Made by a program: the position numbers and the translations under genes. A stretch of DNA of 64,000 nt from Sipunculus nudus (Eukaryota > Annelida > Sipuncula > Golfingiida > Sipunculidae): assembly GCA_026874595.1 (NCBI GenBank), contig CM049322.1, positions 54,761,886 through 54,825,885 of the forward strand, written 5' to 3'. Below the pieces are notes generated by a model. It worked only from the letters and a program-made list of their open reading frames with translations, was not told where the DNA came from and ran no database searches. This document shows, in pieces, positions 1 to 64,000 of the stretch. Every line of letters starts with the position of its first letter. Position 1 is the stretch's first letter.

Positions 1-1998
1 TGATTCTATAAGATCTTCCATTTCTCTTTTGATTTCAGCTCAGTTAGATTAGTTATTTGCATACTGCAGAGAAGCACTTTTTTTCTAACGTTGCAATTTA
101 TTATTTTTATAATTTTTTTACTAAATCAAATGGTTTCTCGCATAATGTACTTTTTTAAACACATTAAAGCATGGTTAATCTCTTTATTTTCTTCTTGTGC
201 AGATTAAATGTTTGTTTTTATTAGATCATTATATTTTTAGTTCTTTAATAAAGAGCAATTCAGTTTCCAGTATTCTGGACCTCTATTATGAATAAACATA
301 TCCAGTCCAAGAGATATACTTAGATGGTGCAATGAGAAGGGGCAATGTGTGTGTTTTTAACATTCCCCAATTATCCAACTCACACTAAAAAATAATCTAA
401 CCGGCTACCTTCCGATACATGCTTATTACGGACCGTTGTAAACTTCACTAAGTCAGGGTAATGTTGTCTCCAGATATCAACCATTTCTGTTTCTTCCATA
501 TATTCAAGAACTGTTTTCCTAGCTTTACTGATATTATTCTGATTTTTGTTTAACTGATCTAAATGTATATCTAATGTGACATTCCAGTCACCCCCAATAA
601 TCCTGTGATCATTTGGAATATTATCAATTTCTAAAAATAACCTTTTATAAAATTCTGGTGAATCATCATTAGTCAATACACATTTAGTAATGTGATCTTA
701 TAATCGTTAAGTAAGCATTCTAAAATTACAAATCTTCCATCTTTATCTATAACTTGCTTTTAAATTTCACAAGAAATATTGATCTTAATTAATATTGCTG
801 AACCCCTTGCGTTTGTTGTACCATTGCGATATATGATTCTTTGTCCCCATTCTGCTCTCCATTTAGCTTCTGTTTCTTTACTACTGTGAGTTTTTGCATG
901 AAAACTATTCCAATATTTCTCTTTCTTTGTAACCAATAAAAAATCCCTCTTCACTTTGCAAAGATGCCTAAACCCCGTACATTAATTGAAATTATGTGCA
1001 ACGAAGCGTTATGAGTTCCATGTGGAGCACCTGACCGTCGATTTGGATGGGCGATATTATATGAAATTAGATTTCCCTTAAAGTTAAGCATAATTGACTC
1101 AAAAAATATAAAGTCAGAATTTACAAATCTTACACTATCCACAAAAATTGTTAAATCCACAAAATATAGAAAATAAGCCAGTGCCTGTCACCTCGGCTTG
1201 GGCGTCTCAGCTTCGCCCGGCAGCACTCCAACACCTCAATACTTTTTGCCGTTACTTATTACTCAATCCTCTGATCAACTCCGCTAGAGGTCGACATCGC
1301 CACGCAAACATGCGGAGCGGTAGCGCCCCTAGGCGGTGCTGTCACCTGTCGTGCATAAAACAAAACAGTCACAAGAATGAGTTCTCGATTAACGCATGCG
1401 CACTTCTCAAGCCACGTGCTTGGTACCAAATCTCTTTAAAGTGTTTAAAAATTGACATATCACGTAGCCAACTTATGTGAATACTGAATAGTTTCTGGGT
1501 TAGTTATTCACGTAATTTCTTTGTGGTTAGCGCGTATTAGTCCCGTATTACCACCAGTTCACCGTTTATGTAAAGTTGGCACCTCCAGAATTGACCTTAT
1601 TAGCAACATTGTACGCTGCCGTCATCTGCGGTTTCGCTTTTTGTTTGGTTTGAAAGTCCCGCATTGCCAGGTCTTCAGCTACTCTAATGGTAGAATTCTT
1701 AAACTGTTTCTTTCCGCTGACAAGAACTTCATTTCAAATGGCCTATTGTGGAACCGTACCAAAATATGTCGAGGTTTCGTTCTTCCCTTGCCCATTCTGT
1801 GCGCTATTTCAATTGTGTTCTTTACTTGTTCTTCGCTCATATGCCTAACTATTCTGTTCTGTACAATCATTTTTGAAACAGTATTTTTACAATGTTCAAC
1901 CAGTCCAATTTCACCGACACCAATAATGCACACATTCCACTTCCTAAGATAGCGTTCTTGTTTGTTACAGGCCTCCAACATATCCTGCTGTTTCTTTT
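1..1998 (-). mobile_element. Degenerate L1/Tx1-type LINE, copy 1 (5' part)
   Basis: Minus-strand remnant that leaves the window at position 1. Fragments in order: an ORF1 RNA-binding-like segment (1679-1981, containing NVCIIGVGEIGL and the motif KPRHILVRF), then the start of the ORF2 apurinic endonuclease (951-1160, with SINVRGLG), then more endonuclease (760-954; 380-676, with GGDWNVTLD and GSRLDYFLV). The fragments lie in different frames with stops between them, so the element is dead. ORF1 is truncated at about 1998 by the deletion shared with copy 2. The plus-strand reading frames in this stretch are shadows. Confidence 0.85.
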
Positions 1999-2450
1999 TT
2001 TTAAATAATAACTCCTTTGACCGTATTCAGGTCGGGTAAAACCGTAAATAAATCTTTAAATGCACATTGATCAGCCATTTCAAAAGTGCAACAAAATTCG
2101 TTTTCATGCGAAATATACAACGAGGCTATAGTTAGAGCAAATAAAGAAAGAGGTCAAAATGATAATATGGTGTGCAAAATTACATGTTTCATCAGAATAT
2201 GTTTCGTACAGTTTCTCACTGGCTGCACTATCTTTTCTCATCTATATATAATAATAAATGACGCCCACATATTCCTCAGTAGATTTGAAAAAAGGCAAAA
2301 GCACATATATTCAGACGTGTATAACCTGTATAGGGTATTACTTTCTATATATGAAATCCGTTAAGGCTGCATTATATTTTCTCATACATTGTTTCCTCTC
2401 AGTATCTCTATTGTATATATTATTTATAATATACGTGCCAAGAAGAAGCA

Positions 2451-5400
2451 TCACACCTTCAGCCTCAGGTCTGGTAAGGTCTGATTCAGCTGCGTTTTAA
2501 TATTTTTTTGTAACAGGCTCACTCATGTTGTTATACATGAGATCTAACTCGTAAAGTCGTGACAGTTGTTGTGTCATGTTGAGTATCTGCTCTAATTCAT
2601 CATCCAGGTGGTTTTCACTCACAATTAAGGTCCTGAGTGAGGGGCATGACTGGAGCTCGTCAGTCAGTTGAATGACGGACTGGGTGTCAGTAAGACCACA
2701 GCGTCTCATGCCGATTATGCTCAGGTGGAGGAGTGATGACAGCTGCCGAGACAACTGTACTACACTGTCACTACCAATGTTATTGTTGCTATGATTCAAT
2801 ACTTGCAGCTGAGACGTCATCGACAGTCGTGAGATACATTTGTTCCAGGCTTCATGTATCAGTATATATTGATTTGATGTATATGGTTTTATTTCATGCA
2901 TGTCATATACATCACAGTCACCAAGCAGCAACTGTCTGATCTCAGGCAGGTTGACGAGCCTCTCGCCTAGCTGCTCCACACCTGCTGCATCCAGTGACAA
3001 GACTCCCATCTCCAGAACCTGCAGCCCGGGGGTGTACTGTAGGCCGTCCACTACAGCTACACCTTCACCACGTTCACCATAGGTGCATTTACATACACGT
3101 AATTCACAGAGCAGGGGAAGACGCTGTAACTGACGGCTTAACGTCTCAAACACAACACAGTCAGCTGTGTTTTTATTTGTATAACTTACACCTCGCCGTT
3201 TATGGGTAACTTGTGTTCCTTTGAGATCAAGCACAATGAGATTTGGTGTGTGGTGTAGGTTTGCCACAACACCTCCCACGGCATTATGTTTCTTACAATA
3301 AGGTACCCATAATTCTTTGAGCTCTGTAAATCTCCTCAATTGATTTCCTAGCTCTGTAAATTCAACCGACGTTACTTCGTTTCTGATAAGATCGAGTGAA
3401 CGTAATCTTGCCGTGTAATGTCGGAGTCCCCTTATTACTGGTCTCACAGCATCCACGACATCACACCTACACAGACGCAGTTCACGGAGTTCACTGAGAT
3501 GCTGTAGCTGATTAACAAAAACCTGGTACCCAGTCTCATCAACACTGTTGCTCATGTCATTTAATTCCTTAAAAACAGCTTGTTTTGCATACTTTGCCTT
3601 TAACCCAGATATATCAAGAATATTAAGTTCCGGCACTAAATGTATTTTATCTACAACGTGACGTACTGCATTCGTCTGATCAGACACACACAGTCGAAAT
3701 ACTCTAAGATTGGCAAGGTGTTTCAGCTGGTCACCAAGTATTGCAAACACCTCCGAGTCGGCCCTGTTACCAGAGAGATCTAGAGCTTGTAGTTGTGTTA
3801 CGTGTTGTAGAGATCTCACAACCGGGATCAGCCCTCGTGGTTCATCACATTCACACAGACGGAGCTCACGGAGCTTGGTGAGGCTCCTCATCCTGTCACC
3901 AAGCACCTGATACACATCTGACGTCACTTTATTACCAGTTGTCCTGCCCCTCACGTCTAGTGCCTCATACGGCTCAGGGTTAGAAATGTTTCCCGATATA
4001 TCTAAAATTTCTATTCCAAATGTGTGCCTGAGAGCGGTTATGAAAGACTCAGTAGCATTTTCGGTGTCACATTTGCATAAGTGAAGGGTTGTTAGATTTA
4101 AAAACCCCATTACTTGGTCCGCAATTTGTCTGCAAACCTCCGGGGATACCAAGAGACGGCTCAGGTCCAAGACAGTGAGGTCACATGGTTTGTGTATAAC
4201 ATCAGTATGCTGGCCACTCAGTATATCAAAAATGTCTCTGTATTTATTAAAATATGTTGATTTAGAAGTCAGAGCGGTGATACAGTTTGTCTGACACCAT
4301 TCCAGGAGGTACTCTTTTCCAAAGAATGGACAATTAACTATTATTTGATTTACTTTTAAGTCCTGACGTCCTGCAGTTTCATTCAGTTTTCTCTGAATGG
4401 TTATATTCCAATCAGAACCACGTACCACGACATGTCCATCTTTGGATATTTTGCTGAACCATACTTTAATATCTCTCGGGATGTCATCAAAATCATACAC
4501 ACTCAATGTTTCTATTTTAACAGCTTGGTGTTGCTTTCTTTCTATTTCCATTTCAAGGTTGTATAAAAATCCAGTGTTTTGTTTATATATCGTGACTGCT
4601 TTCAGCTTCGTATTCTGCAAGTATTGAAGGTACCGCAGTTGTTCCACAGACGGCGCCCATATTCTGATCGTTTCAACTTGAGAACTGTCCATTGAAAAAA
4701 ACGCTGAAGCACTTCAGAGGTATACAGATTATTGAATTCAATTTCTATTGTTTTTGGTAGAACAAAAGTTTCTGTGTTTATGTCAGATAAAAAGCCAGTT
4801 GAACGGCAGTATGTGTTTTGTCTCCTTCAGACCCTTCAATGATATCATGGATTATGCTTGTAATAATTTCTTTTCCTAATCCTTTGAGAAAAGTCAAGAT
4901 CATCGTGGATTCCTTGAGTGCGTTTGGTGAATTGACAAAATAAAAGAATAGCTCTTGCCTAATTTTTGGATCACAGTTGACGATGAAATAAGCAGTCAGA
5001 AATTCCTGCAATGTTTTATGCTTTAAATATATTTTTTTTCTTGTATGTTTTCTTTCTTTATCATTCAGTCTACCACTGGCATTCAGTAAACCTAACGTCA
5101 CTCAAGTCATTCAGAACAGATGTTGGAAAGCTTAGTTCTAATGTATCTCCCTTTAAACCATCAACAGCGACCTTTCCGATTTCCATAATAAACTGGTGAA
5201 ATATGTCAATTATTTTACCTTGGTCAGAACGATTGTCTTGAGAAACAAATTTTATTTCATATCTTCTGCACACATACTTTACAAAATCAAAATAAAATTC
5301 GGTGACAGAATTCGCGATCCTCTTTTGATCCCGCAAAAGAACACACATGAGTAACAGGACATCCGGGTAACAGCTAAATTCTTTTCTGTCCTTATTTTCG

Positions 5401-5956
5401 GCAATCTCAGTTCTTAGATTTTCACCATCATCTGAATTGTGGAAAAATCGGTCCGTGTTAGTTTTCACCCTTTTGTCAGAAAAACCTTTCAGAATGACAT
5501 GGGTCTTTGGGAATTCCTTTGGTGATTTAAAATGTAGTGATGGACGATTGCGTGAGGTAATGACCAGGTTGGTTTCCTTCAGATGATTTCTTTTAATAAT
5601 GTTTGTAATATCCATGGCTGTGTCTTCTCTGTACTCATCAAGACCCTCAAACAAAAAAAGAATATGTCGCTGATTGCTTTAATTATATTTACCATGCTCT
5701 CTTGGTTTCTTATATCTATATTTTGATGAAATGCTTCAGTTAGAGTTTCGTTTTGTCTGACATCCCTTAAGAAGATGGGGAGTACCAGCTGAAATTTCCC
5801 CAGATGTCTCTTAATATGTCTTGGTGTAAGAAAGGTTCTTCTCCACCAGCTGGCCAGAGTATACATCGCCCAGTCCACTAACAGACGTTTTGCTAATGTC
5901 GTTTTCCCTGTCCCAGCGGCTCCTTCTAGATAAACACTATGCTCCAATGTACTCTC
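2451..5956 (-). pseudogene. NACHT-LRR exon, copy 1, frameshifted
   Basis: Counterpart of the intact exon at 25555-29079. The splice acceptor before the Walker A loop (GAAGTGKTT) and nearly all codons are kept. Compared with copy 3, reading 5' to 3' on the minus strand: a 1-base loss after the Walker B region near 5681, an 11-base loss near 5095, a 1-base loss near 4789, a 1-base loss near 4697, and one extra T near 2507. The last of these replaces the final 17 residues by a premature stop at 2497. A 6-base in-frame loss lies near 4815. The longest surviving open piece (2497-4692) holds the whole LRR region but no nucleotide-binding domain. All lesions are shared with copy 2. A product from this copy is unlikely. 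Confidence 0.9.
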
Positions 5957-6546
5957 CTAGAAAAAATAAAATTTATAATTTTTGAAAATTTATATTCATC
6001 CATTAAGACCAATTCATTAAAAGAATACATTTAAATAGTGAGAAAGTCCCTTGATTTTATATTAAAATATCTAGAAAATCATATTGAGACAAACTTTTGT
6101 GTATTTTGCTAATTGATCACTTTGTCAGCTATAGCCGGTTGAAAATCTAGCTTTATGAATGTATTTATTTTTAAACAGGAGTTTCTATGGTAACAAACTA
6201 TTTGTATTCGTCATTCGGAGAAAAGCAGTCATCTGTTCAAAATGATTATTTCAATTCTCCAAACCAGTTCAATGCGTCTGTTCTACACTGTTTGACACTC
6301 AGAGCGGTCAGATGTTGAGAGTGCTCATAATCATATTTGTCTATAACCAGGAGAATTATAATTAAATAATTTTATATTTCTAAGAATTTCCCGCCCAGGA
6401 CGCTCTTTATTTAACCGTTCTACGATTAGCTTTGCGACCCAACAGACTTACTTGCGAGGCTGATGTAAGGTATGCTAACGATAGCTTTTGTGGATGTCAG
6501 TCAGCCCAAACTCATACGCCCAAATATAAGTTATATAATAAATAAC

Positions 6547-6759
6547 ATTTTTGAACATATCTGTGTAGAATCGTAAGTGCTCTTCTTCGTCCCCGAGCGT
6601 GGTGCTTTTTTTTGGCGAAGACCAGATCCGTGTACAGCTCATCAAGCTCGACTCTCATGATATCATCATCCCATTCCCACAACTCTATTTCACTGTATTC
6701 TCTTAATATAGTATTAGCGACTCTACGCTGCAGGTCTTTTGTAATAATGCCAACATTGC
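6547..6759 (-). pseudogene. Pre-NACHT exon, copy 1 (2-base frameshift)
   Basis: Matches the 215-bp exon at 29668-29882. The poly-A run on the coding strand is 8 bases here and 10 in copy 3, so the frame shifts in the second half of the exon. The last exon base is also changed, giving AAT before the donor GT instead of AAG, which should weaken the splice site. Confidence 0.75.
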
Positions 6760-7084
6760 CTTAGGATAAAAAAGAACTTGCATTAGCTGATTTACCCAAT
6801 GTAGGGATTATTTTTAAACAATAGCTTCCAGAAAGAAATTTTATTTATGGGAAATGTTCGATTATTTATAGTCTCCCTATGCCATAGACTTTGGATTTAA
6901 CTCTTCTTTTTCTCAAGCTTTAATTACACATCCTCTGTTAAATGGGTTAATGATTTCAAGCTACATTCTGATACGTTTATTCGTGAGCTTAATAGTTAAA
7001 AAGTACACACGCTAATCTTTCAGATACAATCAAAACTATATGACTTCGCATTTGTAAACAAATACATAAAGCGCCTCTGTGGCA

Positions 7085-7370
7085 CACATTCCTTCTGTGA
7101 CAGACGCATTTCCTCAACCACTCACACCCCCCACCCTCTCCTTCTTACACATCCATTACCATCTCCCTACATACACACGCTCTCTGACACACCCTTTCCC
7201 TCACACGAACCCTCTCACCAGGCACCAACACCCTCACACTCCCACAACCAGTCACTCCGAACACACTCTCACACTCCCACAACCTCTCAGTCACCCGTCA
7301 CCTCTCACTCACACCCTTTCACTCGCACCCCCTCTCAAACATACACCCTCTAACACACACCCTCTTCAAA
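7085..7370. repeat. CT/CA-rich minisatellite-like tract, copy 1
   Basis: About 285 bases of degenerate short repeats on the theme CACACCCTCTC and CACTCCCACAACC, almost without G on the plus strand. It lies in the intron between the pre-NACHT exon and the juxtamembrane exon and is conserved in position in all three units. The open frame over it is a composition artefact. Confidence 0.85.
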
Positions 7371-7539
7371 AGAATTGGAATTATATAGTTTTGTATAGTC
7401 AGCACGCACATACATATAATGGCTTTTCTTATGTATTTAAAGGAATATAGTTCTTTTCAAAACCAACAATTATTAAAGTGTATAAAAAAAATAAAACATT
7501 TATCATGAATAAGTGTCTTTCCATCAAAATGAAAAACCA

Positions 7540-8260
7540 CCTCTGATAAATTGTAGAAAGTTGACTTAGGAAAAAATCACATTGTGCCAGACCAAGACCG
7601 AATAATAGTCCTCATATTATATAAGAGACTATTCAGAATGGCTAACCTCACAACACAAGGCATCAGACCTCGCAATATAATGGAGCCAGTGTATTTGAGA
7701 CAATGCCTGCAAAGCTGCTAACAATTGCCCAGTGCAAAAAATAGCTCCAAATATTAAATATGCTAAATGACCTTGAATATGAAAGTCAAGGTCACTGGTT
7801 TTCGAGCACATCACAGAACATGGTCAAGTCAATGTGTGTAGCAATTTTGAAGAAAAAATATGCAAGGCTTAAGAAGTTAGCTAAATCACCAAAAATTACA
7901 TACAAAAAGGCTATATAAATTTAAAAAAAATCTAATTCAAGGTCGACCAACAGTTGATGCGTTCGAGCAAGTCATAAGGCGATACATTTAACAATGTAAT
8001 AAGCAAATCAAATGAAAACTCTTGCCACTATCGCGCTAACGGGCGGGTAGGGTGATTTTTTTCCAGTATGAGCTGATCCATAAAAGCAAAGGTCAAGGTC
8101 AGACAATGAAGAAAAAAAAAAAAACGGTTGTCTATCTAAAGCAAGATTGCGAGATACAAGCCTCTAGGAAAAGCGGACGCGGACACGGAGCCGGTAACAA
8201 AAAAACCTATGGGGCGCTTAATTCAATCCGTTTTGAACATTGATGTACAATTTAAAAATA
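7540..8260. repeat. Intronic dispersed-type repeat with AAGGTCA words, copy 1
   Basis: Intron sequence with repeated AAGGTCA/TGACCTT words (for example near 7750-7800 and 8085-8100) and a short A-run. Such words are common in dispersed repeats of molluscan genomes, so an old non-autonomous element is likely; its borders cannot be set from three co-duplicated copies. No coding potential seen. Confidence 0.4.
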
Positions 8261-8478
8261 GGCCCTTGTCATATCAGGATGTGGAATTTCATTAAATAAA
8301 TTGAATACGTCCATGAATTATACATTGCTTTCCTCGCTCGATCGGTTACATACGAAGACTCCATACATAAAGTGTTAACAGTGTTGAATATAAGTAAAAA
8401 TCGTAATTCAAATCAGTGGAAACTGAAACATAGAGATAATAAAAGAGTCAGAGGGCACTCGTAATCTAGGCAACATAC

Positions 8479-8560
8479 CTTTCTCTGTCAATTGAATCCT
8501 GACAGAATGAGCCATATCTGTTTCTAGATGTTCCATATGTCTTCCTCTTCTGTTGTAAAA
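8479..8560 (-). pseudogene. Juxtamembrane exon, copy 1
   Basis: Same sequence and splice sites as the exon at 31602-31683 (donor AAAG|GTATGT). The exon itself is intact but belongs to a 5'-truncated, frameshifted gene copy. Confidence 0.6.
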
Positions 8561-8839
8561 CTAGTTTTTTTTATATGTAATTAAACATAAACGGTTTGCA
8601 AAAACGCTATAGACATTTGCTACATAAAGCCCCTGGCTAGGAATCGACACTATTATTTATTACTGTATATTTCAGTGTTTCTTTCTCTTTATTTAATTAA
8701 AAGTTAAGGTTTAACTTTCACTTAAAAGAATAGCAAAAGTAATTTTTAAGTCTTGTTTTATAGCTTCTTTTTCGGCTGCAGATTTTAGTCAATCAATTTT
8801 ATGAATATTATGAGGGACTGAATATCATTTTCTACTCAC

Positions 8840-8967
8840 GACTAATGGCTCTTTCCTACAACACATCATGCCAACTCGTTTTGTAACGCAGATTCCGATA
8901 ATGCCAGCAAGAAGTATTGTAAATCCACAAGACACAGCAATTAGAATAACTGCTATCGTCCACCCTC
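8840..8967 (-). pseudogene. Transmembrane exon, copy 1
   Basis: Same as the exon at 31964-32091: a hydrophobic run beginning WTIAVILIAVSCGF and followed by basic and cysteine residues, with a GTGAGT donor. Open, but part of a dead copy. Confidence 0.7.
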
Positions 8968-9074
8968 CTTATGAAAATATTTTCGTTCCAAGTTATTATA
9001 AGTTCGAAATAATAGATCATGTAATAAATAGAAAAGTGTTGTTAATAAACCAACGCTGAAAATATATTTTTTAC

Positions 9075-9311
9075 CTGAACCATCATGGTAAATTGATGTC
9101 AGATTACTTTTTGTAGTCAGGTTGACTCTTATGGCATCACATATATAAGGCATTTTCTTTTGACAATCACTTGGCATGGAATTCCATGATGATGATTGCA
9201 CCGAAATAGAACCACATACGCCTGAATTCGGATGTTGACGTGGATCCCAGTAATCGTATATAATATCCTCTGAAATTTTAATAGAGTTACCTTTAAATTC
9301 CCACCCGTTAA
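9075..9311 (-). pseudogene. CTLD-b exon 2, copy 1
   Basis: C-terminal half of a C-type lectin domain, ending with the cysteines of SDCQKK and PYICD. Open. It reads SSSWNSMPSDC where copy 3 reads SSSWNFMPSDC, a change in the region of the canonical calcium/sugar site. Confidence 0.75.
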
Positions 9312-9443
9312 CTATCCATGCAAAATTCGATAGTAATATCGCAAAACGGGCATGTAGGTATGTTTATTAAAAAGGCCTGTACTGCTCTACTGCTTTGTAC
9401 TGAATGTTAACAGGAGAAATGTTGGAAATTAAACCATAATAAC

Positions 9444-9689
9444 CTGGTGACCTCTCGTTGTCAACCCATTCCTCTCTTCTCAGACCAACCCAAAACCGAT
9501 GACAAGTCCACTCTTTCTTCGCCAGCACTTCCATTACGTCTCGATCTCTCACCAAAGCAAGTGTCTGGTTCCATTTTTGGCAGCGAGCCCTCGCCTCGTG
9601 CCATGTTCGTTGCTCACAATAATGCGCATAGCATATACCATTGTGACCAACACCAATGAGGGACAATATATCACGGGAACAATGGGAAT
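9444..9689 (-). pseudogene. CTLD-b exon 1, copy 1
   Basis: N-terminal half of the lectin domain: CYAHYCEQRTWHEARARC and RFWVGLRR are typical of the fold. The acceptor TTTGCAG is kept. Only 35 bases upstream in the minus sense the homology to copy 3 ends and LINE ORF2 begins (9724/9725), so this copy has no CTLD-a, no signal peptide and no native promoter. Confidence 0.8.
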
Positions 9690-9724
9690 CTGCAAACAAA
9701 CATATCTGTGACATTGGTCGAGTT

Positions 9725-12700
9725 GAAGGCCGCCTTTTTCGTATGATGCGATTAGGGAGGTCAGTTTTATTTTATCTGGTTTATAAGACCATATAGATTT
9801 ATACATTTTTTTCTAATTTTCTTATAGAGTGTGTTGTAGGGGATGGTTAGACTGATAATAGGTATATAATCTGGGCGTGCGCATGACAAATTTCCAATTG
9901 TTATTTTACCAACCAGTGTCATATATCGGAATGACCAGGTATGTATGCTTTTTTATTATATCCAATTTTGAAATGTATTGCCAGTTATTTATTTGTATAG
10001 TGAAGGTCGAAATAGGATGCTTAAGATAATTATTGGACCTTCAGATCATTGAAGGCCTTGTTTAGTTTAATATGTTTTTACAAATATTGTATTTGTTTGT
10101 GTTTTAATTGAAGGCATGACTGCAGTTTCATTTAGGTTCGTTTTAAGACAAGATATTCTCTCGTGATTTTTACACATTCTAAGATACTCTCCTAATCTGA
10201 AAACAATAGGACAGTATTATCTGCATACTGCAATATTTTATAATGGAATTTATCTATCTTAATCCCTTTTGATATATTTTCTTCTCTTAATCTCCTTGCC
10301 AATATTTCTGCAGAGATAACAAAAAGATAAGCGATCAGGGGACAACCCTGTCTCACACCTATTAGACCCTGAAAAAAAATGTGAACGTCATCCGTTATTA
10401 AAGATACGTTTCCCTCCTTGATACATGATTATTTATGTTTGATTTTTGAAAATCATGGGTGATTTATGTTTTTAGTAATAAACCAATAACACCTTGTCCT
10501 TGTGATATACTTAAATTCCCTTATTTTAGACTATATGTTATACAGGATGTGAGTGGTTGTTTTATTTCATGCCAAAATTTTATACAAAATTCCGCCGGAA
10601 TAATATCTAAGCCTGGTGCCTTTTTATTAGAAAATGATTTTCAAAAAGTTTTCAAAAATTTCATTTTCATTTATATTTGTATCACAAAAATTCTCTACTG
10701 TTCTGAAAGTTTTTCAATTCTTTTAAGGTTGTACTAATTTTGAGGTATACAATTTTTCTTAATAAGTCTTCTCTGCAGCTTAATTCTGCTCGGCATCACT
10801 GATAATTTTTCCATCATTTAACATTCATTTGTTTATCACTTTTCTATTATAGTTTCGTTTGTCAAGGTTGAGAAAATTCTTAGATCGTTTTTCTCCTTCT
10901 TCATACTATCTACATATATTTCTGAAAATGGCTACTTTTGTTCCTGATTCTATAAGATCTTCCATTTCTCTTTTGATTTCAGCTCAGTTAGTTTAGTTAT
11001 TTGCATACTGCAGAGAAGCACTTTTTTTCTAACGTTGCAATTTATTATTTTTATAATTTTTTTACTAAATCAAATGGTTTCTCGCATAATGTACTTTTTT
11101 AAACACATTAAAGCATGGTTAATCTCTTTATTTTCTTCTTGTGCAGATTAAATGTTTGTTTTTATTAGATCATTATATTTTTAGTTCTTTAATAAAGAGC
11201 AATTCAGTTTCCAGTATTCTGGACCTCTATTATGAATAAACATATCCAGTCCAAGAGATATACTTAGATGGTGCAATGAGAAGGGGCAATGTGTGTGTTT
11301 TTAACATTCCCCAATTATCCAACTCACACTAAAAAATAATCTAACCGGCTACCTTCCGATACATGCTTATTACGGACCGTTGTAAACTTCACTAAGTCAG
11401 GGTAATGTTGTCTCCAGATATCAACCATTTCTGTTTCTTCCATATATTCAAGAACTGTTTTCCTAGCTTTACTGATATTATTCTGATTTTTGTTTAACTG
11501 ATCTAAATTTATATCTAATGTGACATTCCAGTCACCCCCAATAATCCTGTGATCATTTGGAATATTATCAATTTCTAAAAATAACCTTTTATAAAATTCT
11601 GGTGAATCATCATTAGTCAATACACATTTAGTAATGTGATCTTATAATCGTTAAGTAAGCATTCTAAAATTACAAATCTTCCATCTTTATCTATAACTTG
11701 CTTTTAAATTTCACAAGAAATATTGATCTTAATTAATATTGCTGAACCCCTTGCGTTTGTTGTACCATTGCGATATATGATTCTTTGTCCCCATTCTGCT
11801 CTCCATTTAGCTTCTGTTTCTTTACTACTGTGAGTTTTTGCATGAAAACTATTCCAATATTTCTCTTTCTTTGTAACCAATAAAAAATCCCTCTTCACTT
11901 TGCAAAGATGCCTAAACCCCGTACATTAATTGAAATTATGTGCAACGAAGCGTTATGAGTTCCATGTGGAGCACCTGACCGTCGATTTGGATGGGCGATA
12001 TTATATGAAATTAGATTTCCCTTAAAGTTAAGCATTATTGACTCAAAAAATATAAAGTCAGAATTTACAAATCTTACACTACCCACAAAAATTGTTAAAT
12101 CCACAAAATATAGAAAATAAGCCAGTGCCTGTCACCTCGGCTTGGGCGTCTCAGCTTCGCCCGGCAGCACTCCAACACCTCAATACTTTTTGCCGTTACT
12201 TATTACTCAATCCTCTGATCAACTCCGCTAGAGGTCGACATCGCCACGCAAACATGCGGAGCGGTAGCGCCCCTAGGCGGTGCTGTCACCTGTCGTGCAT
12301 AAAACAAAACAGTCACAAGAATGAGTTCTCGATTAACGCATGCGCACTTCTCAAGCCACGTGCTTGGTACCAAATCTCTTTAAAGTGTTTAAAAATTGAC
12401 ATATCACGTAGCCAACTTATGTGAATACTGAATAGTTTCTGGGTTAGTTATTCACGTAATTTCTTTGTGGTAAGCGCGTATTAGTCCCGTATTACCACCA
12501 GTTCACCGTTTATGTAAAGTTGGCACCTCCAGAATTGACCTTATTAGCAACATTGTACGCTGCCGTCATCTGCGGTTTCGCTTTTTGTTTGGTTTGAAAG
12601 TCCCGCATTGCCAGGTCTTCAGCTACTCTAATGGTAGAATTCTTAAACTGTTTCTTTCCGCTGACAAGAACTTCATTTCAAATGGCCTATTGTGGAACCG

Positions 12701-12942
12701 TACCAAAATATGTCGAGGTTTCGTTCTTCCCTTGCCCATTCTGTGCGCTATTTCAATTGTGTTCTTTACTTGTTCTTCGCTCATATGCCTAACTATTCTG
12801 TTCTGTACAATCATTTTTGAAACAGTATTTTTACAATGTTCAACCAGTCCAATTTCACCGACACCAATAATGCACACATTCCACTTCCTAAGATAGCGTT
12901 CTTGTTTGTTACAGGCCTCCAACATATCCTGCTGTTTCTTTT
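9725..12942 (-). mobile_element. Degenerate L1/Tx1-type LINE, copy 2
   Basis: Minus-strand element. From its 5' side: an ORF1 RNA-binding-like segment (12623-12925), a GC-richer inter-ORF stretch (12120-12600), endonuclease fragments (11895-12104, 11704-11898, 11324-11620), reverse transcriptase remnants (10200-10650, including KAPGLDIIPAEF and GVRQGCPL in broken frames), and the downstream ORF2 segment KPDKIKLTSLIASYEKGGLQ (9725-9806). At 9725 it stops abruptly inside ORF2 and joins receptor intron sequence. The 3' end is absent and several stops and frameshifts are present. Its ORF1 start is removed by the deletion ending at 12942. Confidence 0.87.
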
Positions 12943-13394
12943 TTTTAAATAATAACTCCTTTGACCGTATTCAGGTCGGGTAAAACCGTAAATAAATCTT
13001 TAAATGCACATTGATCAGCCATTTCAAAAGTGCAACAAAATTAGTTTTCATGCGAAATATACAACGAGGCTATAGTTAGAGCAAATAAAGAAAGAGGTCA
13101 AAATGATAATATGGTGTGCAAAATTACATGTTTCATCAGAATATGTTTCGTACAGTTTCTCACTGGCTGCACTATCTTTTCTCATCTATATATAATAATA
13201 AATGACGCCCACATATTCCTCAGTAGATTTAAAAAAAGGCAAAAGCACATATATTCAGACGTGTATAACCTGTATAGGGTATTACTTTCTATATATGAAA
13301 TCCGTTAAGGCTGCATTATATTTTCTCATACATTGTTTCCTCTCAGTATCTCTATTGTATATATTATTTATAATATACGTGCCAAGAAGAAGCA

Positions 13395-16300
13395 TCACAC
13401 CTTCAGCCTCAGGTCTGGTAAGGTCTGTTTCAGCTGCGTTTTAATATTTTTTTGTAACAGGCTCACTCATGTTGTTATACATGAGATCTAACTCGTAAAG
13501 TCGTGACAGTTGTTGTGTCATGTTGAGTATCTGCTCTAATTCATCATCCAGGTGGTTTTCACTCACAATTAAGGTCCTGAGTGAGGGGCATGACTGGAGC
13601 TCGTCAGTCAGTTGAATGACGGACTGGGTGTCAGTAAGACCACAGCGTCTCATGCCGATTATGCTCAGGTGGAGGAGTGATGACAGCTGCCGAGACAACT
13701 GTACTACACTGTCACTACCAATGTTATTGTTGCTATGATTCAATACTTGCAGCTGAGACGTCATCGACAGTCGTGAGATACATTTGTTCCAGGCTTCATG
13801 TATCAGTATATATTGATTTGATGTATATGGTTTTATTTCATGCATGTCATATACATCACAGTCACCAAGCAGCAACTGTCTGATCTCAGGCAGGTTGACG
13901 AGCCTCTCGCCTAGCTGCTCCACACCTGCTGCATCCAGTGACAAGACTCCCATCTCCAGAACCTGCAGCCCGGGGGTGTACTGTAGGCCGTCCACTACAG
14001 CTACACCTTCACCACGTTCACCATAGGTGCATTTACATACACGTAATTCACAGAGCAGGGGAAGACGCTGTAACTGACGGCTTAACGTCTCAAACACAAC
14101 ACAGTCAGCTGTGTTTTTATTTGTATAACTTACACCTCGCCGTTTATGGGTAACTTGTGTTCCTTTGAGATCAAGCACAATGAGATTTGGTGTGTGGTGT
14201 AGGTTTGCCACAACACCTCCCACGGCATTATGTTTCTTACAATAAGGTACCCATAATTCTTTGAGCTCTGTAAATCTCCTCAATTGATTTCCTAGCTCTG
14301 TAAATTCAACCGACGTTACTTCGTTTCTGATAAGATCGAGTGAACGTAATCTTGCCGTGTAATGTCGGAGTCCCCTTATTACTGGTCTCACAGCATCCAC
14401 GACATCACACCTACACAGACGCAGTTCACGGAGTTCACTGAGATGCTGTAGCTGATTAACAAAAACCTGGTACCCAGTCTCATCAACACTGTTGCTCATG
14501 TCATTTAATTCCTTAAAAACAGCTTGTTTTGCATACTTTGCCTTTAACCCAGATATATCAAGAATATTAAGTTCCGGCACTAAATGTATTTTATCTACAA
14601 CGTGACGTACTGCATTCGTCTGATCAGACACACACAGTCGAAATACTCTAAGATTGGCAAGGTGTTTCAGCTGGTCACCAAGTATTGCAAACACCTCCGA
14701 GTCGGCCCTGTTACCAGAGAGATCTAGAGCTTGTAGTTGTGTTACGTGTTGTAGAGATCTCACAACCGGGATCAGCCCTCGTGGTTCATCACATTCACAC
14801 AGACGGAGCTCACGGAGCTTGGTGAGGCTCCTCATCCTGTCACCAAGAACCTGATACACATCTGACGTCACTTTATTACCAGTTGTCCTGCCCCTCACGT
14901 CTAGTGCCTCATACGGCTCAGGGTTAGAAATGTTTCCCGATATATCTAAAATTTCTATTCCAAATGTGTGCCTGAGAGCGGTTATGAAAGACTCAGTAGC
15001 ATTTTCGGTGTCACATTTGCATAAGTGAAGGGTTGTTAGATTTAAAAACCCCATTACTTGGTCCGCAATTTGTCTGCAAACCTCCGGGGATACCAAGAGA
15101 CGGCTCAGGTCCAAGACAGTGAGGTCACATGGTTTGTGTATAACATCAGTATGCTGGCCACTCAGTATATCAAAAATGACTCTGTATTTATTAAAATATG
15201 TTGATTTAGAAGTCAGAGCGGTGATACAGTTTGTCTGACACCATTCCAGGAGGTACTCTTTTCCAAAGAATGGACAATTAACTATTATTTGATTTACTTT
15301 TAAGTCCTGACGTCCTGCAGTTTCATTCAGTTTTCTCTGAATGGTTATATTCCAATCAGAACCACGTACCACGACATGTCCATCTTTGGATATTTTGCTG
15401 AACCATACTTTAATATCTCTCGGGATGTCATCAAAATCATACACACTCAATGTTTCTATTTTAACAGCTTGGTGTTGCTTTCTTTCTATTTCCATTTCAA
15501 GGTTGTATAAAAATCCAGTGTTTTGTTTATATATCGTGACTGCTTTCAGCTTCGTATTCTGCAAGTATTGAAGGTACCGCAGTTGTTCCACAGACGGCGC
15601 CCATATTCTGATCGTTTCAACTTGAGAACTGTCCATTGAAAAAAACGCTGAAGCACTTCAGAGGTATACAGATTATTGAATTCAATTTCTATTGTTTTTG
15701 GTAGAACAAAAGTTTCTGTGTTTATGTCAGATAAAAAGCCAGTTGAACGGCAGTATGTGTTTTGTCTCCTTCAGACCCTTCAATGATATCATGGATTATG
15801 CTTGTAATAATTTCTTTTCCTAATCCTTTGAGAAAAGTCAAGATCATCGTGGATTCCTTGAGTGCGTTTGGTGAATTGACAAAATAAAAGAATAGCTCTT
15901 GCCTAATTTTTGGATCACAGTTGACGATGAAATAAGCAGTCAGAAATTCCTGCAATGTTTTATGCTTTAAATATATTTTTTTTCTTGTATGTTTTCTTTC
16001 TTTATCATTCAGTCTACCACTGGCATTCAGTAAACCTAACGTCACTCAAGTCATTCAGAACAGATGTTGGAAAGCTTAGTTCTAATGTATCTCCCTTTAA
16101 ACCATCAACAGCGACCTTTCCGATTTCCATAATAAACTGGTGAAATATGTCAATTATTTTACCTTGGTCAGAACGATTGTCTTGAGAAACAAATTTTATT
16201 TCATATCTTCTGCACACATACTTTACAAAATCAAAATAAAATTCGGTGACAGAATTCGCGATCCTCTTTTGATCCCGCAAAAGAACACACATGAGTAACA

Positions 16301-16900
16301 GGACATCCGGGTAACAGCTAAATTCTTTTCTGTCCTTATTTTCGGCAATCTCAGTTCTTAGATTTTCACCATCATCTGAATTGTGGAAAAATCGGTCCGT
16401 GTTAGTTTTCACCCTTTTGTCAGAAAAACCTTTCAGAATGACATGGGTCTTTGGGAATTCCTTTGGTGATTTAAAATGTAGTGATGGACGATTGCGTGAG
16501 GTAATGACCAGGTTGGTTTCCTTCAGATGATTTCTTTTAATAATGTTTGTAATATCCATGGCTGTGTCTTCTCTGTACTCATCAAGACCCTCAAACAAAA
16601 AAAGAATATGTCGCTGATTGCTTTAATTATATTTACCATGCTCTCTTGGTTTCTTATATCTATATTTTGATGAAATGCTTCAGTTAGAGTTTCGTTTTGT
16701 CTGACATCCCTTAAGAAGATGGGGAGTACCAGCTGAAATTTCCCCAGATGTCTCTTAATATGTCTTGGTGTAAGAAAGGTTCTTCTCCACCAGCTGGCCA
16801 GAGTATACATCGCCCAGTCCACTAACAGACGTTTTGCTAATGTCGTTTTCCCTGTCCCAGCGGCTCCTTCTAGATAAACACTATGCTCCAATGTACTCTC
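13395..16900 (-). pseudogene. NACHT-LRR exon, copy 2, frameshifted
   Basis: Near-identical to copy 1 at a shift of 10944 and carrying the same five frame-breaking indels (near 16625, 16039, 15733, 15641 and 13451) and the same 6-base in-frame loss. The LRR part remains open at 13441-15636. The few differences from copy 1 include codon changes such as I/D in the IFDIL region near 15180. Because no lesion is private to one copy, the breaks predate the last duplication. Confidence 0.9.
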
Positions 16901-17490
16901 CTAGAAAAAATAAAATTTATAATTTTTGAAAATTTATATTCATCCATTAAGACCAATTCATTAAAAGAATACATTTAAATAGTGAGAAAGTCCCTTGATT
17001 TTATATTAAAATATCTAGAAAATCATATTGAGACAAAATTTTGTGTATTTTGCTAATTGATCACTTTGTCAGCTATAGCCGGTTGAAAATCTAGCTTTAT
17101 GAATGTATTTATTTTTAAACAGGAGTTTCTATGGTAACAAACTATTTGTATTCGTCATTCGGAGAAAAGCAGTCATCTGTTCAAAATGATTATTTCAATT
17201 CTCCAAACCAGTTCAATGCGTCTGTTCTACACTGTTTGACACTCAGAGCGGTCAGATGTTGAGAGTGCTCATAATCATATTTGTCTATAACCAGGAGAAT
17301 TATAATTAAATAATTTTATATTTCTAAGAATTTCCCGCCCAGGACGCTCTTTATTTAACCGTTCTACGATTAGCTTTGCGACCCAACAGACTTACTTGCG
17401 AGGCTGATGTAAGGTATGCTAACGATAGCTTTTGTGGATGTCAGTCAGCCCAAACTCATACGCCCAAATATAAGTTATATAATAAATAAC

Positions 17491-17703
17491 ATTTTTGAAC
17501 ATATCTGTGTAGAATCGTAAGTGCTCTTCTTCGTCCCCGAGCGTGGTGCTTTTTTTTGGCGAAGACCAGATCCGTGTACAGCTCATCAAGCTCGACTCTC
17601 ATGATATCATCATCCCATTCCCACAACTCTATTTCACTGTATTCTCTTAATATAGTATTAGCGACTCTACGCTGCAGGTCTTTTGTAATAATGCCAACAT
17701 TGC
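17491..17703 (-). pseudogene. Pre-NACHT exon, copy 2 (2-base frameshift)
   Basis: Identical lesion to copy 1: an A8 run instead of A10 and a weakened donor (AAT|GT). The residues before the run (KDLQRRVANTILREY, WEWDDDIMRVELDELYTDL) are unchanged. Confidence 0.75.
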
Positions 17704-18028
17704 CTTAGGATAAAAAAGAACTTGCATTAGCTGATTTACCCAATGTAGGGATTATTTTTAAACAATAGCTTCCAGAAAGAAATTTTATTTATGGGAAATG
17801 TTCGATTATTTATAGTCTCCCTATGCCATAGACTTTGGATTTAACTCTTCTTTTTCTCAAGCTTTAATTACACATCCTCTGTTAAATGGGTTAATGATTT
17901 CAAGCTACATTCTGATACGTTTATTCGTGAGCTTAATAGTTAAAAAGTACACACGCTAATCTTTCAGATACAATCAAAACTATATGACTTCGCATTTGTA
18001 AACAAATACATAAAGCGCCTCTGTGGCA

Positions 18029-18314
18029 CACATTCCTTCTGTGACAGACGCATTTCCTCAACCACTCACACCCCCCACCCTCTCCTTCTTACACATCCAT
18101 TACCATCTCCCTACACACACACGCTCTCTGACACACCCTTTCCCTCACACGAACCCTCTCACCAGGCACCAACACCCTCACACTCCCACAACCAGTCACT
18201 CCGAACACACTCTCACACTCCCACAACCTCTCAGTCACCCGTCACCTCTCACTCACACCCTTTCACTCGCACCCCCTCTCAAACATACACCCTCTAACAC
18301 ACACCCTCTTCAAA
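18029..18314. repeat. CT/CA-rich minisatellite-like tract, copy 2
   Basis: Second copy of the intronic pyrimidine- and A-rich tract, differing from copy 1 at very few positions (for example one TACACA/CACACA change near 18116). Confidence 0.85.
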
Positions 18315-18483
18315 AGAATTGGAATTATATAGTTTTGTATAGTCAGCACGCACATACATATAATGGCTTTTCTTATGTATTTAAAGGAATATAGTTCTTT
18401 TCAAAACCAACAATTATTAAAGTGTATAAAAAAAATAAAACATTTATCATGAATAAGTGTCTTTCCATCAAAATGAAAAACCA

Positions 18484-19200
18484 CCTCTGATAAATTGTAG
18501 AAAGTTGACTTAGGAAAAAATCACATTGTGCCAGACCAAGACCGAATAATAGTCCTCATATTATATAAAAGACTATTCAGAATGGCTAACCTCACAACAC
18601 AAGGCATCAGACCTCGCAATATAATGGAGCCAGTGTATTTGAGACAATGCCTGCAAAGCTGCTAACAATTGCCCAGTGCAAAAAATAGCTCCAAATATTA
18701 AATATGCTAAATGACCTTGAATATGAAAGTCAAGGTCACTGGTTTTCGAGCACATCACAGAACATGGTCAAGTCAATGTGTGTAGCAATTTTGAAGAAAA
18801 AATATGCAAGGCTTAAGAAGTTAGCTAAATCACCAAAAATTACATACAAAAAGGCTATATAAATTTTAAAAAAATCTAATTCAAGGTCGACCAACAGTTG
18901 ATGCGTTCGAGCAAGTCATAAGGCGATACATTTAACAATGTAATAAGCAAATCAAATGAAAACTCTTGCCACTATCGCGCTAACGGGCGAGTAGGGTGAT
19001 TTTTTTCCAGTATGAGCTGATCCATAAAAGCAAAGGTCAAGGTCAGACAATGAAGAAAAAAAAAACGGTTGTCTATCTAAAGCAAGATTGCGAGATACAA
19101 GCCTCTAGGAAAAGCGGACGCGGACACGGAGCCGGTAACAAAAAAACCTATGGGGCGCTTAATTCAATCCGTTTTGAACATTGATGTACAATTTAAAGAT
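18484..19200. repeat. Intronic dispersed-type repeat with AAGGTCA words, copy 2
   Basis: Copy of the intron stretch at 7540-8260. The main differences are a shorter A-run near 19055 and single substitutions. No coding potential seen. Confidence 0.4.
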
Positions 19201-19419
19201 AGGCCCTTGTCATATCAGGATGTGGAATTTCATTAAATAAATTGAATACGTCCATGAATTATACATTGCTTTCCTCGCTCGATCGGTTACATACGAAGAC
19301 TCCATACATAAAGTGTTAACAGTGTTGAATATAAGTAAAAATCGTAATTCAAATCAGTGGAAACTGAAACATAGAGATAATAAAAGAGTCAGAGGGCACT
19401 CGTAATCTAGGCAACATAC

Positions 19420-19501
19420 CTTTCTCTGTCAATTGAATCCTGACAGAATGAGCCATATCTGTTTCTAGATGTTCCATATGTCTTCCTCTTCTGTTGTAAA
19501 A
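19420..19501 (-). pseudogene. Juxtamembrane exon, copy 2
   Basis: Identical to the exon at 31602-31683 with the same donor GTATGT. Locally intact, within a dead gene copy. Confidence 0.6.
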
Positions 19502-19780
19502 CTAGTTTTTTTTATATGTAATTAAACATAAACGGTTTGCAAAAACGCTATAGACATTTGCTACATAAAGCCCCTGGCTAGGAATCGACACTATTATTTA
19601 TTACTGTATATTTCAGTGTTTCTTTCTCTTTATTTAATTAAAAGTTAAGGTTTAACTTTCACTTAAAAGAATAGCAAAAGTAATTTTTAAGTCTTGTTTT
19701 ATAGCTTCTTTTTCGGCTGCAGATTTTAGTCAATCAATTTTATGAATATTATGAGGGACTGAATATCATTTTCTACTCAC

Positions 19781-19908
19781 GACTAATGGCTCTTTCCTAC
19801 AACACATCATGCCAACTCGTTTTGTAACGCAGATTCCGATAATGCCAGCAAGAAGTATTGTAAATCCACAAGACACAGCAATTAGAATAACTGCTATCGT
19901 CCACCCTC
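19781..19908 (-). pseudogene. Transmembrane exon, copy 2
   Basis: Same hydrophobic segment and GTGAGT donor as copy 3. Locally intact, within a 5'-truncated gene copy. Confidence 0.7.
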
Positions 19909-20015
19909 CTTATGAAAATATTTTCGTTCCAAGTTATTATAAGTTCGAAATAATAGATCATGTAATAAATAGAAAAGTGTTGTTAATAAACCAACGCTGA
20001 AAATATATTTTTTAC

Positions 20016-20252
20016 CTGAACCATCATGGTAAATTGATGTCAGATTACTTTTTGTAGTCAGGTTGACTCTTATGGCATCACATATATAAGGCATTTTCTT
20101 TTGACAATCACTTGGCATGGAATTCCATGATGATGATTGCACCGAAATAGAACCACATACGCCTGAATTCGGATGTTGACGTGGATCCCAGTAATCGTAT
20201 ATAATATCCTCTGAAATTTTAATAGAGTTACCTTTAAATTCCCACCCGTTAA
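20016..20252 (-). pseudogene. CTLD-b exon 2, copy 2
   Basis: C-terminal half of the lectin domain, open, with the WNSMPSDC variant shared with copy 1. Confidence 0.75.
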
Positions 20253-20384
20253 CTATCCATGCAAAATTCGATAGTAATATCGCAAAACGGGCATGTAGGT
20301 ATGTTTATTAAAAAGGCCTGTACTGCTCTACTGCTTTGTACTGAATGTTAACAGGAGAAATGTTGGAAATTAAACCATAATAAC

Positions 20385-20630
20385 CTGGTGACCTCTCGTT
20401 GTCAACCCATTCCTCTCTTCTCAGACCAACCCAAAACCGATGACAAGTCCACTCTTTCTTCGCCAGCACTTCCATTACGTCTCGATCTCTCACCAAAGCA
20501 AGTGTCTGGTTCCATTTTTGGCAGCGAGCCCTCGCCTCGTGCCATGTTCGTTGCTCACAATAATGCGCATAGCATATACCATTGTGACCAACACCAATGA
20601 GGGACAATATATCACGGGAACAATGGGAAT
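20385..20630 (-). pseudogene. CTLD-b exon 1, copy 2
   Basis: N-terminal half of the lectin domain, open, acceptor TTTGCAG kept. The LINE junction lies 35 bases upstream (20665/20666), at the same base as in copy 1. Confidence 0.8.
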
Positions 20631-20665
20631 CTGCAAACAAACATATCTGTGACATTGGTCGAGTT

Positions 20666-23600
20666 GAAGGCCGCCTTTTTCGTATGATGCGATTAGGGAG
20701 GTCAGTTTTATTTTATCTGGTTTATAAGACCATATAGATTTATACATTTTTTTCTAATTTTCTTATAGAGTGTGTTGTAGGGGATGGTTAGACTGATAAT
20801 AGGTATATAATCTGGGCGTGCGCATGACAAATTTCCAATTGTTATTTTACCAACCAGTGTCATATATCGGAATGACCAGGTATGTATGCTTTTTTATTAT
20901 ATCCAATTTTGAAATGTATTGCCAGTTATTTATTTGTATAGTGAAGGTCGAAATAGGATGCTTAAGATAATTATTGGACCTTCAGATCATTGAAGGCCTT
21001 GTTTAGTTTAATATGTTTTTACAAATATTGTATTTGTTTGTGTTTTAATTGAAGGCATGACTGCAGTTTCATTTAGGTTCGTTTTAAGACAAGATATTCT
21101 CTCGTGATTTTTACACATTCTAAGATACTCTCCTAATCTGAAAACAATAGGACAGTATTATCTGCATACTGCAATATTTTATAATGGAATTTATCTATCT
21201 TAATCCCTTTTGATATATTTTCTTCTCTTAATCTCCTTGCCAATATTTCTGCAGAGATAACAAAAAGATAAGCGATCAGGGGACAACCCTGTCTCACACC
21301 TATTAGACCCTGAAAAAAAATGTGAACGTCATCCGTTATTAAAGATACGTTTCCCTCCATGATACATGATTATTTATGTTTGATTTTTGAAAATCATGGG
21401 TGATTTATGTTTTTAGTAATAAACCAATAACACCTTGTCCTTGTGATATACTTAAATTCCCTTATTTTAGACTATATGTTATACAGGATGTGAGTGGTTG
21501 TTTTATTTCATGCCAAAATTTTATACAAAATTCCGCCGGAATAATATCTAAGCCTGGTGCCTTGTTATTAGAAAATGATTTTCAAAAAGTTTTCAAAAAT
21601 TTCATTTTCATTTATATTTGTATCACAAAAATTCTCTACTGTTCTGAAAGTTTTTCAATTCTTTTAAGGTTGTACTAATTTTGAGGTATACAATTTTTCT
21701 TAATAAGTCTTCTCTGCAGCTTAATTCTGCTCGGCATCACTGATAATTTTTCCATCATTTAAAATTCATTTGTTTATCACTTTTCTATTATAGTTTCGTT
21801 TGTCAAGGTTGAGAAAATACTTAGATCGTTTTTCTCCTTCTTCATACTATCTACATATATTTCTGAAAATGGCTACTTTTGTTCCTGATTCTATAAGATC
21901 TTCCATTTCTCTTTTGATTTCAGCTCAGTTAGTTTAGTTATTTGCATACTGCAGAGAAGCACTTTTTTTCTAACGTTGCAATTTATTATTTTTATATTTT
22001 TTTTACTAAATCAAATGGTTTCTCGCAAAATGTACTTTTTTAAACACATTAAAGCATGGTTAATCTCTTTATTTTCTTCTTGTGCAGATTAAATGTTTGT
22101 TTTTATTAGATCATTATATTTTTAGTTCTTTAATAAAGAGCAATTCAGTTTCCAGTATTCTGGACCTCTATTATGAATAAACATATCCAGTCCAAGAGAT
22201 ATACTTAGATGGTGCAATGAGAAGGGGCAATGTGTGTGTTTTTAACATTCCCCAATTATCCAACTCACACTAAAAAATAATCTAACCGGCTACCTTCCGA
22301 TACATGCTTATTACGGACCGTTGTAAACTTCACTAAGTCAGGGTAATGTTGTCTCCAGATATCAACCATTTCTGTTTCTTCCATATATTCAAGAACTGTT
22401 TTCCTAGCTTTACTGATATTATTCTGATTTTTGTTTAACTGATCTAAATTTATATCTAATGTGACATTCCAGTCACCCCCAATAATCCTGTGATCATTTG
22501 GAATATTATCAATTTCTAAAAATAACCTTTTATAAAATTCTGGTGAATCATCATTAGTCAATACACATTTAGTAATGTGATCTTATAATCGTTAAGTAAG
22601 CATTCTAAAATTACAAATCTTCCATCTTTATCTATAACTTGCTTTTAAATTTCACAAGAAATATTGATCTTAATTAATATTGCTGAACCCCTTGCGTTTG
22701 TTGTACCATTGCTATATATGATTCTTTGTCCCCATTCTGCTCTCCATTTAGCTTCTGTTTCTTTACTACTGTGAGTTTTTGCATGAAAACTATTCCAATA
22801 TTTCTCTTTCTTTGTAACCAATAAAAAATCCCTCTTCACTTTGCAAAGATGCCTAAACCCCGTACATTAATTGAAAATATGTGCAACGAAGCTTTATGAG
22901 TTCCATGTGGAGCACCTGACCGTCGATTTGGATGGGCGATATTATATGAAATTAGATTTCCCTTAAAGTTAAGCATTATTGACTCAAAAAATATAAAGTC
23001 AGAATTTACAAATCTTACACTACCCACAAAAATTGTTAAATCCACAAAATATAGAAAATAAGCCAGTGCCTGTCACCTCGGCTTGGGCGTCTCAGCTTCG
23101 CCCGGCAGCACTCCAACACCTCAATACTTTTTGCCGTTACTTATTACTCAATCCTCTGATCAACTCCGCTAGAGGTCGACATCGCCACGCAAACATGCGG
23201 AGCGGTAGCGCCCCTAGGCGGTGCTGTCACCTGTCGTGCATAAAACAAAACAGTCACAAGAATGAGTTCTCGATTAACGCATGCGCACTTCCCAAGCCAC
23301 GTGCTTGGTACCAAATCTCTTTAAAGTGTTTAAAAATTGGCATATCACGTAGCCAACTTATGTGAATACTGAACAGTTTCTTGGTTAGTTATTCACGTAA
23401 TTTCTTTGTGGTTAGCGCGTATTAGTCCCGTATTACCACCAGTTCACCGTTTATGTAAAGTTGGCACCTCCAGAATTGACCTTATTAGCAACATTGTACG
23501 CTGCCGTCATCTGCGGTTTCGCTTTTTGTTTGGTTTGAAAGTCCCGCATTGCCAGGTCTTCAGCTACTCTAATGGTAGAATTCTTAAGCTGTTTCTTTCC

Positions 23601-24250
23601 GCTGACAAGAACTTCATTTCAAATGGCCTATTGTGGAACCGTACCAAAATATGTCGAGGTTTCGTTCTTCCCTTGCCCATTCTGTGCGCTATTTCAATTG
23701 TGTTCTTTACTTGTTCTTCGCTCATATCCCTAACTATTCTGTTCTGTACAATCATTTTTGAAACAGTATTTTTACAATGTTCAACCAGTCCAATTTCACC
23801 GACACCAATAATGCACACATTCCACTTCCTAAGATAGCGTTCTTGTTCGTTACAGGCCTCCAACATATCCTGCTGTTTCTTTTGTATCTCTATATTTTTT
23901 TGCTTATTGTTTCTATTTCACTTCATGCAATTCTGCTTTAAGCTCTCCAACTTTTTTCCCAAGTCCCTGTTTACTAGCTTTTTATTCTTTAACTGTTGTT
24001 TCTAGTACATTTTACCCGTTTTCTATCGACTGAACGTTTTCTTTCAGAATATTCTGCCCTGTGGTTAGTCCATTAAGTTCCTTTTTCAGACTTTCATGCA
24101 TGCCTTTAGTTTCTTCTTTAATTTCTTTATTAGAGGCTCTGACCTTATTCATTTCTCACAGTACCTGTCTCAGCTGAGCATGAATGTCCATGGCCGCCAT
24201 ACCTTATGTCCCCTCCTCTGATTCACTATCAGTTCCTCCAGTATTTTTAC
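20666..24250 (-). mobile_element. Degenerate L1/Tx1-type LINE, copy 3 (longest)
   Basis: The most complete copy. A possible ORF1 start lies at 24200 (ATGGCGGCCATGG on the minus strand) but meets a stop after 14 codons. A coiled-coil-like ORF1 region (23900-24190) is followed by the RNA-binding-like segment (23564-23866). Endonuclease fragments lie at 22836-23045, 22645-22839 and 22265-22561. A reverse transcriptase fragment at 21133-21360 has GVRQGCPL and a catalytic box reading YADN where YADD is usual. The element ends inside ORF2 at 20666 at the duplication junction. All frames are broken, so it is immobile. The 5' border near 24250 is uncertain. Confidence 0.87.
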
Positions 24251-25126
24251 TCTTTTCTTACTCTACTCACATGGCTTTCTGGGATGATTATGGTAAGAAA
24301 TTGTAAGGGATGGTAAGAGTATAATACTAAGCACAAATTATTCATTATATGATAAAATATAATTTACGTTAGGATCTTCGTAATTATAATGAAGTTATGA
24401 AATATAACAGAACTTTCCTCAGCGTGCACCATGGTTTATTTGTTTGAACATGCACATTCCATATCTAGCTACATGATACATCTAAATAATATTTAGACAT
24501 GTATTATATATTTCATTAACGATTTCAACACTTTAAAAAAATAATTTAATAAGTAAAGCCAACAACAAGCTACCCACAGACCAAAATGATAGCATAACAC
24601 AGCAACCCCCATTTAAACCATTTCCCTTTTGAAAAAGCTGCGAATGGATAAAAATAACCCATGAAAAGACAAAAGAGAAAAGGGATAAATCGCAAGAAGA
24701 AACGTATGTATATACGGGAACTGAACCTGAAAATAAATAGTCGTGAAAGCAATCAATAAAAAGCAACTGTACGTAATTTTCTTCATATTTGGAAAAGCAT
24801 TAATCGATATACAATCCCAGGTTATTTAAAGCTTAACCCGACATGGTCCACTACCTACTATTTAGAAACTATGATAAGGTTTTTTTAACTTTATTATTTC
24901 ACAGAAATTATTCGAGTTATAACTATCCGCTACCCGCCATTTAGAAAAATGAAAGATTTTGTAAAAACTTATTTGTTTAATAGAAATTAATCAGAAATAT
25001 AATACTCTAATTACGCTATCAAAAAGCTCCACCTACAGAGATATTATTGATATTGATGGGCCTATATATTAATCACAAAATAAGAAAATCTGAGAGGAAT
25101 TGGTCAAATCCGAATTTTTATTAATA
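24251..25126. other. Spacer between LINE copy 3 and the receptor 3' flank
   Basis: AT-rich sequence found only in unit 3; it is part of the 23884-25126 segment lost from units 1 and 2. It holds two overlapping minus-strand open frames (24533-24766, 24570-24752) that are hydrophobic but match no family I recognise and lack splice or start context. It may be LINE 5' UTR plus 3' flank of the receptor gene. Confidence 0.5.
25117..25122 (-). promoter_or_regulatory. Candidate polyadenylation hexamer AATAAA for the receptor gene
   Basis: TTTATT on the plus strand, that is AATAAA in the gene sense, about 430 bases past the stop codon. It lies at the very edge of the segment deleted from units 1 and 2, so those copies lack it. 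AATAAA is frequent by chance in AT-rich DNA, so this is weak evidence. Confidence 0.25.
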
Positions 25127-25554
25127 TTAAATAATAACTCCTTTGACCGTATTCAGGTCGGGTAAAACCGTAAATAAATTTTTAAATGCACATTGATCAG
25201 CCATTTCAAAAGTGCAACAAAATTCGTTTTCATGCGAAATATACAACGAGGCTATAGTTCGAGCAAATAAAGAAAGAGGTCAAAATGATAATATGGTGTG
25301 CAAAATTACATGTTTCATCAGAATATGTTTCGTACAGTTTCTCACTGGCTGCACTATCTCTTCTCATCTACATATAATAATATAGATTTGAAAAAAAGGC
25401 AAAAGCACATATATTCAGACGTGTATAACCTGTATAGGGTATTACTTTCTATATATGAAATCCGTTAAGGCTGCATTATATTTTCTCATACATTGTTTCC
25501 TCTCAGTATCTCTATTGTATATATTATTTATAATATACGTGCCAAGAAGAAGCA

Positions 25555-28500
25555 TCACACCTTCAGCCTCAGGTCTGGTAAGGTCTGTTTCAGCTGCGTT
25601 TTAATATTTTTTGTAACAGGCTCACTCATGTTGTTATACATGAGATCTAACTCGTAAAGTCGTGACAGTTGTTGTGTCATGTTGAGTATCTGCTCTAATT
25701 CATCATCCAGGTGGTTTTCACTCACAATTAAGGTCCTGAGTGAGGGGCATGACTGGAGCTCGTCAGTCAGTTGAATGACGGACTGGGTGTCAGTAAGACC
25801 ACAGCGTCTCATGCCGATTATGCTCAGGTGGAGGAGTGATGACAGCTGCCGAGACAACTGTACTACACTGTCACTACCAATGTTATTGTTGCTAAGATTC
25901 AATACTTGCAGCTGAGACGTCATCGACAGTCGTGAGATACATTTGTTCCAGGCTTCATGTATCAGTATATATTGATTTGATGTATATGGTTTTATTTCAT
26001 GCATGTCATATACATCACAGTCACCAAGCAGCAACTGTCTGATCTCAGGCAGGTTGACGAGCCTCTCGCCTAGCTGCTCCACACCTGCTGCATCCAGTGA
26101 CAAGACTCCCATCTCCAGAACCTGCAGCCCGGGGGTGTACTGTAGGCCGTCCACTACAGCTACACCTTCACCACGTTCACCATAGGTGCATTTACATACA
26201 CGTAATTCACAGAGCAGGGGAAGACGCTGTAACTGACGGCTTAACGTCTCAAACACAACACAGTCAGCTGTGTTTTTATTTGTATAACTTACACCTCGCC
26301 GTTTATGGGTAACTTGTGTTCCTTTGAGATCAAGCACAATGAGATTTGGTGTGTGGTGTAGGTTTGCCACAACACCTCCCACGGCATTATGTTTCTTACA
26401 ATAAGGTACCCATAATTCTTTGAGCTCTGTAAATCTCCTCAATTGATTTCCTAGCTCTGTAAATTCAACCGACGTTACTTCGTTTCTGATAAGATCGAGT
26501 GAACGTAATCTTGCCGTGTAATGTCGGAGTCCCCTTATTACTGGTCTCACAGCATCCACGACATCACACCTACACAGACGCAGTTCACGGAGTTCACTGA
26601 GATGCTGTAGCTGATTAACAAAAACCTGGTACACAGTCTCATCGACACTGTTGCTCATGTCATTTAATTCCTTAAAAACAGCTTGTTTTGCATACTTTGC
26701 CTTTAACCCAGATATATCAAGAATATTAAGTTCCGGCACTAAATGTATTTTATCTACAACGTGACGTACTGCATTCGTCTGATCAGACACACACAGTCGA
26801 AATACTTTAAGATTGGCAAGGTGTTTCAGCTGGTCACCAAGTATTGCAAACACCTCCGAGTCGGCCCTGTTACCAGAGAGATCTAGAGCTTGTAGTTGTG
26901 TTACGTGTTGTAGAGATCTCACAACCGGGATCAGCCCTCGTGGTTCATCACATTCACACAGACGGAGCTCACGGAGCTTGGTGAGGCTCCTCATCCTGGC
27001 ACCAAGAACCTGATACACATCTGACGTCACTTTATTACCAGTTGTCCTGCCCCTCACGTCTAGTACCTCATACGGCTCAGGGTTAGAAATGTTTCCCGAT
27101 ATATCTAAAATTTCTATTCCAAATGTGTGCCTGAGAGCGGTTATGAAAGACTCAGTAGCATTTTCGGTGTCACATTTGCATAAGTGAAGGGTTGTTAGAT
27201 TTAAAAACCCCATTACTTGTTCCGCAATTTGTCTGCAAACCTCCGGGGATACCAAGAGACGGCTCAGGTCCAAGACAGTGAGGTCACATGGTTTGTGTAT
27301 AACATCAGTATGCTGGCCACTCAGTATATCAAAAATGTCTCTGTATTTATTATAATATGTTGACTTAGAAGTCAGAGCGGTGATACAGTTTGTCTGACAC
27401 CATTCCAGGAGGTCCTCTTTTCCAAAGAATGGACAATTAACTACTATTTGATTTACTTTTAAGTCCTGACGTCCTGCAGTTTCATTCAGTTTTCTCTGAA
27501 TGGTTATATTCCAATCAGAACCACGTACCACGACATGTCCATCTTTGGATATTTTGCTGAACCATACTTTATTATCTCTCGGGATGTCATCAAAATCATA
27601 CACACTCAATGTTTCTATTTTAACAGCTTGGTGTTGCTTTCTTTCTATTTCCATTTCAAGGTTGTCTAAAAATCCAGTGTTTTGTTTATATATCGTGACT
27701 GCTTTCAGCTTGGTATTCTGCAAGTATTGAAGGTACCGCAGTTGTTCCACAGACGGCGCCCATATTCTGATCGTTTCAACTTGAGAACTGTCCATTGAAA
27801 AATAACGCTGAAGCACTTCAGAGGTATACAGATTATTGAATTCAATTTCTATTGTTTTTGGTAGAACAAAAGTTTCTGTGTTGATGTCAGATAAAAACGC
27901 CAGTTGAACGGCAGTATGTGTTTTTGTTTTGTCTCCTTCAGACCCTTCAATGATATCATGGATTATGCTTGTAATAATTTCTTTTCCTAATCCTTTGAGA
28001 AAAGTCAAGATCATCGTGGATTCCTTGAGTGCGTTTGGTGAATTGACAAAATAAAAGAATAGCTCTTGCCTAATTTTTGGATCACAGTTGACGATGAAAT
28101 AAGCAGTCAGAAATTCCTGCAATGTTTTATGCTGAAAATATATTTTTTTTCTTGTATGTTTTCTTTCTTTATCATTCAGTCTACCACTGGCATTCAGTAA
28201 ACCTAACTTTTTGGCCACGTCACTCAAGTCATTCAGAACAGATGTTGGAAAGCTTAGTTCTAATGTATCTCCCTTTAAACCATCAACAGCGACCTTTCCG
28301 ATTTCCATAATATACTGGTGAAATATGTCAATTATTTTACCTTGGTCAGAACGATTGTCTGGAGAAACAAATTTTATTTCATATCTTCTGCACACATACT
28401 TTACAAAATCAAAATAAAATTCGGTGACAGAATTCGCGATCCTCTTTTGATCCCGCCAAAGAACACACATGAGTAACAGGACAGCCGGGTAACAGCTTAA

Positions 28501-29079
28501 TTCTTTTCTGTCCTTATTTTCGGCAATCTCAGTTCTTAGATTTTCACCATCATCTGAATTGTGGAAAAATCGGTCCGTGTAAGTTTTCACCCCTTTGTCA
28601 GAAAAACCTTTCAGAATGACATGGGTCTTTGGGAATTCCTTTGGTGATTTAAAATGTAGTGATGGACGATTGCGTGAGGTAATGACCAGGTTGGTTTCCT
28701 TCAGATGATTTCTTTTAATAATGTTTGTAATATCCATGGCTGTGTCTTCTCTGTACTCATCAAGACCCTCAAACAAAAAAAGAATATGTCGCTGATTGCT
28801 TTCAATTATATTTACCATGCTCTCTTGGTTTCTTATATCTATATTTTGATGAAATGCCTCAGTTAGAGTTTCGTTTTGTCTGACATCCCTTAAGAAGATG
28901 GGGAGTACCAGCTGAAATTTCCCCAGATGTCTCTTAATATGTCTTGGTGTAAGAAAGGTTCTTCTCCACCAGCTGGCCAGAGTATACATCGCCCAGTCCA
29001 CTAACAGACGTTTTGCTAATGTCGTTTTCCCTGTCCCAGCGGCTCCTTCTAGATAAACACTATGCTCCAATGTACTCTC
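25555..29079 (-). CDS. NACHT-LRR exon of membrane-anchored NLR-like receptor (copy 3, intact)
   Basis: One large terminal exon, open for 1174 codons from the acceptor TTTTTTCTAG to a stop at 25555. It does not begin with ATG: the first codons after the acceptor are E-S-T-L, then EHSVYLEG, so it is spliced to upstream exons. Counting from TTG at 29070: Walker A GAAGTGKTT at residues 9-17, Walker B-like ILFLFEGLDEY at 96-106, sensor-like TSRNRP at 131-136. These define a NACHT/STAND ATPase. Residues about 595-1150 are RNase-inhibitor-type leucine-rich repeats, alternating LDLSGN-type and LRLCxCD-type strands, about a dozen. NLR proteins of this kind are innate immune sensors that oligomerise on ATP binding; the ligand is unknown. 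Family call is secure; exact orthology is not. Confidence 0.93.
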   Translation of the reverse strand, partial: ESTLEHSVYLEGAAGTGKTTLAKRLLVDWAMYTLASWWRRTFLTPRHIKRHLGKFQLVLPIFLRDVRQNETLTEAFHQNIDIRNQESMVNIIESNQRHILFLFEGLDEYREDTAMDITNIIKRNHLKETNLVITSRNRPSLHFKSPKEFPKTHVILKGFSDKGVKTYTDRFFHNSDDGENLRTEIAENKDRKELSCYPAVLLLMCVLWRDQKRIANSVTEFYFDFVKYVCRRYEIKFVSPDNRSDQGKIIDIFHQYIMEIGKVAVDGLKGDTLELSFPTSVLNDLSDVAKKLGLLNASGRLNDKERKHTRKKIYFQHKTLQEFLTAYFIVNCDPKIRQELFFYFVNSPNALKESTMILTFLKGLGKEIITSIIHDIIEGSEGDKTKTHTAVQLAFLSDINTETFVLPKTIEIEFNNLYTSEVLQRYFSMDSSQVETIRIWAPSVEQLRYLQYLQNTKLKAVTIYKQNTGFLDNLEMEIERKQHQAVKIETLSVYDFDDIPRDNKVWFSKISKDGHVVVRGSDWNITIQRKLNETAGRQDLKVNQIVVNCPFFGKEDLLEWCQTNCITALTSKSTYYNKYRDIFDILSGQHTDVIHKPCDLTVLDLSRLLVSPEVCRQIAEQVMGFLNLTTLHLCKCDTENATESFITALRHTFGIEILDISGNISNPEPYEVLDVRGRTTGNKVTSDVYQVLGARMRSLTKLRELRLCECDEPRGLIPVVRSLQHVTQLQALDLSGNRADSEVFAILGDQLKHLANLKVFRLCVSDQTNAVRHVVDKIHLVPELNILDISGLKAKYAKQAVFKELNDMSNSVDETVYQVFVNQLQHLSELRELRLCRCDVVDAVRPVIRGLRHYTARLRSLDLIRNEVTSVEFTELGNQLRRFTELKELWVPYCKKHNAVGGVVANLHHTPNLIVLDLKGTQVTHKRRGVSYTNKNTADCVVFETLSRQLQRLPLLCELRVCKCTYGERGEGVAVVDGLQYTPGLQVLEMGVLSLDAAGVEQLGERLVNLPEIRQLLLGDCDVYDMHEIKPYTSNQYILIHEAWNKCISRLSMTSQLQVLNLSNNNIGSDSVVQLSRQLSSLLHLSIIGMRRCGLTDTQSVIQLTDELQSCPSLRTLIVSENHLDDELEQILNMTQQLSRLYELDLMYNNMSEPVTKNIKTQLKQTLPDLRLKV

Positions 29080-29667
29080 CTAGAAAAAATAAAATTTATA
29101 ATTTTTGAAAATTTATATTCATCCATTAAGACCAATTCATTAAAAGAATACATTTAAATAGTGAGAAAGTCCCTTGATTTTATATTAAAATATCTAGAAA
29201 ATCATATTGAGACAAAATTTTGTGTATTTTGCTAATTGATCACTTTGTCAGTTATAGCCGGTTGAAAATCTAGCTTTATGAATGTATTTATTTTTAAACA
29301 GGAGTTTCTATGGTAACAAACTATTTGTATTCGTCATTCGGAGAAAGGCAGTCATCTGTTCAAAATGATTATTTCAATTCTCCAAACCAGTTCAATGCGT
29401 CTGTTCTACACTGTTTGACACTCAGAGCGGTCAGATGTTGAGAGTGCTCATAATCATATTTGTCTATAACCAGGAGAATTATAATTAAATAATTTTATAT
29501 TTCTAAGAATTTCCCGCCCAGGACGCTCTTTATTTAATCGTTCTACGATTAGCTTTGCGACCCAACAGACTTACTTGCGAGGCTGATGTAAGGTATGATA
29601 ACGAAAGCTTTTGTGGATGTCAGTCAGCCCAAACTCATTTTAAAATATAAGTTATATAATAAATAAC

Positions 29668-29882
29668 CTTTTTGAACATATCTGTGTAGAATCGTAAGTG
29701 CTCTTCTTCGTCCCCGAGCGTGGTGCTTTTTTTTTTGGCGAATACCAGATCCGTGTACAGCTCATCAAGCTCGACTCTCATGATATCATCATCCCATTCC
29801 CACAACTCTATTTCACTGTATTCTCTTAATATAGTATTAGCGACTCTACGCTGCAGGTCTTTTGTAATAATGCCAACATTGC
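29668..29882 (-). CDS. Pre-NACHT exon of the receptor gene
   Basis: 215 bp, acceptor TTTTTTATCCTAAG, donor AAG|GTTATT, entered in phase 1 and left in phase 0. That fits the G left over by the juxtamembrane exon and the phase-0 start of the NACHT exon. The 71 codons are open and non-random: they begin with the residues NVGIITKDLQRR, then WEWDDDIMRVELDELYTDL, a lysine run, and GDEEEHLRFYTDMF. Charged segments of this kind with an LYTDL motif lie just before the NACHT domain in many lophotrochozoan NLR-like proteins, as far as I recall. A coding-strand A10 run sits in the middle and is A8 in copies 1 and 2. The exon is cytoplasmic in the model. Confidence 0.8.
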
Positions 29883-30206
29883 CTTAGGATAAAAAAGAAC
29901 TTGCATTAGCTGATTTACCCAATGTAGGGATTATTTTTAAACAATAGCTTCCAGAAAGAAATTTTATTTATGGGAAATGTTCGATTATTTATAGTCTCCC
30001 TATGCCGTAGACTTTGGATTTAACTCTTCTTTTTCTCAAGCTTTAATTACACATCCTCTGTTAAATGGGTTAATGATTTCAAGCTACATTCTGATACGTT
30101 TATTCGTGAGCTTAATAGTTAAAAAGTACACAAGCTAATCTTTCTGATACAATCAAAACTATATGACTTGCATTTGTAAACAAATACATAAAGCGCCTCT
30201 GTGGCA

Positions 30207-30492
30207 CACATTCCTTCTGTGACAGACGCATTTCCTCAACCACTCACACCCGCCACCCTCTCCTTTTTACACATCCATTACCATCTCCCTACACACACAC
30301 GCTCTCTGACACACCCTTTCCCTCACACGAACCCTCTCACCAGGCACGAACACCCTCACACTCCCACAACCAGTCACTCCGAACACACTCTCACACTCCC
30401 ACAACCTCTCAGTCACCCGTCACCTCTCACTCACACCCTTTCACTCGCACCCCCTCTCAAACATACACCCTCTAACACACACCCTCTTCAAA
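30207..30492. repeat. CT/CA-rich minisatellite-like tract, copy 3
   Basis: Third copy of the intronic tract. It retains the length of copies 1 and 2 with a few substitutions, so the array has not expanded or contracted since the duplications. Confidence 0.85.
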
Positions 30493-30664
30493 AGAATTGG
30501 AATTATATAGTTTTGTATAGTCAGCACGCACATACAAATAATGGCTTTTCTTATGTATTTAAAGGAATATAGTTCTTTTCAAAACCAACAATTATTAAAG
30601 TGTATAAAAAAAATAAAAACATTTATCATGAATAAGTGTCTTTCCATCAAAATGAAAAACCACC

Positions 30665-31385
30665 TCTGATAAATTGTAGAAAGTTGACTTAGGAAAAAAT
30701 CACATTGTGCCAGACCAAGACCCAATAATAGTCCTGATATTATATAAAAGTCTATTCAGAATGGCTAACCTCACAACACAAGGCATCAGACCTCGCAATA
30801 TAATGGAGCCAGTGTATTTGAGACAATGCCTGCAAAGCTGCTAACAATTGCCCAGTGCATAAATAGCTCCAAATATTAAATATGCTAAATGACCTTGAAT
30901 ATGAAAGTCAAGGTCACTGGTTTTCGAGCACATCACAGAACATGGTCAAGTCAATGTGTGTAGCAATTTTGAAGAAAAAATATGCAAGGCTTAAGAAGTT
31001 AGCTAAATCACCAAAAATTACATACACAAAAAGGCTATATAAATTTTAAAAAAATCTAATTCAAGGTCGACCAACAGTTGATGCGTTCGAGCAAGTCATA
31101 AGGCGATACATTTAACAATGTAATAAGCAAATCAAATGAAAACTCTTGCCACTATCGCGCTAACGGGCGAGTAGGGTGATTTTTTTCCAGTATGAGCTGA
31201 TCCATAAAAGCAAAGGTCAAGGTCAGACAATGAAGAAAAAAAAAAAAAGGTTGTCTATCTAAAGCAAGATTGCGAGATACAAGCCTCTAGGAAAAGCGGA
31301 CGCGGACACGGAGCCGGTAACAAAAAAACCTATGGGGCGCTTAATTCAATCCGTTTTGAACATTGATGTACAATTTAAAGATAGG
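30665..31385. repeat. Intronic dispersed-type repeat with AAGGTCA words, copy 3
   Basis: Copy of the stretch at 7540-8260, with the same AAGGTCA/TGACCTT words and a variable A-run near 31240. Intron of the receptor gene. No coding potential seen. Confidence 0.4.
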
Positions 31386-31601
31386 CCCTTGTCATATCAG
31401 GATGTGGAATTTCATTAAATAAATTGAATACGTCCATGAATTATACATTGCTTTCCTCGCTCGATCGGTTACATACGAAGACTCCATACATAAAGTGTTA
31501 ACAGTGTTGAATATAAGTAAAAATCGTAATTCAAATAAGTGGAAACTGAAACATAGAGATAATAAAAGAGTCAGAGGGCACTGGTAATCTAGGCAACATA
31601 C

Positions 31602-31683
31602 CTTTCTCTGTCAATTGAATCCTGACAGAATGAGCCATATCTGTTTCTAGATGTTCCATATGTCTTCCTCTTCTGTTGTAAAA
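31602..31683 (-). CDS. Juxtamembrane exon of the receptor gene
   Basis: 82 bp with a consensus donor (AAAG|GTATGT) that leaves one base and so completes a glycine codon with the next exon. With the acceptor ACTAG at 31684-31685 the exon starts in phase 0 and encodes FYNRRGRHMEHLETDM followed by AHSVRIQLTEK, matching the phase-0 end of the transmembrane exon. The sequence before this acceptor is A-rich, which is poor. A nearby CAACAG acceptor (exon 31602-31672) has a better pyrimidine tract but would need phase 2 and an unseen small exon. The frame is supported by the join to the pre-NACHT exon. Confidence 0.6.
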
Positions 31684-31963
31684 CTAGTTTTTTTTTATAT
31701 GTAATTAAACATAAACGGTTTGCAAAAACGCTATAGACATTTGCTACATAAAGCCCCTGGCTAGGAATCGACACTATTATTTATTACTGTATATTTCAGT
31801 GTTTCTTTCTCTTTATTTAATTAAAAGTTAAGGTTTAACTTTCACTTAAAAGAATAGCAAAAGTAATTTTTAAGTCTCGTTTTATAGCTTCTTTTTCGGC
31901 TGCAGATTTTAGTCAATCAATTTTATGAATATTATGAGGGACTGAATATCGTTTTCTACTCAC

Positions 31964-32091
31964 GACTAATGGCTCTTTCCTACAACACATCATGCCAACT
32001 CGTTTTGTAACGCAGATTCCGATAATGCCAGCAAGAAGTATTGTAAATCCACAAGACACAGCAATTAGAATAACTGCTATCGTCCACCCTC
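31964..32091 (-). CDS. Transmembrane exon of the receptor gene
   Basis: Encodes a single hydrophobic helix beginning WTIAVILIAVSCGF and continuing TILLAGIIGICV, then a basic, cysteine-bearing stop-transfer sequence TKRVGMMCCRKEPLV. The positive charges after the helix predict the downstream (NACHT) side in the cytoplasm. Two acceptors, CATAAG and AAGGAG (exon start 32091 or 32088), both give phase 1, matching the lectin exon before it. The donor GTGAGT leaves phase 0. The antisense open frame on the plus strand is a shadow. Confidence 0.75.
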
Positions 32092-32198
32092 CTTATGAAA
32101 ATATTTTCGTTCAAAGTTATTATAAGTTCGAAATAATAGATCATGTAATAAATAGAAAAGTGTTGTTAATAAACCAACGCTGAAAATATATTTTTTAC

Positions 32199-32435
32199 CT
32201 GAACCATCATGGTAAATTGATGTCAGATTACTTTTTGTAGTCAGGTTGACTCTAATGGCATCACATATATAAGGCATTTTCTTTTGACAATCACTTGGCA
32301 TGAAATTCCATGATGATGATTGCACCCAAATAGAACCACATACGCCTGAATTCGGATGTTGACGTGGATCCCAGTAATCGTATATAATATCCTCTGAAAT
32401 TTTAATAGAGTTACCTTTAAATTCCCACCCGTTAA
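32199..32435 (-). CDS. C-type lectin domain b, second exon
   Basis: 237 bp, phase 1 to phase 1, donor TCAG|GTAAAA, acceptor GGATAG. Starting from NGWEFKGNSIK it carries YWDPRQHPNSGVCG, then SSSWNFMPSDCQKK and MPYICD, the usual last cysteines of the fold. In the long-loop position where sugar-binding lectins have EPN or QPD this domain reads HPN, and the later WND reads WNF (WNS in copies 1 and 2), so calcium-dependent mannose or galactose binding is doubtful. A short Thr/Asn-rich stalk with two possible N-glycosylation sites (NLTT, NLTS) leads to the membrane. Confidence 0.82.
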
Positions 32436-32567
32436 CTATCCATGCGAAATTCGATAGTAATATCGCAAAACGGGCATGTAGGTATGTTTATTAAAAAGGC
32501 CTGTACTGCTCTACTGCTTTGTACTGAATGTTAACAGGAGAAATGTTGGAAATTAAACCATAATAAC

Positions 32568-32813
32568 CTGGTGACCTCTCGTTGTCAACCCATTCCTCTC
32601 TTCTCAGACCAACCCAAAACCGATGACAAGTCCACTCTTTCTTCGCCAGCACTTCCATTACGTCTCGGTCTCTCACCAAAGCAAGTGTCTGGTTCCATTT
32701 TCGGCAGCGAGCCCTCGCCTCGTGCCATGTTCGTTGCTCACAATAATGCGCATAGCATATACCATTGTGACCAACACCAATGTGGGACAATATATCACGG
32801 GAACAATGGGAAT
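32568..32813 (-). CDS. C-type lectin domain b, first exon
   Basis: 246 bp, phase 1 to phase 1, acceptor TTTGTTTGCAG. Encodes DSHCSRDILSHIGVGHNG, then CYAHYCEQRTWHEARARC, and CHRFWVGLRREEW, the signature first half of a C-type lectin domain. The donor is probably CCAG|GTTATT; GAGAG|GTCACC six bases earlier in the protein sense would break the phase with exon 2. The continuation of the open frame upstream to 32928 runs into intron. Copy 3 has CRKWN and SHIG where copies 1 and 2 have CQKWN and SLIG. Confidence 0.83.
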
Positions 32814-33615
32814 CTGCAAACAAACATATCTGTGACATTGGTCGAGTTAGTTTCCGTACACGTATGTAGAGGACATTAAGTACATGACAAGGAAAAAAAT
32901 ATGGATTCCTCTTACAAATACAATACAAAGAAGCTATTCAAACACATATAAATATCCATTATTAGACAATAGCCAAATAAATGCTGTGAGAGAAGACCAA
33001 GTTTAACACAGAGCTTTTCATGCGCATCGGATACATTGAAATCAATTAATATATTTTAGATGGGTCCATTTTTTAAATTTAATTCATAATTTTGCTTTAT
33101 TAATAATACCACTGGACCAGTGACCTAAGTCGAAGTAAAACAAAAATAATAGGACTCTATAACCCTAGTACAAATTTATTCTACGTATATTCCTAGTCCT
33201 GTACAGTGTTAGAGGTGATGATACTTTGTACTTTCCAAATATTTTACTGTGCCATTTTTCGGTATCAATATGAGAACACCTACAGAAAATGGATTTGATT
33301 AAAATTATAAAGAAATGTTTATTTCCACCATTTACTGAATAACTCTTTCTTATATGCAATTATTTTCACTTGTCACTTTTTGCATATTATCTATTCTGTC
33401 ACTATAGATACTTTGGTGAAATCCCTTAATATTTTTTTTCACTCATTGCAAGACCAGTTCAGGTGATGTACATAATCGTATACTTATTTTAGATGCACAT
33501 TAGACAAGTAAACGATCCCTGTGACTATTTATGTTTGTCGATTGAACACGAAAGGTGAAGCGAAAGATGCGGTTACGACTCCGATAACGGCAACTGTCTA
33601 TGCTACCTAATTTAA

Positions 33616-33700
33616 GGCCGACATACATGTTGCGACCCGACTCAGCTCAACAGGTGAAAAGCTGTTTAGTTGAGTCGCGTCGTAATGTGTATGCGTGAAA
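33616..33700. repeat. Imperfect hairpin / MITE-like element
   Basis: Arms at 33629-33653 and 33662-33686 are complementary at about 20 of 25 positions around an 8-base loop, and complementarity continues weakly outward (ACATACAT / GTGTATGCG). Related words (GTTCAGTTGAGCC...GTCACGTCG) recur at 33768-33795. This suggests a small non-autonomous DNA transposon spanning roughly 33550-33830. Confidence 0.5.
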
Positions 33701-34149
33701 ACACACGACTCATCCGGAACCCAGTCGGCGTCAGGTTTTGGTTTATGGCAGTGTCAGAAAAAATCGTGTTCAGTTGAGCCCGTCACGTCGTTCAGAAGCA
33801 CAGTCAGCAAGCAATCACGCTACGTCTCTGGCCACATGAATATCTCAGTCATTTGATCGTCTGGGCCAAAATCATATGGTGTAGTGAAAGACATGATTAA
33901 ATTACATTAGCACTGTGTGCGCATAATATATGATTAGATCTGTATAGCCAGTGTCCCCTACGTAATGTGCATGTTCTCGAAGGTAGAATATATATTATGT
34001 TCATCACAAAACATCGAATAATATTGTTAAGATTTAAGTGATATTAAACGATTTTTTTTCAGCTATGGGATTGGGAGAATTGAAAGGGCGATATATAGAT
34101 ATATACATGTATACTAATAAATAAAATGACATGCATCAATGACTAACTT

Positions 34150-34320
34150 ATTGGGGCGAACTCCGGTTAGATAATCTGTTGGTAAGTAGTTATGGGGAGT
34201 TTCGTGAAAATCCATCCATGCCCTGGTAAGTTTGCGCGGAATTAGAGTTAACGGACGGACGGACGGTGAGTATTCCCATAATACTGTCGTCATATGACAG
34301 GCGTAAAAATAACCTCTAAG
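34150..34320 (+). repeat. Dispersed repeat with GGAC tandem tail
   Basis: A stretch with TTTCGTGAAAATCCATCC and GCGCGGAATTAGAGTTAACGG followed by four GGAC units. The layout, a conserved segment ending in a short tandem tail, is typical of SINE or LINE 3' ends in molluscan genomes. No box B was identified. Confidence 0.4.
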
Positions 34321-34457
34321 GCAAGTCTTTGTAAAATATGAATCGATTCAAATTTCCATGGAAAGAAATTTTCTCAAGAGTTGAGAATGACGTCATTTGA
34401 CATAAGTCAGTGCACACTTGCTAGCATTTACTGCAAATAAGCAAACATTTTACTTAC

Positions 34458-34574
34458 CCTTGAACGAACAGATACTGCCAACGGTTCTGTCGGAACAATG
34501 CCCGGTTTCGACACGGTTCGTTTTCTGATTGAACCAAGCGCAACCATCTTTATGCGGCACCAGGTGGTTAAACT
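34458..34574 (-). CDS. C-type lectin domain a, second exon
   Basis: 117 bp, phase 1 to phase 1, acceptor TATACCCAAG, strong donor AAGG|GTAAGT. Encodes EFNHLVPHKDGCAWFNQK, then NRVETGHCSDRTVGSICSFK, which fits the C-terminal half of a C-type lectin domain with its closing cysteines. No EPN/QPD or WND motif is visible, so canonical calcium-dependent sugar binding is not predicted. It joins in phase to CTLD-b exon 1 at 32813. Confidence 0.75.
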
Positions 34575-34830
34575 CTTGGGTATAGGTGAAACAGTTTTAC
34601 TTTTGAATACATTCAGTAATCATTTAAATATACGAAAACATTATTTTTTTTCTGGATGAAAATTTACATTTACTTTTTCATACTTTATTATCATTGGCTA
34701 CATACTGAAATAGCTTTATCAGTTAAGGATGTATATTCCTATAATATATGATAAGAGAGATAAATTTCTATTAAGGAAGCAACCTGATATAAAATATCGT
34801 TTTGTAATTGAGAAGTTTATCATAATGTAC

Positions 34831-35049
34831 CTGGTTTTGTACCGTCAGTCCACTCCCAGCTTGACATCATCTCCAATCTGACATTTATCCAAGTGGAATT
34901 GATCCACTTTTCCTCCAGTATTTTCCTCAGATGACTTGCTTTAGGATCGGTCGGTGTCTCAGGCAATCTGGCGCCTTTCTTGTCACAGCAGTGCTCGGCC
35001 TGCCACATATTTCCAGGGCGAGCGCATCGAGATCCACTCGTCGAGGGAC
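34831..35049 (-). CDS. C-type lectin domain a, first exon
   Basis: 219 bp, phase 1 to phase 1, acceptor ATATCAAAG, donor CCAG|GTACAT. Encodes PSTSGSRCARPGNMWQAE, then HCCDKKGARLPE and the segment TWINVRLEMMSSWEWTDG, the N-terminal half of a C-type lectin domain (cysteine, WxxAExxC, GA-L, W-W-DG). It has no counterpart in tandem units 1 and 2. The open frame continuing upstream to 35176 is intron read-through. Confidence 0.77.
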
Positions 35050-35476
35050 CTTTGATATTATGAAAAAAAAAATCATTTAGCGATATTAATGATATAATTT
35101 TACATGGTTTACGTTTTATCCAGACGAAGATATATTTATGAATGATACAAATCTTTAGTATATATACGAAGTGCATGCAAAATCGTATATAGGCCTACTG
35201 TAACATATTTCATAGATATCTTCTGTAACTTAGATGGAAGATACATTTAATTAAGATCAATAGCCAACATTAAAGATCATTGATCACAGTCAGAAGGTTT
35301 GTTTCTAGCAATAGCTGAAGTGGACGAATACCAAGGAGTTCTGGTGCAATGTTTTATGTGTAGCCTACACATCAATATTGGCACCTGACATGAACAAATA
35401 GGGTGAACCGGTACTCTCCCCAAAACACTCGCGTATGTTTGTGATGTAGACCTATTCTGTAAACGTTACTTTTTTG

Positions 35477-35500
35477 TATATATATATATATATATATATA
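35477..35500. repeat. TA microsatellite
   Basis: Uninterrupted TA dinucleotide run. Confidence 0.9.
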
Positions 35501-35804
35501 AATTGATTTCGAGTTTATAGATAGTCTTATGTATTTCGTAATACGACACAATAAGAAAAAATGGAGAGCATATTTGGTCTTGTGTCTTGTGATGCTAGAA
35601 TATAGTTTACTGATAAGCCTTGTATGTCACTACCCAATTTAAAAAGCCATCCAGATCTCAACATTCTCTCTTAATTATTTAGGCCCTATTGCTAAAATAA
35701 TGATTTTGTACAAGCTGAGGCTAGGTGTGATCAATAATCAATGTTTATTTTTATAATAATCATTGGTTTGTATAGGCTGGGAGTATATGTCTATACTAAA
35801 AATA

Positions 35805-36390
35805 AAAGGAAGGCCTGGACTCATTTACAAGCGAAATCGGGGGGGGGGGTCTTGGTGTTATGACCCTAGAGAGTATAATAACGAAAAGACTCCCTATCTA
35901 AATCACAGGGATGATCATTAGTTTTATCAACTTATGAAATAGAATGTCATCAATTGTAGGTAAATTTATAATTTATTTCCTAGGGAATAAAATTATATAT
36001 AAAATGAAAATTTATTAATAATAACTGCGAAAAGAAGTGGATGAAATGGGAGATGTTATAGCTCAAGGGGGCTTCGCACTTGATCCGTCGTTTCAGGTAT
36101 GGAGACTGGGGGGGGGGGGGGGGGGGGTCTGTCTAGGTTCATTAAAAAAGTTAAGGGCCCCCAAAATCCACTTCTACCATTGATGTATGACATAATGAAA
36201 TGAGTGCCAAGGGATCGAGAAACACCTGTCGTTAACAGTTATTGACCCTGCAAATGGGTCAGTCCAACCCGGGTTTATTCACATGCACAATAGAATTGTG
36301 ACATACCATAAGGCCGCTTTTAGGGCAGTTCGGCTGTTTTCGGCTGAATTTTAAGTCTTGGAGATAAGCAGTAAAACAGAATGTTCTATT
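35805..36390 (+). repeat. Dispersed repeat R1 with poly-G runs
   Basis: Starts near AAGGCCTGGACTCATTTACA and contains two poly-G runs (35839-35850 and about 36109-36127). It aligns along its length with R2 at 41388-41950 through shared words such as TATAATAACG, TAATAATAACTGCGAAAAGA and GGGATCGAGAAACACCTG. The copies are diverged and share orientation. Probably a non-autonomous transposon; the shared downstream GGCAGTTCGG segment may be its terminus. Confidence 0.6.
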
Positions 36391-36769
36391 GTTAAACTTC
36401 CCCACGTAAATATACCTTTTGCCTACCAAAATACAATACAAATGTCCCGAACTTTGGGGGGTAGATACTTTTAATAAATACTGCATGAAGGCTGTTTATG
36501 GTCGGGGTATGGAGAGATGTGTATAATATAAATATATCTGTAAAATGCCATTGATCTAGGGGTTCAACTCCTTGTTTTATGTCAATTATAAATTTGCACA
36601 GTGGAATTTGTTATATCATGTGCTGGGTACTGCATGTTGCCACTGGCGGTCAATGTCAAATGTCATCCAGGGACATGTCATAGGGTACGGTGCATGTGAT
36701 GGCTATATCTGTAACAGTTTTTCATTACGTTTATCATTAACACTTTGTCATTAAGAGATCTGTGTGTTT

Positions 36770-37090
36770 TGTCTATCTGTGCAATGAAGTTTAACCAAGT
36801 AGCCCAAGTAACTGGCAATTTTCCTCTAGACAGTACAGTACCCAGATTGTCCTCTTGAGAAAGAATGTTCTCTACAGTGTTATTCTTGTTAACCTTAGTT
36901 CCTGCTGTCCTTGGTCTGCCAGTCCAAGCTTGCCGATTAACTGAAAAAGTCCTTTCAAAAAGTTAGATTTTCCTATTCGCAGAACGTAGATTCCACCCCT
37001 TCTCTGAAAATTCTTTTGCAATGACGCCCCTCTCCATGCCTTTTCCATGAAGCAACACTTGATCAATTCCTTCTCGGCAGAGCTAAAAAA
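36770..37090 (-). mobile_element. Tc1/mariner-like transposase remnant
   Basis: Read on the minus strand, one frame gives GVIAKEFSEKGWNLRSANRK, a stop, then TGRPRTAGTKVNK and VENILSQEDNLGT. The order (helix-turn-helix with EF..K.W..R, a GRPRTA hook, then a VE..LSQED..GT block) is that of the N-terminal DNA-binding region of mariner-type transposases seen in many invertebrates. Stops and frameshifts are present and no catalytic domain follows, so it is a fossil. The open frame at 36872-37066 is in the wrong frame. Confidence 0.6.
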
Positions 37091-40000
37091 AAGTATTCTG
37101 TATACAGCAGGGCATTGAAATCAAAAGTGCTTTATTTTGTTTTTGGCATGGAAATATGTACATAGTCACTTAGGAGCAAAAGACCATCACACCTGTACCA
37201 TATGTGCTGTACCGAGATGACACTTGACATCGACCGCCGGGGACATCATATGGCTGTATACAAAGCATTGGATATAGCAAATTTCACTATGCAAATTTAT
37301 TCATGTCATAAACCAGGAAGTTGAACAGCTGGATAAATAAGATTATACAGGCATATTTATATTTTATACATCTTTCTTCTCTGTAACTACTAATACAGTT
37401 TTTATGAAATAATTAACCCTTTAAGTATAGGACTTTTTTTTCTGAATCACCGGTTATATTTGTAATCAACACTATGATGACAGACCCTGCCGCTGCCGAA
37501 GCTGACAGAGTATTGTGTGATCTGCAAATCGTGTCATGGGTGTATCGCCGTACAACATCTCTGACATATATAAGAAGTCGAGGTTTTATATTTAGATTGA
37601 ACGGTAATATTAAAGTAAAAATCTGTACCTGGGTAAAACCTATTTTGTTTATTTTTTTCCCTTTAATCTGCTGTATTGATCCTCCAAATTAATTGGTATT
37701 ATTTATGCATTTGATATGATTTTGTTACACATTTGATTGACTTTTAACGATGCACTTTAACCTTGGAACATAGTTAATATCCTAATTATGATTGAAAAAA
37801 CTGTCGTATGGCCAGATAAAATGTCAGTCAGCTCGCCTCTGCGAATAAAGTATTTACATAATATATGGATGCGGCACTGATAAAAAAAGAACCCTTATCT
37901 AAAGGAAAATGCAAAGTCGCCTCCGTCACCGGATTATTGAAATAATCGGTTAATGTAAAACGTGTTCAAATAGAACAACTTATTCCACAATGGTCATCCT
38001 AGGCAAAGAGGGGGAACTTGTAAACAATTCAAAGAAGAAATGCAGGAATTTTCTCGTAACCTGGTCATCTGATGAAAGAGAACTGATTTTGTTTTAACAA
38101 GAAGGTTCTATATATTCACATCTGGAATCGTTTAATACATAAATTTTGAAAAAAAAACTACTAAGGAACAACAACGGTTTGCGAATAAAGACCAAAGGAA
38201 GATATGTAGAAGGTAAATGCGCCTGCTGCTTTTGATTCACAAGGTTGATAGTTTTTGGGGATCGTTGTAAATTACCAAAGAACAGAAAACAAGAAAACGT
38301 GTCCTGTACAGTTGAACATATTTTTTTTCTTTTTCCAATTTAGTTCAGACAAGAATTGTATTAGAATGCAAAGTTTTTAACATCCATTCTGTTGCTCTAC
38401 TGTTAACCTATATCCATGTTCCTCTACCGGAAACTTATGCCGTGAAGAGTGTATTATTTCATCTTAATTGAGAGGAACTCTAAACTCGAAGGGCTCGTTT
38501 GATTGATAGCTATGATTGATAAGGCTGAGCATATGTTAGCTTCTGGTTAGACAGAAGACTATAAACTGCGCATGTGTGACTTTAGTGTGACTCTAGTGAG
38601 CAATGCATCGGGGCAATATATATGGTATGTAAAGTGAGTGCCTAATGGTAACATTAATATAATCCTACATTTACATTTTAAAAAGTGATTGTTTATTACC
38701 AGGACAATTGAAACGTCGTTTCTGATTTTCTTTATTTAGACGCTTGATAGGTTGGTTAAGGCAGTGCGTATGGTGTGTGACACTTCATTATCACAAGCAG
38801 GTTTAAAGGTACCTAAAATCCTACTACCCACCAAGGGGTCGCCTGATTTATTTGTTAGCTTAGAAAGGTTAACCAGATTTTATGTTGCATCAAGGCAAAC
38901 TGACATTTCAAAAGTGCGCGTTAGAGTTTTCCTTTAGCATGTAAAAAGAAGTGGAATTAATGGCATAATATTCCAATTTTTGTACTCTGATTTCCTTTGC
39001 CTGTGTAGATGAAAAAAGGGGGAAAATAAAACAAGAGACGATAATTACGTAAACCGCAGTTAATACCCCAAAATACACAATGATGATTCCTTGAACTATA
39101 TTTGAAACAACATGGAACAACGCTCAGTCATATCTCGGAATTATTCAGGGTTTTGTTCCTAGGATCGGATGTGAACCTTATATTTATGTATACATATAAA
39201 AACACACCTCGTCTCCAGAGGACTCATTCCTATGTGGGAATTTTAGATCGATAAGATGAACATTTTATCCTGCTTCAAGCCAACATGTTGACTTTTAATT
39301 TGCAAGAGTAATTTCATGGGTCATTTCAGGATAATGGTATAATAGACGGTATTCGAACATGATGTGAATTCAAGGCTCAGACACATTTGAAAATAAACGA
39401 GTGTTAAGTGAATAAAAATTACCTTCATAAATTAATTCGTTATTTAAACATAAAGCTGTTTGCTTTAATTGTGTTATATCTTGATAAATCATATATAAAC
39501 ATGAAAGGTCCTTTCAAATTAATTTGACCTTCAAATGAACATATCCATTTAAATACAAGGAAGTAAAGTATAAAAAAAAAACAAGCGGACGCCTTTCTCT
39601 AGTAGCAACATGTTGTCGTGCAATTTTTGTAGGAAACCTGCTTGAAAATATGAAGTTTTAAATCGCCCAACGCTGCACGCATATCAGTGGCCCTCACTTA
39701 CCGGCATGTTTCAAATAGAGTACAGTGTTTTATCTGTGTTAGAAGTTGGACTTAATGTCATCTAGGTCATGTTACAACATTCACAGAAGGGCGGTTTATT
39801 CATGGCCTAACTCGAATAGACCCGTCATGTATTATCCAATCAAAGTTCAACTGTACCTGTTGACAGGTAAATACAAGTTAACATTTAGTTTGTAGCAGTG
39901 GGTTTGTAATATATATGCAGGATAAACAGCAAACACACAGTGTGACATCGATTAATCTAAATGTTTCTATGTGATTTTTCTTCAGTTTATTTTCAGAAAC

Positions 40001-41387
40001 CACCGCTGCTAATCATGATTTACATTTGCACATATCACCTGGACATTGTACGTAAATAAAACACTTAAAGCCGCCTTGAACTTTCCGCCGGTAAAGATAT
40101 GGCACTCCGTATTGGACATGACGTGATGATCATCTTTCGCCTAGTGCTATTTACAAATATTGTTATGAAACAATAACAGTAATTTATGTTATTTACCGTA
40201 TCTTAAGGGTAACAAGTTATATGTTTTTCTGAGGCAAAACGGTTACTGTATGACCTTTAACCCTAAGCCAGTTATGAGATACGGATTGGCAATGTATGTG
40301 CCTTCATAATGTTGTGTTAGTTATTACTTTATAATTCACAAAGCAAGTAAGTTTCCAAATTTACTTCTAAACCCTATTACATCAATATAAGGTATTTATT
40401 ATCGATTTCTTGAGTATAATGAATCTTTTGCATTTTTAACACATTTATATTGCAATGTTAAGATTGTTTACATTTTCATTTATATATATATATGTCAGTG
40501 TCAGGAAGTAAGGAATGTTGTGCGTGTAATGAAAAGAGATTTCAGCAACGTTATACCAAGAGAAGTATTGTGAAAAGGTAGGGTTGTCAATCAGCAATAT
40601 CGGAACAAGAGGGATGCAGATGTCCAGATTTTGGTTGATAGTAATGTATTAATTGCGATATTGAAAATATCTGGATGTAGTGGCGTAAGCTGAAAAATAT
40701 ATAGTGTAGGTAAAGGGAAGGAGAGCCATCGTTTGTGTTTTTAAGGCATTTAGGTAACACGCGGCCGCTATTATAAGCATTCCCATCTTTGTCGGAACCA
40801 GTTGAGCTGTTTTCGGCGAGAGCGTACACGTTATTTAGAAACCACTCAAAATTCACTCCAAATGATATGTTCATTAAAATAATTTATTTTCATATCGGTA
40901 GGTAACTGCGGGAACCAGTGACGGATCCATGTGTTACCTGCTATATAGAGAACAGTTTATATATGTAAAGTAATGAGGAAATTTTGCACCTTTCTAAAAA
41001 AATATGAGGATATTCTGTTCTCAAAAATGTCTTTGCAGAACGTAGTCAAACTCTTCGTATGGCGGGCTAAAATATTTATATTTCTCGCAAATATGGATAT
41101 CAACTTGAATGTCCAAACATTGAATGGTTATAACATTTTGATTACCAATACCTTGAAAATGCCCACTTATATTTATAACTTGCAAAATAGCATAGTTTAA
41201 ATGCAATCCTCGTGGGAGTATAATTGATATGTTCAAGTCGCATATTAAATCTGCGTGCAATTTACCGGCTTCTGTGGTCTAAGCACCCCCCCCCCCCGAT
41301 TCAACAGAGCACAGATGGTGAGTTCGAGTATTAGACGAGGAGCAGTGAAATGTTTCACAACCCTAGCTGAGCTATGTAGGCTAATGG

Positions 41388-41950
41388 AAAGGCCTGGTGA
41401 CATTCACAGGCGAAATTGGGGGGGGGGGGGGGGCTGTCGGTGTTATGACCCAACAGAGTGTAATAACGGAAAGACTCCATCTCTTATTAAATCACAGGGC
41501 TAATCAGTAGTTTCCTCAACCTTTGAAATATAATGTTATCCATTGTGGGTAAATTAATAATTTCATATCTAGGGAGTAAAGTAATATAAAAAAATGAACA
41601 TTCGTTAATAATAACTGCGAAAAGAAATAGATAAAATGAAAGATGTAAGAGCTCAATGGGAGTCCCCTCTTGATCCATGGTTATAAGGGGGGGGGGGGGG
41701 GTGTCTAGGTCCATTATAAAACAGTTGCTGGGCCTGAAAAGGGGGGCTCCACTCCCCGGATCCGTTTCTACCGTTACTTTATGCTTACATAAGAAATGAG
41801 TGCAAAGGGATCGAGAAACACCTGTTGTCTTAATCCCGTGCTGCATGGAGGTTGATTAAATTGAGAATGACCATTAGGCCGGATTTTGAGTTTTGCCGAA
41901 GGCAGTTCGGTTGGTTTCTGTGGTATACTCACTCAGGTCGGAAAACACGA
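41388..41950 (+). repeat. Dispersed repeat R2 with poly-G runs
   Basis: Second member of the R1 family, same orientation, with its own poly-G runs (41419-41433 and 41688-41702) and GGGATCGAGAAACACCTG near 41808. Diverged from R1 by many substitutions and small indels, so the two insertions are old or were copied from different sources. Confidence 0.6.
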
Positions 41951-42939
41951 AAAATCAATCAAAATGATGTGTACATTAAAAATTTGCCTTTTGTTTTATC
42001 TTAAACTGACAGATTTAACCGAGAGATTATGTATTTTCTGAGAACACTACCATTATCTCCTAATTGCCCCATCCGGAACCGCACCATTGCCCCCCGCACA
42101 ATGAGCAAATAAGTGTCTCCGTGGTAGTTACATAATCATTAACATGAATAAGGATCTCTAATGACTACAAAGTATTCTGGATGCAAACGCTCATTCCCAT
42201 TTGATACTATGATGGGATTAAATTTGTTATGCTCCACGACATCACCTTATGAGGTACTAGGAATTAATACGTAGTATGTGTAATATCAAACGGCAATTGC
42301 TCTTAAAATTAATCTACTGAATAAATTCATCAAATCATTTGGGTGGAACTCGTACTTTAATTATAATCAATTTTCTAGGACATTTTATGTTGCTAGTATC
42401 AGGTGCGCACTCAGATATTTTATCATATGTTATCGGAGTAGAACTCTGACCTTTGGCATGAACCATAACATATTTATGAACTCGTATGCTTTCAATTCCA
42501 CAAACGAGGAGAATACTGCACTATTTGCACAATCTGTGACAAGTTCCCACTATTGGCTCAATCCTTGACAACAGCTTCCTTTCAAATACAATTGACATTT
42601 ACCACGGTAGAAAGCCAAACAACTTATTAGGAAGATCATTGGATGGAAAGGAATAAAGTAAACAGTTATGGGGCCACTTGACAAACAGTTATTGGTACCT
42701 ATGATAACGACACACCAGCAAACATTTTAGTCTAATTCTGCATAGGACGAGCATATTTTAGTATCAACTTGTTACTGAATGTTTGCTGTCAATAAAGACA
42801 AATACTAGACATCCCTTTGCAACATAATATCGACAAACCAAGCATTACCAGCTGTCTTTATCTGATAAATTTGAACATCCATGTTATGTTTATATGGCAA
42901 GGTCAACTGTCTAAGTTGATTTTTTAATATTCCAATACC

Positions 42940-43164
42940 TTATCTCTGTATAGGCTTACCAAAGTTTTCTACCCTCTCCAGCCACCGTGTAAAGATCTGG
43001 TGCATGTTTGATAAATCAATGCTATTCTTGATAACCTTTCCATATTTATTTCGCTCACTTTGAGACCAGGAACCTGATGGAGAGGTCCCTGAGCTGCTAA
43101 AAGAGGTAGAAATATTCGTACGTTCTAGTTTCTCACCTACTTTTTTGAGATATGACCAACACAA
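42940..43164 (-). CDS. Possible small exon, unrecognised
   Basis: Open on the minus strand in both segmental copies with the same frame and only a few residue changes (T/K, S/Y, W/C). The likely coding part runs from an acceptor AAAAAGTAG near 43135 to a donor TTTG|GTAAGC near 42963; both ends would be phase 1, the phase used by the other extracellular exons of the receptor. The peptide is Ser/Thr-rich then basic (EKLERTNISTSF, SWSQSERNKYGKVIK) without cysteines. It could be a stalk exon between signal peptide and CTLD-a. I recognise no domain. Confidence 0.3.
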   Translation of the reverse strand: MCWSYLKKVGEKLERTNISTSFSSSGTSPSGSWSQSERNKYGKVIKNSIDLSNMHQIFTRWLERVENFGKPIQR

Positions 43165-44227
43165 CTATTTCACCTGCAATATATCACCACGATTTTTGTT
43201 ATTTATATATAAAGTCTCATTAATTGCAAATGTACTAGTTGGTGAATGAACATTAACACTTGTTTGTAAGGAAACATACACAATACAATATTTTTACTAT
43301 GTGATGTTTAAAAGTACAGAATCCAGGATACATATGGCTAGATATCGATTCGGTATTTGTTGGTATCATAAATATGATATAACAACATCGTCAGCTGATA
43401 TACGCAATCCGCATCATGGATTTATGAAGTATTGTATGTAATTAAAAAAGTTGAATCTCGTGTTGTATTTTTTATTGTCAGACTGCTTATACTCTAAATG
43501 TTTCTACTACTTAATGAACAATAATATTAGCGGACAAAAATACCTTTCATTTAAATTATGCTGATGTTGATTGTTGCCCGGGTTTCGTGAGGTAATATAT
43601 TCGTGTAAAGATCTATGTGTATGTATTTATGCATGAAGTTAAAAAAATCCTGTAACGTCATTGTTAAATTTCAAATGAGCATTTCCTGCATTCGTGATTT
43701 CTAATTAATCAAACATTGTCTCTGTTCAGTAACTGATTGTATCACAGTTGCACCGGTCTCACGTGATCAGGTGACAGGAACTTTAAGTGTATGCCGGACT
43801 TACCAGAGCTCTGTCAAGAAACATGACAGGATCATATATTTGTTTATTTTCAGTTTATTTTGATTTTATATATACCTGAAGTATAGTTGTAAACAATATA
43901 TGTTTAAAATGAATGTTATGTATAAAATATGATAATGAAAGCGACCAGATAATAATATATCTGATATAATTTTTCCACATAAAACTCAAAATGTAACACC
44001 AACACAAATATAAGGCAAGTAACTCAGAGGCATAAATACAAACCCTTCAGACATGATCAGACAACATGGCGTACATGGAAAATGTAGTGCACAAAATGGT
44101 GTCTTAGATAAGGGAACAGAGCTAACATACCAACGGGCCTGGCTACCAACTGTTTGGCAATAGAATAATCCATCATGTTGATCTAAGACAAGCTGAAAGT
44201 TCCATGTAAACAAGGTAGGAAACCTAC

Positions 44228-44294
44228 CTTGGACAGCGACCACAAGGAAGTAGAATAACGCACACAAGAAGACACCTCCATCGGGTGGAAACAT
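44228..44294 (-). CDS. Signal-peptide exon, probable first coding exon of the receptor gene
   Basis: ATG at 44294 opens 22 codons, MFPPDGGVFLCALFYFLVVA then VQ, followed by one leftover G at a consensus donor AAG|GTAGGT. A short N-terminus, a hydrophobic core and a small residue before the end form a typical secretory signal. The phase-1 end fits CTLD-a exon 1, giving VQ-G-PSTSG across the junction. The intron would be about 9 kb, so other exons may intervene. The same exon in the other segmental copy (53292-53358) has a stop codon. No TATA box is evident upstream. Confidence 0.6.
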
Positions 44295-45020
44295 ATTTCC
44301 CGCTATTGTAAGTCACACCTATAGTTCAAATAAAGTTAATCTCGAAACCCGATGACACTTATCCCTACACACGTGTTCCGCCACTGTATTTATAACTTAA
44401 TAAGCAGTGTAAGTTTCTTATCTATATTTACCGTTGGACTTTGTGTAACCTTACGCCGTCACATAGAGGTCGAATGATTGAAAGCTTGGTTATAGGCCAG
44501 CTATAAATGATTGATATGTTAGTTTGTTTCGAGGTAGGTTGTTAAATAAAACTTACGCATGTGTCACTAGTTCACTCACTCTACCCAGTATATGAATTGA
44601 GTCGTTAATGTGGCAACGTTTTTAATTTTATTAAGCGCACTCCGTATGTTACTGTCAGGCAATCCTTTTATTCAGAACATCTGGACATTATTTATCATAT
44701 GAGATATCATGTGTAGTGCACTTTTCAGGTTCACTTATTAAATTTTAATACTTATTGATACTTCATTCAATTTGAAATTTTACATTTTGAAATTAATAAA
44801 AGTAAATCATATTTTATATTCATTAAAAGCAGATGAATACTGTAAAACATTTTCAGGAACAGTTAATAAAAATGGCATGTTTTTTTACACAGAGCTTAGC
44901 ATAAAATACCTGTAGATGATAAGTACACGTAAGAATTACACCCTGACCCTAAAAGGCTATATTTAAATATAAAATAACAATATCTGTTTGGTTTCACCAA
45001 GAAATCGTTATATCCTAACA

Positions 45021-45022
<2 letters not shown>

Positions 45023-45076
<54 letters not shown>

Positions 45077-45148
45077 TTTTACTGTAGTAACCTCTGGATT
45101 GAGTGGCAGTGTTCATAAATCTGAGCACGTGCTGAGCAAGGGTAAGGT

Positions 45149-45211
<63 letters not shown>
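45023..45211. repeat. Two TA microsatellites, segmental copy A
   Basis: TA runs at 45023-45074 and 45149-45211 separated by a unique stretch ending AGCAAGGGTAAGG. Confidence 0.9.
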
Positions 45212-45532
45212 TTTAATTTCATGAGGTTAACCCTATTCTAATTTCTGCTTCGAGGCAAACCTGTGACTCAGAAATTTGTATCGTGAGTCAATCATAGCAC
45301 ATGCAAAATGTTGGTCAAAGGCTTGATTGTAAAAAATATGAGTTTATGTTCTACATACGACAAAAAAATATTTAAGGGGATAAAAAATAGTAAAATTAAC
45401 TCTCTAAATCAAGTCACTGCTGAACGAAAAATAGAGCAAAAGAAACCAAGAAGGAAGCTATTTGAACAATTCTTTAGTATTTCTCATATAATAAGTTCAT
45501 TGTCGGTTATATCTACATATATATATGAAAAA

Positions 45533-45538
<6 letters not shown>

Positions 45539-45577
<39 letters not shown>

Positions 45578-45613
45578 CGAGAGAGAGATAGAGAAAGATG
45601 ATGGGGGGGGGGG
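45539..45613. repeat. GA microsatellite followed by poly-G, copy A
   Basis: A GA run at 45539-45590 with interruptions, then an 11-base G run at 45603-45613. The Arg-Glu repeat peptide across it is an artefact. Confidence 0.9.
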
Positions 45614-48600
45614 ATTTGCTATAAGGAAAAAATTTGTTATCACAAGCAGTCAAAGTGTCAAGATATTTAAGAATCTTCGTCGGAAAATATAAAAAAAAAC
45701 CTTTGATTATATAATTTTGCATATGTCAGCAAAGCCAGATAATAATATATTTAAATGTATATAAATGCTGACATACATGATTTTATATGAAGGTGCTACA
45801 GGAGTTGCATCACTTGAAAAAAGCAACCATGCTTAGAAATAGGGCCCTTCAAAAATAGGAAGGGTGATTATGGTAAATATTGGACGCGAAAATGAGCGTT
45901 TTTAAAATAAAAAGAATGCTGAAAGTTAAGAGTTTAACGTTTCGATTACATTTTTACCGGAGTGCCGGTTTCGGGAACACTGTGACCTATAACCTATCTA
46001 AACCTCTCACAATATTAAAACATTGTGTTAAAGTGAAAATGTGTAGAATGTAGATCTCATACAAACAAGTGAAGAATTGAGAAAAGACATAGCTTTGCAA
46101 GAAGTGATCTGCAATGAAGGCGTTTGTTTTGCTTTGAATGATTTAAAAGTACAAGTGAATAAAGATTCAAGTAAATTTTCTACTCAAACTCAGGTATACC
46201 AGTTTTGTGAGCTGTTTAGATATTTACAGAGAAAATTAATTGATGTTATGCATTTATCATTGAGTTATCCCCATTACCCTCCGGAAGTGGTACACCACTT
46301 AATACGGACACATAGCAGACATCGTGTCACCTGGACTTTATAGAATAGTAATACCCGTTTTTAATTTCTTAGCAGCTTCATTTTTGATACATTTAAAGTC
46401 AAACATTAAAATTGTTAATTCAATTAACCTTTACAGTGATTATTTTAAGTTGCCCTGTGCTATGTGGTGGTGGTTAACATTTCATCATGCTGCACACATT
46501 TCCTCATTCAGATTACATTTCTTCTTTTTTTTACTTTGACGTATGATTTTGTATAAATCTGTAACATTATTGAATGGAAGATATTCGCAGGCTTTAGCAA
46601 GGTATCAAGTTTGAGTCATAACAGCACATTGTTAGTTATAGGCTAGCCTCATGAAGGACATATATCAGTGTATGTACCTTGTGACTGAGTATTCATTAGC
46701 AGTAAGGACACATTATAAATAACCCTTTTATAATTTAATCTCGACACCACTAAGCTCTACCAGGTGTTTTGTCTTATAAATTTGCTTTCGATTACCTTTA
46801 ACACATTATGAGGAGAGTCGACATTAACATCAGCCATGGCGAAACTATAAAAGAGAGAATGACTTTGAGGAGTATGGACCATACCGAATGACCAATGCTA
46901 TGGGTGCGTACGCGACATTTTACAATTCATATCATCGCTTGTAACACTGGTAATTATCGCCACTGTAGAGAAAAAAATGTATGAATAAATTGTTAAACAC
47001 TTCGATGTAATTGGAAATAATTTCTGTTTGAACCAACGTTCACTTATGTTTAAATATTTTGACAGGTTTTTCCTTCATTTCCCTTCAATTTTTTTTCTAT
47101 ATTCATTCTATAGAATATTAAATGTAGAGCATGTATTATTTCCGTACAAAACTGAGGTGTGGATGCTAGCAAAAAGTAATATAAGCTAGGGAAAAGTAAT
47201 ATTTTAATAAAATTAATATCGATTTTAAGTGATATATGTCATTCTGTGGCCACCTAGACGGGGTTTCCATTATTTAAATCATTAACTTTTTAATTTTTTT
47301 TGGCGTCAAACGTTTTACGTGTTATTTAAAATTTGCCACAATCCTAGAACCAAGGATTCCATGGCAAACCTATGACAATACTCAAATTAAGCAAAAAAAA
47401 TCCTTGAAATTGTTTTGAGTATTCAAACTACAACAACATATACCCACGTCAGTCAAATGTTATTATTATTATTATCATTGTTTATGTTTATGTTTATGGT
47501 TGAGTCCCTTGTCACTCAGGAGTCCTTATTTGTAATTCCTTGTGACAAAGAAGGCCATTTTATCCTGTTATTCTTTTATCCTAAAGCAATAGTCAATGAG
47601 CTTTAAATTTCTGTGTTCCATGGCAGTTTGAAAATTTGTATTTTTTTCATATATATGAAATAACATGTCGAATGCGCATAATGTATAACATGAAAACAGT
47701 ATAATAATAGTATTACCCGAAAAAAATACATTTGTAATTCCTTCTTGATACAGAACAAAAATGTCTTCATAATCTTTTATTCAAGCATGGGAATCAAAAT
47801 ATGGATTAAATAGGAAAAAAAGTTGAATTTTATGCAAAGTGGAGTGTTTGAGGATATGTCTGTTATGCTGTCATGTCACTGTTCGAATACCAAGTAGATA
47901 AAAGCAACCCAGATCGCCTCCATAAAGGCACAAAAAACATAGCAAGAACACAATTTTCCGGTGGAAAATCATATTTTCTTATTTTCCAAGACCTGTCTCG
48001 TTCTTAACAGGATATTACTCAGCTGAAATATTCTAAACCTCGTGTCGTATTGACGAGGTGTGTTCAAACCTTGTTATACTTTTTCACTGTTCATCTTTGA
48101 ACCAAGTAGTATCTTTCTGTGCCAACCACATGCATGGCTAATAGTCCAATTTTCTGTTCAAGGCAGTGTGCCATTTAACCGAAGGGTAACCTATATTTCA
48201 CTTGTGTACTTTAACACTCTAGTTATTCTTAAACATACACACACGTTTGAATGTTTTTTAGGAGATGGTCTTGGACTGTGGTGGTCTGCGTTATCTAACG
48301 TCGTTACCTATACATTTCATATTCTACAGAGGAAAATTAAGAAACAAACAGCAACCGTCATTTGCACAACGGTCATTTGTGAGAAGATGGGCAATGCCCC
48401 CTGTCGTCTACAGTAAAACTATCATTTCAGCATTCGTCCTAGCCGTTCATGTGACTATGTAATCAATCTGAGCACACTGAGTAGCCGTGGTTAAATAGAA
48501 AATGTCCTATAATATATTGAGATTATAATTATTATTCCTTCTGTCACACTAGTCTTTCTTAGTTTAAAAATCTCTCACCTCTAGGTGATCAGTTTAAGTC

Positions 48601-49019
48601 AGATTTTAAGATAAAACAGCTCTAGCCTACTCATGCATAGGCGAAAGTGTGAGTGTTGAGATAACATACATTTAGTACCTCAGCTAAAGTTTTATTTCTC
48701 AAAACACTAACTATATATCTAATATTTAATGGTTTGTGGAGACACCAACAGATATTATGTGTTGGTTTATAACATATATATTATGTGGTCTGTCAAACGT
48801 TTTGAAACTATAAGGATCAGAGTTTAATTAGAAAGAGACCAATATTCAAGGGCGAAATATTGCAATAATTGACGCTATTATTTTTGTTAGTCATAATGAT
48901 ATATCTGTTACCCAATATCTCCACTTCTGTCTGTTTAGTTTCTGTGTGTCAACATGATCTTTCCACTTCTCAGTTAAGTTGGAGACAGAGACAACTTGGA
49001 CAAATCCAATAAGAGCACA

Positions 49020-49041
49020 AAAAAAAAAAAAAAAAAAAAAG
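49020..49041. repeat. Poly-A run, copy A
   Basis: About 22 A residues; the matching run in copy B is 20 long. Confidence 0.85.
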
Positions 49042-49814
49042 AACACGATCGCATCTCGATTTTTTTTCTTCCTTCACATAGCCTGTCCGGTTCTTGGTGC
49101 ATATCTCACGAGGTGTTATATACTTAAAAAGATACTCACCATGTTTTCAATGTTAATTGTTACAGGATTTCTGGGTAAATAACTATTGAAAGATGAAATG
49201 GGGACTGAAGGACATTAGTATGTGTACATTGTGTGGTAAAGGAATTGAAGCAGTCATATGATTGTGTTAAATGTATTTGGCAACAAGTACACAATATAGT
49301 TGATTTAAGATACTATTAGAATTGCTTTAACACAATGATGCCCTTCTTGGTATTCATGATTTTGCAGACAGTTTATGTATATGTATTTTTATGAAAACGA
49401 TGATACAATTATTTGAGAAGGCACCCCCCCCCCTTCTTAAGCCAATTATTGATATATGGATAGAAACTACGATACCTTGTACGGGCACTCCCGGCTGGAT
49501 TGGTGAACTATAGAACAATGCATACGATAACGGATGTATCATTGGCTCAACGAGCTATAACTTGCCTAATGTCTTATCTGGAAGGTTTGGTTTTATACTC
49601 GAGACATTACGTTTTCCCTAAAGAATGGACACATGACCCCTAGACACTAAACAGGACCATTGATTATATGTTAATAACTGAACAGGCCTATTTGTCCGTT
49701 ATTCCTGAAACATGTAAGGCATCTTAGAATCTCTATATTGCGACAACTGATACAGATGTAACTTATTTACGCATGGGCATTAAAGTATTTCTTCTTCTAA
49801 AGTGAAAATGAGCG

Positions 49815-50155
49815 TCTATAACAATGCGGTTAGGGGCCTGGACAGCTGGGCGGTAAAATGTCCGGCCTTGTCAGCTGGAGACCCGGGTTCGATGCCAGGT
49901 ACTGCCATAATAATGAGTTGTAGTGGCCCGTCCAATGTCGATGGTTCTCTCCGGGTTCTCCGGCTTCCTCCACCTCTTTCACTACCAACCTAAACTCTAT
50001 TAGTGTCTTCTACTTTTGCCTTGAATATCTAACCGCAAAACCGACTCCGTCTGTTAAACTTTGTCATTGCTGAGGGACCCAGTGAGTGCCGGATATTCCG
50101 GACACCTGTGACTGGCTTGAGCGCCGACTCATTTTTAGTCAGTCAGTCAGTAACA
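49815..50155 (+). mobile_element. tRNA-derived SINE, copy A
   Basis: The head resembles a tRNA gene: a GCTGGGCGGTA box-A-like segment and a clear box B, GGTTCGATGCC (49886-49896), which are internal RNA polymerase III promoter elements. A body follows, with AGGGACCCAGTGAGTGCCGG near 50075, and a GTCA tandem tail (50137-50151). The 5' and 3' limits are approximate because the other copy in the window arose by segmental duplication and not by independent insertion. Confidence 0.65.
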
Positions 50156-50393
50156 ATGAGGGTCGCCTGTTACTACCCACTGAGTAAAAGGTAAATATAA
50201 CAAATTACAGACCATGAAGGTGAACAAGTTTGCACGAAGTTTTGTTTGCGTGGCATTTATGACTAGGCTTTCCTACGTCCAGAGTATTAATTAACTGTTT
50301 GTGTTCAATGCGGTGCCTTGCACATCGGTTTTTGTATCACCTGTTATGATCAGCGTATGACAAATTATGCTGATATGATGTGTCATGTTCTTC

Positions 50394-51689
50394 AGCTGTA
50401 ATAAGTATTAAGTTGTTCTTTAACTATGTATGTCTTTGGGCCGAGTGAATCATGCTGTGATGTCAACAAAATGGCTGGATAATTCATTTAATTGATTATG
50501 GCTTATTTTATCAGCAAGGTAAAAAATATATAACCTGTGGACTTACTTTCAGGTTATATATATTAATCATAATTGTTCCACATGCGGCGTATTTTCCTTT
50601 GTTCTAACTGTACGTTTAAATCTGCTTGCATCACAGAGACATGAAAAGTGACCATGCAAGTGAAGTTGCATAGCGACTTTCCAAATATGGCAAAGAACTG
50701 GTGCGCTGCCAAAAAAATGACACGCGTGGCCTTCGCCCAAGGAGGCGGAGCATGTGGGACAAATCAGTTATAGCCCAATGAAATGTAAAACAAGCCATGA
50801 GATTTGCTCGGCTTGTGACAATCATAGCAGGCTCGCCTAAACGGCTCGCCAGCCATGTGACACAAGCCTCGGAAACCTCACGGCTTGCATAACATTTCAT
50901 TGGGCTATAACCAATACTTATACATCGCCTTTATCATGTATTCAGCGGACATACTTTACATTGTTGTGATAAGCCTTCCTCGGCGTTATCTCATTATTCT
51001 GCATTAGCATCAAATCTACTGGCTAAACAGAATATATAAATATTAAAAAGAGAGAAATAAAACCATCAAGTTGGTTCGAACAGCCAAACGACTTACATGT
51101 CAAGTGGTGAAAACGGTGTTTTTATCCATTATTAATAGCACATCAAGTTTTTTTATAGGGGAAACACGACCAATTGTCGAATAACTAGCATAAATTTAAA
51201 AAATCATTAATGGCAGCATTTCTTCAAAATCCCTTTCTTTTGAATTCGATTAATATCATATGCAGGAATAACGTTATATGTTACAGGCACTCCCTTCTGG
51301 AATGTTCGAGTAATTAAAAATTTATACAATTAAAAAAAAATGAGAGACTCGTGGTCCTATGTTCTGCTTATATGGCACTTACTAACTATAGAGACGGACA
51401 TATAAATTTAAATCATAGTAATTGGTTGAGTGTCAGTTATTTTTTTTTTTTAATTTAATCATTTCGTCATTGCCTTATGAATTTATACCATACTCCTGTC
51501 TACTCAACAAGACCGTCATTTATATGTACATAAAAATACAAGCATAAGCCTCTCCCCTATATGCAAATTGCATGTTCTTCTAATATGTATTCTAATAGAA
51601 ATGATAGTTCAGATTTGATGGTGCAGGCAGGTCTTTGTTTTTATAATTCGCGTTAACGTTTACTTATAATAATATTCTCTGATAATTTT
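50394..51689. other. Spacer between the segmental duplicates
   Basis: 1.3 kb of AT-rich unique sequence. It holds a small hairpin (TATATAACCT at about 50528 pairing with AGGTTATATA near 50551) and the MITE at 50767-50911. No coding potential seen; the minus-strand open frame at 50631-50900 is MITE sequence. Confidence 0.6.
50767..50911. mobile_element. MITE with perfect 20-bp terminal inverted repeats
   Basis: GTTATAGCCCAATGAAATGT at 50767-50786 is exactly complementary to 50892-50911. The inner arms (ACAAGCC...GGCTTGT and ACAAGCCTC...ACGGCTTG) are also partly self-complementary. Length is 145 bp with no coding capacity, so it would have depended on a transposase in trans. No clear target-site duplication is visible, so the superfamily is undetermined. 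Confidence 0.8.
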
Positions 51690-52024
51690 ACAACAGCTTC
51701 CTTTCAAATACAATTGACATTTACCACGGTAGAAAGCCAAACAACTTATTAGGAAGATCATTGGATGGAAAAGAATAAAGTGAAAATGATAACGACACAC
51801 CAGCAAACATTTTAGTTTAATTCTGCATAGGACGAGCGTATTTTAGTATCAACTTATTACTGAATGTTTGCTGTCAATTAAGACAAATACTAGACATCCC
51901 TTTGCAACATAATATCGACAAACCAAGCATTACCAGCTGTCTTTATCTGATAAATTTGAACATCCATGTTATGTTTATATGGCAAGGTCAACTGTCTAAG
52001 TTGTTTTTTTAATATTCCACTACC

Positions 52025-52249
52025 TTATCTCTGTATAGGTTTACCAAAGTTTTCTACCCTCTCCAGGCACCGTGTAAAGATCTGGTGCATGTTTGATAAA
52101 TCAATGCTATTCTTGATAACCTTTCCATATTTATTTCGCTCACTTTGAGACCAGGAACCTGACGGATAGGTCCCTGAGCTGCTAAAAGAGGTAGAAATAT
52201 TCTTACGTTCTAGTTTCTCACCTACTTTTTTGAGATATGACCAACACAA
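52025..52249 (-). pseudogene. Possible small exon, segmental copy B
   Basis: Counterpart of 42940-43164, still open. It has TSYPSG-type and W-to-C changes (TRCLERVENF). Function unknown; it is probably not used if the signal exon of this copy is dead. Confidence 0.25.
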
Positions 52250-53291
52250 CTATTTCACCTGCAATATATCACCACGATTTTTGTTATTTATATATAAAGT
52301 CTCATTAATTGCAAATGTACTAGTTGGTGACTGAACATTAACACTTGTTTGTAAGGAAACATACACAATACAATATTTTTACTATGTGATGTTTAAAAGT
52401 ACAGAATCCAGACACATATGGCTAGATATCGATTCGGTATTTGTTGGTACCATAAATATGATATTACAACATCGTCAGCTGATATACGCAATCCGCATCA
52501 TGGATTTATGAAGTATTGTATGTAATTAAAAAAGTTAAATCTCGTGTTGTATTTTTTATTGTCAGACTGCTTATACTCTAAATGTTTCTACTACTTAATG
52601 AACAATAATATTAGCGGACAAAAATACCTTTCATTTAAATTATGCTGATGTTGATTGTTGCCCGGGTTTCGTGAGGTAATATATTCGTGTAAAGATCTAT
52701 GTGTATGCATTTATGCATGTAGTTAATAAAATCCTGTAACGTCATTGTTAAATTTCAAATGAGCATTTCCTGCATTCGTGATTTCTAATTAAGCAAACAT
52801 TGTCTCTGTTCAGTAACTGATTGTATCACAGTAGCGACCGATCTCACGTGATCAGGTGACAGGAACTTAAAGTGTATGCCGGTGTATACTTATCAGAGTT
52901 CTGTCAAGAAACATGACAGGATTATATATTTGTTTATTTTCAGTTTATTTTGATTTTATATATACCCGAAGTATAGTTGTAAACAATATATGTTTAAAAT
53001 GAAAGCGACCAGATAATTATATATCTGATATAATTTTTCCACATAAAACTCAAAATGTAACACCAACACAAATATAAGGCAAGTAACTCAGAGGCATTAA
53101 TACAAACCCTTCAGACATGATCAGACAACATGGCGTACATGGAAAATGTAGTGCACAAAATGGTGTCTTAGATAAGGGAACAGAGCTAACATACCAACGG
53201 GCCTGGCTACCGACTGTTTGGCAATAGAATAATCAATCATGTTGATCTAAGACAAGCTGAAAGTTCCATGTAAACAAGGTAGGAAACCTAC

Positions 53292-53358
53292 CTTGGACAG
53301 CGACCACAAGGAAGTAGAATTACGCACACAAGAAGACACCTCCATCGGGTGGAGACAT
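53292..53358 (-). pseudogene. Signal-peptide exon, segmental copy B, nonsense
   Basis: Matches 44228-44294 including the donor AAG|GTAGGT, but codon 13 is TAA where copy A has TTA, and codon 2 is TCT instead of TTT. Translation from this ATG would stop inside the signal sequence. Confidence 0.7.
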
Positions 53359-54082
53359 ATTTGCCGCTATTGTAAGTCGCACCTATAGTTCAAATAAAGT
53401 TAATCTCGAAACCCGATGTCACTTATCACTACACACGTGTTCCGCCACTGTATTTATAACTTAATAAGCAGTGGAAATTTCTTATTTATATTTACCGTTG
53501 GACTTTGTGTAATCTTACGCCGTCACATAGAGGTCGACTGATTGAAAGCTTGGTTATAGGCCAGCTATAAATGATTGATATGTTAGTTTGTTTCGAGGTA
53601 GGTTGTTAAATAAAACTTACGCATGTGTCACTAGTTCACTCACTCTACCCAGTATATGAATTGAGTCGTTAATGTGGCAACGTTTTTAATATTATTAAGC
53701 GCTCCGTATGTTACTGTCAGGCAATCCTTTTATTCAGAACATCTGGATATTATTTATCATATGAGATATCATGTGTAGTGCACTTTTCAGGTTCATTTAT
53801 TAAATTTTACTACTTATTGATACTTCATTCAATTTGAAATTTTACATTTTGAAATTAATAAAAGTAAATCATATCTTATATTTATTAAAAGCAGATGAAT
53901 ACTGTAAAACATTTTCAGGAACAGTTAATAAAAATGGCATGTTTTTTTACACAGAGCTTAGCATAAAATACCTGTAGATGATAAGTACACGTAAGAATTA
54001 CACCCTGACTCTAAAAGGCTATATTTAAATATAAAATAAAAATATCTGTTTGGTTTCACCAAGAAATCGTAATATCCTAACA

Positions 54083-54084
<2 letters not shown>

Positions 54085-54125
<41 letters not shown>

Positions 54126-54197
54126 GTTTTACTGTAGTAACCTCTGGATTGAGTGGCAGTGTTCATAAATCTGAGCACGTGCTGAGCAAGGGTAAGG

Positions 54198-54251
<54 letters not shown>
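54085..54251. repeat. Two TA microsatellites, copy B
   Basis: TA runs at 54085-54122 and 54199-54251; both differ in length from copy A. Confidence 0.9.
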
Positions 54252-54255
<4 letters not shown>

Positions 54256-54576
54256 TTCATGAGGTTAACCCTATTCTAATTTCTGCTTCGAGGCAAACCT
54301 GTGACTCAGAAATTTGTATCGTGAGTCAATCATAGAACATGCAAAATGTTGGTCAAAGGCTTGGTTGTAAAAAAAGATGAGTTTATGTTCAACATACTAC
54401 AAAAAATATTTAAGGGGATAAAATATAGTAAAATCCACTCTCTAAATCAAGTCACAGCTGAACGAAAAATAGAGCAAAAGAGACCACGAATTAAGCTATT
54501 TGAACATTTCTTTAGTATTTCTCATATAATAAGTTCATTGTCGGTTAGACCTACATATATATATGAAAAAAACATC

Positions 54577-54607
<31 letters not shown>

Positions 54608-54629
54608 CGGGGGGGGGGGGGGGGGGGGG
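54577..54629. repeat. GA microsatellite and long poly-G, copy B
   Basis: A GA run at 54577-54603, then 21 consecutive G residues at 54609-54629. Long poly-G runs can form G-quadruplexes and are error-prone to sequence. Confidence 0.9.
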
Positions 54630-57600
54630 ATTTGCTATAAGGAAAAATTTGTTATCACAATCAGTCAAAGTGTCAAGATATTTAAGAATCTTCGTCGGAA
54701 AATATAAAAAAACCTTTGATTATATAATTTTGCATATGTCAGCAAAGCCAGATAATAATATATTTAAATGTATATAAATGCTGACATACATGATTTTATA
54801 TGAAGGTGCTACAGGAGTGGCATCACTTGGAAAAGCAACCATGCTTAGAAATAGGGCCCTTCAAAAATAGGAAGGGTGATTATGGTAAATATTGGATGCG
54901 AAAATGAGCGTTTTTAAAATAAAAAGAATGCTGAAAGTTAAGAGTTTAACATTTCGATTACATTTTTTACAAGTTTTGTGAGCTGTTTAGATATTTACAG
55001 AGAAAATGAATTGATGTTATGCATTTATCATTGAGTTATCCCCATTACCCTCCGGAAGTGGTACACCGCTTAATACGGACACATAGCAGATATCGTGTCA
55101 CCTGGACTTTATAGAATAGTAATACCCGTTTTTTAATTTCTTAGCAGCTTCATTTTCGATACATTTAAAGTCAAACATTAAAATGGTTAATTCAATTAAC
55201 CTTTACAGTGATTATTTTAAGTTGCCCTGTGCTATGTGGTGGTGGTTAACACTTCATCATGCTCCACACATTTCCTCATTCAGATTACATTTCTTCTTTT
55301 TTTTTACTTTGACGTATGATTTTGTATAAATCTGTAACATTATTGAATGGAAGATATTCGCAGGCTTTAGCAAGGTATCACGTTTGAGTCATAACAGCAC
55401 ATTGTTAGTCATAGGCTAGCCTCATGAAGGACATATATCATTTGTGTGTACCTTGTGACTGAGTATTCATTAGCAGTAAGGACACATTATAAATACCCCT
55501 TTTATAATTTAATCTCGACACCACTAAGCTCTACCGGGTGTTTTGTCTGATAAATTTGCTTCCGATTACCTTTAACACATTATGAGGAGAGTCGACATTA
55601 ACATCAGCCATGGAGAAACTATAAAAGAGAAAATGACTTTGAGGAGTATGGACCATACCGAATGACCAATGCTATGGGTGCGTACGCGACATTTTACAAT
55701 TCATATCATCGCTTGTAACACTGGTAATTATCGCCACTGTAGAGAAAAAAATGTATGAATAAATTGTTAAACACTTCGATGTAATTGGAAATAATTTCTG
55801 TTTGAACCAACGTTCACTTATGTTTAAATATTTCGACAGGATTTTCCTTCATTTCCGTTCAATTTTTTTTCTATATTCATTCTATAGAATATTAAATGTA
55901 GAGCATGTATTATTTCCGTATAAAACTGAGGTGTGGATGCTAGCGAAAAGTAATATAAGCTAGGGAAAAGTAATATTTTAATTAAATTAATATCGATTTT
56001 AAGTGATATATGTCATTCTGTGGCCACCTAGACGGGGAATCCATTATTTAAATCATTAACTTTTTAATTTTGTTTGGCGTCAAACGTTTTACGTGTTATT
56101 TAAAATTTGCAACAATCCTAGAACCAAGGATTACATGGCAAACCTATGACAATACTCAAATTAAGCAAAAAAATCCTTGAAATTGTTTTGAGTACTCAAA
56201 CTACAACAACATATACCCACGTCAGTCAAATGTTATTATTATTATTATCATTGTTTATGTATATGTTTATGTTATGGTTGAGTCCCTTGTCACTCAGGAG
56301 TCCTTATTGTAATTCCTTGTGACAAAGAAGGCCATTTTATCCTGTTGTTCTTTTATCCTAAAGCAATAGTCAATGAGCTTTAAAATTCTGTGTTCCACGG
56401 CAGTTTCAAAATTGTATTCTTGTCTCCGTATATATGAAATAACATGGCGAATGCGCATAATGTATAACATGAAAACAGTATAATAATAGTATTACCCGAA
56501 AATAATACATCTGTAATTCCTTCTTGATACAGAACAAGTATGTCTTCATAATTTTTTATTCAAGCATGGGAACCAAAATATGGATTAAATAGGAAAAAAA
56601 GTTAAACTTTATGCAAAGTGGAGTGTTTGAGGATATGTCTGTTATGCTGTCATGTCACTGTTCGAATACCAAGTAGATAAGACCAACCCGGATCGCCTCC
56701 ATAAAGGCACAAAAAATATAGCAAGAACACAATTTTCCGGTGGAAAATCATATTTTCTTATTTTCCAAGACCTGTCTCGTTCTTAACAGGATATTACTCA
56801 GCTGAAATATTCTAAACCTCGTGTCGTATTGACGAGGTGTGTTCAAACCTTGTTATACTTTATCACTGTTCATCTTTGAACCAAGTAGTATCTTTCTGTG
56901 ACAACCACATGCATGGCTAATAGTCCAATTTTCTGTTCAAGGCAGTGTACCATTTAACCGAAGGGTAACCTATATTTCACTTGTGTACTTTAACACTCTA
57001 GTTATTCTTAAACATACACACACGTTTAAATGTTTTTTAGGAGATGGTCTTGGACTGTGTTGGTCTGCGTTATCTAACGTTGTTACCTATACTTTTCATA
57101 TTCTACAGAGGAAAATTAAGCCACAAACAGCAACCGTCATTTGCACAACGGTCATTTGTGAGAAGATGGGCAATGCCCCCTGTCGTCTACAGTAAAACTA
57201 TCATTTCAGCATTCGTCCTAGCCGTTCATGTGACTATGTAATCAATCTGAGCACACTGAGTAGCCGTGGTTAAATAGAAAATGTCCTATAATATATTGAG
57301 ATTATAATTATTATTCCTTCTGTCACACTAGTCTTTCTTAGTTTAAAAATCTCTCACCTCTAGGTGATCAGTTTATGTCAGATTTCAAGATAAAACAGCT
57401 CTAGCATACTCATGCAAAGGTGAAAGTGTGAGTGTTGAGATAACATACATTTAGTACCTCAGCTAAAGTTTTATTTCTCAAAACACTAACTATATATCTA
57501 ATATTTAATGGTTTGTGGAGACACCAACAGATATTATGTGTTGGTTTATAACATATATATTATGTGGTCTGTCTAACGTTTTGAAACTATAAGGATCAGA

Positions 57601-58590
57601 GTTTAATTAGAAAGAGACCAATATTCAAGGGCGAAATATTGCAATAATTGACGCTATTATTTTTGTTAGTCAGATATACCTGTTACCCAATATCTCCACT
57701 TCTGTCTGTTTAGTTTCTGTGTGTCAACATGATCTTTCCACTTCTCAGTTAAGTTGGAGACAGAGACAACTTGGACAAATCCAATAAGAGCACAAAAAAA
57801 AAAAAAAAAAAAAGAACACGATCGCATCTCGATATTTTTTCTTGCTTCAAATAGCCTGTCCGGTTCTTTGTGCATATCTCACGAGGTGTTATATACTTAA
57901 AAAGATACTCAACATGTTTTCAATGTTAATTGTTACAGGATTTCTGGGTAAATAACTATTGAAAGATGAAATGGGGACTGAAGGACATTAGTATGTGTAC
58001 ATTGTGTGGTAAAGAAATTGAAGCAGTCATATGATTGTGTTAAATGTATTTGGCAACAAGTACACAATATAGTTGATTTAAGATACTATTAGAATTGCTT
58101 TAACACAATGATGCCCTTCTTGGTATTCATGATTTTGCAGACAGTTTATGTATATGTATTTTTATGAAAATAATGATGCAATTATTTGAGAAGGCAGCCC
58201 CCCCCCCCCTTCTTAAGCCAATTATTGATATATGGATAGAAACTACGATACCTTGTACGGGCACTCCCGGCTGGATTGGTGAACTATAGAACAATGCATA
58301 CGATAACGGATGTATCATTGGCTCAACCAGCTATAACTTGCCTAATGTCTTATCTGGAAGGTTTGGTTTTATACTCGAGATATTACGGTTTCCCTAAAGA
58401 ATGGACACATCACTCCTAGACACTAAACAGGACTATTAATTATATGTTAATAACTGAACAGGCCTATTTGTCCGTTATTCCTGAAACATGTAAGGCATCT
58501 TAGAATCTCTATATTGCGACAACTGATACAGATGTAACTTATTTACGCGTGGGCATTAAAGTATTACTTCTTCTAAAGTGAAAATGAGCG

Positions 58591-58931
58591 TCTATAACAA
58601 TGCGGTTAGGGCCCTGGACAGCTGGGCGGTAAAATGTCCGGCCTTGTCCGCTGGAGACCCGGGTTCGATGCCAGGTATTGCCATAATAATGGGTTGTAGT
58701 GGCCCGTCCAATGTCGATGGTTCTCTCCGGGTTCTCCGGCTTCCTCCACCTCTTTCACTACCAACCTAAACTTTATTAGTGTCTTCTACTTTTGCCTTGA
58801 ATATCTAACCGCAAACCCGACTCCGTCTGTTAAACTTTGTCATTGCTGAGGGACCCAGTGAGTGCCGGATATTCCGGACACCTGTGACTGGCTTGAGCGC
58901 CGACTCATTTTTAGTCAGTCAGTCAGTAACA
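58591..58931 (+). mobile_element. tRNA-derived SINE, copy B
   Basis: Segmental-duplication copy of 49815-50155. Box B GGTTCGATGCC is conserved at 58662-58672 and the GTCA tail at about 58914-58927. Differences from copy A are few single-base changes. Confidence 0.65.
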
Positions 58932-59169
58932 ATGAGGGTCGCCTGTTACTACCCACTGAGTAAAAGGTAAATATAACAAATTACAGACCATGAAGGTGAA
59001 CAAGTTTGCACGAAGTTTTGTTTGCGTGGCATTTATGACTAGGCTTTCCTACGTCCAGAGTATTAATTAACTGTTTGTGTTCAATGCGGTGCCTTGCACA
59101 TGGTTTTTTGTATCACCTGTAATGATCAGCGTATGACAAATTATGCTGATATGATGTGTCATGTTCTTC

Positions 59170-60131
59170 GGAAAAAATATAACATGCCCCTGGTATCACT
59201 TTTAGAATGATATTAGTGTCAACAGAGCACAGACCTACCTGTTACCAGTAACTGATAATATAATTCCAACAGATAAAGGTAAATCCAAGGTTTTAGCCCA
59301 ATGATAGTTTGTGTTTTAATATATCCCATTATAGGATGTATATATCAATGATGCAATTGATATACCCAAAAACGTTTTATATTGATATAATATTTTGGTC
59401 GAAATTAAGATATTGATAATATTCCAAAAAGATATCATAGTCCAACATCAATTATCTGGATATAAAATTCATGGCCGCCACAAAAATTCTGAAATATTTC
59501 GAGAAATTTTACTATTATATTAATTTTTTTATTTAAAAAAAGTGCGCACGACAGGCTGATAGAGCAGGAGCTTTTTCATAGAATGAAATATTTTGTTTTT
59601 TATTACGCGCGGCTATTTTTTGTCGCAAATGATATTCCCCAGGGATGTTTTAGTGTCCAGGTGGCTGGAGAATCCGCTGCTGTCGCTGTGAGGTAAGACG
59701 CACTACCTTGCAGACATCGATATTTAGCCCCCTTTCAATGAAATTAAGCACAAGTTACCCAAAAATGTTATGATTAAAAAGGAAAAGCATTTTACCTTAT
59801 TATATAATTGTTTTTATATTTATATTTCTTAGATTATATGATTTTTTTCCAGTAAAAAACGGGTATAGATGTCGCTGACAGTTTTCACTCGACCATGTTT
59901 AATTCAAAATTATTGAATAAAAAATACTGTATTGATGGTGACAAATACGTAAAATATTGAAAATATTTTAGTTTAATGCCCAATTGAGGCAAATAAGAAT
60001 TACGTCAAGACTGATTAAACCATTTCCTATGGAAATGGATATGGGGCCTACGTCGTCAGGTGGGCGATAAGAGGGGTTTGTATGTAATAGATCTACTCCG
60101 GAACTGTCGACTAATGAGGGCCATCTTGCAG
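59170..60131. other. AT-rich flank with no recognised gene
   Basis: Unique sequence right of segmental copy B. A short plus-strand candidate exon (59643-59692, acceptor TTCCCCAG, donor GAG|GTAAGA) has good splice sites but does not join in phase with the next candidate. No domain is recognised. Confidence 0.4.
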
Positions 60132-60372
60132 GTTAAGCCTGCTGGTGGTACAAACAGTGATTGCTCCAGCACTCCCTGGTCATATTATATAGCATTTACC
60201 CTGTTATTGAAAGTCAGGTACTTTTTGTGTTATCTCCTCTTTTTTTCACAATTTTTTCAACAGAATTAGTGAAGGAATTCCTGGATTATCTGTTGGCAGA
60301 TGGATTGCCTCTGTTTGTTGGAAAAAAGGCCTGTTATTAAAAAAGGCCTATGACTCGTGTTTGAAGGGCTAG
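60132..60372 (+). CDS. Weak two-exon coding candidate, unrecognised
   Basis: Exon 60132-60217 (acceptor ATCTTGCAG, donor TCAG|GTACTT) encodes VKPAGGTNSDCSSTPWSYY and a short hydrophobic run. A second exon, 60264-60372 (acceptor TTTTTTCAACAG), continues in phase with RISEGIPGLSVGRWIASVCW and ends at a stop at 60370. The intervening intron would be only 46 bases, which is very short for this kind of genome. I recognise no family. It may be the end of a plus-strand gene, or chance. Confidence 0.25.
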
Positions 60373-60479
60373 TGTACCTAAAGCTACAAACACTTGTCTA
60401 AACCATGTTGAAATCTCTTTAAAATTACAATTCATATTTTTAAATCTGCCAATCAGGTTGATTTAAACCATATTTCTTC

Positions 60480-60514
60480 AACCTCAGGGTGAGGTCTTAA
60501 ACCTCAGGGTGAGA
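60480..60514. repeat. Short direct repeat AACCTCAGGGTGAG
   Basis: The 14-base word occurs twice, about 20 bases apart. Confidence 0.7.
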
Positions 60515-61253
60515 GGAGCCAAAACAATAAGAACCACCCCATTAGAAACTGAGCTACATTCGAAGACTATACATGGGAAATATATAACACATTTGAAATG
60601 CCTGCGTTGTGTCCACTTGGTGCATCATACGACCCTAAGTAATCACTAGTGTATAATCCTTATTACTTTTTTGGTCGATGTCAGTCAGTAGGGAATTGAA
60701 CTTAGCTGTTTCATAAATGTTGAAATCTTCAGTAAATGTTAATTTTATTTTTCACTATTACTTGATCATATTATTAATATAACCTCATTATGTGGACTAT
60801 TATTTTTTATCTGAATTTATGCTTATTGCTTATCTTATTCTCTTAATTTGTTGATAGTTTATAATAATTTTACAACAATTGGTTCAGAATCCAGCGTTAA
60901 AAGCTCAACAAGTGTTAGGCAATTCATCTTTAAAAGTCATTATGTTTGAAAGATATAATTGATATTTAGATAATACTGTCATTTATCCAAATAATTCCCT
61001 AATGGTAGATAAAAAAATCTAGTTAAAAATTAAGCATGATGTACATTGTCTCTGTCTTGTTTACATTCATGAGGTGATAAGCACATGTATACAGTCTGAT
61101 CTATCTCTCCTGTGATATCAATTTGGGGATTTTATTAAATCTCACGGCTTCTTTGTTTGGCTTCAGTAGTTGCATATGTTATCCATCTGGTAGCATTTAA
61201 TTCTAATTATCCATGGTCATTTACAGATACATCTAAGTGATAGGGACCCTAGA

Positions 61254-61493
61254 TTATACACACAGCCCTATATCCAGCCTACAGCTGTGGGTCACAGCCT
61301 CTGGTAACTGGACACAGTTTGTACTACCTGCAGGCATGTGGTAAGCTTGCAGAGGGTTCCGGATAAGGTCTATTGCTAAAGGGTAAGCATCTTGTAATAC
61401 ATTTCTCAGTTCTAGACTTGACAATTTTTTATTTATGTAGAGTTCTTTATGTGCTTTAGAATTAATTTCCTCACATACTGAATGATCTAACAT
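61254..61493 (-). CDS. Possible isolated exon, unrecognised
   Basis: A minus-strand open frame with a usable donor (CCTGCAG|GTAGTA near 61333) and AG acceptors near 61480-61495. The peptide between them (CEEINSKAHKELYINKK, SSLELRNVLQDAYPLAIDL) looks protein-like but matches no domain I know. Without a partner exon this stays a weak call. Confidence 0.2.
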   Translation of the reverse strand: MLDHSVCEEINSKAHKELYINKKLSSLELRNVLQDAYPLAIDLIRNPLQAYHMPAGSTNCVQLPEAVTHSCRLDIGLCV

Positions 61494-61629
61494 TCAGAGA
61501 TGAAACAAAAATTTTTAAGAAAATGTTATATTATTTTTCAATTCTTATATATAGAGATAGAGATCAAATATTTTTCAATTTCATATCAGTTATAAGTTAA
61601 GTTTATATTCATGAAAAATTAAATGATGA

Positions 61630-62080
61630 CAGATTGCCTCATCATAAAGTTTACATTAACCATAAGTGCCCCCCCCCCCTCCCAACACACACAGAGCATT
61701 TTCCTGTCAGCAAAGCATTTTGACATAACACTATTAACAGGAATATATATTTGTAATTGTTTTCTTCAAATTTAATGAAAGATTGTGATACATTTTAATT
61801 ATTTTATTGTTTTTTTCTTATTTTTCATGTTAGTTTTATTAATGTGAATACAGATAGTATTACTTTATATGTAATGTAAAGGATACTATGAACTTTATTT
61901 ATAAGTATATACGCAGGTTTATAATGTTTTTATTTACTGTGTTGTAATATTTTATTTAAATCACCATGTTGCCTCATCAAATAGGTAACATTAGACATAT
62001 CTGGCCCCCCCCTACACACACACGCACAGCATGGCCCTGTTAACAGAGTATTTTGACTTAAAACTATAAACAGTTATATA
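61630..62080. repeat. Old tandem duplication with C-runs
   Basis: Two diverged segments, about 61650-61750 and 61972-62085. Each has TTGCCTCATCA, a C-run followed by ACACACA, an AGCAT word, then TTTTGAC and an ACTAT...AACAG stretch. Confidence 0.5.
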
Positions 62081-62092
62081 TACAGTAGAGCG

Positions 62093-62200
62093 CCGTATTT
62101 CCGAATGCCGAATTTCCGAAAATTCGTTTTTCCGAAATTTATAATGGGGAACCGAAAATTTATTCCTTTTCCCGAAATATATTTCAAGTATGTCAAAACC
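62093..62200 (+). mobile_element. Pogo/Tigger-like transposon terminus
   Basis: TA followed by CAGTAGAGCGCCGTATTTCC and repeated TTTCCGAA words. Pogo/Tigger elements insert at TA and begin with CAGTAGA-type inverted repeats carrying TCCGAA-like motifs. The matching right terminus was not found before the window end, and no pogo transposase motif is visible in 62200-63100, so this is probably a MITE or truncated copy. Confidence 0.45.
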
Positions 62201-64000
62201 TAAAATGATTATTTTAATTACGAGTCACAAGGCCTGCAGTCTTGTGTTAGGCCTAGTAACCGTAATAAATTAATTCTGGGTCGATGTTGTCGCCAGGGCA
62301 AAGGTGTGAAAACTACAACTAGCCCCGCAACGCTCGGCCCCCTGTACCCCCAGCAAGCGACTGAGCAGTTTATCCAAGAGCACTTGTGTGTTACCAACCA
62401 CATCTCGTTTGTACACAAGCAAGCATAATCGTCGGCTTGGGACAGGATGTCATGCCAAATAACTGAGCAGTTTACTGCATGAGCATAGGTGAGGTATAAT
62501 TCATTAAACGTTTGTGCTCGAGGAGCTTTTAAATGTCCCAGTCTTAAATTACGTAGATCGTTAAGAAACACCGTGTTCCTTGGCGATGTCACTTGACGTT
62601 TCCCTTTAGTGAATTTGATGCAAAAAAAAAGCATGCACGTATCCTTAAAGCAGGTTAGACTGATCTTTGTCAATTATGCTCGGTAATAATCCAATATTTT
62701 TTATACGTCCAGGTCGTCAATTACGAATATCGAAAAGAAACACCATGTTCCTCGAGTAAAATGGCAATAAGTAAATCATTAACTAAAGATGTCAGAAGTC
62801 ATGCATTGCTGGACAATTCATGTGTTTTATTGAGACAGAGCTAGATATTCGCCGCCTGCTTCTAGAGCAGTTCATCGGAAAGAGATTTAACACCATATTC
62901 CGGAATGGCGCAAATATTTTTTTTCTGCGTGATACCCTGCGAGCTTTCTTTGATGAGCATAAGCATGACAACAGTTTTTTTTAGATCTGTTCATGCTGAT
63001 TTTCAGGTTAAGCAGTTCACCGCTAGAGCCAGAACCCTTGGATTTTGTATTGATGGCCGCCGTGAGATAAAGCTTCGAGACCTAGCGCCATGATTACTTA
63101 GCTATAGCCGCAGATCATGCTAAGTTTATTTCCCACCGACGGTACATTGCTTACACGTTATACATATTATGACTGCAGAGTTATCTTCTAGACCAAAACA
63201 AAAATGTTTTACATGAACAAATATTTTAAATTATTAATGCTGCTCATTATTTTTGCACAACGAGCCACCACAACCCAGTTCACCAAGGTAGAGAACTGAG
63301 CGTTTTACCACTATCACGGATCCTCTTATACTCCAGATGTGACAGCTTGGCACTTGGCACCAGGGTTTAGAATTAAAATTATTTGTTATTATTCACATCT
63401 TGTGTTTTGTTTTCAGAGAGAGTCATATCATGGTAGAGTGCATGAGAGAATGTAAAAATCATGAACATTTTCATTAAAAAGTACAAATGATCCCCAGCTG
63501 GAATATTTATTAAACAACAACACAAATGCAAAAGACATGTAAAACAGCCCTGTGTAATCTGGCAATACATATGAGCATCATTCTGGAAACGGATGGCATC
63601 TAAACCTAGGAACTGAAGGGCTGCTAATTAATAAAAAAAAGAACTGGAAATTGCCAAAATTAAAAATAGAAACATCAGCAACTGAATTATGTTGATATTA
63701 AAATCTCTTGGGTTTTTGATCTCAAACATTTATGTGTTTGCAACAATTACAATGAAACTGCAAATAAATATAAAGTGATATATGAACTGGACACTGGGTT
63801 ACTAAGAGCATACACAAACTATTAATAGAACTTGGACACTGGAACACAAAAGTATTCATGGATATCTTCAACCATTGGCTGTTCGGAATTCCAGGGGATC
63901 ATTCAGGTACATGGAGTCATGCCAGGAAAACCTTCGGGACCTGTAACGTGTATTCTGATGCTCAATTTTTTTTGCCTGGATATAAGGTTTATTTGCAATC
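62201..64000. other. Right-end stretch with no recognised gene
   Basis: Contains a 151-codon minus-strand open frame (62218-62673) and smaller ones, without any domain, splice context or homology that I recognise. Short words such as GAGCAGTTTA and AAGAAACACC.TGTTCC recur with divergence between 62350 and 63030, hinting at decayed internal repeats of an element. Confidence 0.4.

Follow-up and report, generated by a model that had tools for sequence, protein, structure and literature searches.

A candidate membrane-anchored NLR gene with a tandem lectin ectodomain in Sipunculus nudus

The window, by which we mean the whole 64 kb stretch of DNA analysed, carries on its minus strand (44294-25555) a run of exons that encodes, in order, a predicted signal peptide, two C-type-lectin-like domains (CTLDs), a transmembrane (TM) helix, a juxtamembrane (JM) segment, a pre-NACHT segment, a NACHT domain and LRRs. 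Joining these nine exons in one frame under our splice model results in 1,606 open codons. The exons, and two further tandem units of the same window, are as follows.

Exon 1, 44228..44294, minus strand: start codon and predicted signal peptide MFPPDGGVFLCALFYFLVVAVQ; donor GTAGGTTT, phase 1
Exon 2, 34831..35049, minus strand: first half of CTLD1, phase 1-1; Lectin_C above cut-off for CTLD1 alone
Exon 3, 34458..34574, minus strand: second half of CTLD1, phase 1-1; Lectin_C above cut-off for CTLD1 alone
Exon 4, 32568..32813, minus strand: first half of CTLD2, phase 1-1; also copied at 20385-20630 and 9444-9689
Exon 5, 32199..32435, minus strand: second half of CTLD2 and a short stalk, phase 1-1
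Exon 6, 31964..32076, minus strand: predicted transmembrane helix with a basic stop-transfer; phase 1-0, weak acceptor
Exon 7, 31602..31683, minus strand: juxtamembrane exon, phase 0-1 if the acceptor is 31683; resembles the JM exon of locus L038
Exon 8, 29668..29882, minus strand: pre-NACHT exon (ELYTDLVF), phase 1-0
Exon 9, 25555..29079, minus strand: NACHT and LRR; 1,174 open codons, then a stop
Two further tandem units, 1-10944 and 10945-21885 (1..21885), minus strand: CTLD2-TM-JM-pre-NACHT exons

The domain order proposed in the earlier note (signal peptide, CTLD, CTLD, TM, NACHT, LRR) is borne out by Pfam matches to Lectin_C and NACHT and by the continuous open frame. The whole ectodomain scores 62.4 bits against Lectin_C (PF00059) in two stretches, and CTLD1 tested alone (exons 35049-34831 and 34574-34458) reaches 36.6 bits against a cut-off of 22.6. 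The NACHT NTPase is matched by PF05729 at 64.0 bits (cut-off 26.7), and the translated NACHT exon contains the P-loop GAAGTGKTT as well as FEGLDEY. For the C-terminal LRRs, LRR_4 scores 28.9 bits (cut-off 27) on the NACHT-LRR exon alone and 25.9 bits in the full window model; the remaining LRR models stay below cut-off. A predicted structure of modest confidence (pLDDT 67.8, pTM 0.47) has repeats of alternating helix and strand that begin near residue 686 of exon 9. NLRC4_HD2, covering the WHD/HD2 region after NACHT, gives 15.8 bits, below its cut-off of 33.1, and a Pfam-type domain search finds no death-fold effector (CARD, PYD or DD) in the window model. The classic calcium and sugar motifs of C-type lectins are EPN/QPD and WND. 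CTLD2 of the window gene, read by eye, has ...RQHPNSGVC... and contains neither EPN/QPD nor WND, so that sugar binding by this domain is not supported. A signal-peptide exon scan of both strands of the window yielded three matches, exon 1 among them (donor 10.1, hydrophobicity 2.84). Both the signal peptide and the TM helix were found by hydropathy and exon scans alone rather than by a dedicated predictor; the window sequence predicts a membrane protein.

The lectin and TM exons that the earlier note placed upstream of NACHT on the same strand are there in the window. Stronger evidence comes from beyond it: CTLD exons lie upstream of NACHT on the same strand and in the same order at nine of the 28 other NACHT loci fetched; eight of the nine have all four CTL exon types and L018 has three. 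Four of eight loci held out from profile building carry the arrangement, and on this ground we reject a chance run of neighbouring exons. A TM exon was read at all nine CTLD loci, at seven by a strict scan, at L012 by a looser scan and at L033 by eye. The strict scan for a phase 1-0 TM exon returned none at the 19 non-CTLD NACHT loci and none on the reverse strand of the nine CTLD loci; TM candidates of other phase classes occur at some CTLD loci (0-0 in four, 2-0 in three, 1-1 in one). JM candidates of phase 0-1 were found at seven of the nine and, at the thresholds used, none at L029 and L030, and a profile search gave no pre-NACHT match at L018 and L030. The motif P-L-[LIKM] is present in six of nine JM exons read. 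Models of L009, L010 and L025 share the phases SP 0-1, CTL 1-1 four times, TM 1-0, JM 0-1 and pre 1-0, as does that of L012, which lacks the SP exon at the locus edge; in the L009 and L025 models the final Cys codon of CTLD2 is split by an intron and restored on splicing (T|GT). All five models examined contain both Lectin_C and NACHT. The window does hold near-identical tandem units, a typical site of assembly failure, and misassembly could in principle have joined CTLD and NLR exons; with the same arrangement at independent loci on contigs C17, C6, C9, C12 and C13, we consider such an artefact very improbable.

Nine exons with compatible phases had been claimed for the window copy, and this stands in that the frame is open throughout, but the JM acceptor that scores best (31672) does not keep the frame. 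The joins 31602/29882, where G|GC rebuilds a Gly codon, and 29668/29079 are in phase, as the earlier note had them. At the TM-JM join, the TM donor GTGAGT at 31964 is of phase 0, and acceptor 31672 needs phase 2. Acceptor 31683 (AAACTAG, crude score -5.3), combined with donor 31964, keeps nearly the whole JM exon in frame, and the remaining in-frame options have weaker donors or shorter exons. The TM exon itself was read by eye, its acceptor (-3.5) falling below the limit of the strict scan. These splice scores are crude, and several paralogue exons were chosen by eye; the splice sites of L009, L010 and L012 score better than those of the window copy.

A close paralogue, L038/L039, fetched by its pre-NACHT exon, has the same upstream exons in the same order and on the same strand as in the window gene, with CTLD1 to NACHT within 6 kb. 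Searching with the pre-NACHT exon also gave matches on contigs C6 and C7 (C6:28875727 and C7:18808932). Identity of L038/L039 to the window gene is 49% in the ectodomain (lectin exons) and 59% in NACHT; the ectodomain dN/dS is about 0.15, with sites near-saturated and one paralogue compared. TM and JM are poorly conserved (34% identity over 38 codons, dN/dS 0.60). The JM exons resemble one another at their starts (I-W-R-R versus F-Y-N-R-R, L038 versus window copy) and ends (LLEK|G versus LTEK|G), and L038 has a usable poor JM acceptor at 3456 (-0.7), a shorter option at 3474 scoring slightly better. The paralogue thus supports 31683 as the probable acceptor of the window JM exon, and an earlier reading of the window TM and JM exons as out of phase, hence perhaps of two genes, was revised after L038. 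Because paralogous loci conserve linkage, phases and the TM exon, and ectodomain dN/dS is low, the linkage most likely reflects one gene family and not chance neighbours.

Could the exons nonetheless belong to two adjacent genes, a short-tailed CTLD-CTLD-TM receptor and a separate cytosolic NLR whose start would be an ATG within or downstream of the JM exon? The window copy by itself is compatible with this: an ATG at 31659 (MEHLETDMAHSV...) shares the frame of NACHT, the TM exon reads on into a stop that ends at 31913 when its donor is unused, and the best JM acceptor brings a frame conflict. Stand-alone CTLD-TM genes, moreover, adjoin L009 on its left side, and CTLD and NLR genes therefore do occur near each other in this genome. 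However, in the stand-alone receptor the exon after TM runs into a stop (by eye), whereas the JM exons of L009, L010, L012 and L025 fit the TM donor with an acceptor of phase 0 and the pre exon with a donor of phase 1, and those of L010, L012 and L025 contain no Met. The nine divergent loci also preserve order and strand, CTLD2 and NACHT lying about 1.5-5.3 kb apart, and those loci that were inspected by eye showed no CARD-like exon separating CTLD from NACHT. We regard two genes as quite unlikely. The single-gene reading of the earlier note draws support from divergent paralogues, in which exon order, strand and, as far as they were read, intron phases are conserved: the gene would encode a type I membrane receptor, a divergent family member with two CTLDs outside, one TM helix and a NACHT-LRR body inside. 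We put the probability of this reading at roughly 0.82, a figure that covers the architecture; the mechanism is graded less sure.

Compatible with a single gene is the idea that the family is real and the window copy a decaying pseudogene, mis-spliced at TM-JM like its tandem sisters. With an out-of-frame best JM acceptor and a weak TM acceptor, the copy could be mis-spliced or decaying. The in-frame JM acceptor is weak as well, and in sister units 1 and 2 the pre and NACHT frames are broken by indels common to both. Comparison of unit 3 with units 1 and 2 gives dN/dS of 0.54 on 6 changes, 0.89 and 1.04, too few changes and no clear constraint. Against decay, the NACHT exon is intact over its full length, the signal-peptide exon is intact while its duplicate near 53358 carries a stop, and L038 can use a similarly poor JM acceptor with matching JM start and end. 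Decay of the window copy is thus possible, if somewhat doubtful.

NLRs have been studied mostly as cytosolic sensors, and those of vertebrates are cytosolic, with CARD or PYD. NLRC4 and NLRP3, the best PDB sequence matches of the window protein, share its NACHT and C-terminal LRRs; in the window gene the CTLD-TM segment occupies the CARD/PYD place. Transmembrane C-type lectins share the CTLD cassettes and TM, but the CTLD-TM genes left of L009 differ in having no NACHT or pre-NACHT match in the stretch searched and in the stop ending the exon after TM. Membrane NLRs are already reported from sea cucumber, anemones and sponges, and in the literature searched we found no description of a CTLD-TM-NACHT protein or of a tandem-CTLD ectodomain on an NLR. 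AjNLRC4 of Apostichopus japonicus, reported at the cell membrane, where it binds microbes and mediates phagocytosis, likewise combines binding domains outside the cell with TM and an intracellular NACHT (PMC8699970). Its ectodomain is Ig, two TMs are reported and LRR is lacking, whereas in the window gene CTLDs replace Ig and LRR is present (PMC8699970). In its relative AjNLR-new, the NACHT is reported outside, unlike in the window model (PMC13133943). The TM-containing NLRs of sea anemones, with 3-5 N-terminal TMs unlike the window gene (PMC5094078), and of sponges (PMC12909245) are also predicted at the membrane, and the portions of these sources consulted describe no CTLD ectodomain. In a bivalve, Crassostrea virginica, an expanded family similarly couples an ectodomain via TM to immune domains (Cys-rich ectodomain - TM - DED - TRADD-N, with variable C-termini including STAND NTPases), but its core is DED-TRADD-N and the available excerpt does not describe the ectodomain as CTLD (PMC8195603). 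A bivalve C-type-lectin survey, as listed in the literature search, has 0 counts of 'NACHT' (PMC10140915). Three protein-database searches, which reach proteins sharing short words and of which two scored a capped set of candidates, gave 13, 2 and 10 matches; none of the 25 combines Lectin_C with NACHT, which is weak evidence of absent precedent. Bacterial NACHT proteins with a DGR-diversified C-type-lectin-fold sensor also join such a fold to NACHT; the likeness is a functional analogy, the shared architecture not being shown homologous (PMC10907252).

How might such a receptor work? At the cell surface the CTLDs would bind ligands, microbial or self; clustering or conformational change would relieve LRR autoinhibition, and NACHT modules would then oligomerise at the inner membrane face. 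We infer, as the earlier note suggested, a coupling of CTLD ligand binding to NACHT oligomerisation. Because the window model has no death-fold domain, the signal would probably leave through NACHT-NACHT contact with the genome's CARD-like NLRs, through juxtamembrane adaptors or, in view of the P-L-[LIKM] motif in six of the nine JM exons read, through internalisation. At least ten divergent loci with NACHT-LRR behind a tandem-CTLD ectodomain and TM would wire surface recognition directly into an inflammasome-type engine, and the family would offer a testable case of how a NACHT might be switched by an outside signal, and one of modular front-end exchange in the evolution of NLR repertoires.

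As to origin, the phase-1 intron that precedes the pre-NACHT exon was probably the point at which a set of CTLD-TM exons took the place of a CARD set. Of three non-CTLD NACHT loci tested for CARD, two have upstream exons that match it below cut-off and one has no match. We lean slightly towards a multigene family of lectin-NLR surface receptors in which tandem CTLD binding would drive a plasma-membrane NACHT and in which CARD and CTLD-TM front ends were exchanged more than once at this shared intron. A NACHT tree of 29 rows recovers no single clade of CTLD-type NACHTs and needs five changes of front-end label, at least two of them forced by well-supported branches; the label is nevertheless clustered on the tree, with 6 of 500 shuffles as low.

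The window spans C17:54761886-54825885. On its minus strand, from 44294 to 25555, it carries nine exons that encode a lectin-NLR architecture: a signal peptide (SP), two C-type-lectin-like domains (CTLD1 and CTLD2), a transmembrane (TM) segment, juxtamembrane (JM) and pre-NACHT exons, and a NACHT-LRR region. Each CTLD is split across two exons (CTL1a and CTL1b, CTL2a and CTL2b), and the NACHT-LRR occupies a single long exon, for which the structure model has a mean pLDDT of 67.8 and a pTM of 0.47. Joined, the exons give 1,606 codons with zero internal stops, and Pfam places both Lectin_C and NACHT well above their cut-offs. We put the probability that this architecture is real and constitutes a gene family in the genome (1.43 Gb, 153 contigs) at roughly 0.8; we are less sure that the window copy is expressed and correctly spliced.

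The earlier note had all nine exons joining in compatible phase, which is not secure from the window alone. The TM exon, whose acceptor scores -3.5 (below the limit of 0 in our strict TM scan), ends at donor GTGAGT at 31964 in phase 0. By the crude splice scores used for reading exons, the top JM acceptor, 31672, causes a frameshift after this donor, and the one that keeps the frame, 31683, scores poorly. The JM exon also holds an ATG at 31659 in the NACHT frame. The window taken alone thus leaves room for a reading as two separate genes.

A close paralogue favours the single gene. Among 100 matches listed for the pre-NACHT exon, the one of highest identity outside the tandem units (54%) lies at C17:54587660, on the window's own contig; matches on contigs C6 and C7 (51% and 52%) have slightly higher bits. 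The 4 kb upstream (L038) contain CTL1a, CTL1b, CTL2a and CTL2b (43%, 68%, 60% and 36% identical to the window), followed by TM (acceptor-donor phase 1-0), JM (0-1) and pre-NACHT (1-0) exons, and the next 2 kb (L039) a NACHT 58.5% identical to the window's. The JM exon possibly starts IWRRK in L038, and FYNRRG in the window when read from 31683; it ends LLEK|G and LTEK|G, respectively. Because of this likeness we accept 31683, and with it the compatible phases, even though the L038 acceptor giving the IWRRK start is itself poor (-0.7; a shorter option at 3474 is slightly better, 0.0). Overall identity is 49% in the ectodomain, 34% in TM plus JM, 48% in pre-NACHT and 59% in NACHT, and synonymous sites are near saturation (pS 0.73 in the ectodomain, 0.77 in NACHT). 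Rough dN/dS values, obtained with one CTL1b exon cut short and with the JM option at 3474 picked automatically, are about 0.15, 0.60 and 0.24 for ectodomain, TM plus JM and pre-NACHT, and not computable for NACHT. Judged from these comparisons, the lectin and NACHT halves have long remained linked, and the lectin half is under constraint.

The linkage recurs across the genome. Our first sample comprised 20 hand-picked loci around NACHT matches (ranks 1 to 18, rank 20 and one match further down). In a tblastn search with the window exons, five of them (L009, L010, L012, L018 and L025) proved to have CTLD exons on the NACHT strand and upstream of it. Profiles made with these exons were then run on 28 loci plus the window, with eight loci, hand-picked from lower NACHT matches before their lectin content was seen, held out from profile building. 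Half of the held-out loci (L029, L030, L033 and L035) carry all four CTL exons in order, on the same strand and upstream of NACHT. In total, a cassette precedes NACHT in 9/28 loci, with all four exon types in eight and three in L018; the CTL profiles had no match in the other 19, and the pre-NACHT profile none in L018 and L030. Extra CTL exons lie on the opposite strand in L009 and L010, and a lone CTL2b farther upstream in L025.

Models of L009, L010, L012 and L025 are all open, and their alignment with the window runs from CTLD1 through NACHT; invariant ectodomain columns include 13 cysteines and six tryptophans, and identity to the window over the cytosolic parts is 28-38%. By crude splice scores, L009, L010 and L025 share the phase series SP 0-1, four CTL exons 1-1, TM 1-0, JM 0-1, pre-NACHT 1-0 and NACHT 0, with an additional 1-1 stalk exon in L009 and L010; L012 follows the series without SP, its model beginning at the locus edge. 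Two choices were close: the L009 CTL2b donor (5.4, against 5.6 for a phase-2 option) and the L010 pre-NACHT acceptor (5.4, against 5.7 for phase 0). The scan that found the SP-like 0-1 exons of L009, L010 and L025 gave three hits in the 64 kb window, both strands counted, one of them the window's own SP.

A strict scan for a 1-0 TM exon with a basic tail, located between CTL2b and the pre-NACHT or NACHT exon, was positive in 7/9 CTLD loci, in 0/19 non-CTLD loci (2.7 kb upstream of NACHT) and in 0/9 CTLD loci on the reverse strand. The TM exon of L012 came from a looser scan, whose other hits included segments in L013, L026 and L027 that are repeat-like or weak, and that of L033 was assigned by eye. 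Because other phase classes also match in CTLD loci (0-0 in four, 2-0 in three, 1-1 in one), the TM scan by itself cannot settle which acceptor is used. JM candidates of phase 0-1 were read in seven of the nine CTLD loci and in neither L029 nor L030. P-L-[LIKM], which might be a sorting signal, occurs in the JM exons of L009, L010, L012, L018, L025 and L033, six of the nine read, and is absent from those of L035, L038 and the window.

Other front ends exist. Some non-CTLD NLR loci carry CARD-like exons upstream of NACHT: among three that were tested, CARD matched below threshold in two and did not match in the third; further examples were seen by eye. The best pre-NACHT acceptor is phase 1 in 13/14 non-CTLD loci with a match and in 6/7 CTLD loci. 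Three CTLD cassettes sit to the left of L009 on the opposite strand, covering the minus strand of L037 and of L009 1-1600. Of these, the first and second each continue into a TM exon, followed by one that runs into a stop, and are stand-alone receptors adjoining a lectin-NLR gene; the third extends to the edge of the searched stretch, 9 kb in which pre-NACHT and NACHT gave no match. CTLD-TM and NLR parts thus each exist separately, and the lectin-NLR looks like a join between them at a phase-1 intron. A NACHT tree with 29 rows, L038/L039 not among them, does not recover the CTLD type as one clade; it needs five label changes, at least two of them forced by well-supported branches. As many deep branches are weak, repeated front-end exchange during NLR evolution is suggested, not proven. 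Membrane NLRs are already known, and the lectin-NLR, whose mechanism we infer, is a variant on that theme; the nearest tested precedent we met is AjNLRC4, reported as an NLR at the cell surface that acts in phagocytosis (PMC8699970).

The window gene's unit (unit 3) has tandem neighbours at 1-10944 and 10945-21885 (units 1 and 2), 99.7% identical to each other and each about 98.4% identical to unit 3. Relative to unit 3 they share seven exon indels, their NACHT frames are broken alike, and CTLD1 and SP exons were not found in them. The neighbourhood also contains:

C17:54757531, just left of the window: further tandem unit (pre-NACHT exon search)
42565-50393 and 51687-59169: duplication of about 8 kb that includes the SP exon
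380-697, 1679-2026, 11324-11641, 12623-12970, 22265-22582 and 23564-23917, minus strand: retroelement-like open frames, endonuclease-like by eye

The second copy of the duplicated SP exon, near 53358, has an in-frame stop. NACHT matches crowd on C17 (at least 55 among 99 matches listed), which makes up 61 Mb of the 1,427 Mb genome. The retroelement-like open frames adjoin each tandem unit.
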